Virus record (IMG/VR): IMGVR_UViG_3300014913_000009
Span: 25,971-89,970 of that record
Origin: a virus
Direction: 5' to 3' (one strand)
Length of the DNA stretch: 64,000 nucleotides
The notes under the pieces were generated by a model. That model saw only the letters and a program-made list of their open reading frames with translations. It was not told the origin of the DNA and did not search any database. Both the position numbers and the translations under genes were made by a program. This document shows, one piece after another, positions 1 to 64,000 of the stretch (its first letter is position 1; every line of letters starts with the position of its first letter).

Positions 1-1
1 A

Positions 2-655
2 GTGATGGAGGGTAAGCCATATATTCTTGTTGTTAATGGAGATGCTCTAGATGGAGTTCATCATAATTCAACCCATCAGATTTCGCATGATTTAGATGAT
101 CAGCAGGACTTGGCGTATAAGATTCTTAAGCCGGTTGTTGATAGGGCGAGGAAATATTATCACATTCGAGGTACGTCAGCACATGTTGGGGAGGCGGGTG
201 TTTATGAAGAGATGTTGGCTAGACGATTGGGTGCAATTCCGAATGATTTACATCAATATGCTAGACATGATTTGTGGCTTGAGATTGGTGATTCATTAGC
301 ACATATTATGCATACAATAGGAACTACTGGGAGTGTGGCATACGAAAGCACTGCGGTGCATAAAGAGCTTGTAGAAGCACTTAATGAATCGGCACGCTAT
401 AATGAAAGACCGCCCGATGCTATCGTCAGAAGCCATCGTCATCGTTACTTTGAGACTAAGTGGGCATCAGCACAAGGTCGGCAATTTTCAGTAGTTACTG
501 CCGGGTGGCAGGGAAAAACGCCTTTCGTATATAAGATTGCAGGAGGAAGGAATTCTAGGCCGCAATTTGGTGGAATTATATTGAAATGGAATCCTGGCGA
601 AGGATTATATTCAAGGGCACTTGTTGAAACGATAGGAAGATCAAAAACAGAATAA
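2..655 (+). CDS. Phage metallophosphatase, C-terminal part
   Basis: Calcineurin-like metallophosphoesterase of the type common in phages. The visible part starts near the second metal motif (VVNGDALDG), then has RGTSAHVGEAG where classical enzymes have GNHD, a histidine-rich helix, and the late histidine motif RSHRHRY followed by TAGWQGKTPF. These are the conserved blocks of phage proteins with an RGTxAHVG signature. The first metal motif (DxH) is missing because the gene begins upstream of the window; the GTG at base 2 is only the first in-frame start available. The substrate is unknown; a role in nucleotide or phosphate-ester hydrolysis is family knowledge, not seen here. Confidence 0.8.
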   Translation: MMEGKPYILVVNGDALDGVHHNSTHQISHDLDDQQDLAYKILKPVVDRARKYYHIRGTSAHVGEAGVYEEMLARRLGAIPNDLHQYARHDLWLEIGDSLAHIMHTIGTTGSVAYESTAVHKELVEALNESARYNERPPDAIVRSHRHRYFETKWASAQGRQFSVVTAGWQGKTPFVYKIAGGRNSRPQFGGIILKWNPGEGLYSRALVETIGRSKTE

Positions 656-690
656 CATTTTATTAATCATGAAAAATAGGAGTATTAACT

Positions 691-990
691 ATGAAAAAGA
701 AAACAAGGAAATCAAGCGTAAAAAAAAGTGCTACTTTGACAAAAAAGAAAAAAGGTAGTATGATAGATATGGATATATGGTTGGAGGCACTAAATGGCAA
801 CCATAAGGTTGAACATAGTGATGATTTTAGATCCTCTTCAGAATATGCCGAATTATGGGGTTGTGGCGAAGCGCGTGCAAGAAAAAGATTGATCGTTTTC
901 AAGAAGGCCGACAGACTTAAAATGTCATTCAGGCCATCAGTATCATTATCAGGCAAGAGAACCCAAACCCCAATTTACAAAATAGTATAA
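691..990 (+). CDS. Small winged-helix-like protein
   Basis: A 99-aa protein with a Lys/Ser-rich first 25 residues, then a compact domain: SSEYAELWGCGEARARKRL looks like a helix-turn-helix (AELWGCGEARAR), followed by a hydrophobic helix and a short wing ending in TPIYKIV. This layout matches small phage winged-helix proteins whose tail reads (P/V)-x-Y-x-(I/V). A good AGGAG site lies 8 bases before the ATG. It may bind DNA and act as a late regulator; this is inferred from the fold-like pattern only. Confidence 0.6.
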   Translation: MKKKTRKSSVKKSATLTKKKKGSMIDMDIWLEALNGNHKVEHSDDFRSSSEYAELWGCGEARARKRLIVFKKADRLKMSFRPSVSLSGKRTQTPIYKIV

Positions 991-991
991 T
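986..991 (+). promoter_or_regulatory. Possible -10 element upstream of the tRNA
   Basis: A perfect TATAAT overlaps the stop codon of the preceding gene and ends 8 bases before the tRNA 5' end. I see no matching -35 hexamer at the normal distance, so it would need an activator or be coincidental in AT-rich sequence. Confidence 0.25.
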
Positions 992-999
992 TTTTAGGT

Positions 1000-1073
1000 T
1001 GCAAGATAGAGTAGAGGTCACTCGACGGTCTCATAAGCCGTATACCCTGGTTCGATTCCAGGTCTTGCAACCA
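1000..1073 (+). tRNA. tRNA with CAT anticodon (Met or Ile2)
   Basis: A complete 74-nt cloverleaf with encoded CCA. Acceptor stem TGCAAGA/TCTTGCA, discriminator A, D-stem GAGT/ACTC with a 7-base loop holding GG, anticodon stem ACGGT/GCCGT with loop CTCATAA, 4-base variable loop, and T-stem CCTGG/CCAGG with loop TTCGATT. The anticodon stem lacks the three G-C pairs of initiator tRNA, so it is an elongator Met tRNA or an Ile tRNA whose CAT is modified to lysidine. The first pair is a weak T-A. It lies inside the late operon, not in a tRNA cluster. Confidence 0.93.
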
Positions 1074-1090
1074 TTTTTTTTTTTTTTTTT
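1074..1090 (+). repeat. Run of 17 T directly after tRNA CCA
   Basis: An uninterrupted poly-T tract starts at the base after the tRNA CCA. The stable T-arm and acceptor stem followed by U17 could act as an intrinsic terminator or as a 3' processing signal. Homopolymer length from raw sequence may be imprecise. Confidence 0.7.
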
Positions 1091-1100
1091 AATATCAGTT

Positions 1101-1754
1101 ATGACTAAAACAAAAATGAAAATAGTTGCATTCATGCCTATCAAGTTGAATAGTCAGCGTTTGCCATGTAAAAATATCAAACCATTGAATGGCAGGCCTA
1201 TGTTAAACTATGCCATTGATACTGTAAATAGTCTTAATAGTATAGACAATTACATATTCTGCTCAGATCCAAAAGTAATGGATTATGTGGAGAGTAGTAA
1301 TGTTGAATTCCTACAAAGAGATACATCATTAGATAGTGATAATACTTTGGGTAGCGAAATTTATGACGCTTTCATCAAGCAGATAGATGCAGATGCTTAC
1401 ATCTTATATCATGCCACTTCCCCCCTCCTTGAAAAAAAGTATTATGAACAAGGAATACATTCCATAAATATGGGAATGTCTTCTGCATTTACAGTTTTTA
1501 GGCACCAGACATTTGCATGGTATAGGCGAATGCCACTCAACTTCGATATCGAAATACATCCACGTACCCAGGATTTGAATCCGATTATGACAGAAACGTC
1601 CGGCTTCTATATGTTTAGAAAAGAAATATGGGATTGGCATAAGCGGAGAATAGGCCCTAGTCCCGATTTGGTCGAAGTAGATTTCTGGTCTTCTGTTGAT
1701 ATAGATTATCAATGGCAGTTCGACTTATGTGAAAGGAAACTTAAAAATGTCTAA
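1101..1754 (+). CDS. CMP-nonulosonate (sialic-acid-type) synthetase
   Basis: A 217-aa acylneuraminate cytidylyltransferase-like protein, which would activate a nonulosonic acid (Neu5Ac-, Leg- or Pse-type) or Kdo-like sugar with CTP. The nucleotide-binding loop is LNSQRLPCKN (about residues 16-25) followed by IKPLNGRPML; the TSPL motif is at 106-109; a metal-binding VDID with D200 and D202 lies near the C terminus. The length fits the family (about 220-230). The reading frame is open back through the tRNA, but the first usable ATG is at 1101. Neither it nor the ATG at 1116 has a visible Shine-Dalgarno site. The gene heads a cassette of putative glycosyltransferases. No NeuB-like synthase is seen, so the sugar must come from the host or another part of the genome. 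Confidence 0.85.
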   Translation: MTKTKMKIVAFMPIKLNSQRLPCKNIKPLNGRPMLNYAIDTVNSLNSIDNYIFCSDPKVMDYVESSNVEFLQRDTSLDSDNTLGSEIYDAFIKQIDADAYILYHATSPLLEKKYYEQGIHSINMGMSSAFTVFRHQTFAWYRRMPLNFDIEIHPRTQDLNPIMTETSGFYMFRKEIWDWHKRRIGPSPDLVEVDFWSSVDIDYQWQFDLCERKLKNV

Positions 1755-2358
1755 TATAAAACCACTTGCGATATTGTCAAAATGCAAAGGTCGAGTTACA
1801 ATACTTGGAAGCGGACCATCCTCAAACAACTATAGCATTACAACAGATACTGTTATCATTCCCAACCGATCTATTTGTGCTTCCGCGATTAAAGGCAAGC
1901 AAGTAATCTGGGTCTTGGGTTCGGGGACGTTCAAAAAACAAATTGTTGAATTGCATAAGGACTTTCTTCTTAGGAAGGCAGAAGATCCACAAATAATTGT
2001 TTTAAGGTGTGCTGGCAATTTGGATAAGTATCAAGAGATATATAACCTTCTTAAATCTGAAACAAATGCAACGATTGTATACATTCCGGTAGCGACTGTT
2101 ATATCGACTGGAGCGGAATGTGTTAAAATTGCACTACTTCTTGGTTATGATAACTTGCAAGTTGCCGGTATTGAGATGGGTGTTGATACGACGTATTCCC
2201 AAGATATTCTTAATAATAATTTGGGACTCGACTCGGGTAAAAGGCATCTGAATGAAGATAAAGCATATTTTAATACGATGGACACAAAAGAAAAGCGTTT
2301 GATTCATCCGGTTGAAAATTCAGGTTTGTATACTTTTTTAGGGTATCCGAATGCTTGA
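1747..2358 (+). CDS. GT42-like sialyltransferase candidate, copy 1
   Basis: A 203-aa protein with VTILGSGPSSNN (residues 17-28) at the N terminus, a central VISTGAECVKIALLLGY followed by LQVAGIEMG, and H167 in KRHLNEDKAYF. Order and spacing resemble CstII-type GT42 sialyltransferases (GNGPSL, then TSG...ALGY...SGIDF, then a catalytic His) and the related DUF115 group. It is shorter than CstII. The immediately preceding CMP-sugar synthetase gene supports a CMP-sugar donor. I chose ATG 1747 over GTG 1729 because AGGA lies 9 bases before it; it overlaps the stop of the upstream gene. It is a paralogue of the gene at 4229. Confidence 0.6.
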   Translation: MSNIKPLAILSKCKGRVTILGSGPSSNNYSITTDTVIIPNRSICASAIKGKQVIWVLGSGTFKKQIVELHKDFLLRKAEDPQIIVLRCAGNLDKYQEIYNLLKSETNATIVYIPVATVISTGAECVKIALLLGYDNLQVAGIEMGVDTTYSQDILNNNLGLDSGKRHLNEDKAYFNTMDTKEKRLIHPVENSGLYTFLGYPNA

Positions 2359-3574
2359 CATTCTTCCTATAAAACAAATTCGCAAATTGCAAATTCAGCA
2401 AATTCAACAACAGATAAACCTACTACACAATGCGGCTTCTGACAAAACCTGTTATATATTAACATGCGGTCCATCACTACAAAAAGTATGGACAGATGAA
2501 ATGAAAGATTTATTAAAAGATAAATTTGTAATTACAGTTAAACAGGCATCGAGATTGGCTGGCGACATATCCGATATACATATTGCTAATGAGCATAATG
2601 CAGAATCATACTCCGTTAATCAAAATACTTTAAAAATTTCTACACTAAGTAAAGATATTAAAAATAATTATAATGCTGATATATGCTTTATTCCCAAATA
2701 TTTTAATTACCGTTTTCAGATATTCAAAGATCGCAAAGTAGAGAATCATGCTCTGAGTAAAACGCTTATACGCCCATTCCCGGGAATGATGACGGAGATT
2801 GGGATGTATTTGCCAGAACATCTTGGGTGTACTAAAACGATCATAATCGGATGGGATTTAAATCCACATGACTTGAGGCATTTTTATAGCAATGATAAAG
2901 TCCATGAAGTCGAGGAGTACAAAAAAATCATTGATCTTTCTCCACGCATTGTAGAATGGTATGAGAGTGTTGGCAAGGAAATTTATCTTTATTCTCCATT
3001 ATCCGCACTAAAAATACCACAAATTTCAGAAGAAGAATTTTACAAAGAGCACAGAACAATGTATAATACTAATAGTGACCGTTTTTTTAATAACCCTATT
3101 CACAATAAGGGAGTTGTAATGTCAAGTATTGAAATTAAAACAAAAAGTGTTACTCAGATTGAGAAAAGTAAGGTGAAAGTCATCTTTTCCATTACTAATT
3201 CGGGGGATGCAATATCAACCTCCGAAAAACATTCGCTACATTTTCGTCCGCATGACAATCTTAAGAACATAGCAGGGCAAGTGATGGATATTAATAGAAT
3301 CGACAAAGGGCAGACTATTGAAGTAGAGCAAATTTGTCCAATTGATAAAATTGGCGATGCTCGCTTTGGACTTGTCATAGAAGGAAAAAAATGGCTTGTC
3401 AAAGGCGTTGAGATAGATGGTGAAATTATCCCGTTGCCTAAGCCAAAAGAAAAAGTAGTAATAAAGACACAGGAGGAGCAAGAAGAGGGGAAGTCAGTAC
3501 ACTCATCCCCCAAGAAGGGAAGCAAAAGGAAAAGGAAAAAGCGAAAATACACACGCAAGAGCAACGAATCCTAA
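2351..3574 (+). CDS. GPS-motif transferase with C-terminal beta domain
   Basis: A 407-aa protein. Residues 33-225 form a Rossmann-like GT42/DUF115-type domain: CYILTCGPSLQKV (34-46), RPFPGMMTEIGMYL (141-154), TKTIIIGWDLNP (161-172) and IYLYSPLSALKIPQI (211-225), the last resembling the end of CstII. Residues 257-365 look like an all-beta Ig-like domain. The last 45 residues are strongly basic (Lys/Arg-rich) and look disordered. The N terminus is Gln-rich, encoded by imperfect AAATTC-type repeats near 2378-2412. The ATG overlaps the preceding stop by 8 bases. A strong internal start sits at 3119. The sugar acceptor is unknown. Confidence 0.5.
   Translation: MLDILPIKQIRKLQIQQIQQQINLLHNAASDKTCYILTCGPSLQKVWTDEMKDLLKDKFVITVKQASRLAGDISDIHIANEHNAESYSVNQNTLKISTLSKDIKNNYNADICFIPKYFNYRFQIFKDRKVENHALSKTLIRPFPGMMTEIGMYLPEHLGCTKTIIIGWDLNPHDLRHFYSNDKVHEVEEYKKIIDLSPRIVEWYESVGKEIYLYSPLSALKIPQISEEEFYKEHRTMYNTNSDRFFNNPIHNKGVVMSSIEIKTKSVTQIEKSKVKVIFSITNSGDAISTSEKHSLHFRPHDNLKNIAGQVMDINRIDKGQTIEVEQICPIDKIGDARFGLVIEGKKWLVKGVEIDGEIIPLPKPKEKVVIKTQEEQEEGKSVHSSPKKGSKRKRKKRKYTRKSNES
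3119..3574 (+). CDS. Possible internally started basic beta-domain protein
   Basis: Inside the 407-aa gene, in frame, ATG 3119 is preceded by AAGGGAG at 3107-3113 with 5-base spacing, the best ribosome site in this cassette. Starting here gives a 151-aa protein consisting exactly of the beta-rich domain plus the basic tail, without the transferase domain. Start and domain boundary coincide (residue 257 of the long form). I infer that both a long and a short product may be made; the short one could be a separate binding or structural protein. Confidence 0.4.
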   Translation: MSSIEIKTKSVTQIEKSKVKVIFSITNSGDAISTSEKHSLHFRPHDNLKNIAGQVMDINRIDKGQTIEVEQICPIDKIGDARFGLVIEGKKWLVKGVEIDGEIIPLPKPKEKVVIKTQEEQEEGKSVHSSPKKGSKRKRKKRKYTRKSNES

Positions 3575-3600
3575 TTGCTTGGGCTGCTACTGATAAAGTC

Positions 3601-4209
3601 TTGTCTAGATTTGTAAAATGCAATGCTATGCAGGATAAGAAATCTTATTGGAAAAAGTTTGACAAACTTATTGTGACAAATCATACGAGTAAGTTTGATG
3701 TAAATATATTTGCCGACTTCGACATAAAGAGAATAGATACTCATTCTCAAGTTCCGGGTCAAAAAAACCGAAAAGACTTTAATTTATCTAAGGTGAGAAA
3801 TGCTAGCCTTGACTATGCTGCTGAAAATAACTATGACTTTTTAGTTGTAGTAGATGTTGATTGTATAGTATATTCATATCCGTCCAACCTTGACGACAAA
3901 AGAATTGGAGGTGTGAAGTTCCGATGCAAGTCAGGAGAAGAGATTTTCGACAGTAGATCTAATTGCCGCACGGGAACAGCGTCATGGTTTATTATACCCA
4001 AATCCCTTTTTCACCTTAGATGGCACGAAGGTTTTGTGGGCTATGGATGGGAAGATATGGATTGGGCGATGAATGTAGTAGGAAAACGGGGATACAAGAC
4101 ATATGGAAGTAATATGGAGTGTGCACACATTTCACACAAAGAGGAGTTTCCCGATGGCAAAATACTGAAGAATAATTCTGCATTATTCGAAAGAAGAAAA
4201 AGCATTTAA
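3601..4209 (+). CDS. GT-A glycosyltransferase (galactosyltransferase-like)
   Basis: A GT-A fold transferase. From the TTG at 3601 it has 202 aa, with FLVVVDVDCIV (DxD at residues 85-87) for metal/nucleotide-sugar binding and FVGYGWEDMDWAMNV at about 145-159, like the GWGxEDxD motif of GT7-type galactosyltransferases and related GT2 enzymes. A downstream CAHISHKEEF may add a metal ligand. The start is uncertain: the frame is open from 3442, and codons 3568-3600 read ILIAWAATDKV, which looks like the first strand of a GT-A fold, yet no ATG, GTG or TTG exists there. A non-standard start (ATT 3574) or a frameshift from the upstream gene is possible. Confidence 0.7.
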   Translation: MSRFVKCNAMQDKKSYWKKFDKLIVTNHTSKFDVNIFADFDIKRIDTHSQVPGQKNRKDFNLSKVRNASLDYAAENNYDFLVVVDVDCIVYSYPSNLDDKRIGGVKFRCKSGEEIFDSRSNCRTGTASWFIIPKSLFHLRWHEGFVGYGWEDMDWAMNVVGKRGYKTYGSNMECAHISHKEEFPDGKILKNNSALFERRKSI

Positions 4210-4228
4210 ATAGAACTCAGATTAAAAG

Positions 4229-4834
4229 ATGAAGAAAAGCAACATGATTACCATTCTCGGAAGTGGAATTAGTGCTCATAATTATGAGATAAAAACTTCG
4301 TCAGTTATAGTTTCCAATGGATCATTATTATCTCCATCAATAAAAGGAAAAAGTATCACATGGATTACCGGAGGAGATACTGGACAAAGAGTCGATCATT
4401 ATAAAAATATTGTAGATAATGCCGCAAAGATCCCGACCTCTATAGTGATACAATACAATGAGATACAGCATATTAATGATATTCTCAAATTTGCTCAATA
4501 TGCGAAAAAAGCATTTGAAATAGACCCTATATTTATACCATCATACAGACCAATTGAATGCGAGCAATTTACAAAAAATGTTATATCAACTGGAATGAGA
4601 TGTATTGAAATAGCATTAAAGTATTATAACGAAATTTTTGTTGCAGGTATCGAGATGGGAATTAACACAAATTACGACGATACACTAATCAAGAAAAATG
4701 CACATGGATATTCTGCTACTTTACATCTTGAAAAGGATAAAACATTTCTTAAAAGTTTGAATAAAAATAATCTAAATAAAATCAAACCTTGCGATAAGTC
4801 GGGATTGAAAAAATTTATGGATGCCTTAATATGA
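4229..4834 (+). CDS. GT42-like sialyltransferase candidate, copy 2
   Basis: A 201-aa paralogue of the protein at 1747. Shared blocks are ITILGSGISAHNYEI near the N terminus, SIKGKSITWITGG, VISTGMRCIEIAL, IFVAGIEMGINTNY, and a histidine at residue 166 in ATLHLEKDK, matching H167 of copy 1, followed by a SGLKKFMDAL end. The GPS of copy 1 is GIS here, so the donor loop differs. The two copies flank the beta-domain transferase and the GT-A enzyme, which suggests successive transfers onto one glycan. Only a weak ribosome site is visible. A transferase role is inferred from motif order and context. Confidence 0.55.
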   Translation: MKKSNMITILGSGISAHNYEIKTSSVIVSNGSLLSPSIKGKSITWITGGDTGQRVDHYKNIVDNAAKIPTSIVIQYNEIQHINDILKFAQYAKKAFEIDPIFIPSYRPIECEQFTKNVISTGMRCIEIALKYYNEIFVAGIEMGINTNYDDTLIKKNAHGYSATLHLEKDKTFLKSLNKNNLNKIKPCDKSGLKKFMDALI

Positions 4835-5673
4835 ATATCGACAATATAAAACCACCCCCGGACGGAAAAAACCAGATTACAAGATCGCGAAATAGCGACA
4901 TTGAAAAAAACGATGTAATTACATTTATTTCCGGCGAAGAAGATATGGCATTTCCATTAGTATCAAATCTTCTTGTGAATGAATATCCCGAAGGCGAACG
5001 CGTAACAATCTCCAAAAAGAAAGTAAAAGAACTCGAGGATTGGTATAAGGGACGTATTTCCGGATACCACATGTCTCTCGTAATGACTTGCGCAGAGCAA
5101 TGCCCATATATAAAACAATGTCCAATAAAAAGAATGGGAATTGATATTCCTGAAGGACATCCATGTGCTTGGGAGTCTGGATTATTTAAGGCTCGTGTTG
5201 CCGGATTGTGTGCAGAATTAAATGTAGATCCACAAGACAAAAACCAATATGTCGATTACAATACTATAAGAGAAATCTCATCCGTCGAAATGTTACTCGA
5301 GAGAGTCTCCATGGAAATTAGCACAAAACCAAGAAGTGTCATTCCTCAGGCAGTCGGCATTGATGGTGATGGACATGCAATATTTCAGGACATGATAAAT
5401 AAAAGATACGAATGGCTCAATCAATTGACGCGCAAAAAGGTTGGACTTCTGGAAAGTTTGTCAGCTACTAGACGTGAGAGAATAAAGGCGGGTGTTGCTA
5501 CAGGACAAGATCCAGCGAGCTATGTGACAGATTTAATGAATCGTAAAATGCGCCTAATTGACATGAGGGTCGGAGACGAAACAATAACAACACGAGATCA
5601 TCCTGAGATTCCAGAGCCGGACGACGACGGGATGATCTCATTTGAAATTGACGAGGATGAATTAGGTGCCTGA
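4831..5673 (+). CDS. Cys4 protein, possible small terminase or packaging factor
   Basis: A 280-aa protein of unknown function, joined by an ATGA overlap to the sugar cassette upstream and by a GTG overlap to the next gene. Four cysteines, C87-x3-C91-x5-C97-x14-C112, could bind zinc or an Fe-S cluster. The C-terminal half is helical and basic (LTRKKVGLLESLS, TRRERIKAGVATG) and ends in an acidic tail (PEPDDDGM...DEDELGA). Position at the start of the packaging region and an oligomer-like helical body would suit a small terminase, but no DNA-binding motif is clear. The function is left open. Confidence 0.45.
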   Translation: MNIDNIKPPPDGKNQITRSRNSDIEKNDVITFISGEEDMAFPLVSNLLVNEYPEGERVTISKKKVKELEDWYKGRISGYHMSLVMTCAEQCPYIKQCPIKRMGIDIPEGHPCAWESGLFKARVAGLCAELNVDPQDKNQYVDYNTIREISSVEMLLERVSMEISTKPRSVIPQAVGIDGDGHAIFQDMINKRYEWLNQLTRKKVGLLESLSATRRERIKAGVATGQDPASYVTDLMNRKMRLIDMRVGDETITTRDHPEIPEPDDDGMISFEIDEDELGA

Positions 5674-8467
5674 TCCAAGAGATCCAAGTAGCATCCCCGG
5701 AAAATCCGCCAGACAGGCAGTAATCAATCCCGCCTCTCGAATACAGCATGTCGATGATATACTCGGCTTCAATCAAATCCCTACCGCCTCGTCCAAACAA
5801 AGAGCCCTCCTCGCTGCCCGCCAGTATTCCCCATCGGGCATTCGCCCACAAGGACCATTTACTCAGGGGCAGGGTAATGGTCTTTGGTTTATGGACATTG
5901 AAACACTCGGATTAGATAGCGCGTCTCCCGTTACCATGGGAAGTGTGATGTCTCGAAGTGGCATTGAATCTTTGAGCGGAAATCTTCAGGAGAAGATGAT
6001 TAGGTCAGGACAATTCGACGAATCAATACTTCCTGGGTTTGGAAGTGCTGGAGGAAAGATTAAAGGATTACATAATCTCGCAGAATCCGAATGGGACGAT
6101 CTTGTGAGAAGTATAGATAATGCAACCGATTCCGCAGGAAATAATAAACTTAAGGACATTATGGCGGGGCAGTCAAGCAGAGCAATACTCGACGAAGCCA
6201 AGCAAACTGGGAGACACCCTGCTGATGTCCTCTTATCTAAAATGCGGGAAACGAGAAAGGCAGAGGATTTTGGTGCATTATTCAATGCAAAGAAAACAAA
6301 CAAACGTGCGGGAGATTGGTTTGCCAAGAAGATAAAGATGATTAGCGATCATGGTGGGGGCACATTGGTCGTCCATAATCTGCCATTTGAATCACGCATA
6401 ATGAGTACGAGATTTACAGACAAAGGATATAAGACCCAGGTTGAGCCTTATTTATATGCATCGTCAATACAAAAGTCCGGCAAAATTGACAAAAGGATGT
6501 ACTCCACTTCAAAAGAAGTTAGTCGATTGTCCGATATGCTCCATATTAAAACTCGTGCCGGAGTTGGGGTTGGAGATACTGGAAAGCAATTATTTCAAGC
6601 CGTCAAATCTCATATATCTACTCCTGCCGACGGATACGTAAAACTTCTTGATAGCCGCGATATTATGCGTTCTGTTAATGCAATGGCAGAAGAGCAGGGG
6701 TTCTTGAGTTCAATTGGAGTTACTCGTGGGTCATCCGTTGATGATTTTTTGCAAGCATTAGATCCCAATCTTAAAGAGTTTCATTTACCATCAGCCGATG
6801 ATGTTGCCACAGAAGCATTGCTATCACATCAAATGCAAGCCGGAGAATTACTTGCAAAAGGTGATAAAGAAGCCAAGAAGCAACTTCAGTCCAAATTCGG
6901 CGATTACTTCAAGAGGCTGGACATCATCAGAACGGATAGTCGGCGAGCCGAAAAATATCTCGTTGAAAGATTATCAAATCAAATAGCCAATACACTTGCC
7001 GGCAAAGATGTGCGATTGATGGAAGGGAATACTATTAATGGCGTTTTTGTTCCCACGGTAAATGCTTATGAAGGAACTCGCTCAGTATATGATCCAAATG
7101 TTGGCAAAAAGGTTGCCGAAACATATTCAGTACATCGTCCAAAATATTCATCATCACAAAGAACGATAGATGAATTATTTGAATACAATTGGAACGCAAC
7201 GTCAAAATATCACAGAAAAAATATTTCCAGAAAAAGATATGATGCTATAAGAGATTCTTTGAAACCCATACTTGAAAAAGGCGAAGCCCTTGATGATGCT
7301 GGACTATTATTGCAGAAAGAAATACAAACGTTAATCAGCAAGGGCGATGATGTCTCAATAAAAGGGATTGAGGCGATCATTGCAAAGCAATCGACCAAAG
7401 CAATGGGAAGTGCAACAAAAGCCGCCGAGGCCGCTTCACGCTTCTCTAAAGCGAAGTGGTTGGGAGTTGGCGTTGGAATTGGACTTGCCGCGACAATGCT
7501 ATGGGAAGGTAATCCTGAAAGAAATACAGAAAGGATGACTTCCATAAATCGCGGTGGTAGTGGATCTCCTACTGGAAGTGCTGCGATTGGCGGTGGATTA
7601 GCAGTTGCGGGAATTGCAGGTGCATTAAAAGCGGGGAAAGGATCCCCCGCGTCTTATGGTGCAGTATTGGCCGGCGGATATGCATTGGCAAGTGGAGTTC
7701 ATGATGTCCTTAATGACAACAAATCGTCAGATTGGGGTGGGTCGTTAGGTGCTGGGATTACTGCCGCAGCATTTGGGGGCGTTGCTTATGCAGGGGCCGG
7801 AGGGCTGGGGAAGTTAGGACGACCGGAGTTTTTAAGCAAGGTGGATGATATGTGGAAGGGGCTAGGCGGGCAAAGAATGGGATTTGCTGCTGCCGGAATT
7901 ATTGGTGCGGGATTAATAGCATCTTATATGTTGGATGATAATCCCGAAGTTTCCAATCCAATGAGTGAGGCAAGTCATCGCACGCATTCAGATTTTGGCT
8001 CACCATACAAAGGGAGGCGAGTATCTGCTGCTATTGGCGGCTTATTCGAAGATGTTGTCGAAGGAACAAATAAATATATAGGAAAAGTAAGAGGGGGGAT
8101 GAAGGGTATAGTCAAAACAACGTCGTTGAAAAAACCGGGTAGTGGACTTATAGTTCATAATGCGACATACTCTGGAAAACAATCAGTCGCAAAAATATCA
8201 CTATTGGAATCGGCTATGGAGCAAACGGCAAGCAGACCCGAAATACTTGGAAGAACATCAAGATTGATGCCAAGTGTTGATGATGTCGTTCCATTCAAAA
8301 GAATTGCCCAAAAAGGAGGCTTGCCCGAAATGCCATCCAAGGGTAAAATAGAATTGCCTTTACCACCGCGTGTAGGTATTCCTCGCGTACAAGGAAGTAA
8401 AACCAATACGCCATTTAATGTTGGTAGCAATGGAAAGAGTCGGGCAAATGCTAGTTGTATGTATTAA
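5666..8467 (+). CDS. Large DEDD-exonuclease-like virion protein candidate
   Basis: A 933-aa protein starting at GTG 5666, overlapping the previous stop. Residues 70-340 carry DnaQ-type 3'-5' exonuclease motifs: WFMDIETLGL (D77, E79), VVHNLPFES (H237, N238, with E242 where Asp is usual) and a late acidic stretch LLDSRDIM (D329 or D332). A linker rich in Lys/Arg follows. From about residue 595 there are several Gly/Ala-rich hydrophobic segments (WLGVGVGIGLAATML, AAAGIIGAGLIASYML) like membrane helices or glycine zippers. Such a size and C terminus are unusual for a replication exonuclease, and its place before the terminase suggests a virion or ejected protein. The Glu in motif II makes activity uncertain. 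Confidence 0.6.
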   Translation: MPDPRDPSSIPGKSARQAVINPASRIQHVDDILGFNQIPTASSKQRALLAARQYSPSGIRPQGPFTQGQGNGLWFMDIETLGLDSASPVTMGSVMSRSGIESLSGNLQEKMIRSGQFDESILPGFGSAGGKIKGLHNLAESEWDDLVRSIDNATDSAGNNKLKDIMAGQSSRAILDEAKQTGRHPADVLLSKMRETRKAEDFGALFNAKKTNKRAGDWFAKKIKMISDHGGGTLVVHNLPFESRIMSTRFTDKGYKTQVEPYLYASSIQKSGKIDKRMYSTSKEVSRLSDMLHIKTRAGVGVGDTGKQLFQAVKSHISTPADGYVKLLDSRDIMRSVNAMAEEQGFLSSIGVTRGSSVDDFLQALDPNLKEFHLPSADDVATEALLSHQMQAGELLAKGDKEAKKQLQSKFGDYFKRLDIIRTDSRRAEKYLVERLSNQIANTLAGKDVRLMEGNTINGVFVPTVNAYEGTRSVYDPNVGKKVAETYSVHRPKYSSSQRTIDELFEYNWNATSKYHRKNISRKRYDAIRDSLKPILEKGEALDDAGLLLQKEIQTLISKGDDVSIKGIEAIIAKQSTKAMGSATKAAEAASRFSKAKWLGVGVGIGLAATMLWEGNPERNTERMTSINRGGSGSPTGSAAIGGGLAVAGIAGALKAGKGSPASYGAVLAGGYALASGVHDVLNDNKSSDWGGSLGAGITAAAFGGVAYAGAGGLGKLGRPEFLSKVDDMWKGLGGQRMGFAAAGIIGAGLIASYMLDDNPEVSNPMSEASHRTHSDFGSPYKGRRVSAAIGGLFEDVVEGTNKYIGKVRGGMKGIVKTTSLKKPGSGLIVHNATYSGKQSVAKISLLESAMEQTASRPEILGRTSRLMPSVDDVVPFKRIAQKGGLPEMPSKGKIELPLPPRVGIPRVQGSKTNTPFNVGSNGKSRANASCMY

Positions 8468-8477
8468 GGAGATATAA

Positions 8478-9023
8478 ATGCCATTAATAGGAACATCTTA
8501 CGGATCGTCATCTCATATGCAGGGTGGCTACGAGGGATTTATTAAGACCGGATTCTCTGGAAGTATGGCGCTTGATATGACTGCGTTTGGGGCGATTGAC
8601 ACGATGGTAAAAGGGAGTGCAGTTAAAGCAAATCCAATAACTGGAAGATTACCTGGATTCAAGCATCTGTATAGTTTCCTTGATAAAAACAAAGTCACGT
8701 CCGCAGCACTTCAGCGAATGAGTAAAAGTGTGTTCATGGGGAAATTGGGAGCAATAACGAATGTGTGGATGAGTGGACTAATGGGTGGTATGGCTGGAAC
8801 TATGAGCACGATGGCTATCGGAGCATTGGGCGATTATGGATTGCAGCAAGGAGCGGAAAAACGACGCAAAAAATTTACGGGAAATGTAGAAATGTACGGG
8901 GAAGGATTTCGCGACACCAAAAATGCACAAACAATGAGACAAACAGCATTATCTATGGTGCAGCAATCCCAACTGGGTGTTAGGAGTGCATTAGGCAGAG
9001 AAGCATTTCACATGCATAGGTAG
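8478..9023 (+). CDS. Gly/Met-rich hydrophobic protein, unknown
   Basis: 181 aa, unrecognised. A central segment, WMSGLMGGMAGTMSTMAIGAL, looks like a glycine-zipper membrane helix and is followed by a basic patch (EKRRKKF) and an amphipathic Gln-rich C terminus. A strong AAGGAGATATAA site precedes the ATG. It is the first of four small proteins of similar character between the exonuclease-like gene and the terminase, probably internal virion or membrane-interacting proteins; this is inference from composition and place. Confidence 0.5.
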   Translation: MPLIGTSYGSSSHMQGGYEGFIKTGFSGSMALDMTAFGAIDTMVKGSAVKANPITGRLPGFKHLYSFLDKNKVTSAALQRMSKSVFMGKLGAITNVWMSGLMGGMAGTMSTMAIGALGDYGLQQGAEKRRKKFTGNVEMYGEGFRDTKNAQTMRQTALSMVQQSQLGVRSALGREAFHMHR

Positions 9024-9029
9024 GGGAAT

Positions 9030-9935
9030 ATGGGATACGGCAAACGAATCGGGCAAAAAATTAGAAGTTTTGCCAAAAAAGGAATCAAAGCCGTAACTAT
9101 GCGGGGTGGCGCAAATAGGGTTGCAAAAGGGGTAAAAAAGGTCTCGAAGATAGGACGAGGTGGAGCGCAGGTAAAGGTTGCTCCCAATAATTTTTCGGCA
9201 ATAAAAAGACCACCGAGCGACCCACTAAAAGGATTGACTGTAAAACCTGACGGGATGGTTGATGTTCCGTTGGGAGGAGGGTGGGTTAAACCTACGCCAT
9301 CAAAAGATATTATAGCACAACACGCTAAGGAGTCCCGCATAAGAGGGTATAAGGCAGAAGATCTTATACAACGCGAACTTGACGAAGAAATAATAAGGAG
9401 AGGAGTTAATCCACTTAACATTGGAAGAAACGAAACTTTCATGGATGAGTATGTAAGGAAAAGTGCAGAAGATGCAATCAGAAATCCAAATGCGACGTGG
9501 AATAGAGGCATAGCAGGAAGACAGGCAAAGGCGAGAGGAGGTGCCGATAAAGGTGGAATGAATTGGTTTCAAAGAATGAAACTCAAAATGAAATTGGGAC
9601 CACTAAAAAATATGGATGAATCTATACCAGGAGTTACTCCCGAAATAAATAGAAGAAGAGCACTTAAATGGGGATCACTGGCAGATGAAATTACAGGACA
9701 AAAAGTTGACCTTGAATCAATCAGAGATAATCCAGGCAACTATATACGATCAATACAAAAAAAAGCAAAATACTATAGGGAACATGCTCCGCTGGGAGAT
9801 GATGTACAAGCATATTTTAAGAAGGACATTAATGGAGTTCAAAAACTGGTAGAAAATTTGCAAGACGCAAATGTTCCTCATAACAAAATCATAGATTATA
9901 GAAACCGGTTATTTAGATATCACAGAAACAGATAG
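9030..9935 (+). CDS. Basic helical protein, unknown
   Basis: 301 aa. The first 60 residues are strongly basic and Gly-rich (KRIGQKIRSFAKKGIKA, then GVKKVSKIGRGG), like an amphipathic membrane-active or DNA-binding helix. The rest is charged and helical with no known motif. AGGGG precedes the ATG. Located six bases after the previous gene and nine before the next. The composition would suit an internal protein bound to packaged DNA, but no function can be assigned. Confidence 0.45.
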   Translation: MGYGKRIGQKIRSFAKKGIKAVTMRGGANRVAKGVKKVSKIGRGGAQVKVAPNNFSAIKRPPSDPLKGLTVKPDGMVDVPLGGGWVKPTPSKDIIAQHAKESRIRGYKAEDLIQRELDEEIIRRGVNPLNIGRNETFMDEYVRKSAEDAIRNPNATWNRGIAGRQAKARGGADKGGMNWFQRMKLKMKLGPLKNMDESIPGVTPEINRRRALKWGSLADEITGQKVDLESIRDNPGNYIRSIQKKAKYYREHAPLGDDVQAYFKKDINGVQKLVENLQDANVPHNKIIDYRNRLFRYHRNR

Positions 9936-9944
9936 GAGATATTT

Positions 9945-10592
9945 ATGACGTCGAGACTAAAAATGGCCGGCTCATTTGGATCGGAACAAACAGCAAAAGT
10001 AGGTTCAAATTTCGGGCGAAAAATGGTCGAACATGGAGGTGTCCGAAAATGGAGTACACACCTAAGAATGTATGGTAGTGGAAGTATGGCGATGAATTCG
10101 AGACCTGAATATGGGTTCCCTGCAGGCAGACGAAAAAAGAAGTATAGAGGCGGGGGAAGTAACACAAGGAAAAAATACAGAGGGAAGGGAGTGCCCAGTC
10201 GCCCCACAACTCCCATATCAAAAGTAAAAGCGACAATAGATAGGGGAAAACGTCCCGGACTGTCATGGAAGAATGGAGCACCTCAAATGAGGGGACCAAA
10301 ATCTCCATTGAAAATTTCTTATTTACGAAGAAAGGCGCACATGAGGGGGCTTCGTGGTATAGATAGGTCTGTCGGAAAATATTCCAAAATGGCAATGGGG
10401 GCAGGAGCAATGATGGGCATGTATGGAATTTACAAATTAGCAAAGACCGAAGGAGAGGAGGGGACTGGATCGCTTCTTTTTGGTGGTGCGATTGCAGCTG
10501 CTGGCGTGATGGGGAAAAAGCCATTAGCATCGGCAATGAAGGGCAATTATCTTAGAAAAATTGGAAGATTGGCAAAGAAGGTAATAAAATAA
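9945..10592 (+). CDS. Arg/Lys/Gly-rich protein with one membrane-like helix
   Basis: 215 aa, unrecognised. Residues 1-135 are highly basic and Gly-rich with little predicted order (GRRKKKYRGGGSNTRKKYRG). Around 140-155 MAMGAGAMMGMYGIYKLA is a candidate membrane helix, followed by SLLFGGAIAAAGVMG. It ends in another basic stretch. TAGGAGATATTT precedes the ATG. The basic low-complexity half suggests nucleic-acid contact inside the virion; inferred from composition. Confidence 0.45.
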   Translation: MTSRLKMAGSFGSEQTAKVGSNFGRKMVEHGGVRKWSTHLRMYGSGSMAMNSRPEYGFPAGRRKKKYRGGGSNTRKKYRGKGVPSRPTTPISKVKATIDRGKRPGLSWKNGAPQMRGPKSPLKISYLRRKAHMRGLRGIDRSVGKYSKMAMGAGAMMGMYGIYKLAKTEGEEGTGSLLFGGAIAAAGVMGKKPLASAMKGNYLRKIGRLAKKVIK

Positions 10593-10605
10593 AGGTAGGC
10601 TAATT

Positions 10606-11037
10606 ATGGCAACAATGGCAACAATAGGGGGGATAACGGCAGCAAGTGTGGCAACAATGGGAGCGATTGGCGTGTCTCAATCAATGGATGCTGGTCCAAC
10701 TCCTCCAGATCCGTGGGAAATCTACCGATGGAAAAGAGCGGGTTTATATATGGGAGTTGGAGGAGTGGCGGGTGGTGGAGCCGGAATGCTCGCAGGAAGA
10801 AAACATCTGGGGAAAAGAGCCGGATGGGGAGCGCTCGCAGGTGCCGCCATAGGAATAATTGGTGGTGCAATTTTTGCCAAGTCTACTACCAACGCAGAAA
10901 AAAGAGGTGCATATATGGGAGGTCGTGTCGGACAAAATGAAGCGATGACCAGAGTCAGCGGAAGTGTTGGGCAAATTGCACAATTAAGAGCGGACATCGC
11001 AAGACTCCATAAACCTATTCGTGGTGGAGGATATTAA
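10606..11037 (+). CDS. Small glycine-zipper membrane protein
   Basis: 143 aa with three Gly/Ala-rich hydrophobic segments: residues 4-25, 46-62 (LYMGVGGVAGGGAGMLAG) and 70-90 (GWGALAGAAIGIIGGAIFA), followed by a helical C terminus ending HKPIRGGGY. Glycine-zipper repeats are typical of small pore- or membrane-associated proteins. The gene ends in GGTGGAGGATATTAA, which also supplies the ribosome site for the terminase start right after it. Could be an ejection or pore protein; holin-like function is less likely at this position. Confidence 0.45.
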   Translation: MATMATIGGITAASVATMGAIGVSQSMDAGPTPPDPWEIYRWKRAGLYMGVGGVAGGGAGMLAGRKHLGKRAGWGALAGAAIGIIGGAIFAKSTTNAEKRGAYMGGRVGQNEAMTRVSGSVGQIAQLRADIARLHKPIRGGGY

Positions 11038-12930
11038 TTGGCTAAAGTAAAGGTCCTGGAACATTTGGCAGAACATTTCCAACAAAGCGAAATGTGCAGA
11101 AAATGTATATTGTCTTACCACAAATTATATCAACAGGGCAAAACCAACAATCCCTTTCCTGTAAGTTGCAGGGGAGATTCCAGCGTACCTCCTCCTGGTA
11201 TCGAAAATAATAGAGAAGCACAACAAGCATTCTTATTGAGCGATCCATCAACATGGGCGGAATTTGAATTGGAGGATCCAAAAAATCCTGGTAAGTCGAT
11301 GGAGTATAGATCATATCAAAGTGAGATAGTGAGATGTACTGCGAAAAGATCTGTTGTGCGAATGGGTAGGCGTACTGGTAAAACATTTGGAATAATTACC
11401 AAAATGCTACATCGCATGTTTATCCAGAAAACCACCATCATTGTTTTGGTGCCTCACAATCCCGCCAATGTCGCCATATTCAGGGCAATAGACGATCTTA
11501 TGCGAGGATCAAAAATATTGCAACAATGTATTTCTAGAAGAGTAAAAAACCCGAGGATCATAGAGTTTAAGAATGGCTCCCGCATTGAAGGCTTTATTAT
11601 CAATTCTGGAACCGGAACAAATCCCGATAAAATACGAGGTCAGGGAGCAGATATTTTATATGTTGATGAAGCAGACTTCATCCCCCCTGAAGACTTTACC
11701 CCGGTTTGGGCTATACTTATGGACAATAAGGATGCCGAGTTCTGGATGACTTCAACGCCATCTGGACTAAAAGAAGTTTTTTATTTTAATTGCACCGAAA
11801 AAGATCGCGGTTGGCGAGAGCATTACCATTCATGTCTAGAACATCCCGATTGGGCTGAAATGGAAGCAGACATGAGGGAGCAATATAAATATAATAAAAT
11901 AGGATGGGATCATGAGGTTATGGCGCTTTTCGCCGAAGTTGAGGGTGGCGTATATTCTACTGTTGCACTTGAAAATTCTGTCGAGAAATATACTTACGAC
12001 GCAATGAGAAGGCAAGATGAATGTATTTATGCACTTGGTGTCGATTGGAACGGACATCCGATTGGAGATGTTGGTATCGTCGTTGAATATAATCCGCAAT
12101 CAAACAAATTTAAAGTTGTCGATAAATTTATATCGGCCGAAAAAGAATATACGCAATTAAAAGCCATACAAAAAATCATAGAAGTATCGCAAAAATGGAA
12201 AATAGATCAATTGTGGGTTGATTCCGGATATGGGAGCCCTCAGATTGAAATGCTAAAAAAATATGCGATAGAACGCCCCGAACTAAAGCTCATCCATAAA
12301 ATAAAAGGCATACAAATGGGCGGGAAGACAGAAGTCCGTGATCCATGGACTGGAGGTATGATAAAAAAGAGAAACAAATCCCTTATTGTATCAATTACCG
12401 CCGAAAAAATCGCCAGAGGGAACTGTATCTTCCCAAGTGCAGAAGAACCAAAGGGAGGTTTGGTTGATCAATTGAGAAGTCTTAGAATTAAACGGATGGG
12501 ACTTGATGGGGATCCAGTTTTTGAAGAATCGGAAGATCATGCAATGGTAGCATGGCAATGTGCAGTATATGCAATTATGATGAAATATTCCGACATCAAT
12601 TCGTCAATAGGAGTGTCCCATATAGATGTCGCTCCGACCATTATGAGGAACGGCAGGAAACTCATCCCATTACAAGATACAGGATCAATGAATATTGAGC
12701 CAGATCTCTTAAATTATATGCGCAAAGACATAATGAATAGAGACGATAGAAGTGTATTCCATAGCCCGCAACATGGAGCGTCAACACAACTATCACGCAA
12801 AATCGGTGGTATGCCCTTGAAGCAAAATGAAAACAAAAGAGGCAATTTTTCTAAAAGTCCATTTAGACGAACACAAAAAGATTTTGTATTTGGACAAGAA
12901 AAAAGGCCTACACGGAGGAGACGGCGTTGA
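11038..12930 (+). CDS. terL: Terminase large subunit
   Basis: The 630-aa ATPase/nuclease that drives DNA into the prohead. Walker A is R108-MGRRTGKT-116, Walker B ILYVDEAD (206-213), the coupling motif MTSTPSG (237-243), and the nuclease domain begins with ALGVDWNG (D336) with a later LWVDSGYG and a final acidic EESEDHAMVAW. An unusual 90-residue N-terminal extension holds C20-x2-C23 and C44, possibly a metal site. The C-terminal 60 residues are basic and disordered. The start is TTG 11038, immediately after the previous stop, supported by GGAGG 7 bases upstream; no ATG fits. Confidence 0.97.
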   Translation: MAKVKVLEHLAEHFQQSEMCRKCILSYHKLYQQGKTNNPFPVSCRGDSSVPPPGIENNREAQQAFLLSDPSTWAEFELEDPKNPGKSMEYRSYQSEIVRCTAKRSVVRMGRRTGKTFGIITKMLHRMFIQKTTIIVLVPHNPANVAIFRAIDDLMRGSKILQQCISRRVKNPRIIEFKNGSRIEGFIINSGTGTNPDKIRGQGADILYVDEADFIPPEDFTPVWAILMDNKDAEFWMTSTPSGLKEVFYFNCTEKDRGWREHYHSCLEHPDWAEMEADMREQYKYNKIGWDHEVMALFAEVEGGVYSTVALENSVEKYTYDAMRRQDECIYALGVDWNGHPIGDVGIVVEYNPQSNKFKVVDKFISAEKEYTQLKAIQKIIEVSQKWKIDQLWVDSGYGSPQIEMLKKYAIERPELKLIHKIKGIQMGGKTEVRDPWTGGMIKKRNKSLIVSITAEKIARGNCIFPSAEEPKGGLVDQLRSLRIKRMGLDGDPVFEESEDHAMVAWQCAVYAIMMKYSDINSSIGVSHIDVAPTIMRNGRKLIPLQDTGSMNIEPDLLNYMRKDIMNRDDRSVFHSPQHGASTQLSRKIGGMPLKQNENKRGNFSKSPFRRTQKDFVFGQEKRPTRRRRR

Positions 12931-15776
12931 GCAAATTCCGAAAAAAGCCAAGCATAAAATTCGAGAGACCAAGATCCACATCGAAAAGCGGCATTAATTC
13001 TGCTGCTGGCAGAAAATATGGCGAAGCCAATATGAGGGATACTGGCGAAGGTGGATATGCTGATACCAAAATCCCAATCTTTGATATTGCATCGAAATCA
13101 AGTGCTGAGGAAGCCGACGAAGCATTCCTTCTTGTTTCTGGAGTAATGTCGAAACTTGAGCAGGCAATGAATATAGCAAGGGTTGCCCCAAAGGCAAGTT
13201 TTATTCCTGTTGATAGTGCGTCTCGTAACATAAGACAAGCAGTCATGAGGAGAGATAGGACCAATGCTCCTGAAGGAGACAAAATTCACTGGGACTTATT
13301 TGAGCGCATAATCAATCATGCTGTCAATCAATATGATTTTGTTAATTTCGAGTTTCTTGACAATCTGCAAAATGAACCATATTCAGATACTGTAAATTGG
13401 AATGCAAATCAGATTATAAATGATTTGATGCAAGATGGCAATGACATGTTTGCCAATGCGTCGGACACTGTTGGCGATGATGATTTAACGCCGGGACAAT
13501 ATACTGCCCAATTTATTAACAATGGATTACCGCAAGACAAATGGAGTTGGTTAAGAAAACTCTTATTATATTCCGCGCCATTAATATATCTATATTTCGA
13601 CTATAAATTAAAAGGTCCTCTAAAATCATTGGACGATGCCGGTGTTGCCGGTGGTAAAATGCCTGCAGGGACAGAGTATGGGACAATTATTGTCCAGATA
13701 TTAATCGGCATAGCCATTTATCTCCTTATCCAAGGACTTACGGCACAGCAAATGAAGGATATGCTTCGTGATGCGGGATTTGAAAAAGACATGAAGAAAA
13801 GAGGTATCCCAGCTGATCTCGACAATTTATGTATGCAAGCACAATCATTACTAAATGGTGATTCCATTACCCTCGATGGCTTTGGGGCTCCGGGTAAAAC
13901 TTATGCTTTGGGCGATTTACCATTAGGCGTTAGTGTCGAATTTTTGCACAATGCCACGGCATATATGGGGCAGGGCGATTGGGAAATAATGAGAGATTAT
14001 TGCGTTGGCTTCCTAATGAATCATTTGGTTGATGATGAATATTATCCATGGCATATGTATCTTGACTCCAGGATTGGATATGACGATCTTGAAGGAGTCA
14101 TAGAACAAGCTCCATCATATTCTCCGTTATTCAGGGTGCATGCAATAAATAATGATGTCACGATAAATAATGGCGGATCTTATAATACAAACGATCCTGA
14201 TTTTCCATTAACCGGAAATGATACCGAAGGATCGCGCGAAGCGAGAGCCCAAAGAAATAGTACTGATTATTCCAAAAAATTTGAAGCTCCATCGGCAATG
14301 GATGCTGTTGGCGATGCACTTGGCAATATTGGCGATGATTTGCTCGATACTGTTGGAGAAGGAATAGAATTCGGCAATGCGGTTGATGGTGGAGCAAGTA
14401 CTATCGACGATTATACAATGTGGAAAATGATGACTGTCGATGCTGGCCAGTATGGATATATTGACTGGAAGGGCGAAGAATTCAAATATACCGCAAATAA
14501 TCACAGAACGCCTGAACAGGCATCAAGAATGAATGCCGAAGCCGAAAAAGAACTCAGGGAAAGATATCAAAACAGATTTACTATGGCCAGGCATATTAGC
14601 GGGATTCAAGAAAAGATGAGTGGCGCAGTAAAAGGGGCTGGTGATTATCTAAAAATGGATCTCGATAAATTACATTGGACAAGAGAAATTGCATGGGTCT
14701 GGAACAAAATCGTAGAATCATTAGTTGCGAATCTGTCGTGGCAAGATTGGTATAAAGAATTTTTGTGTTGTTTCATTCGAGCTATCGCATATTATAATCC
14801 GGCATTTATATCAGTATTAAAAGAACTTCTCCGATGGGCAACAATGAATATGACCATCAATTATGGAGAAATGCTCAAAAAATTATACGACAAATTCTGG
14901 GTTAGTATGATAGAGGAATTCAAAAAAGCACTACATACAATGCTCGATGAAGCATGGCAGAATGTGCTTGATACTTATATCCTCCCATTCATTGAAACAA
15001 ATACACAGGGCGAAGAAAATGAATATTGCTATTTATGGAAAATGTTATTGGAAGCATTGCTCAATTCAATGAAGCAATTTAAAGCCGCCATAGATGCTAT
15101 TATCGACGATCTGTTTAAGCGCCTAATTATCAATTCTGATATATTTAATCAAAAACTAGTATTGAGAATGGGATGTAAATATCTCGATATGTTTGCAAAA
15201 TTATTGGATAAAATATTAGAATTCGCCGAAGAATGTGGATTACAAGAAACAGAAGAAGGGTTGGCACAACTTGAATCGTGGTTATCTGAACATGGACTAA
15301 GCACATTCAATCAGACCATTCCAAGCAATCTATCCCCAGACGCCATTAATGCGTTATACGGCAATAATAATGGCGAAATCCCCGATCCCTCAAGTGGTAT
15401 GGATGGAATCGCAGATATGGTTGGGGGAATTATTGGGGTGAGTGATGTAGACGATAATGGCAATCCAATATCGGAAACTCCAGTAGAACAAAGAACGTAT
15501 AATTCTATAACAGCATATGGACATAAAGTGGATATTCCTGTAAAATATCAAAAGGCAGCTCCCACGAACTCGTGGTGGTTTGGCGAACCCATTGACTACG
15601 ATGGACTAATTGTTATGCCAGTATCAGCATTGCTGGAGAAGAAATATAAAGACAAAGATTTTGCAGAAGAACAGAAACGAAGATGTAGAGACCAATTAAC
15701 TCCGGAGAGAATGAAACAAATGGTTAAGCGATTTCCGCGCAATATGATTGACCCTCGAATTAACAATAGGAATTAA
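12927..15776 (+). CDS. Large unknown virion protein between terminase and portal
   Basis: 949 aa, unrecognised. It starts at TTG 12927 overlapping the terminase stop, with GGAGGAG upstream. The basic N terminus (SKFRKKPSIKFERPR) is followed by a helical body with two membrane-like segments at about 206-225 (LRKLLLYSAPLIYLYFDY) and 254-272 (IIVQILIGIAIYLLIQGL), then a long aromatic helical region (residues 580-790) and an acidic loop region. The position between terminase and portal is normally filled by small genes; the size and membrane segments suggest an internal or ejected head protein. Not obviously coiled coil, no enzyme motif seen. Confidence 0.5.
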   Translation: MSKFRKKPSIKFERPRSTSKSGINSAAGRKYGEANMRDTGEGGYADTKIPIFDIASKSSAEEADEAFLLVSGVMSKLEQAMNIARVAPKASFIPVDSASRNIRQAVMRRDRTNAPEGDKIHWDLFERIINHAVNQYDFVNFEFLDNLQNEPYSDTVNWNANQIINDLMQDGNDMFANASDTVGDDDLTPGQYTAQFINNGLPQDKWSWLRKLLLYSAPLIYLYFDYKLKGPLKSLDDAGVAGGKMPAGTEYGTIIVQILIGIAIYLLIQGLTAQQMKDMLRDAGFEKDMKKRGIPADLDNLCMQAQSLLNGDSITLDGFGAPGKTYALGDLPLGVSVEFLHNATAYMGQGDWEIMRDYCVGFLMNHLVDDEYYPWHMYLDSRIGYDDLEGVIEQAPSYSPLFRVHAINNDVTINNGGSYNTNDPDFPLTGNDTEGSREARAQRNSTDYSKKFEAPSAMDAVGDALGNIGDDLLDTVGEGIEFGNAVDGGASTIDDYTMWKMMTVDAGQYGYIDWKGEEFKYTANNHRTPEQASRMNAEAEKELRERYQNRFTMARHISGIQEKMSGAVKGAGDYLKMDLDKLHWTREIAWVWNKIVESLVANLSWQDWYKEFLCCFIRAIAYYNPAFISVLKELLRWATMNMTINYGEMLKKLYDKFWVSMIEEFKKALHTMLDEAWQNVLDTYILPFIETNTQGEENEYCYLWKMLLEALLNSMKQFKAAIDAIIDDLFKRLIINSDIFNQKLVLRMGCKYLDMFAKLLDKILEFAEECGLQETEEGLAQLESWLSEHGLSTFNQTIPSNLSPDAINALYGNNNGEIPDPSSGMDGIADMVGGIIGVSDVDDNGNPISETPVEQRTYNSITAYGHKVDIPVKYQKAAPTNSWWFGEPIDYDGLIVMPVSALLEKKYKDKDFAEEQKRRCRDQLTPERMKQMVKRFPRNMIDPRINNRN

Positions 15777-15777
15777 A

Positions 15778-17757
15778 ATGCCAAGAACACACAGAATACA
15801 ATCTCCAGCACATGACAGAATAGCCCCTTCATCCATGATGTCTAAAAGCAATCCAAGCGCGATTAGCCACGAGATTATAGAACGGAAGGAAATATTGCCT
15901 CCATTAGTGACATTCGCGCCAAAACTCCCGAGGAACATCCATCGACAAAGATCTAATTTTGAGGAAATCCCATATGATTTAACGGAAATTGTTCGCGCGG
16001 AAGATACCGATTCCTATGTAGCAAAGTCATTTAACGAACATACGCAACTCATTATGAGAGAGGGATTCGCAATAAAAAGTCAGGATGAGGAGACAGAAAG
16101 ATATTGTAATATAAGAATGAAAGAAATACAAATACTTACCGGTATTTCTCCAACAGCGCTTTTAAGGAAAATAGCCCGATCAGTAGTTAGATATTGCAAT
16201 GCATATGTAGTCAAGTCTAGAGTTCCCGCACCATGCATCGGAAAAACATACAGAATGAACAATAGGGATCTCGATCCTATTGTTGGATTATTCGTCGCAG
16301 ATCCACTTACAATAAGTATTCTGCGAGATCATAGGGGTCGCCCCAAAATGTATAAGCAATTTGTTCCAGAAACAAATGGGGTGCGATTTTGGAGCCCCGA
16401 AGATGTAATTCATATTTCCTACAATCATCGTGCGGGCTTTCCCTATGGAACGCCATGGATTATCCCGTCATTAGATGATGTTCGCTTTTTAAGGCGATTT
16501 GAGGAGCATGCAGATATTTTGGGAGGCAATTTCGCACAACCATTTATTGTGTGGAAAATTGGCACCGATGCAATGCCTACAATGGTTAATCCGGAAACAG
16601 GGGAGTCCGAAACAGCATTGGTAAAAAGAGAAATCCAAAGGTTAGCACAAGAAGGTATCGCCATCGTTGGACACAGGCATAATCCAGAAGCACTTAACAC
16701 ATCTGATAGCGGAGTGAATCTTGTCCCATATCTCGAATACCTCAAAGATCGTGTAGTATCCGGCGTTGGATTAAGTTCAATTAGTCTTGGACAAGGAGGC
16801 ACGGCAAACAGAGCGACAGCAACGCACTTAATGCAAGTTGCCATAAATAGATGCAAAGATATACAAGAGGTAATCGCCGATAAAATATCATCAACATTAC
16901 TTTTTGAGTTACAGCTTGATAGCGGAAAATCATTCTCAGTCGCCAATGAAGCATATTTTGAATTTGCGGAGATTGATGTCGAAGCACAGCAATCAAGAGA
17001 AAACCATGCCACAGCATTATTCCAGGCCGGAGCGATGACTCATACAGAATTAAGACGCGAAATGAATCTTAATCCATTCTCAGAAGAAGATAAGAATGAC
17101 GACTTTATTGCATGGGGAGATAGAAAGAATCGTGCAGATTTAGAAGCTCAAAAAGAACTGTCATTAGAGCCACAATTAGAAATGCAAGAGAAAACAGCCA
17201 AAATGAGTGCTGCGACAGGTCTTGCTAAATCAAAATCCTCCCCATCTTCTTCCGGCAATGGATCGAAAAAATCAATTGCCAACAAAAACCAACCTTCTAA
17301 TCAATATGGAACAAAGAAGACAAAAACAAAGGTAACAAAGAATGATGCTATTAAAAATGTGAACTTGGAACAATCCATACTTATCAATTCATTGTTAAAC
17401 AAGGACAACTTGAAAAATAATCAGAAAATTATTTCAAAAACCTTCGATAAATACCTTGACAAAATAACACTTATGGTTGATGATTTAACCAGGGATATAA
17501 TTACTTCCTTCTGTACAAGGGAGACAATAGAGTATCCAGATGACGAGATTATAGTGGGTATTATTGAAAAAGTATGGAATAGAGGGTTTGACGAATCCTT
17601 GAAAAATACTCAAAAATATTTAATATCAGATGAAAATAAAGATAAAATAATCGAGAATGTCAAAAAAGAGGGAACAAAAATACAAACCCTCATTCATATA
17701 GTGACTGAACAATTGGAAAACGATCTTAAAAAGTTATTGCACGAGGACACAAAATGA
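15778..17757 (+). CDS. Portal protein
   Basis: 659 aa, the dodecameric DNA gateway of the capsid. Portal-type features include PEDVIHISYNHRAGFPYGTP (about 203-222), a long helical wing/stem, LVPYLEYLKDRVVSGVGLSS and GGTANRATATHLMQVAINR, which is typical of portals, then EIDVEAQQSRENHATALFQAG. Residues 470-659 form a Lys/Asn/Ser-rich linker and a charged helical extension not present in minimal portals. The ATG at 15778 is preceded by AGGA at 7 bases, preferable to an upstream TTG at 15748. Followed by the protease/scaffold gene with an ATGA overlap, the usual capsid order. Confidence 0.9.
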   Translation: MPRTHRIQSPAHDRIAPSSMMSKSNPSAISHEIIERKEILPPLVTFAPKLPRNIHRQRSNFEEIPYDLTEIVRAEDTDSYVAKSFNEHTQLIMREGFAIKSQDEETERYCNIRMKEIQILTGISPTALLRKIARSVVRYCNAYVVKSRVPAPCIGKTYRMNNRDLDPIVGLFVADPLTISILRDHRGRPKMYKQFVPETNGVRFWSPEDVIHISYNHRAGFPYGTPWIIPSLDDVRFLRRFEEHADILGGNFAQPFIVWKIGTDAMPTMVNPETGESETALVKREIQRLAQEGIAIVGHRHNPEALNTSDSGVNLVPYLEYLKDRVVSGVGLSSISLGQGGTANRATATHLMQVAINRCKDIQEVIADKISSTLLFELQLDSGKSFSVANEAYFEFAEIDVEAQQSRENHATALFQAGAMTHTELRREMNLNPFSEEDKNDDFIAWGDRKNRADLEAQKELSLEPQLEMQEKTAKMSAATGLAKSKSSPSSSGNGSKKSIANKNQPSNQYGTKKTKTKVTKNDAIKNVNLEQSILINSLLNKDNLKNNQKIISKTFDKYLDKITLMVDDLTRDIITSFCTRETIEYPDDEIIVGIIEKVWNRGFDESLKNTQKYLISDENKDKIIENVKKEGTKIQTLIHIVTEQLENDLKKLLHEDTK

Positions 17758-19328
17758 CAAAAGATATTGCCGCAATAGATCTTTATCAATTCGATTCTTC
17801 CGCCATAGATATTAATAAGGTGGATAGATTTTTTGACAATCAAAAGAAATCAATCAAGGCTAGCGGCAAATCGAAAGAAGAAGTATCTACTATTCTTCGC
17901 CCGACTATTGATGCTACTCGAAGCGATTCGATAGTAAATGCCCGTTGTTATGCTGGCTATAGAGTCAATCAAGCAATCCCAACATGGACTAAACCCTATG
18001 CAAAGCCAGTCTTACCACATCATAGATCAAGTGATTCCTCTGGTTTTTTTGGAGGAGGGTCAAAGGCAGAGGATGCACTAGGAAGAGTCCATAAGGCAAC
18101 ATTCCGTCCATTTCCTGGAGCAGACCTCAGAAATGGATTTGTATCGGCAACAAAAGGAGGGGCAGGATCAGGACAAGTATTATTGGAAGTCGATATTACT
18201 AATAGTGATGCACAGGAAAAAATACTGGATAGAAGATACTTGACAGTATCGACAAGCCAAGGGACGACGGATGCGACTTGTAGTATTTGCGGATCATCCC
18301 TTGTCTCGGGAGGCTGCTCGCATCGACCCGGGAGAAAATACCCATTAGAAGAAACATCTCCATTATACAAATTCTTATCCGGCGATGCAAAAAAGAAAAA
18401 GAAAATTTATGCAGATTGTTTTTCAATCTGGGATCAAAAAATAAACTTTAGAGAAGTAAGTTTCGTTAATATTCCAGCACAGCAATATGCGGGAGTATTA
18501 TCAACCAAATGGGTTGATGTGCAAGATGACGAAAGCTTAGATTTAGATATTTCACAAATAGATATTTACGACGGCACATCAGATCATGTCGGCGTAATAA
18601 GTATGACTGCAACCAATGGTTTGGTCACACAGGAACTATTTGCTGATGACTGGTTTCAATCTCCAAGTGGTCTTTACGTGAGCGCGCCAGCACACGATTA
18701 CGAGGAGGACGAGATAAATAATATGGATATGGGGAACAGGAATCCTCCGGCTACACAGCCAAAAAAGGGCAAGGAGCCCGAACATGTAGATAATCATTCT
18801 TTTCAATCTAATGTAGGAGAAGATACAGTGGAAATCAAAGAATTAGAAAAAAAGCTTGAAGTCGAGACGAAGAAAGTATCTGATGCGGAAGCGAAGATAA
18901 AAGAATTGTCCGCCGAGCGCGATTCCCTGAAGGAAGAGATAGGAAAGATCACTGAAGCAAAAGACGAGGCGGAAAAACGCTTTGTTGATTCACAATCCAA
19001 GCGCCTGTTTGATATGTATCAGACTTGTGGTATTTATGACAAAGAAATGTCAGAAGAAGATACCAAGGAGGCTTTGGACGAATTAGCAAAACGCTCTCTC
19101 GAATCCCTCAGTGGCTCTATAGAAGATCTTAGCCCGAAATACAATTCAATTGTAGAATCGCAAACAAAACAGAATGAAGATGAGGATGATAGTCAGGACA
19201 AAGATGATGAACCTGATGTTGCAGACGATACGAAAAAGGCAGCCGGAACTGTAGAAGATCCTACGGTCAAAAAATCGGAACCTGTAGAGTATGTAAAACC
19301 AACTATGGCTTCAGCTCTTGGATTCTAG
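17754..19328 (+). CDS. Prohead protease-scaffold fusion
   Basis: 524 aa. The first 260 residues resemble prohead maturation proteases, with FREVSFVNIPAQQYAGV (about 231-247) matching the EVS-V--PA--A block of that family. A small zinc knuckle, C176-x2-C179...C188-x-H190 (CSICGSS...CSHRPGRKY), is inserted. Residues 355-430 are a charged coiled coil and 455-510 a very acidic linker, as in capsid scaffolds. The protein ends YVKPTMASALGF. Position between portal and major capsid supports protease plus scaffold in one chain. I cannot place the catalytic Ser/His with certainty. Confidence 0.7.
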   Translation: MTKDIAAIDLYQFDSSAIDINKVDRFFDNQKKSIKASGKSKEEVSTILRPTIDATRSDSIVNARCYAGYRVNQAIPTWTKPYAKPVLPHHRSSDSSGFFGGGSKAEDALGRVHKATFRPFPGADLRNGFVSATKGGAGSGQVLLEVDITNSDAQEKILDRRYLTVSTSQGTTDATCSICGSSLVSGGCSHRPGRKYPLEETSPLYKFLSGDAKKKKKIYADCFSIWDQKINFREVSFVNIPAQQYAGVLSTKWVDVQDDESLDLDISQIDIYDGTSDHVGVISMTATNGLVTQELFADDWFQSPSGLYVSAPAHDYEEDEINNMDMGNRNPPATQPKKGKEPEHVDNHSFQSNVGEDTVEIKELEKKLEVETKKVSDAEAKIKELSAERDSLKEEIGKITEAKDEAEKRFVDSQSKRLFDMYQTCGIYDKEMSEEDTKEALDELAKRSLESLSGSIEDLSPKYNSIVESQTKQNEDEDDSQDKDDEPDVADDTKKAAGTVEDPTVKKSEPVEYVKPTMASALGF

Positions 19329-19379
19329 TGACAATCATCAATTATTTTTTTGGAAACCTATTAACGGAGATTTATAACT

Positions 19380-20213
19380 ATGGCAGTTAAAACACCTTAT
19401 GGTTATGGTCGTCAATCCAAGGACATCTTAGAACTTTCTGAGGGCGTATCGCCAACAGGTAGTATCAGACTTGCTCCGTGGATTCCCATAACAGAAAGAA
19501 ATCAAGCGTCAGAATTTGATATCGCCATCAAAGCAGGCAATGTAATCGCCATCGAATACATTACTACGGCTGTCGGCAGTATCGCGACTGGCCCATATTA
19601 TGTTCCGGCAAACGGTGGTAAGGCGACAACTTTAGCCTATACATCACTCGATGTTGGATTAACCCTTAACAAAAATACTGGAGCGGTTGTAACAGCAGCA
19701 GAAGTTGCCGCAGCCTCTACAGCTACACATCCTGCAAATAATCCCGTAGGATACAACTTCTTCGACTTTTATCATGATCAGGAAAATGCATACAACAATA
19801 TGCAGATTCAGACTTATGAAAAGGCGATTGTAACACGCTACTTTATCGAAGTCCCTGTCAAATACGAATATCAGCTGGGTTCTCCAGGCGAATTGATTAT
19901 GGCAGATTGGGCTGTACCAGGCTCATGGCGACCGGTGGATGCAAACTATCATACGACTGTTGGCTCCTTCACTCGCTATACTGCTGGCTCCGGAGTTGTA
20001 ACTGTAGATGAGCAGACAAACAAAGAGACTCAAATCATTGGACGTCTGTTATTTGTTCAGCCAATTACTGATATTGACAATCTAAGTATGGTAACAACTA
20101 TGCCTGGTCTGTCTTTGACTGGTAGTGGCTCAAACGGCGTACCTACTCACTTGCGGAATGCGGCGACAATTTCCGGTGTTGAGTATCGGGCGCGAATTTT
20201 AGTAAACGCATAA
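19380..20213 (+). CDS. Probable capsid decoration or accessory protein
   Basis: 277 aa, beta-rich, rich in Thr, Ala, Gly and Val, with few Lys/Arg clusters. It lies between the scaffold and the major capsid gene, behind a good ACGGAG site. No family motif is recognised, but composition and place fit a capsid surface or stabilising protein. The middle (AVVTAAEVAAASTATHPANN) looks like a flexible Ala/Thr loop. It might instead be a second capsid-forming protein; no HK97 signatures are visible. Confidence 0.5.
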   Translation: MAVKTPYGYGRQSKDILELSEGVSPTGSIRLAPWIPITERNQASEFDIAIKAGNVIAIEYITTAVGSIATGPYYVPANGGKATTLAYTSLDVGLTLNKNTGAVVTAAEVAAASTATHPANNPVGYNFFDFYHDQENAYNNMQIQTYEKAIVTRYFIEVPVKYEYQLGSPGELIMADWAVPGSWRPVDANYHTTVGSFTRYTAGSGVVTVDEQTNKETQIIGRLLFVQPITDIDNLSMVTTMPGLSLTGSGSNGVPTHLRNAATISGVEYRARILVNA

Positions 20214-20230
20214 TTAGGAGCTTAAATTAA

Positions 20231-21631
20231 ATGAACGAACAAGCAAAAATAAACGAGTTCACCCAGCTCTTTAGCACCATGATGGAAACGAAAGTCGCGG
20301 ACGTCATGAGTGAAATGGGTTACAAGCCAGGTGAGGTTCCTAATAGGAAAACATCGCCGGAAATCGCCCTTTTCAATAAGCGCGATAATGCAGTCAACCA
20401 GATTGCACGCGTCTGGACAAATGATGGGATTGACCCAAAAACTGGTGTTAATTTTAATTTCGAAGATATGCTCAGAGTTGTTAAAACTCAAGAGAGAAAA
20501 CTCGTATCGGAATACCAGAAGACTGTCGGTGAAGATGCTGCGGCATCTCCCGACATCATGCTCATCATGCCAAAAGTGGTAAGTAAGATTATACGTGAGC
20601 CAATTCATTATACGGAAAATCTGACGCCATTGCTTCGGAAAGTACGTGTAAAAGGTGGGCAAATCAACATATCTTATCCCGCAGTTGGAGCGATGGGTGG
20701 ACAGCCGTTGGATATGGCGGAAGGACAGGAATACCCGGAAGGTACTCTCGACATGGCTGGATTAAGCAATGTCAAGATAGGAAAATCCGGTATTGCCGTT
20801 CGCTGGACACAGGAAATGCAGCGCTACTCACAGTTTGACTTTATGGCCATGCTGTTGCGTGAAGCTGCACGAGCACTCGCTCGGTGGAAAGACAAGAAAA
20901 TTGCTGACCACATCCTTGCACTCGGTGTAACTGCATTTGACAACGATGTAGGTGGAATTGATGGTACGACCGGACGCGATATCGCTGGAGATTATAATGG
21001 CACATTAGCTGTTGACGATCTCTTTGTCGCTTATGCTGACATGGTAAATCAGGGATTCACACCAGACACATTGCTCGTCAATCCTCTTGCATGGCTTATC
21101 TTTGCAAGAGATCCGCAGATGCGTCATCTGGCATATTGGGATGGCGGAGCTTACTTCGGCACATCGCAGGGCAAACTTCCGTATGCTGGTGAATTTGAAA
21201 CCGGCACAGGAGGCGCTCAAGGTGCATGGAATGGTAGTCTCGGAATGGGTGGCGAATCCGCCATCGCCGGAATGTATCATCCTGTATATAAGAGTTTCCC
21301 TGTCCCGTTGAAAATTGTTGTTAGCCCTTCTCTCCCCGTGACTGCTGCATCTGGTAGCACTCCGGCGAAAACAACTATGGTTATGTGCGACTCAAAAGAA
21401 TTGGGCGTACTCTTTGTTGATGAAGAGCCAACAAGCGACCAGTGGGATGATCCTTCTCGGGACATCTATAAAGTCAAGATTCGGGAACGCTATGCAATTG
21501 GCATCCTAAATGCAGGGCAAGCAGTAAGATCGTTTAAAAACGTGAATATTGCGAAGTCTTATGATTACGATGAACGTATCACGTGGGACGCTGCAACAGC
21601 CTCACTGCCGTCAGGTGGATACACCCCGTAG
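20231..21631 (+). CDS. Major capsid protein
   Basis: 466 aa, HK97-fold candidate. The N-terminal 110 residues are helical and may be a delta-like domain removed by the protease; then come VVSKIIREPIHYTENLTPLL, the E-loop-like SYPAVGAMGGQPLDMAEGQE, a long spine helix FDFMAMLLREAARALARWKDKKIADHI (split here only by sense) and P-domain-like DDLFVAYADMVNQGFTPDTLLVNPLAW, followed by PLKIVVSPSLPV and a C-terminal DPSRDIYKVKIRERYAIG. Such features are typical of large-phage capsid proteins. AGGAGC precedes the ATG, and a strong terminator follows the gene, as expected for the most abundant product. Confidence 0.85.
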   Translation: MNEQAKINEFTQLFSTMMETKVADVMSEMGYKPGEVPNRKTSPEIALFNKRDNAVNQIARVWTNDGIDPKTGVNFNFEDMLRVVKTQERKLVSEYQKTVGEDAAASPDIMLIMPKVVSKIIREPIHYTENLTPLLRKVRVKGGQINISYPAVGAMGGQPLDMAEGQEYPEGTLDMAGLSNVKIGKSGIAVRWTQEMQRYSQFDFMAMLLREAARALARWKDKKIADHILALGVTAFDNDVGGIDGTTGRDIAGDYNGTLAVDDLFVAYADMVNQGFTPDTLLVNPLAWLIFARDPQMRHLAYWDGGAYFGTSQGKLPYAGEFETGTGGAQGAWNGSLGMGGESAIAGMYHPVYKSFPVPLKIVVSPSLPVTAASGSTPAKTTMVMCDSKELGVLFVDEEPTSDQWDDPSRDIYKVKIRERYAIGILNAGQAVRSFKNVNIAKSYDYDERITWDAATASLPSGGYTP

Positions 21632-21662
21632 TTTTTGGACAGGTAGAAGTGAAAAAATAACG

Positions 21663-21702
21663 AAAGGTCTGTCTGGGCCGACCTGGACAGACCTTTTCTT
21701 TT
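21663..21702 (+). terminator. Intrinsic terminator after the major capsid gene
   Basis: AAAGGTCTGTC (21663-21673) pairs perfectly with GACAGACCTTT (21686-21696) around a 12-base loop and is followed by TCTTTT. It lies 32 bases after the capsid stop and 28 before the next ATG. It would raise capsid messenger relative to the neck genes if readthrough is partial. Confidence 0.9.
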
Positions 21703-21729
21703 ATATCGTTTTTACAAAGGAAAATAATT

Positions 21730-22029
21730 ATGAAAAAAGATCTACTTGACGACGCGCTAAAAAACCTCAGAAATACAGACTCCAACAACATTCGCAAAAT
21801 TAATACCCGTCCCGATATCGAAGAAAGGGAAGGTAGAATTAATAAGGCTATAAATAAGTCTATCAGGACATCGAAAAAGCCATGGGAGATTTCAGATAAA
21901 AGTCTGGCTCAGTATATTGGAGAAATTGAAGACGAGAGTACTGACGATGAAGTTGATGTCGAATCATATAATAAGAAGGTGAATACAATAACAGACCATA
22001 ATAAAATCGCCAAACTTTTAGGATTCTAA
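21730..22029 (+). CDS. Small charged neck-region protein, unknown
   Basis: 99 aa, highly charged, helical, with an acidic stretch EIEDESTDDEVDVES and the end HNKIAKLLGF. The ending resembles the SALGF end of the protease/scaffold, which may be a shared capsid-binding tail. AAAGGAAAATAATT precedes the ATG. First gene after the capsid terminator. Possible head completion or assembly factor; unassigned. Confidence 0.5.
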   Translation: MKKDLLDDALKNLRNTDSNNIRKINTRPDIEEREGRINKAINKSIRTSKKPWEISDKSLAQYIGEIEDESTDDEVDVESYNKKVNTITDHNKIAKLLGF

Positions 22030-22032
22030 TAT

Positions 22033-23535
22033 ATGGTAGCCCCAATACTCCTTACAAGCACTCCGGCAAATGGCGCTGATGCCGTTCCAACAAATCTTGA
22101 ATTACAATTAGAATTCAATACGCCAATTGACCCAACAACAGTTGACGGCGCAATTCAAGTTAAGGATGTCGAAACTGGCGTAATATATAATGTTGATTTT
22201 GATGTAACTTCAAATGTTATAACAATATATACTGGTAGGACTTTAGAGGATTATACCCGATTTGAAATACGGGTATATGGAAATGATTTATCGTCAATAG
22301 TTGATCCAATCAAATCTGCCGATGGAGATCCATTGGCTGCAAGTTTTTGGATATCATTCATGACATCTAAGCCCGTCAGCACGGGAGTAAGTTCGGACGA
22401 CGATTCGTATTACGAAACCTCAATTGATGGTTCTGGAAGCGTTGTCGTTGAATCTTTTGATAAATTCGCATTTACCAGCAGTTTTCCAGACGACGAAACC
22501 TTATATTTGGACCCAGGATATTTTAATGCTGATAGCTCTGGCAATCCAAACAATCCAATAACAATAACATTTAATCTCGATGTCGATCCTGTCAGCACTT
22601 CCGGCAACATAACAATCCAACAGCGAGCATTTGTTGATACAAGATTCGCCGTACCATCACTCCCCGAAATAGAGGGGTTGTTCGATACGGGATTTAGTTC
22701 GCCTTCAGGCAATGTATATTGCCCTACGCAGAAATCGGATTATGAATACCCCGATTTCTCGGTATCTGTTTCTAACGGCGTGCTTTCGCTCACAATAGAC
22801 AATGAGGACGGGCTTCGATGGAATTCACAAATAAGGATTCATGTCTCGTCCGACCTTCTTTCAACAGAGGCAACTGGAGGGCAGGCATTAGGTACTCCCG
22901 TCGATATATTATTTACGACCGGTATGTATCCATGGTTTGCTGAGATAGAGCAATTAAGACTCGAACTAGGCACAGAGAATACAGAGTATTCAGACTTTCT
23001 GTTGGCTCGATTTATTTTAAGAGCATCTATCAGAGCGTGGAGATTGTCATGTTTCACATTTGATTTATGCAATCCTCCGTATTTTGTCAATGATTATGTT
23101 TTGAACAGAGCCATATATGACATATATACTGGACCAAAGGGCATCGCGAAATCAACTGGCAAATCAAAATCATTAGGAGACTTCTCGGTAAGATACGGAT
23201 CGTCCGACACTGGGATAGCATTTAAGCAAAAACTCAACGACTTAACAAAGATCGTCAAAGAATTCGAAATGTGGCTTAAATGGAGATGCTCCGGTCAAGG
23301 TGGGTATGGTGGTATGGCAACGGCCGTCAGAGGTGGAAGTAGAAGTGATTATCCTATCAAAAGATTCAGAGAAAGACATTGGCATAGGGAGTCACATGGA
23401 GATGCCTCCTATCATGGGCTTGAAAATACAGCATCGGATCGCGCATTTAAATTGCCGCGAATTAATGAAGAATACTTGCCAGTATATAGTAGGTGGGGAT
23501 ACTCCTCGTATTATGCTTGGCGCAATGGAGAATAA
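22033..23535 (+). CDS. Head-tail connector-like protein with Ig-like domains
   Basis: 500 aa. Residues 1-113 match a bacterial Ig-like domain of the Big_5/SbsA kind (LLTSTPANGADAVPTNLELQ, then FNTPIDPTTVD, then YTRFEIRVYG). Residues 155-300 look like a second such domain, with a longer loop. The last 195 residues (AEIEQLRLELGTENTEYSD, then LARFILRASIRAWRL) are helical then basic/aromatic and sit where head-tail connectors are coded. I infer a neck protein that carries surface-exposed Ig modules. The start is ATG 22033, four bases after the previous stop. Confidence 0.6.
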   Translation: MVAPILLTSTPANGADAVPTNLELQLEFNTPIDPTTVDGAIQVKDVETGVIYNVDFDVTSNVITIYTGRTLEDYTRFEIRVYGNDLSSIVDPIKSADGDPLAASFWISFMTSKPVSTGVSSDDDSYYETSIDGSGSVVVESFDKFAFTSSFPDDETLYLDPGYFNADSSGNPNNPITITFNLDVDPVSTSGNITIQQRAFVDTRFAVPSLPEIEGLFDTGFSSPSGNVYCPTQKSDYEYPDFSVSVSNGVLSLTIDNEDGLRWNSQIRIHVSSDLLSTEATGGQALGTPVDILFTTGMYPWFAEIEQLRLELGTENTEYSDFLLARFILRASIRAWRLSCFTFDLCNPPYFVNDYVLNRAIYDIYTGPKGIAKSTGKSKSLGDFSVRYGSSDTGIAFKQKLNDLTKIVKEFEMWLKWRCSGQGGYGGMATAVRGGSRSDYPIKRFRERHWHRESHGDASYHGLENTASDRAFKLPRINEEYLPVYSRWGYSSYYAWRNGE

Positions 23536-23538
23536 CAA

Positions 23539-23889
23539 ATGAAAAAAAGATGGAAAATGGCAAAGGAATATCGAACGTCCGACATTAAATTGGCGTCATA
23601 TTTACTTACAATTGGACAAACATTAATTGATTTTAATTATGCGCCGATTAATCAGAATCATAAGCATCAAAAACAAAGAACGAAAGTTTTGTTTGTTTTT
23701 GAATTAAATGACGAAATAAACGATTGTATTATCGACTATAATGCAAGGCGAGACAGAGTGAGCGCCAGCCTATTATTGGATAACTTTAACAACCTGAAGG
23801 CAATGGTGGCCAATAGTAATTACCTTACATTGGAAGAAATTACCGAATCGGTCGAAAAAGATAGCAAACAAATCGAAAATGGCGAATGA
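23539..23889 (+). CDS. DUF5659-like small protein
   Basis: 116 aa. The EYRTSDIKLASYLLTIGQTL block followed by a beta strand (KVLFVFEL) and IIDYNARRDRVSASLLLDNF fits the small DUF5659 family found in phages and bacteria, of unknown function. It overlaps the next gene by 4 bases (ATGA). In the neck cluster it may be an assembly factor, but nothing in the sequence proves it. Confidence 0.5.
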   Translation: MKKRWKMAKEYRTSDIKLASYLLTIGQTLIDFNYAPINQNHKHQKQRTKVLFVFELNDEINDCIIDYNARRDRVSASLLLDNFNNLKAMVANSNYLTLEEITESVEKDSKQIENGE

Positions 23890-24863
23890 ATTATTTTGAT
23901 GAATTACTAACGAATGGTCCCGTTGAAAAAAACAAACGGAGAATGCCAGACTCAATGGTTCCTCTTATGCAGAGGCCATTGTTTCGCCCCAACGACTACA
24001 ATCTTACCGAAGACGATGCTCCGGCAAGATCAATGTTACCAGGATACGAAAGTATCGTCGATGCAATTGATATAATGCTTAAGCATTTACAGCATTATGT
24101 AAAGCCGTATGATACCAATCCAATGCGAGTATGGTTTCCATTTGAATATATGCCCCTTAAAGAAGGGGATAAGATATTTGACGCTCAAACACCAACAAAT
24201 GTTTATACAATAAAAGACCTTGACAATAAATATCAGGGCGTGTATAATTTAGAGGGTAATGGATCTGCACCAACAAAGCAATCCATACTTTATGTGAGTC
24301 CCGAGGATAGAATCAGATTTATGGTTGGCTATCCAGCATCAGAAGATAATGATACTTATGCCGAAACAGAAGGATGGGAATCGTTAAAAAGTGGCACTCA
24401 CAATCCTACAATTACTTACAGGTTTATTAGAGTTGAACCTGCTGGACACAAAGACTACTTTTCGGGAACCAGAGATATAGGTTCTAGATTTGTCGGGTCT
24501 TTTGAATATGAAGACGGTACAGTTGCTACCGTAAATTCGCAGAGATTTGACGTGGAACTCCAATTTTCCTGTTGGATGTCCACAAACGTTGGCGCGGTCA
24601 ATCTTACGCGATGGTTTAGGGAAGCAATGAGTATTATAATCCCCGTCCTGCGTGGGCATGGATTAGAACATGGACATTTCTACAAACAGGAACAAGATGT
24701 CCACCTCACGCGATGGCGCAATGATATTATTGCCCGAAGCATTGTCTACCGATTTAGAATCGGCGAGGCAAAAGCAATGAAGGCATATATCTTAAAGAGT
24801 CTGACGGTCAGAACGACAGTCAGCGATGACGGGGAAATAGGTATGGAAATACCGCTATATTAA
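23886..24863 (+). CDS. Neck or tail-terminator-like protein
   Basis: 325 aa, unrecognised by motif. It lies directly before the tail sheath gene, where myoviruses encode neck and tail-completion proteins (T4 gp14/gp15/gp3 positions). The sequence mixes helices (YESIVDAIDIMLKHLQHYV) with beta regions (FIRVEPAGHKDYFSG, FDVELQFSCWMSTN) and a WFREAMSIIIPVLRGHG helix. The assignment rests on gene order. Confidence 0.5.
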   Translation: MNYFDELLTNGPVEKNKRRMPDSMVPLMQRPLFRPNDYNLTEDDAPARSMLPGYESIVDAIDIMLKHLQHYVKPYDTNPMRVWFPFEYMPLKEGDKIFDAQTPTNVYTIKDLDNKYQGVYNLEGNGSAPTKQSILYVSPEDRIRFMVGYPASEDNDTYAETEGWESLKSGTHNPTITYRFIRVEPAGHKDYFSGTRDIGSRFVGSFEYEDGTVATVNSQRFDVELQFSCWMSTNVGAVNLTRWFREAMSIIIPVLRGHGLEHGHFYKQEQDVHLTRWRNDIIARSIVYRFRIGEAKAMKAYILKSLTVRTTVSDDGEIGMEIPLY

Positions 24864-24910
24864 TGAATAAGGTAAAACAATTACGGCAATTTAAATAAGG
24901 ACAACTTATT

Positions 24911-26365
24911 ATGACAGACGTTTTTTCAAACGTGCCGGGTGTACGCCTTACTTTCAAAGATGGTGGATTAGCAGTTAATCCTCCAGCTCCAGGAACTAAG
25001 GTTACTGTCCTGGCTGTAACAACCTCTTCCTCACTTGATGTGAATGAACCTGTTGTCACTGCTAAACAATCCGATGCACTCGCACTAAGTTATCATGCAG
25101 ATGGCAGTCCGTCAGAAATGACGCATGCTATTTCCGAAGCTTATGCTGGTGGTGCGCGAATTGTTGAATTAGTCAAAATCTGTCGGGAAGACGCTAGTGG
25201 AAATCCGCTCGCTTCTGGTGAAGTCGCTACCGAATCTGGTGGTACTTATACCAAATCTGACGATATGACAGCAGACCAAAGATATGATTTACTCGAAGAT
25301 GCTTATGCACAATTACTCGATCATGATGTTGATATTGTGGTCCCGTATAATGTATTTATTGATAATCCAGGTACTGCTTCTGGCTCATTGCCGAGGCGGG
25401 AATTTGGATGGCAATTAGCACATTTTTGCTATGAAAGCACTCGAGGGAATAATACGGCAATAGGCGTAATAGCACATAGAAGTGAATTGGAGGTCGCGGA
25501 TCAAGAGCATAGCGAAACAGTTGATGTTATGCACGGAACTCCGACTCTCGCTCAACTCAGTCGTTGGGCAACTGAACTCAAGAATCATACTTATGATTCG
25601 TGGTATGATGGCGACGGCGTAAATGGAACCGATGGAAATCATAGACCAACCAGTTATGCATATTTCTTAAATGCAAGTGATTCGACCCTCCCTGGTACGA
25701 TTTCATCTGCTGAGACAGATGCTAACGGATGGCCAATAGATCTTGGTAAATATATCAGCGTAGTTGCTGGTAATGTCAGGCATCCAAATTTCATTGCTCA
25801 AGTCAATTATCCCGAGTTTGGATATTATAATGGCAACAAAGCATGTTATTATGCGGGAATGCTCACAAGGTTACCTTCTGAGATAAGTCCAACTAATAAG
25901 GCGCTTTCTGGAATAAGTGTGGCAAGAAAATTAAGTATTACACAACTCAACAACTGTATTGGTGCTCGATATATTGTACCTCGAATCAAGGCTGGTAGGG
26001 GACTTCTTGTCGCCGATGCCATGACTGGTGCGTGGAATGTATCGCGGTACTACAGAAGTGATTATACACGTATCACAACTGTACAGATTTCACATGAAGT
26101 TGGGGATATAATTCGCAATACTATTGACCCACTTATAGGCAATCCGCCAAATCCCAACACTACGGCATCAATTCAGGCTATGCTGGACAATCTTTTGCAG
26201 GACATGATTGAGGATGGCAAGTTACTTGCCGGCTCATCTGCTGTATTTAGCCAGACTCCTGAAGAGCGTGCCCTAAACGAAGGGACTGTTAACGCATCAC
26301 TCCAAGTACCTGGAGAGTTGCGTATTGTTACTGGTGTTATTGGCTTATCGAAAGCCACAGCATAG
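24911..26365 (+). CDS. Tail sheath protein
   Basis: 484 aa, the contractile outer tail. It begins VFSNVPGVRLTFKDGG and APGTKVTVLAVTTS, typical of sheath N termini, continues with the alpha/beta core (AISEAYAGGARIVELVKI; YAQLLDHDVDIVVPYNVF), and ends with the conserved assembly part NNCIGARYIVPRIKAGRGLL, SDYTRITTVQISHEVGD, RNTIDPLIGNP and a last beta hairpin LQVPGELRIVTGVIGL. AAGGACAAC precedes the ATG. It defines the phage as a myovirus. Confidence 0.87.
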   Translation: MTDVFSNVPGVRLTFKDGGLAVNPPAPGTKVTVLAVTTSSSLDVNEPVVTAKQSDALALSYHADGSPSEMTHAISEAYAGGARIVELVKICREDASGNPLASGEVATESGGTYTKSDDMTADQRYDLLEDAYAQLLDHDVDIVVPYNVFIDNPGTASGSLPRREFGWQLAHFCYESTRGNNTAIGVIAHRSELEVADQEHSETVDVMHGTPTLAQLSRWATELKNHTYDSWYDGDGVNGTDGNHRPTSYAYFLNASDSTLPGTISSAETDANGWPIDLGKYISVVAGNVRHPNFIAQVNYPEFGYYNGNKACYYAGMLTRLPSEISPTNKALSGISVARKLSITQLNNCIGARYIVPRIKAGRGLLVADAMTGAWNVSRYYRSDYTRITTVQISHEVGDIIRNTIDPLIGNPPNPNTTASIQAMLDNLLQDMIEDGKLLAGSSAVFSQTPEERALNEGTVNASLQVPGELRIVTGVIGLSKATA

Positions 26366-26378
26366 GAGGAACTAAATT

Positions 26379-27017
26379 ATGGCTATGAGCACAAATGATT
26401 ATGGTAAAACATACACATCTTTCTCCGGTGCTGACATTCTCATCTCTGTTGGTGGGAAAATTATGGGTGAATTGCAAGGAATATCCTACAGCATTACCCG
26501 TGAAAAAGCACCATTATATACACTAGGGTCACCGGACCCCCGCTCATTCTCTCGTGGCAAACGAGGAATTAGTGGAAGTTTAATTTTCTTAGTATTTAAT
26601 AAAAGTCCGCTTCCCGGAAGCATGCCAGAGGAAAGGGTTGAGTTTATAGGGGATTCAAAAGAGGGTCAAATTTCTACATCTATGTATAATAATAATCTCT
26701 TTCAAGAGCCAACTGCCCCACTACAAACCATAGCCGCAGGCACATTCGGCAGCGAAAATCCAATAAAATCATATTATGCAGATCAGATCCCCCCGTTTGA
26801 TGCCCTGATAAGAGCGTCAAATGAATATGGACATACGGCATTCATGGAAATTATTGGTATCGAAATACTTAATACCGGCTCTGGAATGTCTGTTGACGAC
26901 ATTACAATTGATGAATCTCACACTTATGTTGCGAGACGTATCAAAAAATGGTACAATCAGCAGAGGTTTGCCGGCAGCAGATGGGCCGAGGACGATTATC
27001 TTGGTGCCTCATACTAG
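26379..27017 (+). CDS. Major tail tube protein
   Basis: 212 aa. Tube-type blocks are FSGADILISVGGKIMGELQG, SPDPRSFSRGKRGISGSLIFLV, an aspartate-containing IPPFDALIRASNEYGHTAFM and DDITIDESHTYVARRI. It directly follows the sheath behind a very strong AGGAGGA site and is followed by an intrinsic terminator, as expected for an abundant subunit. Two larger paralogues come next. Confidence 0.8.
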   Translation: MAMSTNDYGKTYTSFSGADILISVGGKIMGELQGISYSITREKAPLYTLGSPDPRSFSRGKRGISGSLIFLVFNKSPLPGSMPEERVEFIGDSKEGQISTSMYNNNLFQEPTAPLQTIAAGTFGSENPIKSYYADQIPPFDALIRASNEYGHTAFMEIIGIEILNTGSGMSVDDITIDESHTYVARRIKKWYNQQRFAGSRWAEDDYLGASY

Positions 27018-27061
27018 TGCATGATAAGACGAAACAATGAAAAATTTAGATGATTAAGGAA

Positions 27062-27112
27062 ATGGCCTGGCAGCCGTCATGGCTGCCAGGCTCTTTTTAT
27101 TATGACTACTGA
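27062..27112 (+). other. Possible 16-codon leader ORF through the terminator
   Basis: ATG 27062 opens MAWQPSWLPGSFYYDY and stops at TGA 27110, reading straight through the terminator hairpin and overlapping the start of the next gene by 11 bases. AGGA is only one base from this ATG, too close for an ideal site, so translation is doubtful. Confidence 0.25.
27065..27100 (+). terminator. Intrinsic terminator after the tail tube gene
   Basis: GCCTGGCAGCC (27065-27075) pairs perfectly with GGCTGCCAGGC (27081-27091) around GTCAT and is followed by TCTTTTTATT. The start codon of the next gene (27102) follows the T-tract at once, so that gene has no independent ribosome site outside the hairpin. Confidence 0.93.
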
Positions 27113-27764
27113 CCCAAAAAAAGGATTTCCCGATTATCGCTACTCTTTCACAGGAAGCGATTACCGTGTAACCTACATCTCAAAAAATACCGAAGGACTC
27201 AATCGGGTATTAACCGGATTGCAGACTCTTTCATTCTCTACCCATTCGGACTTATTCCCAGGCAGACGGCTTGGCGAAAAAGGTGTTCATGGATATGCAG
27301 TTGGCACAAAAACAGTCGCCGGAACAATGATATTCTTATTCAGAGGAAATGACCCTTTCCTTGAAGAAATTGCCATCTCTGAAAAAGAAGTAAAAGGCAA
27401 TACTCCATACGAAACAAGACCTTGTCATTTGGAGGCTATTCCTGAATTCGATCTGATTATACAGGCAACTTCAGAAGTACCCTTATATGATGCTCAGGGA
27501 AAACTCAAAATACACAATACAAAAATGTTTCTCGGCGGAATAAAATTATCCGAGACTGGCGGCACATTATCTATACATGATGTATATACAGAAATAATGT
27601 ACACATTTGTTGCAAGAGAGCAGATTCCTTTTGCATCATCCATCCCCGATGATACAATAAGTAGAATCACGCAAAATAAAAATCAGTCGTCATCTATTCA
27701 ATCTCTACTTAACCAATACAACGATCAATTAGATGAGTTTAGAATAAGAAGGGGAAAAAGTTAA
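27102..27764 (+). CDS. Tail tube-like paralogue 2
   Basis: 220 aa, related to the major tube protein: YSFTGSDYRVTYI, LGEKGVHGYAVGTKTVAGTM (matching the charged loop plus GSLIF strand of the tube), IPEFDLIIQATSEV, and a final SIHDVYTEIMYTFVAREQ. The C-terminal 40 residues are an added Gln/Asn-rich helix. By analogy with T4 gp54/gp48, which share the tube fold and join tube to baseplate, this could be a tube initiator. Its ATG sits directly after a terminator T-tract. Confidence 0.65.
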   Translation: MTTDPKKGFPDYRYSFTGSDYRVTYISKNTEGLNRVLTGLQTLSFSTHSDLFPGRRLGEKGVHGYAVGTKTVAGTMIFLFRGNDPFLEEIAISEKEVKGNTPYETRPCHLEAIPEFDLIIQATSEVPLYDAQGKLKIHNTKMFLGGIKLSETGGTLSIHDVYTEIMYTFVAREQIPFASSIPDDTISRITQNKNQSSSIQSLLNQYNDQLDEFRIRRGKS

Positions 27765-28858
27765 TGGCAATACTTAATAATAATATGCCGCATAAATATT
27801 TCTCCTCCTCTGATTGTAGAATTCTCATTACTAATGGACAAGGAAAAGAAAGTTGGATAGACGAAGCATTCTCGATAGAGTGGATTGTCAATGCGCCAAT
27901 TAATCCGTTGTATGGATATAAGGATAGAGAAATTCGGGCATGGACACCAGGGCGAAAAATAGTTCAGGGTTCACTTATAATGAATTTCAAAAGGCGGAAT
28001 AGTATTACATTGGCAATGACCAACAGTATTGAAAATCTTCTTTACAAAGACATTACGGTAAAATCTGAAAGTAAATTGCTAGAAACAGAGCAAGAGATAA
28101 AAGTAAGGCTTATTAGTTATGCCGAATTTATCAATTCCTATTTCTACAAATTGCCGACAGGGATGAGATTCCAGGATTTGGGACTTCCTTCTGTAAATCT
28201 GGAAGAACCACAGAATACACAAAGAGCCAACGCATTGGCAAATATCCCAATACAAGGAAAAGAAATCAAGATATGCAATCTTCAACATCATGCAAAAAAC
28301 TGGGAAACAGACGAAACCGTCCTACATTCACAGCAATCAAATCCACGCAGTCTTGCCGATGGGTATTCAACAAGAAGAGGTGTTTTTATAGGGGATGGTT
28401 ATAATGAATCTCTGCTCGACGAATTGGATGAATTGATTATAGAAGAACCAAAACATGATGGCAATATTATTTCTCTTAATAATAACAATCCATATAATGC
28501 AGTCGATACTGTATTGCCGAAATTCCTATCCGGATACAGAGATAGTCTTGCCCTGAAAAATGCGCAAAATCCCAATAGTCGAGAACGTCTTAAAAATATA
28601 TATTGGGGCGACGAAAGTAAGGGCGCTTATAATTTACCAGCACCTTATGATAGCGCGGAATCATTATCGCGACAAAATGATTTCGTGATACTTATTGGAC
28701 AGAAAGATCCGATTGATGATTCATTTGAAGATTTTAATCCAGTCGATAGAATACGAATAGAAGATGTTAAATTCCAAGGAGAACAACAAAGAATATCACA
28801 TGCAGAGAAGGATGTGCTTCGTGTAGCATATCCGTTTTTGGCCAAAACGGTCGATTAA
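27764..28858 (+). CDS. Tail tube-like paralogue 3, enlarged
   Basis: 364 aa, third member of the tube series, joined to the previous gene by TAATG. Conserved blocks: YFSSSDCRILITNGQG, YKDREIRAWTPGRKIVQGSL and the closing RIEDVKFQGEQQRISHAEKD. A 120-residue insert in the middle (including SNPRSLADGYSTRRG and ELDELIIEEPKHDG) enlarges it. Probably the tube-baseplate junction or tube cap; the inference rests on paralogy and gene order. Confidence 0.62.
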   Translation: MAILNNNMPHKYFSSSDCRILITNGQGKESWIDEAFSIEWIVNAPINPLYGYKDREIRAWTPGRKIVQGSLIMNFKRRNSITLAMTNSIENLLYKDITVKSESKLLETEQEIKVRLISYAEFINSYFYKLPTGMRFQDLGLPSVNLEEPQNTQRANALANIPIQGKEIKICNLQHHAKNWETDETVLHSQQSNPRSLADGYSTRRGVFIGDGYNESLLDELDELIIEEPKHDGNIISLNNNNPYNAVDTVLPKFLSGYRDSLALKNAQNPNSRERLKNIYWGDESKGAYNLPAPYDSAESLSRQNDFVILIGQKDPIDDSFEDFNPVDRIRIEDVKFQGEQQRISHAEKDVLRVAYPFLAKTVD

Positions 28859-28889
28859 TATTAATACTTTTTTTAAGGATGAAAAACAC

Positions 28890-29540
28890 ATGTCAAATTT
28901 ACCTCCAGGACAATTCGAAGTACCACTTAACGAAGACGAAGTTCCATTGCAAGAAGGTGCAGATGGCTTTCCCGTTGGATTTGGACCTAACTCAGGACGA
29001 GACAATAAGTCCGAACCCAAAAAACCAACAGTACATCAAGTCCCCATGCCACCTCAAGCACAATCTCCCGAAGTATCCACATACTTCAGCCAGAATCGTC
29101 AGTTAGAAGGACAACCATCTCCTCCACCAGGATTCCATTATGACGGATTATTAAATGATATCCCATCCGAATTTCTACAAGCATTGGAAGAGAATCCCGA
29201 AGCCGATTTGGCAAACAATTCCTTATATCCGCCAGGATTAAGACAAGAAATGATTGACAAATGGAAAGAACGATTTGGCAAATCAAATGTTTATCTTGTT
29301 ACAATCGTCGATCATGTTTATGTATTTCGTGCAATTTCAAGACAAGAATGGGCCTGGATAAAACAACAGGGATTCGACCAGGAGACGTTTGAAAACCAGA
29401 TGGTTTGGACAACCCTATTATTCCCCAAGGTGAGTGCCGAAGTCATGCAAGCATGGCCAGCAGGAATTCCCAGTAGTATTACTGAATATGTGATGCGATT
29501 CTCCGGATTCTCCGCAACCGCAACGCCCATAAGACTTTGA
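28890..29540 (+). CDS. Tail assembly chaperone candidate, first
   Basis: 216 aa. The first 90 residues are Pro/Gln-rich and disordered; the rest, with VTIVDHVYVFRAISRQEWAW and LLFPKVSAEVMQAWPAGIPSS, matches its downstream neighbour (FLFIVRPLSRREF; SLLWPDEDFLDDLPAGVIE). Position between tube genes and the giant genes fits a tail assembly chaperone. It ends in UGA and the next ORF is in the same frame one codon later. AAGGAT precedes the ATG. Confidence 0.6.
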   Translation: MSNLPPGQFEVPLNEDEVPLQEGADGFPVGFGPNSGRDNKSEPKKPTVHQVPMPPQAQSPEVSTYFSQNRQLEGQPSPPPGFHYDGLLNDIPSEFLQALEENPEADLANNSLYPPGLRQEMIDKWKERFGKSNVYLVTIVDHVYVFRAISRQEWAWIKQQGFDQETFENQMVWTTLLFPKVSAEVMQAWPAGIPSSITEYVMRFSGFSATATPIRL

Positions 29541-29543
29541 GCC

Positions 29544-30215
29544 ATGGAAATATCTGATCCGAGGATAGCCTTTGACCTCGACAGACGATGGGCATTGCCA
29601 GATACGACACAATGGACAAGGTCTCAATGGTCGCCACATATAATTGCGGCGATCATTGACGCTAAAGAGCAATATCCAACGGTCTTTATGGTGGAAGTCA
29701 CTACCCCAAAAACATATAATCATAATGGAGATGATTTTCTCTTTATTGTTCGCCCATTATCAAGAAGGGAATTCAATATTGTTGGCTCTGTAAATGCCGC
29801 GGGAATGTTCTTCGATAGAGAAGTATTATATCGGCGATCATTATTATGGCCGGATGAAGATTTTCTCGACGACTTACCAGCAGGTGTTATAGAGACTGTA
29901 TATGATACTGTCGAAATGATATCCGGCTGGGGAGATGTTAGGACACTCCAGGAGTTACAAGCAATTTCGCGCGAACAAATAGGTGTGGATAATGATGTGG
30001 GGTCGGTTGAGTCAAAACTCGACATGACGTTAGGAACAGTTTTCAAATCATTGTCGCCGCTTGACATCAAAGATATGGATGCCTATGAAAGTATGCATCT
30101 TATTTCTATGGTGGAAGGAATTCTTTCCGAACAAGGATTTAAGTTTGACCTTTCTTTCGAAGACAGAAAAGCAGAAGAGGAGATAAGACGAAAAAGATTC
30201 GTTGTTAATAGATGA
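29544..30215 (+). CDS. Tail assembly chaperone candidate, second
   Basis: 223 aa, paralogous core to the previous protein (RPLSRREFNIVGS, LLWPDEDFLDDLPAGV) with a different C-terminal half that is helical and charged (LDMTLGTVFKSLSPLDIKD, EDRKAEEEIRRKRF). The ATG is reached in frame after UGA-GCC from the upstream gene. Siphophages and myoviruses often make a short and a frameshift-extended chaperone; here two separate ORFs share the task, or a readthrough fusion is made. No clear ribosome site precedes the ATG. Confidence 0.6.
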   Translation: MEISDPRIAFDLDRRWALPDTTQWTRSQWSPHIIAAIIDAKEQYPTVFMVEVTTPKTYNHNGDDFLFIVRPLSRREFNIVGSVNAAGMFFDREVLYRRSLLWPDEDFLDDLPAGVIETVYDTVEMISGWGDVRTLQELQAISREQIGVDNDVGSVESKLDMTLGTVFKSLSPLDIKDMDAYESMHLISMVEGILSEQGFKFDLSFEDRKAEEEIRRKRFVVNR

Positions 30216-33200
30216 CCGATTATAGAGATGAATCAAGTACTTGGGAATCAACCCTAAAATGGGGAATGATTGGCATTGGTGCCGTTATGGGTGCTCGTGC
30301 TGCTTATCGTTATTCCCCTGCATTTCGTAAAGCCGCAATCGAAACTGCCGCGACTGCAGGTGATTTGTATCGATCGGCTGGAGTCCAAGCCAGAAAATAT
30401 GCATCCAGATGGTCAACAAGCGCAAGTCCCGCAAAACAAGCGAGTGCGTCAGCCCTTGAATACTTTGCTGGCATAAAACAGGGAGGTATGCCGGCAGCAT
30501 CAACAGTCCTCGAATCTGAAATGATTGAGTCCCTATCTCGTATTGATGTAATCCAATATAGCGACGATGCAATCGGCGATCTTAGATCTGCACTTGGCAG
30601 AAAATACGGGCAACCGATAGTAGGAGCGCCTAAAGGATATCGTCATATGACGGTACAAGACATCCTCACCAATGCACAAAAAGCCAAAAAGGGACATTAT
30701 GCAATCGGCGAGGGCGGCAGGATGATGACGGCAAAAGGTTATGAAAACCTTAGGAGCGCCGTACAATCCGGTGCCGTTGACACTGAATGGATATTCAATC
30801 AAGACATATTTCTTCGCGAAATGGATAATGGAAAATTCCTAATAAGAGATGCTCGATTAGTTAATCCTGCAAAAACAGTATCTCAGGCACTTCAAAGATC
30901 GCAAAAATTCCGCATATTGGGTATGAGCCCAGCCGACCCGTTAGTTCCAAGTTCATGGACAACAAAAACTGCATCGGATTTAATGAGTCCAGATATTCCG
31001 ATAAATCTTCGTGGCAGAGGGCCAACAAAAGTTGGTGGTGATTCTGTAATGCAAATTGGGGATAATGTATATAGCGTCCAAGGCAATCAAATGAAACGCG
31101 TAGGCAAAACCGACGCTCGTATATATACTAGCCCGAGATTGGTTAAGGAGCGTGCTGGACAAGCCGGTATGGGCGGTCAGTATTATGGACCAAAAGACAC
31201 CCAAAGAGCAGTTACCGCAAAAGAAAGAATTGCACAAGATCCCAATCGCTACAAAGGACCGATTGGGAAAGTCCGGAAATGGGCCGAATCCGGAAAAGGA
31301 TACAGAGGATTTGGAATCGGCGAAGGATATAATATTGGACCGCAATATAAACATGGGCAATCCATATTCGGTTTCGCCAGAGATTGGATGAATAAACTCC
31401 TCAATTACAAAACGGCAATCAATCTTAAAACGGGAGCAAGGGGCGCAAAAGCATTTGCCGAAGAGAGCGTAATTGACAAGGTTAAGGGTTTCTTCAAAAT
31501 CACTCCGGATAAAATGAAGAAAAATATGTATTGGGCATCCGAAGAAGAACTCGGAAACCTCACCCTCAAACAAATGAAGGATGCCGCGAATCTTCATGCA
31601 AGCACCCACACAACCATAGAGTCCGTCTCAACGCCGACAATGAGACTTCAGGGTAAATATCATACTGAAGTTAGGGATGTCGCTATGACGCCAGGTGAGG
31701 CTGTGGGGGCCTTTGGCAGAAAGTTCACAACATCCGCAACAAGGGTGTTTGAATGGGCAACGGGAATGGGAGTTAAGCCCGGCACCGCAGGACAAACAAT
31801 GCTTAGATTGGTGGCGAAGGGGGTCATCCCGACATGGCTATTGGTTGAAGCATTTAAGTATGGCGATTTTATGTCGGAAGAAATAACAGGCGTAAGTCCA
31901 ATAAAAATGGGGGCTTATGGCTATGCGGGGGCGCAAACTGCAAAGCAGGGAATGCTTAATCTATCCGGATTTTCAACACTTTCAAATGCCGCGGATGAAG
32001 CTACAGGTGGTTTTTGGTCATCGACCGGAGGGACAATATTAAGAACTGCCGGTATTTTTGGAGCAAGTCTGGCAATCGGCGCTCATCCAGCCGCGAGTAA
32101 AGCGACAAAAAAATGGGCTCCAAGATTAGGGCTCGGATTAGCAGCGTTGCAACTTACGGGATCTCCCGGTAAATCGGCATTTGATCAATGGGATGAATAC
32201 ACCGGAAATAAAATGGTGCCGATAAGAAGGGGAAGGGGTTGGCTCACTGGACCACAACCTTACGAAGGTGGAGAAGTTCAATATTATAGGAAGCATGCAG
32301 TAGCACAAATATTGGATGATAGCCAATATGAAAAGTTTGGCGGGAAACAAGCATATTTTGAAGACTTATCTTTATTGCCAACACCTCATAATTGGATGGG
32401 CGCGAAAAGAATATTGGATCCTTATGCATGGGAAAAGCGCACATATTACGATCAGCCGTACCCACTTAACAAAGGAATGTTTTCTGAAGTTCCAATAGCA
32501 GGACCACTCCTTGATCTTACTGCTGGCCGCATTCTTAAGCCAAGAGTAATGATGCATCAACAGGAAATCCAGAGGTGGCTCGATACGCCACAAATTCCGA
32601 GAGACCCCAAAATGACAATGATTGCAGATCAACTCAATATGCAATTACCCGTTACCGGAAGAGCCATTCCTAAATTCGGCGTAGCACAAGAAATCGGAAC
32701 GGCAATAAAGGGTGCAACAGATTTTATTGGTATGCCCGGATTTATGCTGAATGCACTTAAAGAAAAGGCAACAGGAAGTTCCGAATGGTTCCATGATGGC
32801 CCAGTATGGCAAACGCCAGACTATCAGGTATCTCAAGTAAGAAATTTCTTTGAGATGGAATGGGGCGGAATGCTTGGGGGATCAGAATTGTTCCGGCGTA
32901 TGTGGTCAAAAGATTCTCACGAAGTATCATTCGTTAATCCAATCCCCAATACAATGCCGGATTATATGCCCGGAAGTAGATCAATGTATGGAGATACTAA
33001 TTTCATCAATTTCTCCGAAGGTGATCCATTTTCAAAAATAAGAGCTCCTGGTGCTCGCAATCTCCACATGGCACTCAATCCTCATACGAGTAATTTTGAC
33101 AAATGGAGAATGCTCAAAGGGGTCGCCCCATTCTCAAGAGCTGCGAAATCATTCGAAGCGGGAGTTATTGGAGCTGGAGAAAATCAAGTATTCAATGATG

Positions 33201-34321
33201 CACAGCAATCCCAATTCGAAGATGTCCAGAGTCGTATGAATATGTATGATCCTTCGACCGCATGGGCAGGGGAAGAAGGTGGAAGTTCCGGATTCCAATC
33301 ATCATTACCTCATATTCCGTGGGTCAGCACAAAATTTATGGGCGCTCCATCACCAGAGGAACATTATAGAAAAATGGTAAGATATGGTTCTGATTACTGG
33401 GACTGGAAAAATCCTTATGATCAAATGCTGGATCCATACCTATCATACATGAGCACCCAAAACCCGGTATCTGCAGCTGGTAGTGGTGCATTACTAGGAT
33501 CAATCGCCGGATCAAGAGGCGCTGTTGTAGGAGCCGCTTATGGGGCGGTGTCTTCAATCTTTTCTGATGATAGTATTTCCAATAAAGAATCTCGCAGGGA
33601 ATTTACAGAAGATTATTTTGACAAAATGCAATATACCAAATTGCGCATGATGGAAGAACGCGCACTGGATATGAATAGAAGTGACCTTGTCAAAAAAATC
33701 CAAAATATGCAATCAAGCACAATGGTCGGATTGGATTATAGTCTGGACTCGGAAGAATTTGCATTAGCAGCCAAAAAAGCATTGCCATCAAAAGACAGGG
33801 GTTATCTAATGGCGCTTGCAAATTCGGGTATGGATACTTCGGAAATGCCAGAATATATGCATCCGATAATTGACAAGCTTCGTGGTCAGGGTAATCCTAA
33901 AATGAGTTATGCATCCAGAGATAGGATGGTCTCTGATTGGGTTGGAGAGAATGGCGGGATTCCCGGTGGAGAATGGGCTGGATGGGCTCCTGGCGTAGAT
34001 ATGCAAAAACTCAAAGCGGTTTCTGTTGCTGCTGATGGCGATAATATGCATGACTATGGATCTTATGAACCCGATGTAGAAATGGATGCCTATAGTTCTC
34101 CCTACTTAGATGCCATACAAAACTACGGGACAATTAGCAATCCAGACTTGCAAAATATGAGTAGGATGGTGTATAATAATATGGCTCATCTCCGCAAGTT
34201 GGGGATTGACAATGGGGGGGTTATGATTACCCCTTCATTTGGCAGTGGGCGGAGTCAATGGAATATTAATAGAGGGCGCGTAAATAGTGCCCGGCAATGG
34301 CGACAAAGAGGGATTTGGTAA
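30212..34321 (+). CDS. Giant virion protein, tape-measure position
   Basis: 1369 aa. It follows the chaperones with an ATGA overlap, the normal place of the tape measure. It opens with a membrane-like helix (LKWGMIGIGAVMGARAAYRY, 15-34), then a long basic, Gly-rich region; further hydrophobic stretches lie near 540, 612-630 (RTAGIFGASLAIGA) and 1087-1117 (GSGALLGSIAGSRGAVVGAA). A helical segment at about 1130-1230 (YTKLRMMEERALDMNRSDLV, MVGLDYSLDSEEFALAAKKA) precedes a loop-rich C terminus. It lacks the continuous coiled coil of many tape measures. It may be a tape measure or an ejected membrane-interacting protein; no enzyme motif was found. Confidence 0.5.
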   Translation: MTDYRDESSTWESTLKWGMIGIGAVMGARAAYRYSPAFRKAAIETAATAGDLYRSAGVQARKYASRWSTSASPAKQASASALEYFAGIKQGGMPAASTVLESEMIESLSRIDVIQYSDDAIGDLRSALGRKYGQPIVGAPKGYRHMTVQDILTNAQKAKKGHYAIGEGGRMMTAKGYENLRSAVQSGAVDTEWIFNQDIFLREMDNGKFLIRDARLVNPAKTVSQALQRSQKFRILGMSPADPLVPSSWTTKTASDLMSPDIPINLRGRGPTKVGGDSVMQIGDNVYSVQGNQMKRVGKTDARIYTSPRLVKERAGQAGMGGQYYGPKDTQRAVTAKERIAQDPNRYKGPIGKVRKWAESGKGYRGFGIGEGYNIGPQYKHGQSIFGFARDWMNKLLNYKTAINLKTGARGAKAFAEESVIDKVKGFFKITPDKMKKNMYWASEEELGNLTLKQMKDAANLHASTHTTIESVSTPTMRLQGKYHTEVRDVAMTPGEAVGAFGRKFTTSATRVFEWATGMGVKPGTAGQTMLRLVAKGVIPTWLLVEAFKYGDFMSEEITGVSPIKMGAYGYAGAQTAKQGMLNLSGFSTLSNAADEATGGFWSSTGGTILRTAGIFGASLAIGAHPAASKATKKWAPRLGLGLAALQLTGSPGKSAFDQWDEYTGNKMVPIRRGRGWLTGPQPYEGGEVQYYRKHAVAQILDDSQYEKFGGKQAYFEDLSLLPTPHNWMGAKRILDPYAWEKRTYYDQPYPLNKGMFSEVPIAGPLLDLTAGRILKPRVMMHQQEIQRWLDTPQIPRDPKMTMIADQLNMQLPVTGRAIPKFGVAQEIGTAIKGATDFIGMPGFMLNALKEKATGSSEWFHDGPVWQTPDYQVSQVRNFFEMEWGGMLGGSELFRRMWSKDSHEVSFVNPIPNTMPDYMPGSRSMYGDTNFINFSEGDPFSKIRAPGARNLHMALNPHTSNFDKWRMLKGVAPFSRAAKSFEAGVIGAGENQVFNDAQQSQFEDVQSRMNMYDPSTAWAGEEGGSSGFQSSLPHIPWVSTKFMGAPSPEEHYRKMVRYGSDYWDWKNPYDQMLDPYLSYMSTQNPVSAAGSGALLGSIAGSRGAVVGAAYGAVSSIFSDDSISNKESRREFTEDYFDKMQYTKLRMMEERALDMNRSDLVKKIQNMQSSTMVGLDYSLDSEEFALAAKKALPSKDRGYLMALANSGMDTSEMPEYMHPIIDKLRGQGNPKMSYASRDRMVSDWVGENGGIPGGEWAGWAPGVDMQKLKAVSVAADGDNMHDYGSYEPDVEMDAYSSPYLDAIQNYGTISNPDLQNMSRMVYNNMAHLRKLGIDNGGVMITPSFGSGRSQWNINRGRVNSARQWRQRGIW

Positions 34322-37300
34322 ATGCCCAGAAGAAAGAAAAAAGGAATTGTCAAACCATTGTTGGGAGCAGCTGCATTAGGCGGTGCTGGATACGGGTTTT
34401 ATTATAGTCTTAAAAATCCAATCAAAAGTGCTGCGGGAGAAGTAGCCGCAACAAAACCTAGTCAAGCATATTCGGGAAAAGGTCCGATAGATAGAACCCC
34501 TGAATACAAAGGAAAGCCAATAATGATTGGTGAAAATCCAATCCCGCCAGGCGGACTTAATTTACGAACCGAATCAGAATTTGCAAAATTGTCCGCGGAA
34601 CATCTACAAAAAGTCGACGATGCAACACTACGAATGCTAAAGCAAAATACAGGACAATCCAATAGTTATGGTGGCATCTTTTCTGCTGCAGAACAACAAG
34701 GATTGGGAGTAGATATTACCAGGACTGGCGGAACAATCAACGTAGAAATACAAGGACTAAAAGGTCCAACACAAGTAGTGCAACTTCCAGCCCAACCAAG
34801 AGGAGGCGGAAAAGCAACCTTCGGTCTGCGCAGATATAATGCACCAACCTTTATTGTTGGCGAAAGAGGTGCGGAAAGAATAGGGCATGTTCAGGATGCA
34901 ATTGAAGAAAGTATTTTTAATGCAATAAAAGACAAGAAAAATCTTACTCCAACCCAATTCGCCGATGTGATACAAAACGCAAGACAGGAAGTATTTGATA
35001 TATTGCCGGCCAGCACCAATACGGATTATCGCGGATTTGGGCAAACAATCGAAAGTACCAGAATGTCCAATCGTATTGTTGGAACGAGACTTCAAAGGGA
35101 ATTAAGTACACTTGACAAAATCCACGGAACCGGAGTGCAGGCAGAAGCGGCTAGACGCGGATTCAGAGGAATTAAAACACGAGCAGATTTATATGGTGCG
35201 GTTATCTCTGATTATTGGCAGGGAATGTCTGATGACGTATTAAAGAATGTGGGAATATCGACCAATAGAACTTCGCCTGAATTTTACAGACAAGTAATGT
35301 CGATGTATGACAATACTAAAGGTGGAAATATGATTAAGGGGATTGGACATAGATCGGTCATGGGTAAGTCCGCAATTGTTGGAACCCCACTTGACAAAGT
35401 ATTACATGAAGGTGGACGTATTTTAAGAAGTGGAAATCTTGTCAATCCAGAAAGTGGACAAATTGCAAAAACATGGAATGGAATTAAAGATGGAATGATA
35501 TCCAACTTCCCTGCTGGACCAGAGGGAATACGAGCATTAAATACCGGAGCCAATAATAGGCTGATTGGAACAACCAGCCGTGCAGCATTTATCGTTGATC
35601 CGAAAGCAGCGGCAGTACTTGGTTTTGATCCGTTCGAATCCGGCGGATCATTTAGAGTTTCCAAAATGCAAAAAGACGTTCTTACACAAGGTATTCATAC
35701 AAGGTATAATCTTGATGTTCGACCAGGATCTCCAGGTGCTCCAAAAGGAATTGATCTCGCCATAAAAAAACAAAAGATTGTCAGGTCGGGAAACAGAGGG
35801 AAATATGACAAGTGGATTGGCGGGCTTTCGCAGAAGGAACAACGTATTGTTGGCGGATTCGATGATCCTTTGATGACATTTGGTAAAGGACAACTCGTTG
35901 GATCGGGGTCAATTGAATTCATCGAAGATGGGGCGACAAGATCAGTCTCAAGCCGCAATATAAGGACAAGAGGTACTTATGATGTTACAAACATAGGATA
36001 CAATGCCATTGATGATACTCTTTCAATACAAGGGCATATGCGTGCCTCAACGGCGGCATTAACGATAGGAGGAAGTCATGCAAGTATGAATCCGCATACA
36101 TTTTCAGCAAGCAAGCTAGGCGATGCTATGAGCGGAGGGAATGTACATATACTTGGATCGTGGACAGATCTTAAAAAATGGGATCAAATGGGAGTGCTTT
36201 TTGATGACCTTGCAGTACAGATCGAACAAGGGGGAGGAAATGCCGTGAAAGCATTTTCAGACCTCAAAACAATGAATCTAAAAACATACAACCAGACTGT
36301 TAAAAAATTTGGGCTTGAAAGCAAAATAGATTATATATCCAAAAAAGGAGAGATAAGACTCAAGACGACAACAAGAGATGCGAAAGAAATCGCATTAGCT
36401 GCTGGTTATACGGAGGCTCAAGCGGCTGGAATAACAGGGCAAATAGAAATGGCAAATCTTGCATCTAAGGTTACGATTGGAGGAGAGGCATCATTCTATT
36501 CTTCGAAGGGAGTGTGGTCAAATGCATATCAAGAAGGTACATCATTGGCACATAGGCGGCTTGGAAAACTCAATGAAATTCAGAGTGTATTACAAAGAGG
36601 TGATGTCGAAGAAGCCAAGCGAATGATTAGAAATATTGGAGGAGATAAAGGAAAAGATATATTCGCATCCGAAAGAAAAGGATATGGCGAAGCATTTGGC
36701 AAACTTGGACAAAAAAATATAGACGACAGATCAATACTGCTCAATAGAACAAGAGGACTTATTCAAAGTGCAGAAAAAGATATTAATGTTGGACTTAGCA
36801 AAATGAATACTATTTCAAATCTTAAAATGGGATTTGATGAATCTATCATGCTTGGACTTACAGCAAACAAATCATACAAGACATTAAGTAAAATCATACA
36901 AGGAGAAATGGTCAAACAATCAGGTTCTGCTGGCAGAGAATTAAGAGCATACATGGGGCAGATGGGAATGGGGACTCAAGGCAATTGGGGTATCGCCAAT
37001 GTCGGAGCGCTTCAAACAAAAAGCGGGCCATTGACGAGGGTGAAAATTGGAAGTAGCGAACTCAAAGAACTTGGCAGTATTGCAAGAAATTTAGAAAAAC
37101 AATTATCCGATGGCAGTCCAATCACACAAGAAATGTTCGACAGTGTAAATAAAAAATTTAATGATGCTCTTGGAAGGGTTGGTGTTGCTCCAGGAGAATC
37201 AATGGGTGGATTTCTACTTGAAACAAATGGGATGGAATTACCAGTTGCCATTGGAAGTAATCCGGTAAAAGTCGGAGGACAACAAGGGCAAATATATATA

Positions 37301-39391
37301 CCAGGCATTAATGAGGCGGTTCCTCAAAACCAAATGTTCCAACCCGGTGGATATTCAAAAAACAAAATACTTTTAAGAAAACTCAAACTTTATCAGCACC
37401 TTGGCATGTATCCAAATGAAGCAATAGTTGGGAAAAGAGCAATGCCGGGGCTTGCCGAAAATTGGAGATTGGGAACTGGCAAAGCAATGGGGGATTTATA
37501 TGATGAGTTGAATGTAATGTCCACTTCAAAAAAGGGTGGGGGCAGAAGAATAATGGGGCAAGAATGGAGAGCAGAAGCATCAATTTATTCTCAGGCAATT
37601 GGACAAGGACAAATTGATATACAGGATAGAATGATGGCATTAAGCGGATCAGAGAGACAGCGAATACAGGGACTAAAGGGGACGCAGCAAATAGAAGCAC
37701 TTGACGACGCATTAGCAAATACAATATTCATATCCAAAGAGCAGGCAAAACTTATGCCCGATGATATTTATCAAGCCATCAAATCCGGCAAAGGATACGG
37801 AATCACAGGACGATGGCCAATAGTATCTCCTGGTGGCATTGGAGTTACGCGTTTTGCTATCGCTGAAAGTTTGCATGGAAATGTCGCAGGAGTTAGTTCT
37901 GCTGGACTAATGAGATTTGCCGGTGATGTAGATATGGATAAAGTCGCAGCATTTGTTGGTCGATTTGAAGGAAATGCAGAAGCACAAAAAGCATTAGAAG
38001 AAGCATATAGTTATACACTCAAACAGAATCAGATGGTCGGCAAATATATTAATAATCGTATAAACGATATGAATATCGACGATATTTCAAATGAATTTCT
38101 TGCCGATTTACAGAAGTCATATAAAAAAGATTTTGGGACACAGTGGGATGACCTTATAAAAGAAACAGGAAGTGCTGAAGGAGCACTAAGAAAAGCATTA
38201 TCATCGCGCGCTGCTACACAAACAATGACTGGTGGAATTACGAATAAACTTAGACAGCAATTTATGTTTCTTGCGGAAGGTGGAGCAGATGATCTTGTTG
38301 CCCAAACTGCTGCAGATGTTATGGGATTGTCAATAATAGAATCACCTATTATGGCAAGAAAGTCAGGAACAGGATCTCTTGTTGGAGAAGAATTAATACA
38401 AATGATGGAGGCTGGAGATTCCGATGCTCTTGCGAGAAAAATCAGAGATGTTGGAGTTGCCAAAAACCTGACTGGAGAACAATTATCTCAATTAACTGGA
38501 GAGCAATCTGCATATTATCAAAATCTAGCCAAGCAGACAAAAGTTGGTGCAGCACAAGAAGGATTCGCCTGGGGTGAAGTTGCAAGACAAGAAGGTGATG
38601 ACTTTTTGGCAATGGCACAAAAGGGGAGTGGGGCAAAAGTTGGGCAAGGATATCAAGATGTGGCAGAACTTCTTGTTCGGACTAGCAAAGAATCGCAGGA
38701 AATATTCAGAGGATCAGAGAAATTTATCAACAAAGTCAGACTATCCTTGGACACTCTTGATCCAGAAGAATTCCCCGTATTCCTTCAACAAATTGCCAGC
38801 GATGCAGAAAAAACATCCCCTCTACAAAGACAAATGGCTGCGGCGATGATATCTCAAGATGATGAAATGATTAAAGCCCTCTCTGGCTATGAGCAAGGAA
38901 TGACAAAAGTCGTTGATACAATATCACCTTCAATGGACGATATGTTGGAATCCGCGACAAGAGCGGGAGTTGGGAAAGATGCTGAATCAATGCTCAATAA
39001 GATTGCACAAACAAAGGTGGGAGAAGCAATCCAAAAAGCAATCCAAAATCATCCGGGAAAAATGGTTGCTGCTGGAGCAGCCGCAGTTGTCGGGTTGTAT
39101 GCTTTGTCTCATATGTTTGGCTCGTCACCGCCAGCACCACCATCATACGAAGATGGTCAGCCAGGCGGCCGCAGTGGCACTGGCGATAGGCCGGCATATT
39201 TAAGGGGCGACACTCAACAACAAGGGCGTAATTTTGGATATAATACAATTATCGAAGGCAATACAGAAAGCACCCAGCATATAAGGTCATTCGCCCAGAA
39301 GGGACAAATGTCAATCAGGGACAATTCGATGTCCGACATGCAATTTCGGCATGCTATGGGACAAGCATCTACTAGTAAGTTTGGATACTAA
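34322..39391 (+). CDS. Giant virion protein with RNA polymerase-like catalytic core
   Basis: 1689 aa. The N terminus is basic plus a hydrophobic helix (9-32); a second hydrophobic helix is at about 1581-1597 (MVAAGAAAVVGLYALSHM), and the tail is Pro/Gln/Gly-rich. In between, residues 1136-1240 resemble the second double-psi beta-barrel of beta-prime RNA polymerase: IFISKEQAKLMPDD, GYGITGRWPIVSPGGIGV (R1164-x-P) and, 38 residues later, AGDVDMDKVAAFVG (D1202, D1204, D1206), followed by AEAQKALEEAY as in bacterial beta-prime. GGITNKLRQQF (about 1304) and ESPIMARK (about 1340) follow at places where single-chain viral polymerases keep conserved blocks. Gly of DxDGD is Met here. A beta-type barrel with paired lysines could not be placed. 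It abuts its neighbours without gaps. Confidence 0.5.
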   Translation: MPRRKKKGIVKPLLGAAALGGAGYGFYYSLKNPIKSAAGEVAATKPSQAYSGKGPIDRTPEYKGKPIMIGENPIPPGGLNLRTESEFAKLSAEHLQKVDDATLRMLKQNTGQSNSYGGIFSAAEQQGLGVDITRTGGTINVEIQGLKGPTQVVQLPAQPRGGGKATFGLRRYNAPTFIVGERGAERIGHVQDAIEESIFNAIKDKKNLTPTQFADVIQNARQEVFDILPASTNTDYRGFGQTIESTRMSNRIVGTRLQRELSTLDKIHGTGVQAEAARRGFRGIKTRADLYGAVISDYWQGMSDDVLKNVGISTNRTSPEFYRQVMSMYDNTKGGNMIKGIGHRSVMGKSAIVGTPLDKVLHEGGRILRSGNLVNPESGQIAKTWNGIKDGMISNFPAGPEGIRALNTGANNRLIGTTSRAAFIVDPKAAAVLGFDPFESGGSFRVSKMQKDVLTQGIHTRYNLDVRPGSPGAPKGIDLAIKKQKIVRSGNRGKYDKWIGGLSQKEQRIVGGFDDPLMTFGKGQLVGSGSIEFIEDGATRSVSSRNIRTRGTYDVTNIGYNAIDDTLSIQGHMRASTAALTIGGSHASMNPHTFSASKLGDAMSGGNVHILGSWTDLKKWDQMGVLFDDLAVQIEQGGGNAVKAFSDLKTMNLKTYNQTVKKFGLESKIDYISKKGEIRLKTTTRDAKEIALAAGYTEAQAAGITGQIEMANLASKVTIGGEASFYSSKGVWSNAYQEGTSLAHRRLGKLNEIQSVLQRGDVEEAKRMIRNIGGDKGKDIFASERKGYGEAFGKLGQKNIDDRSILLNRTRGLIQSAEKDINVGLSKMNTISNLKMGFDESIMLGLTANKSYKTLSKIIQGEMVKQSGSAGRELRAYMGQMGMGTQGNWGIANVGALQTKSGPLTRVKIGSSELKELGSIARNLEKQLSDGSPITQEMFDSVNKKFNDALGRVGVAPGESMGGFLLETNGMELPVAIGSNPVKVGGQQGQIYIPGINEAVPQNQMFQPGGYSKNKILLRKLKLYQHLGMYPNEAIVGKRAMPGLAENWRLGTGKAMGDLYDELNVMSTSKKGGGRRIMGQEWRAEASIYSQAIGQGQIDIQDRMMALSGSERQRIQGLKGTQQIEALDDALANTIFISKEQAKLMPDDIYQAIKSGKGYGITGRWPIVSPGGIGVTRFAIAESLHGNVAGVSSAGLMRFAGDVDMDKVAAFVGRFEGNAEAQKALEEAYSYTLKQNQMVGKYINNRINDMNIDDISNEFLADLQKSYKKDFGTQWDDLIKETGSAEGALRKALSSRAATQTMTGGITNKLRQQFMFLAEGGADDLVAQTAADVMGLSIIESPIMARKSGTGSLVGEELIQMMEAGDSDALARKIRDVGVAKNLTGEQLSQLTGEQSAYYQNLAKQTKVGAAQEGFAWGEVARQEGDDFLAMAQKGSGAKVGQGYQDVAELLVRTSKESQEIFRGSEKFINKVRLSLDTLDPEEFPVFLQQIASDAEKTSPLQRQMAAAMISQDDEMIKALSGYEQGMTKVVDTISPSMDDMLESATRAGVGKDAESMLNKIAQTKVGEAIQKAIQNHPGKMVAAGAAAVVGLYALSHMFGSSPPAPPSYEDGQPGGRSGTGDRPAYLRGDTQQQGRNFGYNTIIEGNTESTQHIRSFAQKGQMSIRDNSMSDMQFRHAMGQASTSKFGY

Positions 39392-42300
39392 TGAAAAAAA
39401 ATATAAAAATCGGACATATCCCATTGACTGTTGATCCTCAAAATATCAACATTACCAATACATCGTATAATTCTGCCGCTGTCGGATTAAGGTCCAATAG
39501 TGCACAAGTTGTTCCAACGGGATATTCCGACTTCTCGGTGATGATAAATCTTATATTCCCCAGCATTGAAGATATTAATAATAAGTTACGTCCGATAATT
39601 GCCATAAGCAAAGCACTTCCTTTTGTTCCCGTCAGGTCGGAAGATATTGCCGATGCTTTAGTATTGGGAAGCGAACTTGAAGGAGAACAAACTCAAAAAG
39701 ACGATAGGCAATTATATGAAGATCAAGTTAAGGTAGCATTCTATCAATGGGCGGAAATAGTATATCGCTATTATATATTGCCGGCAGTGAGAATAAAGAT
39801 TCAGAATGAAGATAAAAATCCTATAGACATTCTAAAAAAAGCCATCAAAGTACAATACGAAGATAGATTTCTTCCCATAGATGAAGTTTTGTATAATGAC
39901 CGAAATTCCGGCACAATTATCGCGGATAATATTACTCAAAGAAAATGGTATTGGAATTATGTTCTCCTTGAGGGCGAAAATGCAATTGACAAAAATGTAA
40001 ATTACACAAAACCACAAGTTTATGAATTGCTGGGAGACGATACTGCTCCCGATATTGATATTCAGCAGCAGCCAAAATATACATTTATAGCGTCCATTTC
40101 CGGACCCGACAAAATTATTGACGGAGACACCATAACGGTAACCCCGAGTGGTCCGTTGGGACCCCATATTGTTCGCGTAACAAATTCCGAAGATGTCAAT
40201 ATTCGCATGGTTGGATATGATTCATTTGAAACTATATCAGCATTAGGCAAAAAGCCCGATGCGAATGTTCCGGAAGATGCATTATTATGGCGGAATGGAC
40301 AAGAAGCACATTCAACAACACATGTAGATAGTGCATCGGCCGTAGATTATGCTCTCGAGTGTAAAAAGAAATTAAAAGAATTTATATTCGGAACAGGAAC
40401 CTCCCCAATAAATGTAAGAGTCGATGTATTCGATACTGATGGCTTTGATCGAGTTGTTGCAATGATCACTCCGACAGAAGGTCCAAACTCAGGCAAATCG
40501 GCCAATCATGCAATGTTGAGACAGGGACTTGCCATTCCCTATGTGGTGCAAAAAGATGATGCGGCAATATCAGATTCGTCATTTTTACTTGCAGCAAAAG
40601 AAGCCGCTGATAGCAATGTCGGATTGTGGAATGATAATTTATGGCAAGGATATTATTTTAAAGTATCAAAAAGATATCCAGGTCAAAACTTTAAAAAGAT
40701 AACATCAAACGAACTCGACATCGTCACACCAAACAAAACCAGAGGAATTGTCACACCGCATGACTTCCGTAGATTTGGCAATGATGGACCGCAAAGAGCA
40801 CATATTGGACAGCGATTATATTCGAATATAGGAGATACATCAGGATCACCGGCAAATAGAAATACGGGTCCAGATGGATATATGAGAGATGGAGAATCAT
40901 CAGAATCATTTGATTTTACACCAGAGACATTCGAGAGTGTGGAAGCAATGGATAGTGGTGTATTGGGTGTGCGAAAAAATAATTATTATTGGGATTTCAT
41001 TCCAGGTGGATTGCCAAGACGATGGATGCCCAGCGAATTGCATCAAAAACTTGAAGAGGCAATAATAAGCGTTAAGAGAGAATCTGAAATTCGACTAAGA
41101 GGGCCAGCACACATTTTTGCATCAATGGCCGATTCACTGTACGATATGGCTATAGACTTATCGAAAGGTACAATCGAATCATATGGCAGAATCAGAAGTA
41201 AGCATTACCCAGGGGATTATGTGCCATTATCATTTATTGGCTATCAATTAAGAAGTGTCCCTGAATTACCAGATGCAATACAAGCAACTCTTCAATTTAG
41301 ATATTTTAATCATACCCCATATGTACCGATATTTGCATTCATGGGAACGAGTCTTAACGAAGACGATATATTGATGCCAAATCCATCTGTCGCAGAAATA
41401 GATATTGCGCGAAATGCGGCATTCCTAATATATCTGGAAGATAATTATTTAACAGATTCTATGGACAATCGACAATCCGGCAGATATGTAAGACCATACA
41501 CTCATGCAGAAGATATTTTGCTTGAATACCAAACTCCAACCTTAACTACAGAGGCAAAAGATAAGGAGACTGATGATGTCGCATCCGAAAGAACACTTAC
41601 AAGAGGATATGGTTTCTTCTCAAGCAAGGCAATCATAAAGGCTGGGAATATTACTGACGGCGACAAAGCATCATATCAAGTTGTCATTCCAAATACACTT
41701 CTTATCGGAGCATCAATAAGTCTGCAAAATAATATTCCGCAAATTCCACTGGAAGGACTGGAATATCCAACAGCACAATATACAGGAAGAGGACAGGGAA
41801 CAGCACAATTAGTACTGCAGACAAATGACAGATCCGCCATAAGAGCATTACATCATGTTCGCTCATTATCTCAGGAGAGTGCCAGATTGGCAGATAGTTA
41901 TGATTTGAGAAATGCCACAATATCATTCGTACATCCACTTCTCAATATTACAGGAATGCATACATTCGTTATTGATAATATTCAAGAAGATAACGATCCA
42001 AATAATCCCGGTTTATTTAATATTACAATCGACTTAATGGAATCCTCATCGCGATATTCAGTAAGAGAAAAACTCAATCTTGTGAAAATCGGAACAAGCG
42101 AAGATATTATGGAGGATGAATTGGTTGATCAGGTTATTGAGGAAATGTTAGTTGGCCCACCCGATGTAAAAGAAGGGTTAATAAAAGAATTTGTTGGAAA
42201 TGTAAAACGCAAGGAAGGAGATAATCCTTGGTTTTCTACAATAGGGACAAGAAGAGAATCGCTCGAAAGACAAACGAAGTATACAACACTTAAGTATGAC

Positions 42301-45300
42301 GGTTATAGCTATGACTCGATTGGATTAGACAGAGGCTGGATCAAAAAAGACATTGACAGCCAGTATCTCGATACTGGCCAATCAATATTGTTCGGATTAC
42401 TTCCATTCCTATTTGTGGAGGGTGATCCAATGACCCCCCATGATAGTTATTTGTCTCCAAACGGAGACAAATGGAAAGAAATGGGGATCCTTCTTCAAAA
42501 AGAGGGAAAGAGAGATACCAATGACAATAGAGGCAAGAAAGTAAATAAGAAGATTTATGATAAAATCGAAGACAAACTCATTTCGTTGGTAGGCATGAGA
42601 AGCAAGCAAGAAGAATTGATAATCCGGAATTGGCTAAAAGACAATTTGTGGAAAAGAGATACCTATCAAGAAATGCTATATACTACAACTACGGCAGACA
42701 TTGTCAAAAGTCAATTTAATCTTATTGGCGGAATTACATCGAGAGATGCTGCAGCCGGAAGTCTTGCTGCGACATCCGCTATCGCACTCGCACTTCAATA
42801 TGGAGTTCTTACATTTGGTGCTGCCGGAGCGGCAGTCTCATCTGGAGCTTTTGTGGTAATTATAGGAAGTGTTGTGTCAATATATAAATCTGTCGAAGGA
42901 GGATTTCAACTTATTGGCAAAAAGGATCGCATTGATTCTAAATTCACAACTGCTTACCCTAGTCGATATCCCGACGGCAGATTGTCTCATCTTGCTCCAC
43001 CTCGCTCTGGAAGTGATTGGTATTCTGCATTCTATAATGCAATGACTAATTATCAATATGGAGATTATTGTTCGAAGGTCGGACAAGACGTTGCAAGTTC
43101 TCAGTTGGCTCCGAAAAGAGAAATTGATACTGATACCGAAACATCATCAATAATTTATGGAAAAGACAAAATTACTATACATCCATATTGGGCAAGACAT
43201 GCGTGGGGAGCATTATCAACAGCACCCCAAATGATGGATAGTCAAATAACCGAATTGTGGAATCAAACCAAAAATTATACAAGCGTCGATATAAAATATG
43301 TCTTGCGATTTTTATTCAAATTATCCCTCAAATTTGAATCATTTAAAGCACATTTTCTTTCCGCGGCAACGAAACATCTTCCCCATCTCGCCAACAATCT
43401 TGATGGCAGTATTATGACTTCCGATGAACCGGATATGTATTACGATTTGAATTTGCCAACATATAATGAAATTTACGGTCAATTCCATGTGCCGAATATT
43501 GATGCTCGCAAAAGGCTATATAGGGGAGCAATAAGACTTGTAGAAATTGGCAGAGAAATAAACAAGAAGATGGGAGGATGGAAAAAACCATATCCAGATG
43601 CAACATATCCATTCAAAGCATTGTCAAGAATAGAAGTTACACCTCTTGAAAAAGACATAGATGTCCCAAATCCAATGGAATTAATCAATGGAATTACTGA
43701 AACATTTAATATGGTAGGCGATGTATGGGAAGTTGAAGAGCCATCAAAAATAGAAAATGTATTCAAAGATGGAGATAATGCCAAAAAATGGTATGATAAT
43801 ATTTTGTGGAGAGGACATGCAAATGCCGATAACGAACTTCAAGAAAAAATTGACAATTACAATGGTCCTCCAGCGAGAGATCAGGCAAGATTACAACTTG
43901 CATGGATGGGAATTATAGATGATATAAAACGCATCATGTCAAGTTATAATAAAGAAGAAAATACCCCCGAAGAATTATTGCCATCATTCCGCGATATGGG
44001 AATTCGTGGCCCACACGCATTTAATCAGATGGCTAAGTGCAGAGGGGGAAATGATACGGTAAATCCCGGATGGATGTACTATTCTCCGAAGGTTGATATT
44101 TGGGGACAAACAGAAACAACAATTGATGATATGCAAAAATTTGCATCAGAAATATCAAGCATTGGTCCAGACGCAGAAGACACGGGAAGCACTAAAGAAC
44201 TTCCTTTAAGAATCAATAGAGAATCTACGCTTACAAACGTATGGATGGGGAGGGGACCCGCTTCAAAAAAAACAAGCGATGTTGCGTCGCCAGACAGTCA
44301 TGTCGTCCAAAACAAAGCTGGAACGCCGGTATCACAATCTCGCGGCGACGCAGCAACAAAAAAAGGAGGGCATGGTCAAGTTGCGGAAAAAAATGCACAA
44401 TTAAAAAAATTAGCCAGAAATATGGGATATCAAGATGTCAATCTTAATCCTGATGTCCGTCACATCGCAAAAACTAACGTTGAAAATAATCCTCCAAACA
44501 AAGGCAACAAAGACAAACCTGCCCTGATATCAGATTCGAAAAAACTTGTCTCGCCAGGAATAGCATCATCGCCCGCATATCCTGGGGGCAATTTTGGGAC
44601 CCGCGGAGAACAAAAAAAACACATGAAAAGGGTATTTGAAGCACAACCAAAATATCCATTTAATATGCGATTTGCCTATCCTGCAGTAGCAATGTATTTT
44701 GTAGAAGAAGACAATGAGACCTGGGGATATTTCGATGATTACTATAGATACGATTCGATAGTCAGTGTGGAGGTGATCCGTGATAAACAAATCACCGATT
44801 TGGCGGTAATCACATTAACCAATATGACTGGCATATTATCCAACGCACTCAATGAAGATCGCGTGAATGGCAAGCCCGGCAAGGTAATTAAATCAGACGA
44901 TACAACAAGAGTCGAGGCATGGGACAATACTAACGACACATGGAAAAAAGGCAAGAAGGCAGAGTTTTGGGAAGATCAAGAAGATCAATTATTATCATTC
45001 CGAATTAAACAGGGAACACGCATTATTCTTAAAATGGGATATTCCACAAAAGGAATTGATTTGCCGACAATATTTACAGGGCAAGTCGCAGAAATAAGCG
45101 CTGGACCAATCACAACAATCATTTGTCAGGCATATGACTATCAATTGGCAGAGCCATTATATGAAGAATGGGGAAGAGCAGAACAAGAATTTCCCGGGAT
45201 CATTTGCGACATGCTGGCTAAAGTAAATTATTTCGGCGGCTATGCATTCTATCGCGATAGACTTGAAGGGCAAACACAAGGCAGGGGGGCAGATCAAGGC

Positions 45301-47730
45301 AATATAGATATATGCAACGGTCGAAATTGGCTCAACTCAACTCAAGGCGATAATCTCTATATAGAACATTATGATTATTGGGAAGCATTCAATTCACTGG
45401 GGACGGTCGGTGATGATTGGTATTGCGGCGGTCCAATGCTTGAAAACCTATATAGTATGCAACGATATAAGCCTCATGACGCGATGGCAGTATTGCCATA
45501 TGATGGTCGGTCCACATTATATTTTGGGCCGACTGACGGAGCGTATATGTGCACCTCAAGGGCTGCTAGCGTACTGAGGGTGTGGGCAACAAGAAGAGAG
45601 ATGTATTCTGAATTAAAATCGAGCGGAAAATGGATTGCATTTGATGGCGCATTAAAAAAAGAAGGAGATGCACAATCAGATTATGCCGAAGAAATATCCG
45701 ATGCATACGAAAGTGCTGAGCATACAACAAGAAAAAGAGGAATAAAAGAATTGCAACAGGATGTAGTGGATAAAGAAGAAGGGGTGTCATTATATGCGAT
45801 TCCAGATGAGGCACTTCCGATGTTTCCCGTTTCAGTTCAAGATGACAGTTCCCTCGCCATGACAACAGCGATAAATACGAAATATCTTGGAAGAGCAGAA
45901 ATAAACAAAAGTAAGTTCGACAAATTTTATGCCAATGAAAGAATAGATGAAATTATAGACCATATAAAGGAATGTCCTCCTGAAATATTACAAGCACTTC
46001 TTAATGACCTTATTTTATATGCCATAATTAATTACAAGTTACTTGAACCGGGAATGGATTATCCAAGCGTCGTAGCATTATCTCCAACCCGTTACAACAA
46101 TGAAATATCTAGCGGAATGACAGGAGATAATGCGACAGAAGAAATAACCTTATCTACTATTGCAGAGCGAAAAAATACTCAAGATGTAAAAATAGAATGG
46201 GTAACATCATCAATGTCTGCCGCAACGAAAAAGGCAAAGCAATTAACTGAAACGTCAGAACATGATTATGGAATTGTTAAAAACGATATATCTGATGTTT
46301 ATGTTTTTTATACATATAAAGAGGCAAGTCTGAAGGAAACAAATGATTCGGGAGAAAAGATTAAAAAATACCTCACAGAAGTAGTCAGGGCGATAAAAGA
46401 TGATAAGAAGAGTACTCCATCTCCAAACAAATTTATGAAAGAACAGGGATCTGTTGCACGACTTGCAAATGAAAGATGCAATAACTCGAATATGATTGTT
46501 AGCAGTCTTGTTGTAAGTATGGATGGGACTTGGGGCTGTCAATATTTTCCAGCGCAAGTAGATTTAAAATTATTGGGCTTTATTAATTATGAATCGGCAT
46601 CTGGTCGTGCGATACCATTGTGGAATCTTATTATAGGATCGCTTATTCCATATCTGGATATCCTTCCAACGTTCGTTGCCAACAATCCAGAAAGCGCGAT
46701 GGCAAGAACTTATAACGCACTACAATCATCCGATACATCGAACCTCCCCCCAAATATGATGCCATTCAGAGATCACCATCTCGCTAAAAGCGGATACAAT
46801 CTTGTTTCAAATCAGATAGTTGCATCGAGATCTCATATGGGAAATATTGCTGTAGTTGAATCACCCGGAGGAGAACCAGACATCGAAAGCAGTGATGGTG
46901 GAAAAACAATAGAGATTGGCAAAGCCAAATATATCATAAGGGCAAGCGTCACACACGAAGATGAATTGGTGTATCCCATCAGCCAATATTTCTATGATAT
47001 AAATGCATATCATCAGGGTGAGTCATGGCAAGTAGCAATGACTTGTCTCGGAGATGCTTTGCGCGAAATGTATCAGGGACAACTCGTAATATTGGGCGAT
47101 CCAAAAGTAAAGCCCCACGATATCGTCAATCTTATTGATAGCAAAAATATGATGAATGGTGCATTTGAGGTAAAAAGAGTTGTCCATCATTTTTCGCATG
47201 AAAGCGGATATTTAACAACGATTAATCCGCATATGATTGTACATGTTAATCGGGATACAGACTACTGGACCTCATTGGGTGTAAGCGCAGCAATGTTCGC
47301 TACAACAGTTGGTGTTACTGTAGGAGTGGGGCTCTTGACTGGAGGCGTAGGATCAGCCGCATTTGCTGCTGGAGCGATGGGCGGATTGGCTGGTATGTCC
47401 GGACTCCCAACCGGCAGTATTCTGGGCATCTCATTCCCATGGATAAGTGGGCAGGCCAAGATCGGACCGTCTCGACATAATCCTGTACGCATTTCCCCAT
47501 TAGTATATAAAGGAGAACCTTATACAGTAGGGCTTGAAGGATGGGAGAAATATGCGTATAATCCTAATAAGAGTGGCGGAAGTTATGCTGTAGAACAACT
47601 ACAGAAAAAAATTGATGCTGTCCCCGAAGGAATAGATGCAATTAACAAAAACATATCGCGATATTGGAATGCTTACAATTCATTTAGAATTGGCGATATG
47701 GATTACAATGAAGGGAATGTGGTAGAATGA
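39391..47730 (+). CDS. Giant baseplate hub protein with inserted SNase domain
   Basis: 2779 aa, the largest gene. Residues 40-130 (YSDFSVMINLIFPSIEDINN, LRPIIAISKALPFVP) and about 610-665 (PLSFIGYQLRSVPELPDAIQ, LQFRYFNHTPYVP) are beta domains. Residues 228-416 are a staphylococcal-nuclease domain: KIIDGDTITV (D244), NIRMVGYDSFET (R272, D277, E280), DTDGFDRVVAM (R354) and HAMLRQGLAIPYV. A hydrophobic segment is at 1111-1160. Residues 1750-2500 look like a tail hub of the gp27/gpD class (FRIKQGTRIILKMGY, TIFTGQVAEISAGP, TTIICQAYDYQLAEPL). A Gly/Ala hydrophobic stretch is at about 2630-2665. It overlaps its neighbours by 1 and 4 bases. Confidence 0.7.
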   Translation: MKKNIKIGHIPLTVDPQNINITNTSYNSAAVGLRSNSAQVVPTGYSDFSVMINLIFPSIEDINNKLRPIIAISKALPFVPVRSEDIADALVLGSELEGEQTQKDDRQLYEDQVKVAFYQWAEIVYRYYILPAVRIKIQNEDKNPIDILKKAIKVQYEDRFLPIDEVLYNDRNSGTIIADNITQRKWYWNYVLLEGENAIDKNVNYTKPQVYELLGDDTAPDIDIQQQPKYTFIASISGPDKIIDGDTITVTPSGPLGPHIVRVTNSEDVNIRMVGYDSFETISALGKKPDANVPEDALLWRNGQEAHSTTHVDSASAVDYALECKKKLKEFIFGTGTSPINVRVDVFDTDGFDRVVAMITPTEGPNSGKSANHAMLRQGLAIPYVVQKDDAAISDSSFLLAAKEAADSNVGLWNDNLWQGYYFKVSKRYPGQNFKKITSNELDIVTPNKTRGIVTPHDFRRFGNDGPQRAHIGQRLYSNIGDTSGSPANRNTGPDGYMRDGESSESFDFTPETFESVEAMDSGVLGVRKNNYYWDFIPGGLPRRWMPSELHQKLEEAIISVKRESEIRLRGPAHIFASMADSLYDMAIDLSKGTIESYGRIRSKHYPGDYVPLSFIGYQLRSVPELPDAIQATLQFRYFNHTPYVPIFAFMGTSLNEDDILMPNPSVAEIDIARNAAFLIYLEDNYLTDSMDNRQSGRYVRPYTHAEDILLEYQTPTLTTEAKDKETDDVASERTLTRGYGFFSSKAIIKAGNITDGDKASYQVVIPNTLLIGASISLQNNIPQIPLEGLEYPTAQYTGRGQGTAQLVLQTNDRSAIRALHHVRSLSQESARLADSYDLRNATISFVHPLLNITGMHTFVIDNIQEDNDPNNPGLFNITIDLMESSSRYSVREKLNLVKIGTSEDIMEDELVDQVIEEMLVGPPDVKEGLIKEFVGNVKRKEGDNPWFSTIGTRRESLERQTKYTTLKYDGYSYDSIGLDRGWIKKDIDSQYLDTGQSILFGLLPFLFVEGDPMTPHDSYLSPNGDKWKEMGILLQKEGKRDTNDNRGKKVNKKIYDKIEDKLISLVGMRSKQEELIIRNWLKDNLWKRDTYQEMLYTTTTADIVKSQFNLIGGITSRDAAAGSLAATSAIALALQYGVLTFGAAGAAVSSGAFVVIIGSVVSIYKSVEGGFQLIGKKDRIDSKFTTAYPSRYPDGRLSHLAPPRSGSDWYSAFYNAMTNYQYGDYCSKVGQDVASSQLAPKREIDTDTETSSIIYGKDKITIHPYWARHAWGALSTAPQMMDSQITELWNQTKNYTSVDIKYVLRFLFKLSLKFESFKAHFLSAATKHLPHLANNLDGSIMTSDEPDMYYDLNLPTYNEIYGQFHVPNIDARKRLYRGAIRLVEIGREINKKMGGWKKPYPDATYPFKALSRIEVTPLEKDIDVPNPMELINGITETFNMVGDVWEVEEPSKIENVFKDGDNAKKWYDNILWRGHANADNELQEKIDNYNGPPARDQARLQLAWMGIIDDIKRIMSSYNKEENTPEELLPSFRDMGIRGPHAFNQMAKCRGGNDTVNPGWMYYSPKVDIWGQTETTIDDMQKFASEISSIGPDAEDTGSTKELPLRINRESTLTNVWMGRGPASKKTSDVASPDSHVVQNKAGTPVSQSRGDAATKKGGHGQVAEKNAQLKKLARNMGYQDVNLNPDVRHIAKTNVENNPPNKGNKDKPALISDSKKLVSPGIASSPAYPGGNFGTRGEQKKHMKRVFEAQPKYPFNMRFAYPAVAMYFVEEDNETWGYFDDYYRYDSIVSVEVIRDKQITDLAVITLTNMTGILSNALNEDRVNGKPGKVIKSDDTTRVEAWDNTNDTWKKGKKAEFWEDQEDQLLSFRIKQGTRIILKMGYSTKGIDLPTIFTGQVAEISAGPITTIICQAYDYQLAEPLYEEWGRAEQEFPGIICDMLAKVNYFGGYAFYRDRLEGQTQGRGADQGNIDICNGRNWLNSTQGDNLYIEHYDYWEAFNSLGTVGDDWYCGGPMLENLYSMQRYKPHDAMAVLPYDGRSTLYFGPTDGAYMCTSRAASVLRVWATRREMYSELKSSGKWIAFDGALKKEGDAQSDYAEEISDAYESAEHTTRKRGIKELQQDVVDKEEGVSLYAIPDEALPMFPVSVQDDSSLAMTTAINTKYLGRAEINKSKFDKFYANERIDEIIDHIKECPPEILQALLNDLILYAIINYKLLEPGMDYPSVVALSPTRYNNEISSGMTGDNATEEITLSTIAERKNTQDVKIEWVTSSMSAATKKAKQLTETSEHDYGIVKNDISDVYVFYTYKEASLKETNDSGEKIKKYLTEVVRAIKDDKKSTPSPNKFMKEQGSVARLANERCNNSNMIVSSLVVSMDGTWGCQYFPAQVDLKLLGFINYESASGRAIPLWNLIIGSLIPYLDILPTFVANNPESAMARTYNALQSSDTSNLPPNMMPFRDHHLAKSGYNLVSNQIVASRSHMGNIAVVESPGGEPDIESSDGGKTIEIGKAKYIIRASVTHEDELVYPISQYFYDINAYHQGESWQVAMTCLGDALREMYQGQLVILGDPKVKPHDIVNLIDSKNMMNGAFEVKRVVHHFSHESGYLTTINPHMIVHVNRDTDYWTSLGVSAAMFATTVGVTVGVGLLTGGVGSAAFAAGAMGGLAGMSGLPTGSILGISFPWISGQAKIGPSRHNPVRISPLVYKGEPYTVGLEGWEKYAYNPNKSGGSYAVEQLQKKIDAVPEGIDAINKNISRYWNAYNSFRIGDMDYNEGNVVE
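40072..40638 (+). other. SNase (thermonuclease-like) domain within the hub gene
   Basis: By position, D21, R35, D40, E43 and R87 of staphylococcal nuclease correspond to D244, R272, D277, E280 and R354, with the same R-x4-D-x2-E spacing; T41 is Ser. The end reads LLAAKEAADSNVGLW, like the final helix of secreted thermonucleases (A...A...GLW). All calcium-binding and catalytic residues that I can map are present, so the domain is probably active. Confidence 0.85.
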
Positions 47731-48506
47731 ACCAACCAACGCATACTCCATCTAAACTGCAACCAAACCAGACTCAACTTGCACCGATTACCGGCGTAAT
47801 ATTACAAGCTGGAAAACCTCCCATGATTGAGGTTATTTTAAATAATCAAAATGCAGTTATAATAATTGACCCGTCAGAACTCTCAAAACTCAATCCTGAC
47901 GACATAAATCCGAGTACTGATTTCGCTCTTGTTACAGGATCCAATGTTGGCGGAAAAACAAAAAGTCTTACGGCAACAATTGCACAAACCGCCGACGACA
48001 CATCGGCGAAACGTATTGCCTACAAGGTATCTGAACCAAAAGACAGGCCGATTCCAGGGGGCTCTACTGAACAATCGTCAAAAATGACTACTGCAGATGC
48101 TCAGAAAATATTTAATGGAATGACAAGTTCTCCCGAAAATAAAATCAATGAATTAAAACAAGGAAAGAAACCAAACAAATTGGTCGGTCTTGGAAAAGTA
48201 TTTATCGCAGGATCTAATCCTGACAATAAATTATCGATATCTGAAGATGGGGCTGAAATGGGATCGGGAGATACGACAGTCGCAACAGGAGGGATGGGAG
48301 TTCAGATGGGAGGAGCATCAATGAAAATGGCATGTCAGTCAGACCAAGTACAAAATGCGATGTCAAAACCCAACCCCCTTATGAGAACACTCGGACCAAG
48401 TACTACGATGAATCCATTCCCGCAATATTTAATAGCGGCTGGAGGAATGCTACTCGGTATTTATGCAATTACAAAAGCGATACAATCTTTCGGAGGCAGT
48501 GAATAA
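47727..48506 (+). CDS. Putative baseplate spike protein with C-terminal helix
   Basis: 259 aa. It sits between hub and gp25-like wedge genes, where myoviruses encode the central spike. The first 60 residues are beta-rich (ITGVILQAGKPPMIEVIL) and could be an OB-type domain; residues 170-205 (LSISEDGAEMGSGDTTVATG, then MGVQMGGASMKMA) have the short repeating Gly/Met pattern of a spike beta-helix. The C terminus has a hydrophobic segment (YLIAAGGMLLGIYAITKA), unusual for a spike. The assignment is by place and pattern. Confidence 0.4.
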   Translation: MNQPTHTPSKLQPNQTQLAPITGVILQAGKPPMIEVILNNQNAVIIIDPSELSKLNPDDINPSTDFALVTGSNVGGKTKSLTATIAQTADDTSAKRIAYKVSEPKDRPIPGGSTEQSSKMTTADAQKIFNGMTSSPENKINELKQGKKPNKLVGLGKVFIAGSNPDNKLSISEDGAEMGSGDTTVATGGMGVQMGGASMKMACQSDQVQNAMSKPNPLMRTLGPSTTMNPFPQYLIAAGGMLLGIYAITKAIQSFGGSE

Positions 48507-48949
48507 TGTCAACTTTTACAGATTTGGATTTTGCCATAGATGATAATGGGAATTTGTCAACACGCAATGGGGATATTGCCAGGCATGGATCTCTTGACAG
48601 TATGGCGAAAACCATTGAATGGCGACTCAAAACATCCAGACAAGAATGGAGAGGAGTCAATCCTTTTATTGTCGCTGGACTGGATGAATTCAGAGGACAT
48701 CGAAACACAAAAGAAACAGGTGAGTCGATGAAAGTCCGAATAGAAAACGCTTTATCAGCGGATCTATTTATCCATCCAACAAGATTGCAAGTAGATGTGG
48801 TCCCAATTAACGCCGAAGAAGTTCGCGTATTTATCAAAATAAACAGATTCAGAGCACTGGATATTGATGGCTCGGTAGATATAGAATATTCATATCAATT
48901 TAATTTCAACGAAGGGGATATAATATCCCTTACTGGAGGCACAAGATAA
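48506..48949 (+). CDS. Baseplate wedge protein, gp25-like
   Basis: 147 aa. The order LDFAIDDNGNLSTRNGDIAR, SMAKTIEWRLKTSRQEW, then VRIENALSADLFIHPTRLQV and DVVPINAEEVRVFIKI is that of the gp25/W/XkdS family, which nucleates sheath assembly on the baseplate. Length fits the family. TAATG overlap with the previous gene; overlaps the next by one base. GGAGG precedes the ATG. Confidence 0.8.
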   Translation: MSTFTDLDFAIDDNGNLSTRNGDIARHGSLDSMAKTIEWRLKTSRQEWRGVNPFIVAGLDEFRGHRNTKETGESMKVRIENALSADLFIHPTRLQVDVVPINAEEVRVFIKINRFRALDIDGSVDIEYSYQFNFNEGDIISLTGGTR

Positions 48950-50115
48950 TGACAACAAATGAACTTATAGATTTTGAGGGTTCTGATGTCATTCGAGAAC
49001 GAATGATAAAAAGAGCTATTTCGGCTAATTTACCGGGAATATCTGAAGGGCAAACATTAAGAAATTTATGTTCCTTATTTGCCAACGAATTGCAGAGTCA
49101 ACACAACAAGACTATGTATGCAATGGCAAATTCAACTCCGCTAAATGCTTCTGGGCCATATCTCGATATGATTGGAGAATCAATTTTCGGGATAGTAAGA
49201 CATGGGGCTATCTCGGCCAATACGACAGAGGCAGATAGAAACATAATATTTAGCGTTACCAATGGCCCTCTTTCCGATTACCTCACAACCTCGTCCAACG
49301 GAAGACCCTATATCCCTCAGGATACGGTCATCACAGATGGCAATGGAAACGATTACAAAATATCGTCCAACATCTATGTATCGCAAACAGCCACAGAAGT
49401 ATTTGTTCCGGCACGAGCAACAATAAGTGGGAGATCTCGTAACGTTCCTGCTAATGCACTGACAATGCATTCTATTGACACAAGAATCCAGTGTACCAAT
49501 CGCTATGATATTTCCAATGGGCAAGATGTAGAATCAGACCAGAATTATAGATATAGAGTAATGAATGCACACTTAGCATCCCAAAGCGGGAACAGGGCAA
49601 GCATTGAAAATGCAATTGCCGGAGTTCCGGGAATAAGTAGATTTACTGTTAATGAAAATTTTAACGGGCCAGGAACTGTCGAAATAATTTTGGTGCCAAT
49701 TGGGAATAAGCTTCCCCCATCGACAAAAAGAAGTGCACAAATTGCCGTACAAAGTGTATCCCCTGCATCGTCAATTATTATTGTTAGAGAACCATTATAT
49801 GTTGAATATGAAATGGCATTAACCATGAGTCGCCGAAACAAAATCAATAATACCGCAAGTATGATTCGGAACAATACGATTAGTGCATTGTCGACATATT
49901 TCAACGCAGTTCCAATGGGAGGGCAATTGGATACCAACTCCATGATAGCGACATTGCTTGGCGGGCTATCTCAATATGGTGTAGCGGATATAAAAATCAC
50001 CTGCTTCCTGTTAAATCAACAAGCAATCAAGCCGGGCATTGTCAAATTGGCAAAGAAAGATTTGCTAGTGCCATCTTCATTTGTCGCAGAACCGATTAAG
50101 GTATTAGTAGCATGA
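48949..50115 (+). CDS. Baseplate J-like protein (gp6-like)
   Basis: 388 aa. Baseplate_J-type features: a helical N terminus ending NASGPYLDMIGESIFGIVR, a beta region with VFVPARATISGRSRNVPANA, then DISNGQDVESDQNYRYRVMN, SGNRASIENAIAGVPGISRF and TVEIILVPIGNKLPP, the usual J-protein signature. It forms the wedge ring with the gp25-like protein coded just upstream. The final 40 residues carry KPGIVKLAKKDLLVPSSF. Confidence 0.88.
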   Translation: MTTNELIDFEGSDVIRERMIKRAISANLPGISEGQTLRNLCSLFANELQSQHNKTMYAMANSTPLNASGPYLDMIGESIFGIVRHGAISANTTEADRNIIFSVTNGPLSDYLTTSSNGRPYIPQDTVITDGNGNDYKISSNIYVSQTATEVFVPARATISGRSRNVPANALTMHSIDTRIQCTNRYDISNGQDVESDQNYRYRVMNAHLASQSGNRASIENAIAGVPGISRFTVNENFNGPGTVEIILVPIGNKLPPSTKRSAQIAVQSVSPASSIIIVREPLYVEYEMALTMSRRNKINNTASMIRNNTISALSTYFNAVPMGGQLDTNSMIATLLGGLSQYGVADIKITCFLLNQQAIKPGIVKLAKKDLLVPSSFVAEPIKVLVA

Positions 50116-51773
50116 GTGAAAAAGAAAACAAACGGAATAATCATCCAAAATCATTAGCCAAAACACAGCATGTATCTGGACGCAGATTGCTCAATAAGCT
50201 TCCCATGCATGATGTGATACGACGTCGTCCCGACGGATCGGCATCGCAAATGTTCAACATGATTCTTGGAGAAGGATTGCAGCAACTTGACAATGAGATA
50301 GAAAGATATCAAAATGTCACTTCGCTTCATTCCTGTCCAACGGATGAATTAAGCGCATTGTATCTTGCGAATGTCCCTCCCGAATGGAATAGGGATCTCC
50401 CATATAAAAATCAATTAGCCAATTCAGATTTTGAGGCAATTTGCCCATCTGGCGAAATGCCATATGATTGGACATTCGAAGGTATTGCTGCATATTCCTC
50501 GGGGGAAGTTTCCACATCAGGCAATTACACGCAACATGGATCAAGGTGTCTTGAAGTAACGCTCGATCCAGGCGACGGAATAAGTATTTACCAAGAAATA
50601 GATAATTTCGAAGCGTCATATGTAGATCCATTATCCGCAACATTTTTTGCAAAATTAAAGACAGGAACAGTATTATCTCAAATCAGACTCGAGATGGAAA
50701 ATGCCGTCAGTGGAGATTGGAATGAATATACTCAATCAACAACGATACAGTCGGGATACGAATGGGAACGTATTACTGCAAATTTTAACGAGGCTCGCCC
50801 CGCATTCACAAAGACCAGATTCCACATAGATTTATGGAATAATGGCACATCCACAGCAATAGTGATGATAGATTCTGCGCAACTCGAGATAGGATCATTG
50901 CCGTCTTTATGGCGTCGAAAAAGAAATGACAATTATCCATTGTGGAATATTACAGATACTGCAGGCGAATTTGATATATATACCAATATAAATTCGAGGA
51001 AACAACCATTGTTTTTTTGCGATAATTTTTATGATTTCTATGATAGGGCAGTCCCAACGAGGGCAGAAATACATACATCGACATTATCGTATAGATTTAT
51101 ATCAGCACTTACCGAATATAATAGTCATCCTGATACTTTCGGCGATGAATGGAGATCTGAATTTAAAATAATCTCGCAAAACGCCCCTGTATACGAGAGG
51201 GTTACACTCGAATCTATTACAGGAAATGAATCAAACTATCCCGATGGCACACCCAGAATGATTACGACCATTTCAAAAGACGGCAATGGCGACACAATTT
51301 ATGAAACAAGAACTCAAATTGTCAAGGAAAACAAAGATATTCCGACAGAATATCTCGCATCTTATGATTTAATGATGCTTTCTGTCGATAATATTTGGGA
51401 AATATATCCTGCATCATTCCTCTATCTTACAATGATTAAAGACTTATTGGCAGTTTTAATCAAGGAAAATGAAGAATATTATATTCTTATTGTCAATCCT
51501 CAACACGAAATTCCTGAAAGAAGTCATTTATTTTTATTAAATAAATTGAAGGTATCGGGTTTATCTGATATACTACCATCAGGATTTACTCTCGATCTGG
51601 GTGTCGATGAGTATGACGAAAATAGCCTTGCATTACGTATTGTTGATACTGATGCAGATACTACTACCAACTACAAAATCAAATTGTGGTATGATTATTG
51701 GATGTTTTACGACAATCAAACAATAGCCATGCGAGAAAACTATGAAGACTATGGCGGAGTTACCATCAATTGA
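50112..51773 (+). CDS. Baseplate tail protein I-like with carbohydrate-binding jelly roll
   Basis: 553 aa, ATGA overlap with the J-like gene, the usual place of tail protein I. The first 95 residues are helical (RRLLNKLPMHDVIRRRPDGS; EGLQQLDNEIERYQNV). Residues 100-270 look like a CBM4/9-type jelly roll: NSDFEAICPSGEMPYDWTFE, HGSRCLEVTLDPGDGISIYQ, YEWERITANF, and VMIDSAQLEIGSLPS, the usual last strand. The rest is beta-rich and unassigned. A sugar-binding module in the wedge suggests it contacts the cell surface or a fibre. Confidence 0.6.
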   Translation: MSEKENKRNNHPKSLAKTQHVSGRRLLNKLPMHDVIRRRPDGSASQMFNMILGEGLQQLDNEIERYQNVTSLHSCPTDELSALYLANVPPEWNRDLPYKNQLANSDFEAICPSGEMPYDWTFEGIAAYSSGEVSTSGNYTQHGSRCLEVTLDPGDGISIYQEIDNFEASYVDPLSATFFAKLKTGTVLSQIRLEMENAVSGDWNEYTQSTTIQSGYEWERITANFNEARPAFTKTRFHIDLWNNGTSTAIVMIDSAQLEIGSLPSLWRRKRNDNYPLWNITDTAGEFDIYTNINSRKQPLFFCDNFYDFYDRAVPTRAEIHTSTLSYRFISALTEYNSHPDTFGDEWRSEFKIISQNAPVYERVTLESITGNESNYPDGTPRMITTISKDGNGDTIYETRTQIVKENKDIPTEYLASYDLMMLSVDNIWEIYPASFLYLTMIKDLLAVLIKENEEYYILIVNPQHEIPERSHLFLLNKLKVSGLSDILPSGFTLDLGVDEYDENSLALRIVDTDADTTTNYKIKLWYDYWMFYDNQTIAMRENYEDYGGVTIN

Positions 51774-54427
51774 GTAATCTTTTTTCTATAAATCAGCCAA
51801 AACTCGGCACGCAAGGACAATCATTCGTTCTGCAAGGACCGGTTGATTCGTCTGTCGATGTCATCCATGTTCAAAATGAATATGAATCGCTATACAATAA
51901 TGACGGTTCTCCCTTCGCTGAAATATTTATACCAAAATCACGATTCTTTTCCAACAGAGGACTTAGGTGGTACACCGAAATGCCGGTCGATACTGGTAAG
52001 AATACCTTCAACATAAGGGCCGGAATACAAGAATCGCTATCAGGAACAGAACACGTCGGGAACAACCATCATACTGATGTGAGTACGGTAGACAGGGCGA
52101 TTGGGGGATATACAGATCTTGTCGACGGAGGAGATTGGACAACCGATATTTCTGCACTTACTGGGTTCTCAAGCATTAACGACACTTGGGACTTACAGAA
52201 GAACTCAGAAGATACCATCACTTCATATTTTCTTTATACATTCACAATCCCCAATACAATAAAGCTTACTGCGGCAACACTTAACCTCACATTCAATGAT
52301 GCTATACAAGTATATCTTGATGGCTCTTCAATGTATATGTCACCGCAAATGCCCGCCGCCGGCTGGGTTTATGCGAATCAAGCAACCTCCGCCGTATCGT
52401 CAACAACTATAGCGACGAGCATCAGTACAACGCTTCTGTCTGCTGGCACCCACATATTGGCAGTCGCACATAAAAGGGCGTCAACTCAACGAAATGTCAA
52501 TCTGTCGCTCAAACTAAACCTTGACTTCAAGAGGGTCAAATGGACAAATCCACAGCAAATCTCAATCAATATATCAGAAACCCAAATTCTACCAAGTCAA
52601 AATTTCAACCATCTTGATGAATGGGGGATGATATATAAAGTTGAGAGATTTCCAGGAGAATATAATTCGCCATATAAATATCGGATGCAAAAATATGTAG
52701 CATCTAATTTTGATTCAACTACGAATGGGATCATAAAAGGATCATCGGCCCGACTTGGATTGCCAGAAATAGAAGGTGCAGTCAATGTATTGATTAGGGG
52801 TGATGAGAATTCGTCGAACGAAAGCACATCGGTAGCGGATGATCTTATTCTTTCTATCGCTAATGGAAAATTGTCATTAACAAGCTCTTTATTTAGCGCC
52901 ACATCAGAACCAACAGTCAATGAAGACTATATGATAATTGAACCTTCTGGTAAAATTGCCGATATCACATCATTTTTTGGCAAGAGTTTTGGCGAATTGG
53001 ATCCGAGGACATGGGAAATTGATGATGATGGTAATATAAGATTGTACAGAGAAATCGACCCCTTCGGATATCAATTGGATTATTATATTGCGCACGAATA
53101 TGATCTTTTTAACAAAACAATATTAGATGTTGTTACATGGCTAAACAATATCGCCGCTTCTGGAGTAAATGCCTCTGGTGACATTGCCCCATTTAATCCC
53201 TTTAACGCATCAGCATCAACAGATGCGAAGTTCCTTAGCTACTCCGGAGAAATAGTCAATGCAACATCAGGGGCGTTGACTGTATATTCTAGCGGAGAAT
53301 TAGATGAATTCAATGGAGAGGAAAAACTTTTCTTCAACATCACGGGAGATGAGCATTATTATCCAATAGATTCAATTGACGGTAGTGGAATAACGCTTGA
53401 AACAGAATATGTTGGAACAACAGCTTCTGGAGGCTCGTTTGAATTCAGCAAAACAATTGATGCAAAATTCATTCCTAGCATGCAAATTTCTCCAATAGGA
53501 CATTTTACTCTGCCAGTATATCAGATGATGTATAGGCCATTTATGTCGCAAGATTGGGATGCCTTCAATAGTATTGATGATCCGGAAACCGCCTCTGTAA
53601 TGTCTCACGTTTCAAAAGTCGAAAATTCAGTACGATCCTCATGGAATGAAGTTATCGCCGATGTTGATATTTGGGATGTAATCGACGAAGGCATGGCAGG
53701 AGGATCGGAAATACCCAATATTTATGATGGTCCGAAAACTATTTTCAGGGCATCGTCTTCGGGGCAATCCTACACACCTGAAGAAGCATTAGCATCAGGT
53801 TACGCCGACACCGATGGAAATGATATTCTTCAGATGTTTTTGTCCCCGAAAGATTTTCAATCTGGAGTAGACATGGAAAACGACAGCTTGTCCGTACATA
53901 GTATCGTCGAATCCAGTACCGCAACAACAACCACATCAGGCGAATTTAATTTTAGCGTGGAATGGCAACATTCCAGCATGTCTGGAAACTGGGGGCTTGG
54001 ATGCTATTTTGACAAAGCATTTTATAGATGTGAGTCAGAAGATTTTCCAATTAGTGGATCTGGACAGATAGGCGATCTTGGTCCAAGCGGTGAATTAGGA
54101 ATATATATTACTGAATCTGGTGGTATTACAACCTTCGGTCACACCAAGTTCAACGAAGATTACAACAATCATATAGTTGGTATTCCTTCAAATACAGAGA
54201 GTGAAGAAATGTTCGATATGGTTATGGATAGGTCTGACGAAGATTGGCAGCAAGGAGCGTTCAAAGACCTATTAATATCATATGGTTGGCAGGAAGGGCA
54301 AATTATAATTGGCGATTTCGCAGACAATACGGGGAATCTTCTCCTTTTGGTTAATGCAACAGATGGAAAAGATGTCATAAAGGACGGACCACTGGCAGTT
54401 CTGAGGATAAAAAATGTCGTACAATAA
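51770..54427 (+). CDS. Large baseplate/tail protein with beta-sandwich sugar-binding-like domain
   Basis: 885 aa, starting at TTG 51770 overlapping the previous stop, with GGAG 11 bases upstream. Residues 135-253 resemble a galactose-binding-like beta sandwich found in secreted bacterial proteins: LTFNDAIQVYLDGSSMYMS, MPAAGWVYANQATSAV, LLSAGTHILAVAHKR and VNLSLKLNLDF. The remainder is beta-rich, acidic and Ser/Gly-rich, with several Ala-Ser-Gly tripeptides. No enzyme motif. Probably a peripheral baseplate or side-fibre protein. Confidence 0.55.
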   Translation: MSNLFSINQPKLGTQGQSFVLQGPVDSSVDVIHVQNEYESLYNNDGSPFAEIFIPKSRFFSNRGLRWYTEMPVDTGKNTFNIRAGIQESLSGTEHVGNNHHTDVSTVDRAIGGYTDLVDGGDWTTDISALTGFSSINDTWDLQKNSEDTITSYFLYTFTIPNTIKLTAATLNLTFNDAIQVYLDGSSMYMSPQMPAAGWVYANQATSAVSSTTIATSISTTLLSAGTHILAVAHKRASTQRNVNLSLKLNLDFKRVKWTNPQQISINISETQILPSQNFNHLDEWGMIYKVERFPGEYNSPYKYRMQKYVASNFDSTTNGIIKGSSARLGLPEIEGAVNVLIRGDENSSNESTSVADDLILSIANGKLSLTSSLFSATSEPTVNEDYMIIEPSGKIADITSFFGKSFGELDPRTWEIDDDGNIRLYREIDPFGYQLDYYIAHEYDLFNKTILDVVTWLNNIAASGVNASGDIAPFNPFNASASTDAKFLSYSGEIVNATSGALTVYSSGELDEFNGEEKLFFNITGDEHYYPIDSIDGSGITLETEYVGTTASGGSFEFSKTIDAKFIPSMQISPIGHFTLPVYQMMYRPFMSQDWDAFNSIDDPETASVMSHVSKVENSVRSSWNEVIADVDIWDVIDEGMAGGSEIPNIYDGPKTIFRASSSGQSYTPEEALASGYADTDGNDILQMFLSPKDFQSGVDMENDSLSVHSIVESSTATTTTSGEFNFSVEWQHSSMSGNWGLGCYFDKAFYRCESEDFPISGSGQIGDLGPSGELGIYITESGGITTFGHTKFNEDYNNHIVGIPSNTESEEMFDMVMDRSDEDWQQGAFKDLLISYGWQEGQIIIGDFADNTGNLLLLVNATDGKDVIKDGPLAVLRIKNVVQ

Positions 54428-55034
54428 ATGGCATCCAAAACTTAAGCGCGGATTCTTCTATGTCGGAGATCAGCAGTTCTATCTGTTCTCTGATAAGATA
54501 ACTCGTACCTTATCCCAGGCGACATTCTACCAATGGGAATTGCCATCATTCCCGATAAGCATTATTACAGCATCTATTGGCGATGTAGTTATAAGCCCTG
54601 AAGATTTAATATCCGAAGATAATTATATCAGAATCAGATCTACGATTGCAACAAATGATGTTACTTTTGAATATACGACACAGTCTGTTTCGAGCAATAT
54701 CGTCATCCAGACAATAGTGCCCACTACGCTTGCCATAGCGAGCGCTGAGAGCGTTTATTACCTCGATACGATACCTGTATCGGGCTACCCCATAATATTC
54801 ACTGATGGCAATTCTACGCCTTCCCATTACGAATTTGATGTCAATCATGATACGGGAGAATTGACATTCCACAATAGAATACCAAGCACAGGCATGTTTG
54901 AATATGAGGGGTCGGCCGATGATTATGTGACAATTAAAAATATAGATCTAAATCCCATTAATATCGGAAGAGGAACTGGCATACTCGGAATCGGAGTTGA
55001 CACAACTCCAAATATTAGCGAGGATCTTTATTAA
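54414..55034 (+). CDS. Beta-rich tail protein, unknown
   Basis: 206 aa, overlapping the previous gene by 14 bases, with AGGAT before the ATG. Beta-strand-rich and acidic, with almost no Lys after residue 50. Sequence such as FYVGDQQFYLFSDKITRTL and TGELTFHNRIPSTGMFEYEG suggests a beta sandwich. The end (NPINIGRGTGILGIGVD) is Gly-rich. Likely a small baseplate or fibre-attachment protein; no family recognised. Confidence 0.45.
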   Translation: MSYNKWHPKLKRGFFYVGDQQFYLFSDKITRTLSQATFYQWELPSFPISIITASIGDVVISPEDLISEDNYIRIRSTIATNDVTFEYTTQSVSSNIVIQTIVPTTLAIASAESVYYLDTIPVSGYPIIFTDGNSTPSHYEFDVNHDTGELTFHNRIPSTGMFEYEGSADDYVTIKNIDLNPINIGRGTGILGIGVDTTPNISEDLY

Positions 55035-55594
55035 TGACTTACAATCTCGAATTAGAAATAGACAATGTAGAATTTGGAATCGGTATGTATGGTCGTCCGA
55101 GAGCATATCTAACAGACACTGCCAACGAAGATTTCAAAGAAGAGATAGAGGCGACTATTACGACATCAGGAAGTATTGGATTCATATTAGATTCAACGAT
55201 AGGATTTCCTTTGTTCGTCGCTACTGCCAATGGCGTCGGAGCAATACTATCTGAAGCAAATGTAGGTGGATCAACATTAAGTGATAGCGTTTCTGTATCG
55301 GTTTCTGCAAATTACGATTGGGGAATAAGTGACAATGGAGACATTCCTACTCCATCAGGGCAGATGGAGAATGTACCATTTGCAAGATACTCGGGGCAAA
55401 ATAAGGGTGTCAATCGTCCATTCGACTCAAAAGAAGATACAATCGTAACAACAAGCATGCAAACAATGAGCATTCCATCTGCTGGCAAACTTGATATGCT
55501 AAATCCGATGATTGTCGCATCCCAGTCATTTGATGTTACTGCTGTCGAAGATGGTAGTCCAACAGGATGGGGATTCACCCCATTCGGAACATAG
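55034..55594 (+). CDS. Beta-rich tail protein, unknown
   Basis: 186 aa, starting in a TAATG overlap. Rich in Ser, Thr, Gly and Val (STLSDSVSVSVSANYDWGIS), and it ends GWGFTPFGT. The next protein also has a GWGQG segment near its start. Probably a fibre or baseplate component; unassigned. Confidence 0.42.
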   Translation: MTYNLELEIDNVEFGIGMYGRPRAYLTDTANEDFKEEIEATITTSGSIGFILDSTIGFPLFVATANGVGAILSEANVGGSTLSDSVSVSVSANYDWGISDNGDIPTPSGQMENVPFARYSGQNKGVNRPFDSKEDTIVTTSMQTMSIPSAGKLDMLNPMIVASQSFDVTAVEDGSPTGWGFTPFGT

Positions 55595-55604
55595 GAGAAT
55601 AATT

Positions 55605-56237
55605 ATGGCTAATACTGGTGGCAATTTACAACTCGAAATATTCCAAGAAGGCACCAAAGGATGGGGTCAGGGAGTAAATCGCAATATGAGCAAGATTGAT
55701 TCAAAGATGATATTGCTCCATACTCAGGCAAAAGATAAGGCGACAGATATTGAAAAAGTTGTCGCAAGCTATTCTGCCGACATACTATCTCTTGTCGAAG
55801 AGGCATCCGCAGACTATGTAACAAAAGCGGAAACACTCAAAGCATCAATAGTTGCTGAATTAAAAGATTATATAGATGAACTAATAGGAGATCACCTCAC
55901 AAGAGCGCTGGACAATCAGGCTGCAGTCCAAGCGTCAATAACGACATTGCAAACACAACTTAATGCACTCGAAGATATTATTACGGGCGAATTCAATAGT
56001 ATCGAATCAACAATCAACGAAAGATTTTCCGGACTATCATCTGACTTATCTGCAAAATATTCTTCTGTAATAGTGATGCGAGATCAGCTACTCACAACTA
56101 TTGCCGGTATAGCCGAGAAACTCGACACCCATTTAGCCGACAGAACCAATCCGCACAGAGTAACATTTGAAGATGCTGGTGGCTCGGCTGCATTAAGATA
56201 TATATCCGATACTGACAAAGATAAGAGATATTTATAA
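55605..56237 (+). CDS. Coiled-coil tail fibre or fibre connector
   Basis: 210 aa from ATG 55605, chosen because TAGGAGA precedes it; the frame is open further upstream but without a good site. N-terminal attachment-like part (QLEIFQEGTKGWGQGVNRNM), a long coiled coil (residues 60-175, e.g. AAVQASITTLQTQLNALED) and then HLADRTNPHRVTFEDAGG, the H-x-x-x-x-NPH-x-V/T motif of many phage tail fibres. Probably trimeric. Confidence 0.65.
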   Translation: MANTGGNLQLEIFQEGTKGWGQGVNRNMSKIDSKMILLHTQAKDKATDIEKVVASYSADILSLVEEASADYVTKAETLKASIVAELKDYIDELIGDHLTRALDNQAAVQASITTLQTQLNALEDIITGEFNSIESTINERFSGLSSDLSAKYSSVIVMRDQLLTTIAGIAEKLDTHLADRTNPHRVTFEDAGGSAALRYISDTDKDKRYL

Positions 56238-56428
56238 TGGACGAAATAGCATCTCTTGAAGCAAAATGTAAATTCTATAAACTTTTGTTCGAAGAATCAA
56301 TTGTCGAAAGTTGTCCTCCCGATGATGAGCGAGTAAATAATTCCGAATATGTGGAAAAGTCCGAAGAAGGAATCAAAGAATCTGTTGAAAAAGAAATTAA
56401 AAGAATAGAAACAGAACGGCAAAAATAA
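56237..56428 (+). CDS. Short coiled-coil protein
   Basis: 63 aa, almost entirely helical and charged (ASLEAKCKFYKLLFEESIVE, then KESVEKEIKRIETERQ). It overlaps the previous stop by one base and is followed two bases later by the next gene. The tight packing suggests it is real. Perhaps a small chaperone or attachment factor for the adjacent fibre proteins. Confidence 0.5.
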   Translation: MDEIASLEAKCKFYKLLFEESIVESCPPDDERVNNSEYVEKSEEGIKESVEKEIKRIETERQK

Positions 56429-56430
56429 TT

Positions 56431-58722
56431 ATGTCCTATCATATCTATAAAGATTTATTCAATGCTACAGCAAGCGGTAGTGCCACAGCTAGTGGGCTTA
56501 TGAAGAATTGGGTAAACCCCTTTACATCGGCAAGCGGAGCAATCGTAGGATTATCTGTATTTGATGATGGAGACGCCGAATCTGCATGGCATGAAGATTT
56601 CTTAAAAAATTTATATCTCATTGATTACTACACAACTTACATTATTGACACTTCAGGAGAAACCAATAGGGCATTATCCGGATCTCCAATCATGGTTGGT
56701 GATTCCGCCCTGTCTAGACTCGATTATTTATGGGATATCGTGAAACAAGAAGAATCTACACTCGGGATAACAAGCGGCGACATTGAAACCGCCATTGAAG
56801 AATGGGGAAATCAACTTGACGGATCGGGCACAATAGATGGAAACTCTTTTAATTCATATACAACGATTGGGATTCCTTCGGGAGAATTACCAAAACTAAA
56901 AAGTTATGCATGGTCTCCAATGACCTATTGGGATAATTATGATGGCGATCCTGTATTCGTAAATGGATATGCTACTGGAGGCAGTATAAATGCCACTACG
57001 GGGCAATCCGGCGTATCTATTGACTTAAGTCGAGACGATACTATTGACGACTTATCAGCCCCGACAACTGCTTCTGGATATTTAACAACAGTTACCGGCG
57101 CCAATGCCTATTTGTCCGCCGCAGATGTATTTAGTACATATTACACAGAAGCATACAATGCAAGTACAAATCTTATTATTGCTCCGGTCTGGTCGGATGA
57201 TGATTACGATGGAAGTCTTGCCGACGCTTCAGGAACAATTGTCAATCCGACAAATCCGTTATGGGCTACTGACAATGAGTTGAAAACGATGACTGTAGAA
57301 ACTACACATCTTGCCAGCGGAGATTTAAATATCATCTCACGGGATGTCGCCCAAAAGACAATGGTATATTTATCCCGTAGTCTTAATTACCTACATAGAC
57401 TCACATATGGAAGTATTGGCGGATTTGAAACTGACATTCCTACGGCATCAGGAAGTCTGGCATTCGATTTTACAATACAAAATGGATCAAACATAACTCC
57501 TTCTGGGGGTGCCGCTTGGCCGGTTCAAGATAATCCCTTTGCTTCCGGCGAATTAAGTCCGGTTGACAATAGTTTGATGTATAATCCAGACACACCAGAT
57601 TTTCATTGGCGAAAACGCATCAATGAAATGGACACCAATCTGGGAAGACCGTCTGATTATGGATCTATGCCATGGCTCTTGTCGAAACTAAGATACATGA
57701 GGTACAGAATGTATCAACTAGTCGGAGACAATAGTCGGCAAAAAGGCGGACGATTATGGCGATCCATTATGCCCGAATATGGAACTTATGCAACAAAATC
57801 AGATCTACCCGAAAAGAATGGCGAGTTTTTCTCAACCACCGTTACAAGAGATGAGTCCGATGGCGTATTTTATGTCAAAGACGAAAACACATGGTATTAT
57901 TGGAATAAAAATACTTCTGATTGGGAAATCGCATGGAGCAATGGGACCCAATCCGGCGAATTTCCCAATGTGCCCAATCCCTATGGTATTGTCACAGGGC
58001 AGGGTGTGACGGGCTTGTCTTCTTTTAACGAAATATTTGATGTCGCGACTTACCGTAATTATTATGCTGGACCGCCTGCAAGCGGCGATTGGCATGTTGC
58101 CCCAGGTGTAGATATTTATAGCCAAATAGTCAAAGAGGTACATAATAAAGATGTTGGGAACAAAATTGTAGATCAAGGTGTTGTGGATGATTATGGAATA
58201 AATCTCGAATCATTTGTCGGCGGAAACAATCAGGGTTATATGGATACAAATCCATCTACTCAATTTATTTCACAATTCCAATCTCTACACGATAAGATAG
58301 GCTCGGCAGAAGTCGCAGAACTTATGTCCGGGAAGACCATGTCCGATATTCAGAAAAATGATTTTCTTGAAGATGTATTTTTTACCGCTTCCGGAGAATT
58401 TGATAGCGGTGAATTTATAAGACAACTTATTCCGATCATATCTTGGCATATCCAATCTGTAGGAGAATTGGAAACAGGCAATCTCGATATTGGTAATTAC
58501 CCCGGCAAAACATTATCATATGCACTAACCAATGGTTTTTACAATCTAATGGAATATATGGAATTTGTATCTGGTGATGGAAGTTTGTCTGGAAACGAAC
58601 ATCCAACACCATCCGGGATAAGTGCGCGATACATTGGACCACATAGAATTACATACATTGACGATAATGATCCGGGCTTTTATGGCGGGGTCAAACTAAC
58701 ATACTTTGATGAGGATGCATAA
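56431..58722 (+). CDS. Large peripheral tail protein with ASG-rich loops
   Basis: 763 aa, acidic, rich in Ser, Gly, Thr, Asp and Tyr. It contains about nine Ala-Ser-Gly tripeptides spread along the chain, also common in the neighbouring genes. Around residues 450-500 a module TYATKSDLPEKNGEFFSTTV followed by DGVFYVKDENTWYYW is the kind of short aromatic domain often found in phage fibres. No enzyme motif. Probably a fibre or baseplate-associated adhesin. Confidence 0.5.
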   Translation: MSYHIYKDLFNATASGSATASGLMKNWVNPFTSASGAIVGLSVFDDGDAESAWHEDFLKNLYLIDYYTTYIIDTSGETNRALSGSPIMVGDSALSRLDYLWDIVKQEESTLGITSGDIETAIEEWGNQLDGSGTIDGNSFNSYTTIGIPSGELPKLKSYAWSPMTYWDNYDGDPVFVNGYATGGSINATTGQSGVSIDLSRDDTIDDLSAPTTASGYLTTVTGANAYLSAADVFSTYYTEAYNASTNLIIAPVWSDDDYDGSLADASGTIVNPTNPLWATDNELKTMTVETTHLASGDLNIISRDVAQKTMVYLSRSLNYLHRLTYGSIGGFETDIPTASGSLAFDFTIQNGSNITPSGGAAWPVQDNPFASGELSPVDNSLMYNPDTPDFHWRKRINEMDTNLGRPSDYGSMPWLLSKLRYMRYRMYQLVGDNSRQKGGRLWRSIMPEYGTYATKSDLPEKNGEFFSTTVTRDESDGVFYVKDENTWYYWNKNTSDWEIAWSNGTQSGEFPNVPNPYGIVTGQGVTGLSSFNEIFDVATYRNYYAGPPASGDWHVAPGVDIYSQIVKEVHNKDVGNKIVDQGVVDDYGINLESFVGGNNQGYMDTNPSTQFISQFQSLHDKIGSAEVAELMSGKTMSDIQKNDFLEDVFFTASGEFDSGEFIRQLIPIISWHIQSVGELETGNLDIGNYPGKTLSYALTNGFYNLMEYMEFVSGDGSLSGNEHPTPSGISARYIGPHRITYIDDNDPGFYGGVKLTYFDEDA

Positions 58723-58724
58723 AA

Positions 58725-59006
58725 ATGACTGATAGACTATTAAATAGTCCCGAAGAATTTCGAGACGGCGTTATTGTAACAAGAGCCATTAAAGACTTTA
58801 ATGTTACTGAAAGTAAATTATCCGCCGATTCGGTAACGAGAAATAAAATACCAAAAGGATTTCTTGTTAATTGGATAACCCCTCCAGCAACACCAATGAC
58901 TGCCAGCACCACAGGTTCGGCAGGGGACGCGTGTTATACATCGCCATATTTATATGTATGTGTAGCAACCAATACATGGATTCGACTTGCGGAGACTTCA
59001 TGGTAA
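58725..59006 (+). CDS. Small tail fibre protein
   Basis: 93 aa. The second half, GSAGDACYTSPYLYVCVATN followed by TWIRLAETSW, is the common phage fibre ending (G-x-x-GD-x-x-Y...YLYVCVA-x-x-TW-x-R...W). The first half (LLNSPEEFRDGVIVTRAIKD) probably attaches to another fibre subunit. It lies two bases after the previous gene. Confidence 0.6.
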   Translation: MTDRLLNSPEEFRDGVIVTRAIKDFNVTESKLSADSVTRNKIPKGFLVNWITPPATPMTASTTGSAGDACYTSPYLYVCVATNTWIRLAETSW

Positions 59007-59896
59007 TGATTTCACCACAAGAACCATCTAGTATACCAATTATGTCCACTGCTCGCCTCCTTGATACTAACGGAGAACCATTATGTGGACGTCCAATCGG
59101 GGTGACCATAAGTAGGACAGATACAACTCCGGTGGATTCAGACGTGTCGGAACTACATATTTATGATCCATTCACCGGAATTTCCGCAGGAACTACACAT
59201 ACTCTTGATAAATTAATATGCCTTACAAGCAATCAAGGTTATATATGGGTGCAAATAGAACAGTCAAGTATGTCTATTTCCCAGATTTTGGCAGGAACTA
59301 TAACCGGGCCATCTGATTCTGACTACGATCTATTCGCCGATCCAAACCCCAAAGTCGGAATTATGAATCATGTCACAAATGAATGGATAGACATAGATGA
59401 GGAAGAAGTAAGCAATATAAAGAAGGCAGAACCATCAACCATTGGGAATTTCTATAGATTTGAATTAGATAAAGCGGCAATTCCTGGTAAAATTGAAGTT
59501 CAAACATTATCGGGACAACCATTAGAAGAATTTAATGTTGGCGGAGCAAGACTTGGAGTAACATTTACCCATTCAAATCTTCCTCATGGATTTTTTATTT
59601 ATGATTCACAGTCACAATCAATATTATTATCGGATAGTAGTATTCAAGAAATTTTAATCACATATAAAGTACCGTTATTTACTGCCAATCTCAATAATGA
59701 TATGCGATTAAGACAACTTATTCCAAGCGCCTATACTATAAGTGAATTAAATGGATATACTAACATAGGATTATATCCAGATATAAAAATGTATTTACAT
59801 CTAAATTACCTTGACGAAATAAGACAAACAGGTATAATTATATTCCAGAACCCTCTTTCCAAGATCGAGGGCATAAAAGAATTTGCAGAAGGCTAA
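59000..59896 (+). CDS. Tail protein, unknown
   Basis: 298 aa from ATG 59000 (GGAG at 5 bases upstream) or 296 aa from ATG 59006, which forms a TAATG overlap with the previous stop. An upstream in-frame ATG at 58871 would add a Cys/His-rich peptide antisense in character to the preceding fibre gene's frame and is rejected. The protein is beta-rich, with a possible Ig-like N terminus (STARLLDTNGEPLCGRPIGV), acidic loops and a C-terminal part with MYLHLNYLDEIRQTGIIIF. Not recognised. Confidence 0.5.
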   Translation: MVMISPQEPSSIPIMSTARLLDTNGEPLCGRPIGVTISRTDTTPVDSDVSELHIYDPFTGISAGTTHTLDKLICLTSNQGYIWVQIEQSSMSISQILAGTITGPSDSDYDLFADPNPKVGIMNHVTNEWIDIDEEEVSNIKKAEPSTIGNFYRFELDKAAIPGKIEVQTLSGQPLEEFNVGGARLGVTFTHSNLPHGFFIYDSQSQSILLSDSSIQEILITYKVPLFTANLNNDMRLRQLIPSAYTISELNGYTNIGLYPDIKMYLHLNYLDEIRQTGIIIFQNPLSKIEGIKEFAEG

Positions 59897-59899
59897 TAT

Positions 59900-60829
59900 A
59901 TGGCAACAAATCAAGAACTCATGAGTCAAATAGCCGCACTTGAAGCGATTGTTGACAATCAAAATACCAAAATATCTATTCTTGATAGCACACTCCAAGC
60001 ATTGAGGGTTGATGTTGATTCGGTTGTCGATCCAACGGCAGAAATAGAATCTACCGTACAAGATGTGTGGGATGATTTTGTTGATGCTTCGGGCGACTTC
60101 ATAACCGGACATGCACATAGAGCAATGGAAATACCACTTGGCACACAAGATGGTGGACATACGACATATTATTGTCCGAGTGGACAATGGTTGCCAACTT
60201 CCATAGAAGCATTCATCAACGGGAGATCACTTCCATCAGAATATATTATGGAGAGAAGCGCCTCATCTATAAGAATTGGAGGTGGTTTACCACTCGAAAT
60301 GTGGCCAGATCTTACAATCGCCGAGAAAAAAGAGTTGAGAGTCACATATGCGTTGACCTCAATAGATGCTTCGGGAACAACAACTCCATCTGGATTCCTT
60401 GACTTAAGAAGCACTCACATTGATTTTACAGCAACAGTTTCTGGTGGAAATAGAATTGATGTTGAAGCAGGAGCAAGTGGTTATTACGTAACTCCTGAGG
60501 CGGGATTTAATTGGCCGGAACAAAGAGCCGATTTCGCCTATGATAATTATTCAAAAGCATGGTTCAACGGATCTCTCCTCAGAAAAGAAATTGCAGAACC
60601 GTGGGTTCCATTACTTGCATATGGAATTGGCGACAGAGTTACTTATAGCGGTAATTACTATCAGTGTAATACATTGCATTATGCATCTGGAACATGGTCT
60701 CCTACGGCTGCATATTGGGATAATACGGGAAGCAATGACATTACATGGATTGATGGTAGTGGAGCAATGCTTGGATTCGACATTGACGCAGAGGATCACC
60801 TCTATATTGAAATACCGGAGTATATATAA
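59900..60829 (+). CDS. Tail fibre with chitin-binding-type (CBM5/12) module
   Basis: 309 aa. Residues 5-50 form a coiled coil (LMSQIAALEAIVDNQNTKIS). The middle is beta-rich (FINGRSLPSEYIMERSASSI). Residues 233-275 match a CBM5/12 (ChtBD3) module: EPWVPLLAYGIGDRVTYSGN, YYQCNTLHYASGTWSP and AAYWD, with the usual W...Y-x-x-GD-x-V-x-Y-x-G-x-Y pattern. In enzymes this module binds chitin-like N-acetylglucosamine polymers. Here it probably helps recognise cell-surface polysaccharide. Confidence 0.7.
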   Translation: MATNQELMSQIAALEAIVDNQNTKISILDSTLQALRVDVDSVVDPTAEIESTVQDVWDDFVDASGDFITGHAHRAMEIPLGTQDGGHTTYYCPSGQWLPTSIEAFINGRSLPSEYIMERSASSIRIGGGLPLEMWPDLTIAEKKELRVTYALTSIDASGTTTPSGFLDLRSTHIDFTATVSGGNRIDVEAGASGYYVTPEAGFNWPEQRADFAYDNYSKAWFNGSLLRKEIAEPWVPLLAYGIGDRVTYSGNYYQCNTLHYASGTWSPTAAYWDNTGSNDITWIDGSGAMLGFDIDAEDHLYIEIPEYI

Positions 60830-63400
60830 ATGGCCAATAGAACGACAAATCCAATAAATCCTCGCCGGCAAATTAATAATCAAGGGCGATATGATGATAC
60901 AAAATCACCATCATCTGCATTCGAGAGAACTTACGGAGATACAATAGCCGATCCGATGACATTGGCCGACGATATCGACAATATTATTTCGGCGATTAGA
61001 CGAACACTTAATGGGACTGGCGGAAATTGGTATGATCAAATAGTATCTGATAATGGAGGCGCATCTGCCGGACTTAATGATATTGTAAATAAAAGAGTAA
61101 TAAGAAGACTTGGTTTTTCCAGTACTTCCATAACATTATCCAGCAGTGCTAATTCGTGGGGTCCATTAGCAATACTTCCAAATAAATCGTTAGCAATTGA
61201 TGGCGAATCTACGGCAGATAATGTGGATTCTTATATATGTGCCGTGACAGATAGCACTCTATCAAATGAAATGGTAACTGACGATGATGGAAATGTCGAG
61301 AATTTATGTCCTCTCATAGATGCAGATACTGGAGAGCCAATAGAAAATGATGCTGGAAATCAGATTCTATGCCTACTGACTGCAGTGACAGGACAGGCAA
61401 CTTCTTCATCGGTAACACTTAAATTTTATACAGCCGATCCAGACGGCACAAATACTAGACATACATTAGACGTCGGAACATACAAAGTTTCCCTCCCTTA
61501 TCAAGACTCATTAATATCCGCCCCAAGATCAATGTTTGTGCAGCCTGGCGGCGCGGCAGGAATGGAAGTACAAGACTTATTTTCCCAACAGATAGAAATA
61601 AGAAAAACCGCTGGAAGTGCCCTAACAGCAGGGCAGGTGGTAATGATAAATAGTAGTGGCAATATAATTGCATTTAATTCCCAGACAGAAGCCAATCATA
61701 ATAAAGTATTGGGAGTTGTAGAAAACAGTGTCTCTTTAGGCGGAACTGCAAGAGTAGTAGTTTGCGGACTAATGAATATTACAGTTTCTGGCGGATCTAT
61801 TGGAGACCCAATATATTCTTCGTCAACCAACGGAACTCTTACAGTTACAAAACCAACAACCTATTTAGCAGAAGCGGTGGGAGTTAAATCTTCAGATACT
61901 ACCATTATAGTATTTCCAGTATCTCAAATTTCATTAGGATATATATGGAATGATGAAATTCAAATAGATAATAACGTAGATATTGATGGAGAATTGGATG
62001 TAAGTGGTAATATAGTTGTTGGCGGAACAGTTGACGGAATAGATATAGCGACAGATGTGGCTGCAAATACTACACATAGAGGGCTAACCAACAATCCTCA
62101 TAGCGTAGATTTTTCTGATGTAACTCCAATGACAACTCGTGGAGATGTCATATATAGAAATGCCACAGTAGGAACTCGTCTCGCCATAGGAACAGAAGAC
62201 TATGTATTGACTGTCGTTGATATTGGGGGTGGAGTATTAGAGCCAAGGTGGGCCGCTGCTTCCGGTGGTAGTGGCGGTGGCGCGACAGTAGAATTTATTG
62301 CTGATGGTTCTAACGGAACGCTTAATTCACATTTATCTGCAGGCACAACTGATGGCGAAGAATTACTATTATTCATAGTTGATACTTACACATATACATT
62401 GGCAGATGCTGCTACTGGATCTGGCTGGACAGTCCAATTAAAAGGGAATTTTGAATGCACGGATTCAGAATCATGGTTAAGATTAGTTTGGCGTGATTCT
62501 AACAGCACCTGGTATGAAGATTCCAGGGGATTCGGAGCAAATGTTGCTAGTGGTTCTCATTCTCTGGCTATGGGAAGAAATTCTACTGCGTCAGGAATAT
62601 CATCTGCCTCTATTGGTGGAGATAATACTGCATCAGGGGACTATGCTGTTGTTCTTGGTGGTGGAGAGGCTAGTGGAGCACCTCCTGGAAATACTGCATC
62701 AGGAAATCGCTCTGGCATTATTGGTGGATATGGACATACAGCAGTCACTGATGATTCGTTCATTGGTGGAGGAATAGAGAATGATACTTCTGGGGCAAGA
62801 TCTGCAATCGTTGGTGGATCTAATGGAGATGCTTATGGACCCGACTCCGTAATTGTTGGAGGGGTGAGTGGAACGACTGACGCAACAGACGGAGATAGGG
62901 CCGTAGTATTGGGTGGAAATGCCAATAATGCAAATGCCAACAATTCAGTAGCGGAAGGAGACAACGCAACAACATCTCTTACCAACGAACATGCACATGG
63001 AACAGATTTTGGAGGTAGTGCTCAATACCGTAGGCTGTTGGCAACAGTAACAACTACCGATGATGATGAGGAGGGATACAACCTTCTCATAAATGGTTCT
63101 GATTATATAGTAATTCCAAATAATACTTCATGGATATTTACAATCCATGTAGTCGCTAGAGATGGAACGGCAAATGAATCCGCCGGATATAAATTTGTAG
63201 GAATGATAGAGAATACGGGAGGAGTAGTATCCTTAGTCGGAAGTGTTGGTAAGACTATAGTGGCGGAAGAAGACTCTACATGGGACTGTAATATATATGC
63301 AGACAATAGCAATGATGCATTGACAATAAAAGCAATAGGAGACGCTTCGAATAATGTGAATTGGTTGGCTACAATTGAAATAACTGAACTTAGTGAGTAA
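60830..63400 (+). CDS. Tail fibre with YadA-type head repeats
   Basis: 856 aa. N-terminal attachment region (1-110), then two beta domains; 270-370 (GSALTAGQVVMINSSGNIIA, VVVCGLMNITVSGGSIGDPI) is a barrel module common in phage fibres; 415-470 has THRGLTNNPHSVDFSDVTPM and TTRGDVIYRN, also typical. Residues 575-720 are left-handed beta-roll repeats of the YadA head kind (GSHSLAMGRNSTASGISSAS, GGDNTASGDYAVVLGG, NTASGNRSGIIGG), each turn about 14-16 residues. A C-terminal beta domain closes the fibre. Probably trimeric and involved in adhesion. Confidence 0.72.
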   Translation: MANRTTNPINPRRQINNQGRYDDTKSPSSAFERTYGDTIADPMTLADDIDNIISAIRRTLNGTGGNWYDQIVSDNGGASAGLNDIVNKRVIRRLGFSSTSITLSSSANSWGPLAILPNKSLAIDGESTADNVDSYICAVTDSTLSNEMVTDDDGNVENLCPLIDADTGEPIENDAGNQILCLLTAVTGQATSSSVTLKFYTADPDGTNTRHTLDVGTYKVSLPYQDSLISAPRSMFVQPGGAAGMEVQDLFSQQIEIRKTAGSALTAGQVVMINSSGNIIAFNSQTEANHNKVLGVVENSVSLGGTARVVVCGLMNITVSGGSIGDPIYSSSTNGTLTVTKPTTYLAEAVGVKSSDTTIIVFPVSQISLGYIWNDEIQIDNNVDIDGELDVSGNIVVGGTVDGIDIATDVAANTTHRGLTNNPHSVDFSDVTPMTTRGDVIYRNATVGTRLAIGTEDYVLTVVDIGGGVLEPRWAAASGGSGGGATVEFIADGSNGTLNSHLSAGTTDGEELLLFIVDTYTYTLADAATGSGWTVQLKGNFECTDSESWLRLVWRDSNSTWYEDSRGFGANVASGSHSLAMGRNSTASGISSASIGGDNTASGDYAVVLGGGEASGAPPGNTASGNRSGIIGGYGHTAVTDDSFIGGGIENDTSGARSAIVGGSNGDAYGPDSVIVGGVSGTTDATDGDRAVVLGGNANNANANNSVAEGDNATTSLTNEHAHGTDFGGSAQYRRLLATVTTTDDDEEGYNLLINGSDYIVIPNNTSWIFTIHVVARDGTANESAGYKFVGMIENTGGVVSLVGSVGKTIVAEEDSTWDCNIYADNSNDALTIKAIGDASNNVNWLATIEITELSE
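62551..62990 (+). repeat. YadA head-type repeat array within the fibre gene
   Basis: A degenerate repeat at protein level with recurring (N/G)-x-(T/A)-ASG-x-x-(S/A)-x-(I/V)-x-GG units, visible in DNA as recurring GGTGG and GCATCAGG words. Consistent with the beta-roll of trimeric autotransporter adhesin heads. No membrane anchor of autotransporters is present. Confidence 0.75.
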
Positions 63401-63407
63401 AATATAA

Positions 63408-64000
63408 ATGGCACAAGAAAAACAAATATTAAGCGATGGAACTATTCAATTTAACGGACCCGCTCGTTATGAAAATCATAGTGATATGGGATCTAATGAT
63501 GAAGCATTGGCTGACAAAGAATATGTCGACGATAATACTGGTGCGGGTTCTGATACAACCGCAATTCATGATAATATTGCAAGTGAAATTAGTAGTATTA
63601 CAGAAAAAGGTGTCGTTAATTCTGCTGATTTATTGCTTGTGGAAGACTCGACGGATAGCGGCGAAAAGAAAAATGTTCGGCCGAATACTTTTACAATGTT
63701 TGATTTGGCTTTATGGAAAGCGACATCCGTCACAAACTTGAGGCACGACGACATCACATTTATGCTATCCAGTGAGGCAAACTCTCTCGCAGATTCTCTC
63801 GTAGATTATAGTGCTGGCCGTTATGACGGTACGGCGGTCGGTGTTCAACAGGTAAGTGGTTCAGAGGCCGATACGTACGAACGCGTATGGAAGTATCAAA
63901 ATAACACCGACGTAATAAACCTCCCGGAAATCTCTTGTGATATGTCGAGTGGGTTTGGGTTCGCCTGTTGTATTCGTCCCACGTCTCATGTAAATGTGTC
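63408..64000 (+). CDS. Tail fibre/receptor-binding protein, 3' truncated
   Basis: Open from ATG 63408 to the window end (197 codons). The N-terminal 100 residues are fibre-like (LSDGTIQFNGPARYENHSDM, ALADKEYVDDNTG, NSADLLLVEDSTDSGEKKN, the last common in phage fibres). From about residue 115, MLSSEANSLADSLVDYSAG, RYDGTAVGVQQ and GFGFACCIRP resemble the start of a LamG/concanavalin-like domain (D-x-S-G...GT-x-x-GV...F). The base composition changes here: 135 of 280 bases are G or C in 63721-64000 against 35-38 percent in the flanking upstream lines. Confidence 0.6.
   Translation, partial: MAQEKQILSDGTIQFNGPARYENHSDMGSNDEALADKEYVDDNTGAGSDTTAIHDNIASEISSITEKGVVNSADLLLVEDSTDSGEKKNVRPNTFTMFDLALWKATSVTNLRHDDITFMLSSEANSLADSLVDYSAGRYDGTAVGVQQVSGSEADTYERVWKYQNNTDVINLPEISCDMSSGFGFACCIRPTSHVNV

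Follow-up and report, generated by a model that had tools for sequence, protein, structure and literature searches.

Why should a bacteriophage carry a nuclease at the tip of its tail? The question is raised by the window (i.e. the whole 64,000-nucleotide stretch of viral DNA analysed here), in which a staphylococcal nuclease (SNase) domain lies within the baseplate hub gene. The enzymes familiar from tail hubs are lysozymes and peptidases, and the original prediction regarded a nuclease at this place as unexpected. That part did not hold, as precedents exist. The hub of Bacillus phage 0305phi8-36, gp147, has been described as a gp27 homologue of increased size that bears domains for cell-wall degradation, and its homologue in BtI1 as carrying an N-terminal staphylococcal nuclease domain instead, whose utility was called obscure (Hardies et al. 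2007, PMC2147016). The same work, from which we take the gp27 homology of 0305phi8-36-type hubs, proposed that hub enzymatic domains were captured from stand-alone genes, and found 55 virion protein genes of 0305phi8-36 by mass spectrometry (PMC2147016). Further instances are the hub of Acinetobacter phage ME3 and two plasmid-borne SNase hubs named 'nuclease' by NCBI. Full-text literature searches, with subscription journals mostly outside their scope, returned no later treatment of the hub SNase, and the ME3 genome announcement does not mention a nuclease.

In this work, we examined the window hub and its relatives. New here is the recurrence of the SNase in most of the sampled hubs, at three positions and in phages of both Gram-positive and Gram-negative hosts. 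The curiosity of 2007 thereby becomes a testable question.

Retrieval of hub sequences

Patterns built from the window SNase alone or from the whole hub alone returned no close relatives in IMG/VR, nor did the window SNase pattern in INPHARED; relatives surfaced only through profiles of aligned hubs. Hub-core profiles yielded 29 IMG/VR loci and three loci from GTDB contigs, and one more hub (L069) came from further scans. The plasmid collection provided nine plasmid-borne hubs, five of which were read. Once duplicates and truncated copies had been removed, 33 hubs with a complete N-terminus were counted. They were classified as SNase-bearing (the window, L036, L069, ME3, L033, MTATph1, KLEB27-3, L007, L031, L025, L023, L010, L011, L012, L014, L015, L019, L020, L021, L022, Cytobacillus pN497 and B. 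velezensis pAD3) or SNase-less (L008, L009, L013, L016, L017, L029, L030, L067, two Paenibacillus plasmids and one B. licheniformis plasmid). A 2202-aa ORF on contig C153 of G025 was considered as a second SNase hub and rejected, as it is not a hub by profile.

The hub gene and its setting

The hub is encoded by a single uninterrupted ORF of 2779 aa on the + strand (39391-47730), without any internal stop. A tblastn search with this protein retrieved Moorella phage MTATph1, Bacillus phage KLEB27-3 and Acinetobacter phage ME3, and both blastp and profile comparison established the homology of its C-terminal core with the annotated hubs of ME3 and KLEB27-3 and with the MTATph1 hub. The ME3 record annotates the matching gene (ME3_37) as a baseplate hub and as a homologue of the Bacillus phage 0305phi8-36 hub. 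The conserved core, delimited by a match to hub-core profile A2, covers residues 1721-2655 (44551-47355, + strand). Compared with the PDB with a view to direct homology with T4 gp27 or P2 gpD, this profile gave only a weak match, to a 'Peptidase C51 domain-containing protein / ORF56' (E 0.0014, 52 positions).

The neighbouring genes are those of a tail cluster. A tail sheath gene lies on the + strand at 24911-26365 (phrog_16991 tail sheath, E 4.7e-50; tblastn match to the MTATph1 tail sheath), from which we take the tail to be contractile, and a baseplate wedge gene of the Baseplate_J family lies at 48949-50115, also on the + strand (PF04865, E 6.3e-25; phrog_6). The order of sheath, tube, long ORFs (30212-39391), hub and wedge J is that expected of the 0305phi8-36/BtI1 type, and among the relatives the hub is likewise preceded by a long ORF (L005-L006) and followed by small genes and a wedge protein (L004-L005). 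The setting is thus the contractile-tail baseplate of the Bacillus phage 0305phi8-36 lineage, and the host is bacterial. A hub of the same type (L069) lies on a contig of 231,647 bases, so that the record from which the window is taken probably represents only part of a far larger genome.

Several other genes of the window deserve mention. The adjacent paralogues at 26379-27017 and 27102-27764, both matching phrog_9206 (labelled major head protein), are related to the KLEB27-3 tail tube protein and are probably two tail tube proteins. Upstream of the hub, the ORFs at 30212-34321 and 34322-39391 encode proteins of 1369 and 1689 aa without significant Pfam or PHROG match, one of which may be the tape measure protein. 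An 856-aa protein (60830-63400), with weak matches to the YadA head repeat and to phage cement that both fall below the cut-off, is possibly a fibre or decoration protein.

The SNase domain of the window hub

The original prediction placed an SNase domain at hub residues 228-416 (40072-40638, + strand), with the equivalents of D21, R35, D40, E43 and R87 all kept and no stop codon around it, and each of these statements stands. Pfam PF00565 scores 28.8 bits on the hub against a gathering cut-off of 21 (E 1.8e-6, best stretch 317-415), and in a search of the 89,970-base viral record this was the sole PF00565 match (34.8 bits). The five residues correspond to D246 (40126-40128), R272 (40204-40206), D277 (40219-40221), E280 (40228-40230) and R354 (40450-40452), all on the + strand, the D40-E43 feature spanning 40219-40230. 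Structure prediction had been set beforehand as a check, and it recovered the fold: an AlphaFold model of residues 220-430, built from eight hub SNases, reached a mean pLDDT of 68.8 and a pTM of 0.73, and its best Foldseek matches were staphylococcal nuclease (E 2.5e-6, TM 0.68 by target length). In the PDB, the window sequence on its own matched nothing; the profile of the eight hub SNases retrieved thermonucleases there without recourse to structure (E 6.5e-12). Residues 228-416 are confirmed as an SNase domain by the Pfam score together with the predicted fold and the full set of catalytic residues. A chance match or a dead domain was rejected on the basis of the fold and of the invariance of the catalytic residues in relatives. 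A recent import of the domain was also rejected, its GC3 (0.307) being equal to that of the hub gene (0.305).

The domain resembles staphylococcal nuclease (thermonuclease, PF00565) in fold and catalytic residues. It differs in that E43 and the first helix are separated by a long loop, and in being part of a predicted 2779-aa virion protein, whereas staphylococcal nuclease is a free secreted enzyme.

Position of the SNase within the hub

The domain had also been predicted to be inserted in the hub, and comparison with other hubs bears this out. The first part of a conserved N-terminal hub domain occupies residues 1-90 (39391-39660, + strand), with blastp matches to residues 406-508 of KLEB27-3, 23-110 of L017 and 21-105 of L008, and the match to other hubs resumes from about residue 606-613. 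As window residues 5-90 and 613-656 match stretches that adjoin in KLEB27-3 (406-508 and 513-556), the N-terminal hub domain is split by an inserted stretch of about 515 residues, which contains the SNase. This insertion (about residues 91-605; 39661-41205, + strand, boundaries approximate) is common to L036 and L069, in which the layout of the window hub is repeated. These two hubs, found on contigs of 88,896 and 231,647 bases, respectively, are identical to the window in hub type, insertion site and catalytic residues; they differ in the length of the insertion and are only 27-28 % identical to the window hub overall.

The other SNase hubs read in detail have a different arrangement. In KLEB27-3, MTATph1, L007, L031, L025, L023 and two phage-plasmids, the SNase forms an N-terminal extension. 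KLEB27-3, MTATph1 and the B. velezensis and Cytobacillus phage-plasmids share with the window the hub core and an SNase with the DGDT, R, E and R motifs, and differ from it in that the SNase stands ahead of the hub; the D40 position, occupied by D in the window, is Q in KLEB27-3 and N in MTATph1. In ME3 and L033 the SNase is located mid-hub. The ME3 hub (2329 aa), of the same lineage and with all catalytic residues in its SNase, carries the domain at about residues 1096-1250, with an M23 peptidase after it; in the window hub, by contrast, Pfam recognises no hydrolase.

Among described systems, BtI1 (RBTH_07687, in a prophage-like region of B. thuringiensis israelensis) is by its published description a gp147 homologue with an SNase, N-terminal to the hub (PMC2147016). 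This arrangement is not that of the window, where residues 228-416 come after the first part of the N-terminal domain. The window hub is thus a positional variant of the SNase-bearing hub first noted in 2007. The 0305phi8-36 hub gp147, which likewise has enzymatic domains on a gp27-like core, differs in having transglycosylase, NLP and M23 domains in place of the SNase (PMC2147016).

Distribution among related hubs

The original prediction called for a search for hubs with and without the insert, and both kinds were found. An SNase is present in 22 of the 33 distinct hubs, a proportion that describes a sample clustered by descent and hence no natural frequency, and it occurs at three positions (N-terminal, inside the N-terminal domain and mid-protein). 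Presence and absence cluster on the hub tree, the SNase-less group being largely one clade. Given this sizeable SNase-less set, the domain is not essential to the hub as such. A single clade of hub SNases was not rejected (p-AU 0.30) in a comparison of trees whose branches are long and whose sampling of cellular sequences is narrow.

We also searched for stand-alone SNases that might compensate in SNase-less phages. This idea received no support, as none was found with PF00565 or the hub SNase profiles in viral records G002, G003, G007, G010-G012, G020 and G021, some of which are fragments. A separate 135-aa stand-alone SNase is encoded in the record of L025 (G019:C1:180017-180340), in addition to the hub SNase of that phage.

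Conservation of the catalytic site

Of the 22 hub SNases, 21 retain D21, R35, E43 and R87, the exception being the degenerate L023; six of the 22 have N or Q at the D40 position. Loss of the catalytic Arg or Glu in close homologues, which would have spoken against the prediction, was not seen: L036 and L069, the two nearest relatives, keep the full catalytic set at 27-28 % overall identity. Within the window-type hubs (the window, L036 and L069), all five catalytic residues are among the 27 invariant of 189 positions; the probability of this by chance for five given positions is 4e-5, a figure that is somewhat circular in that these motifs also help to recognise the domain. The mid-hub SNases of ME3 and L033 retain the catalytic residues as well.

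Nine N-terminal SNases (L010, L011, L012, L014, L015 and L019-L022; e.g. L021:4691-5803) are split by a long insertion that separates the half with E43 from the half with R87. Those scanned with Pfam fall below the PF00565 cut-off, and the structural model is weak (pLDDT 57.9), its top Foldseek matches being mostly staphylococcal nuclease with E values that are not significant. We counted these nine domains as SNases because their catalytic columns are invariant: of 371 positions only 15 do not vary, and these include D19, D21, T22, R35, E43 and R87; the chance of D21, R35, E43 and R87 all being invariant is 2e-6.

A different fate is seen in an SNase fused to a tail-tube-like protein (L073:2488-3663, on contig C153 of G025; 39.6 % identity to the KLEB27-3 'tail tube protein'), which appears to belong to the same phage as the SNase-less hub L067 (contig DUOT01000172.1); both contigs are 37,674 bases long. 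The positions of D21, R35, D40, E43 and R87 are there occupied by N, K, R, D and H, i.e. the whole catalytic set is lost, so the SNase fold can persist without catalysis in this lineage. Judged from their sequences, hub SNases are not normally in this state, and their catalytic residues are under selection. Such residue conservation makes catalytic competence of the hub SNase well supported, and the domain probably functions as an enzyme on the virion.

Relation to peptidoglycan hydrolases

SNase-less hubs usually carry a C-terminal peptidoglycan hydrolase, and SNase hubs are mostly without one. Among the SNase-less hubs scanned (L008, L013, L017, L030 and those of the Paenibacillus and B. licheniformis plasmids), all but L030 have a C-terminal glucosaminidase or lysozyme domain. 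Only one of the 14 scanned SNase hubs has a hydrolase, an M23 peptidase; an M23 peptidase is also present in the ME3 hub, and the MTATph1 hub gave a sub-threshold VanY match. Two SNase phage-plasmids have separate hydrolase genes directly downstream of the hub, a likeness to BtI1, whose peptidoglycan hydrolases are also encoded in separate genes just downstream (PMC2147016). The inverse pattern and these separate downstream genes lead us to place the SNase among the envelope-attack functions. As SNase presence and absence are clustered on the tree, the inverse association rests on few independent events.

Possible roles of the hub nuclease

The reading we favour, with a probability of about 0.4, is that the hub SNase is catalytically competent, is a permanent part of the virion and acts as a tail-tip nuclease outside the host cytoplasm at the start of infection. 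Enzymes of the SNase family are Ca2+-dependent and need millimolar Ca2+, levels that the cytosol does not offer. Because of this need, the hub SNase would be silent in the cytosol and active outside it. During assembly, low cytosolic Ca2+ would keep the nuclease inactive and spare the phage DNA; displayed at the tail tip, it would then work during attachment and penetration, at the cell surface, in the wall or in the periplasm, where Ca2+ is expected to be millimolar, and would cut extracellular or envelope-bound DNA or RNA in the path of the tail. We infer here the enzymatic activity and its Ca2+ dependence, as well as the place and time of action and the substrate. The roles suggested in the original prediction include degradation of host nucleic acid, clearing of extracellular DNA in biofilm and superinfection exclusion, and the sequence does not discriminate between them; nor does it set extracellular DNA apart from other possible substrates. 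If true, an envelope-acting tail-tip nuclease would be a function undescribed for phage tail tips in the literature searched. More tentatively, hub SNases may constitute a class of virion nucleases common across this lineage of giant phages; having reached at least three hub positions by capture or movement, they would act at the envelope, to clear DNA or to compete with other phages, as a normal stage of the infection process.

Conserved catalytic residues and a location at the tip of a contractile tail would also suit an effector-like enzyme, delivered by the tube tip into the host cell for early degradation of host DNA or RNA. The Ca2+ requirement argues against this, since the cytosol lacks millimolar levels; a non-specific nuclease in the entry channel would moreover endanger the phage's own DNA, the hub has a structural core, and no release site was found. 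We consider such delivery rather unlikely. The entry-site position and the retained nuclease site would equally fit destruction of the DNA of competing or superinfecting phages, or of phage DNA freed at the cell surface; with no specific sequence support and few hub copies expected per virion, we hold this to be quite unlikely. A separate reading, anti-phage defence, received no support, PADLOC matches being weak only.

The two remaining explanations dispense with nucleic acid as the substrate. OB folds are frequent in tail hubs, and the degenerate sites of L023 and of the tail-tube fusion would agree with the SNase fold being a mere structural module (a spacer or contact) without enzymatic role. 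Such a role would not be expected to preserve R35, E43 and R87, and all hub SNases but one keep the catalytic residues despite little other identity; a purely structural role is therefore disfavoured by the conservation data and appears distinctly unlikely. The inverse occurrence with hub peptidoglycan hydrolases would be accounted for if the SNase were a phosphodiesterase acting on a non-nucleic envelope polymer (e.g. teichoic acid) as a substitute for a wall hydrolase. However, teichoic acid is absent from the Gram-negative host of ME3, a phage in which the SNase also occurs, there beside an M23 peptidase. To our knowledge no SNase has such a substrate, and we regard this as the least probable of the explanations considered.

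Phage-plasmids and cultured phages

Plasmids of Cytobacillus, Bacillus velezensis, Paenibacillus and B. licheniformis (L102-L106) carry baseplate genes of this phage lineage. The nine hub-bearing plasmid records are 201-240 kb long and non-mobilizable, and the enzymatic domains of their hubs vary from one plasmid to another; these large plasmids look like phage-plasmids. Together with the cultured phages KLEB27-3 and MTATph1, the Bacillus phage-plasmids make the question of the tail-tip nuclease approachable.
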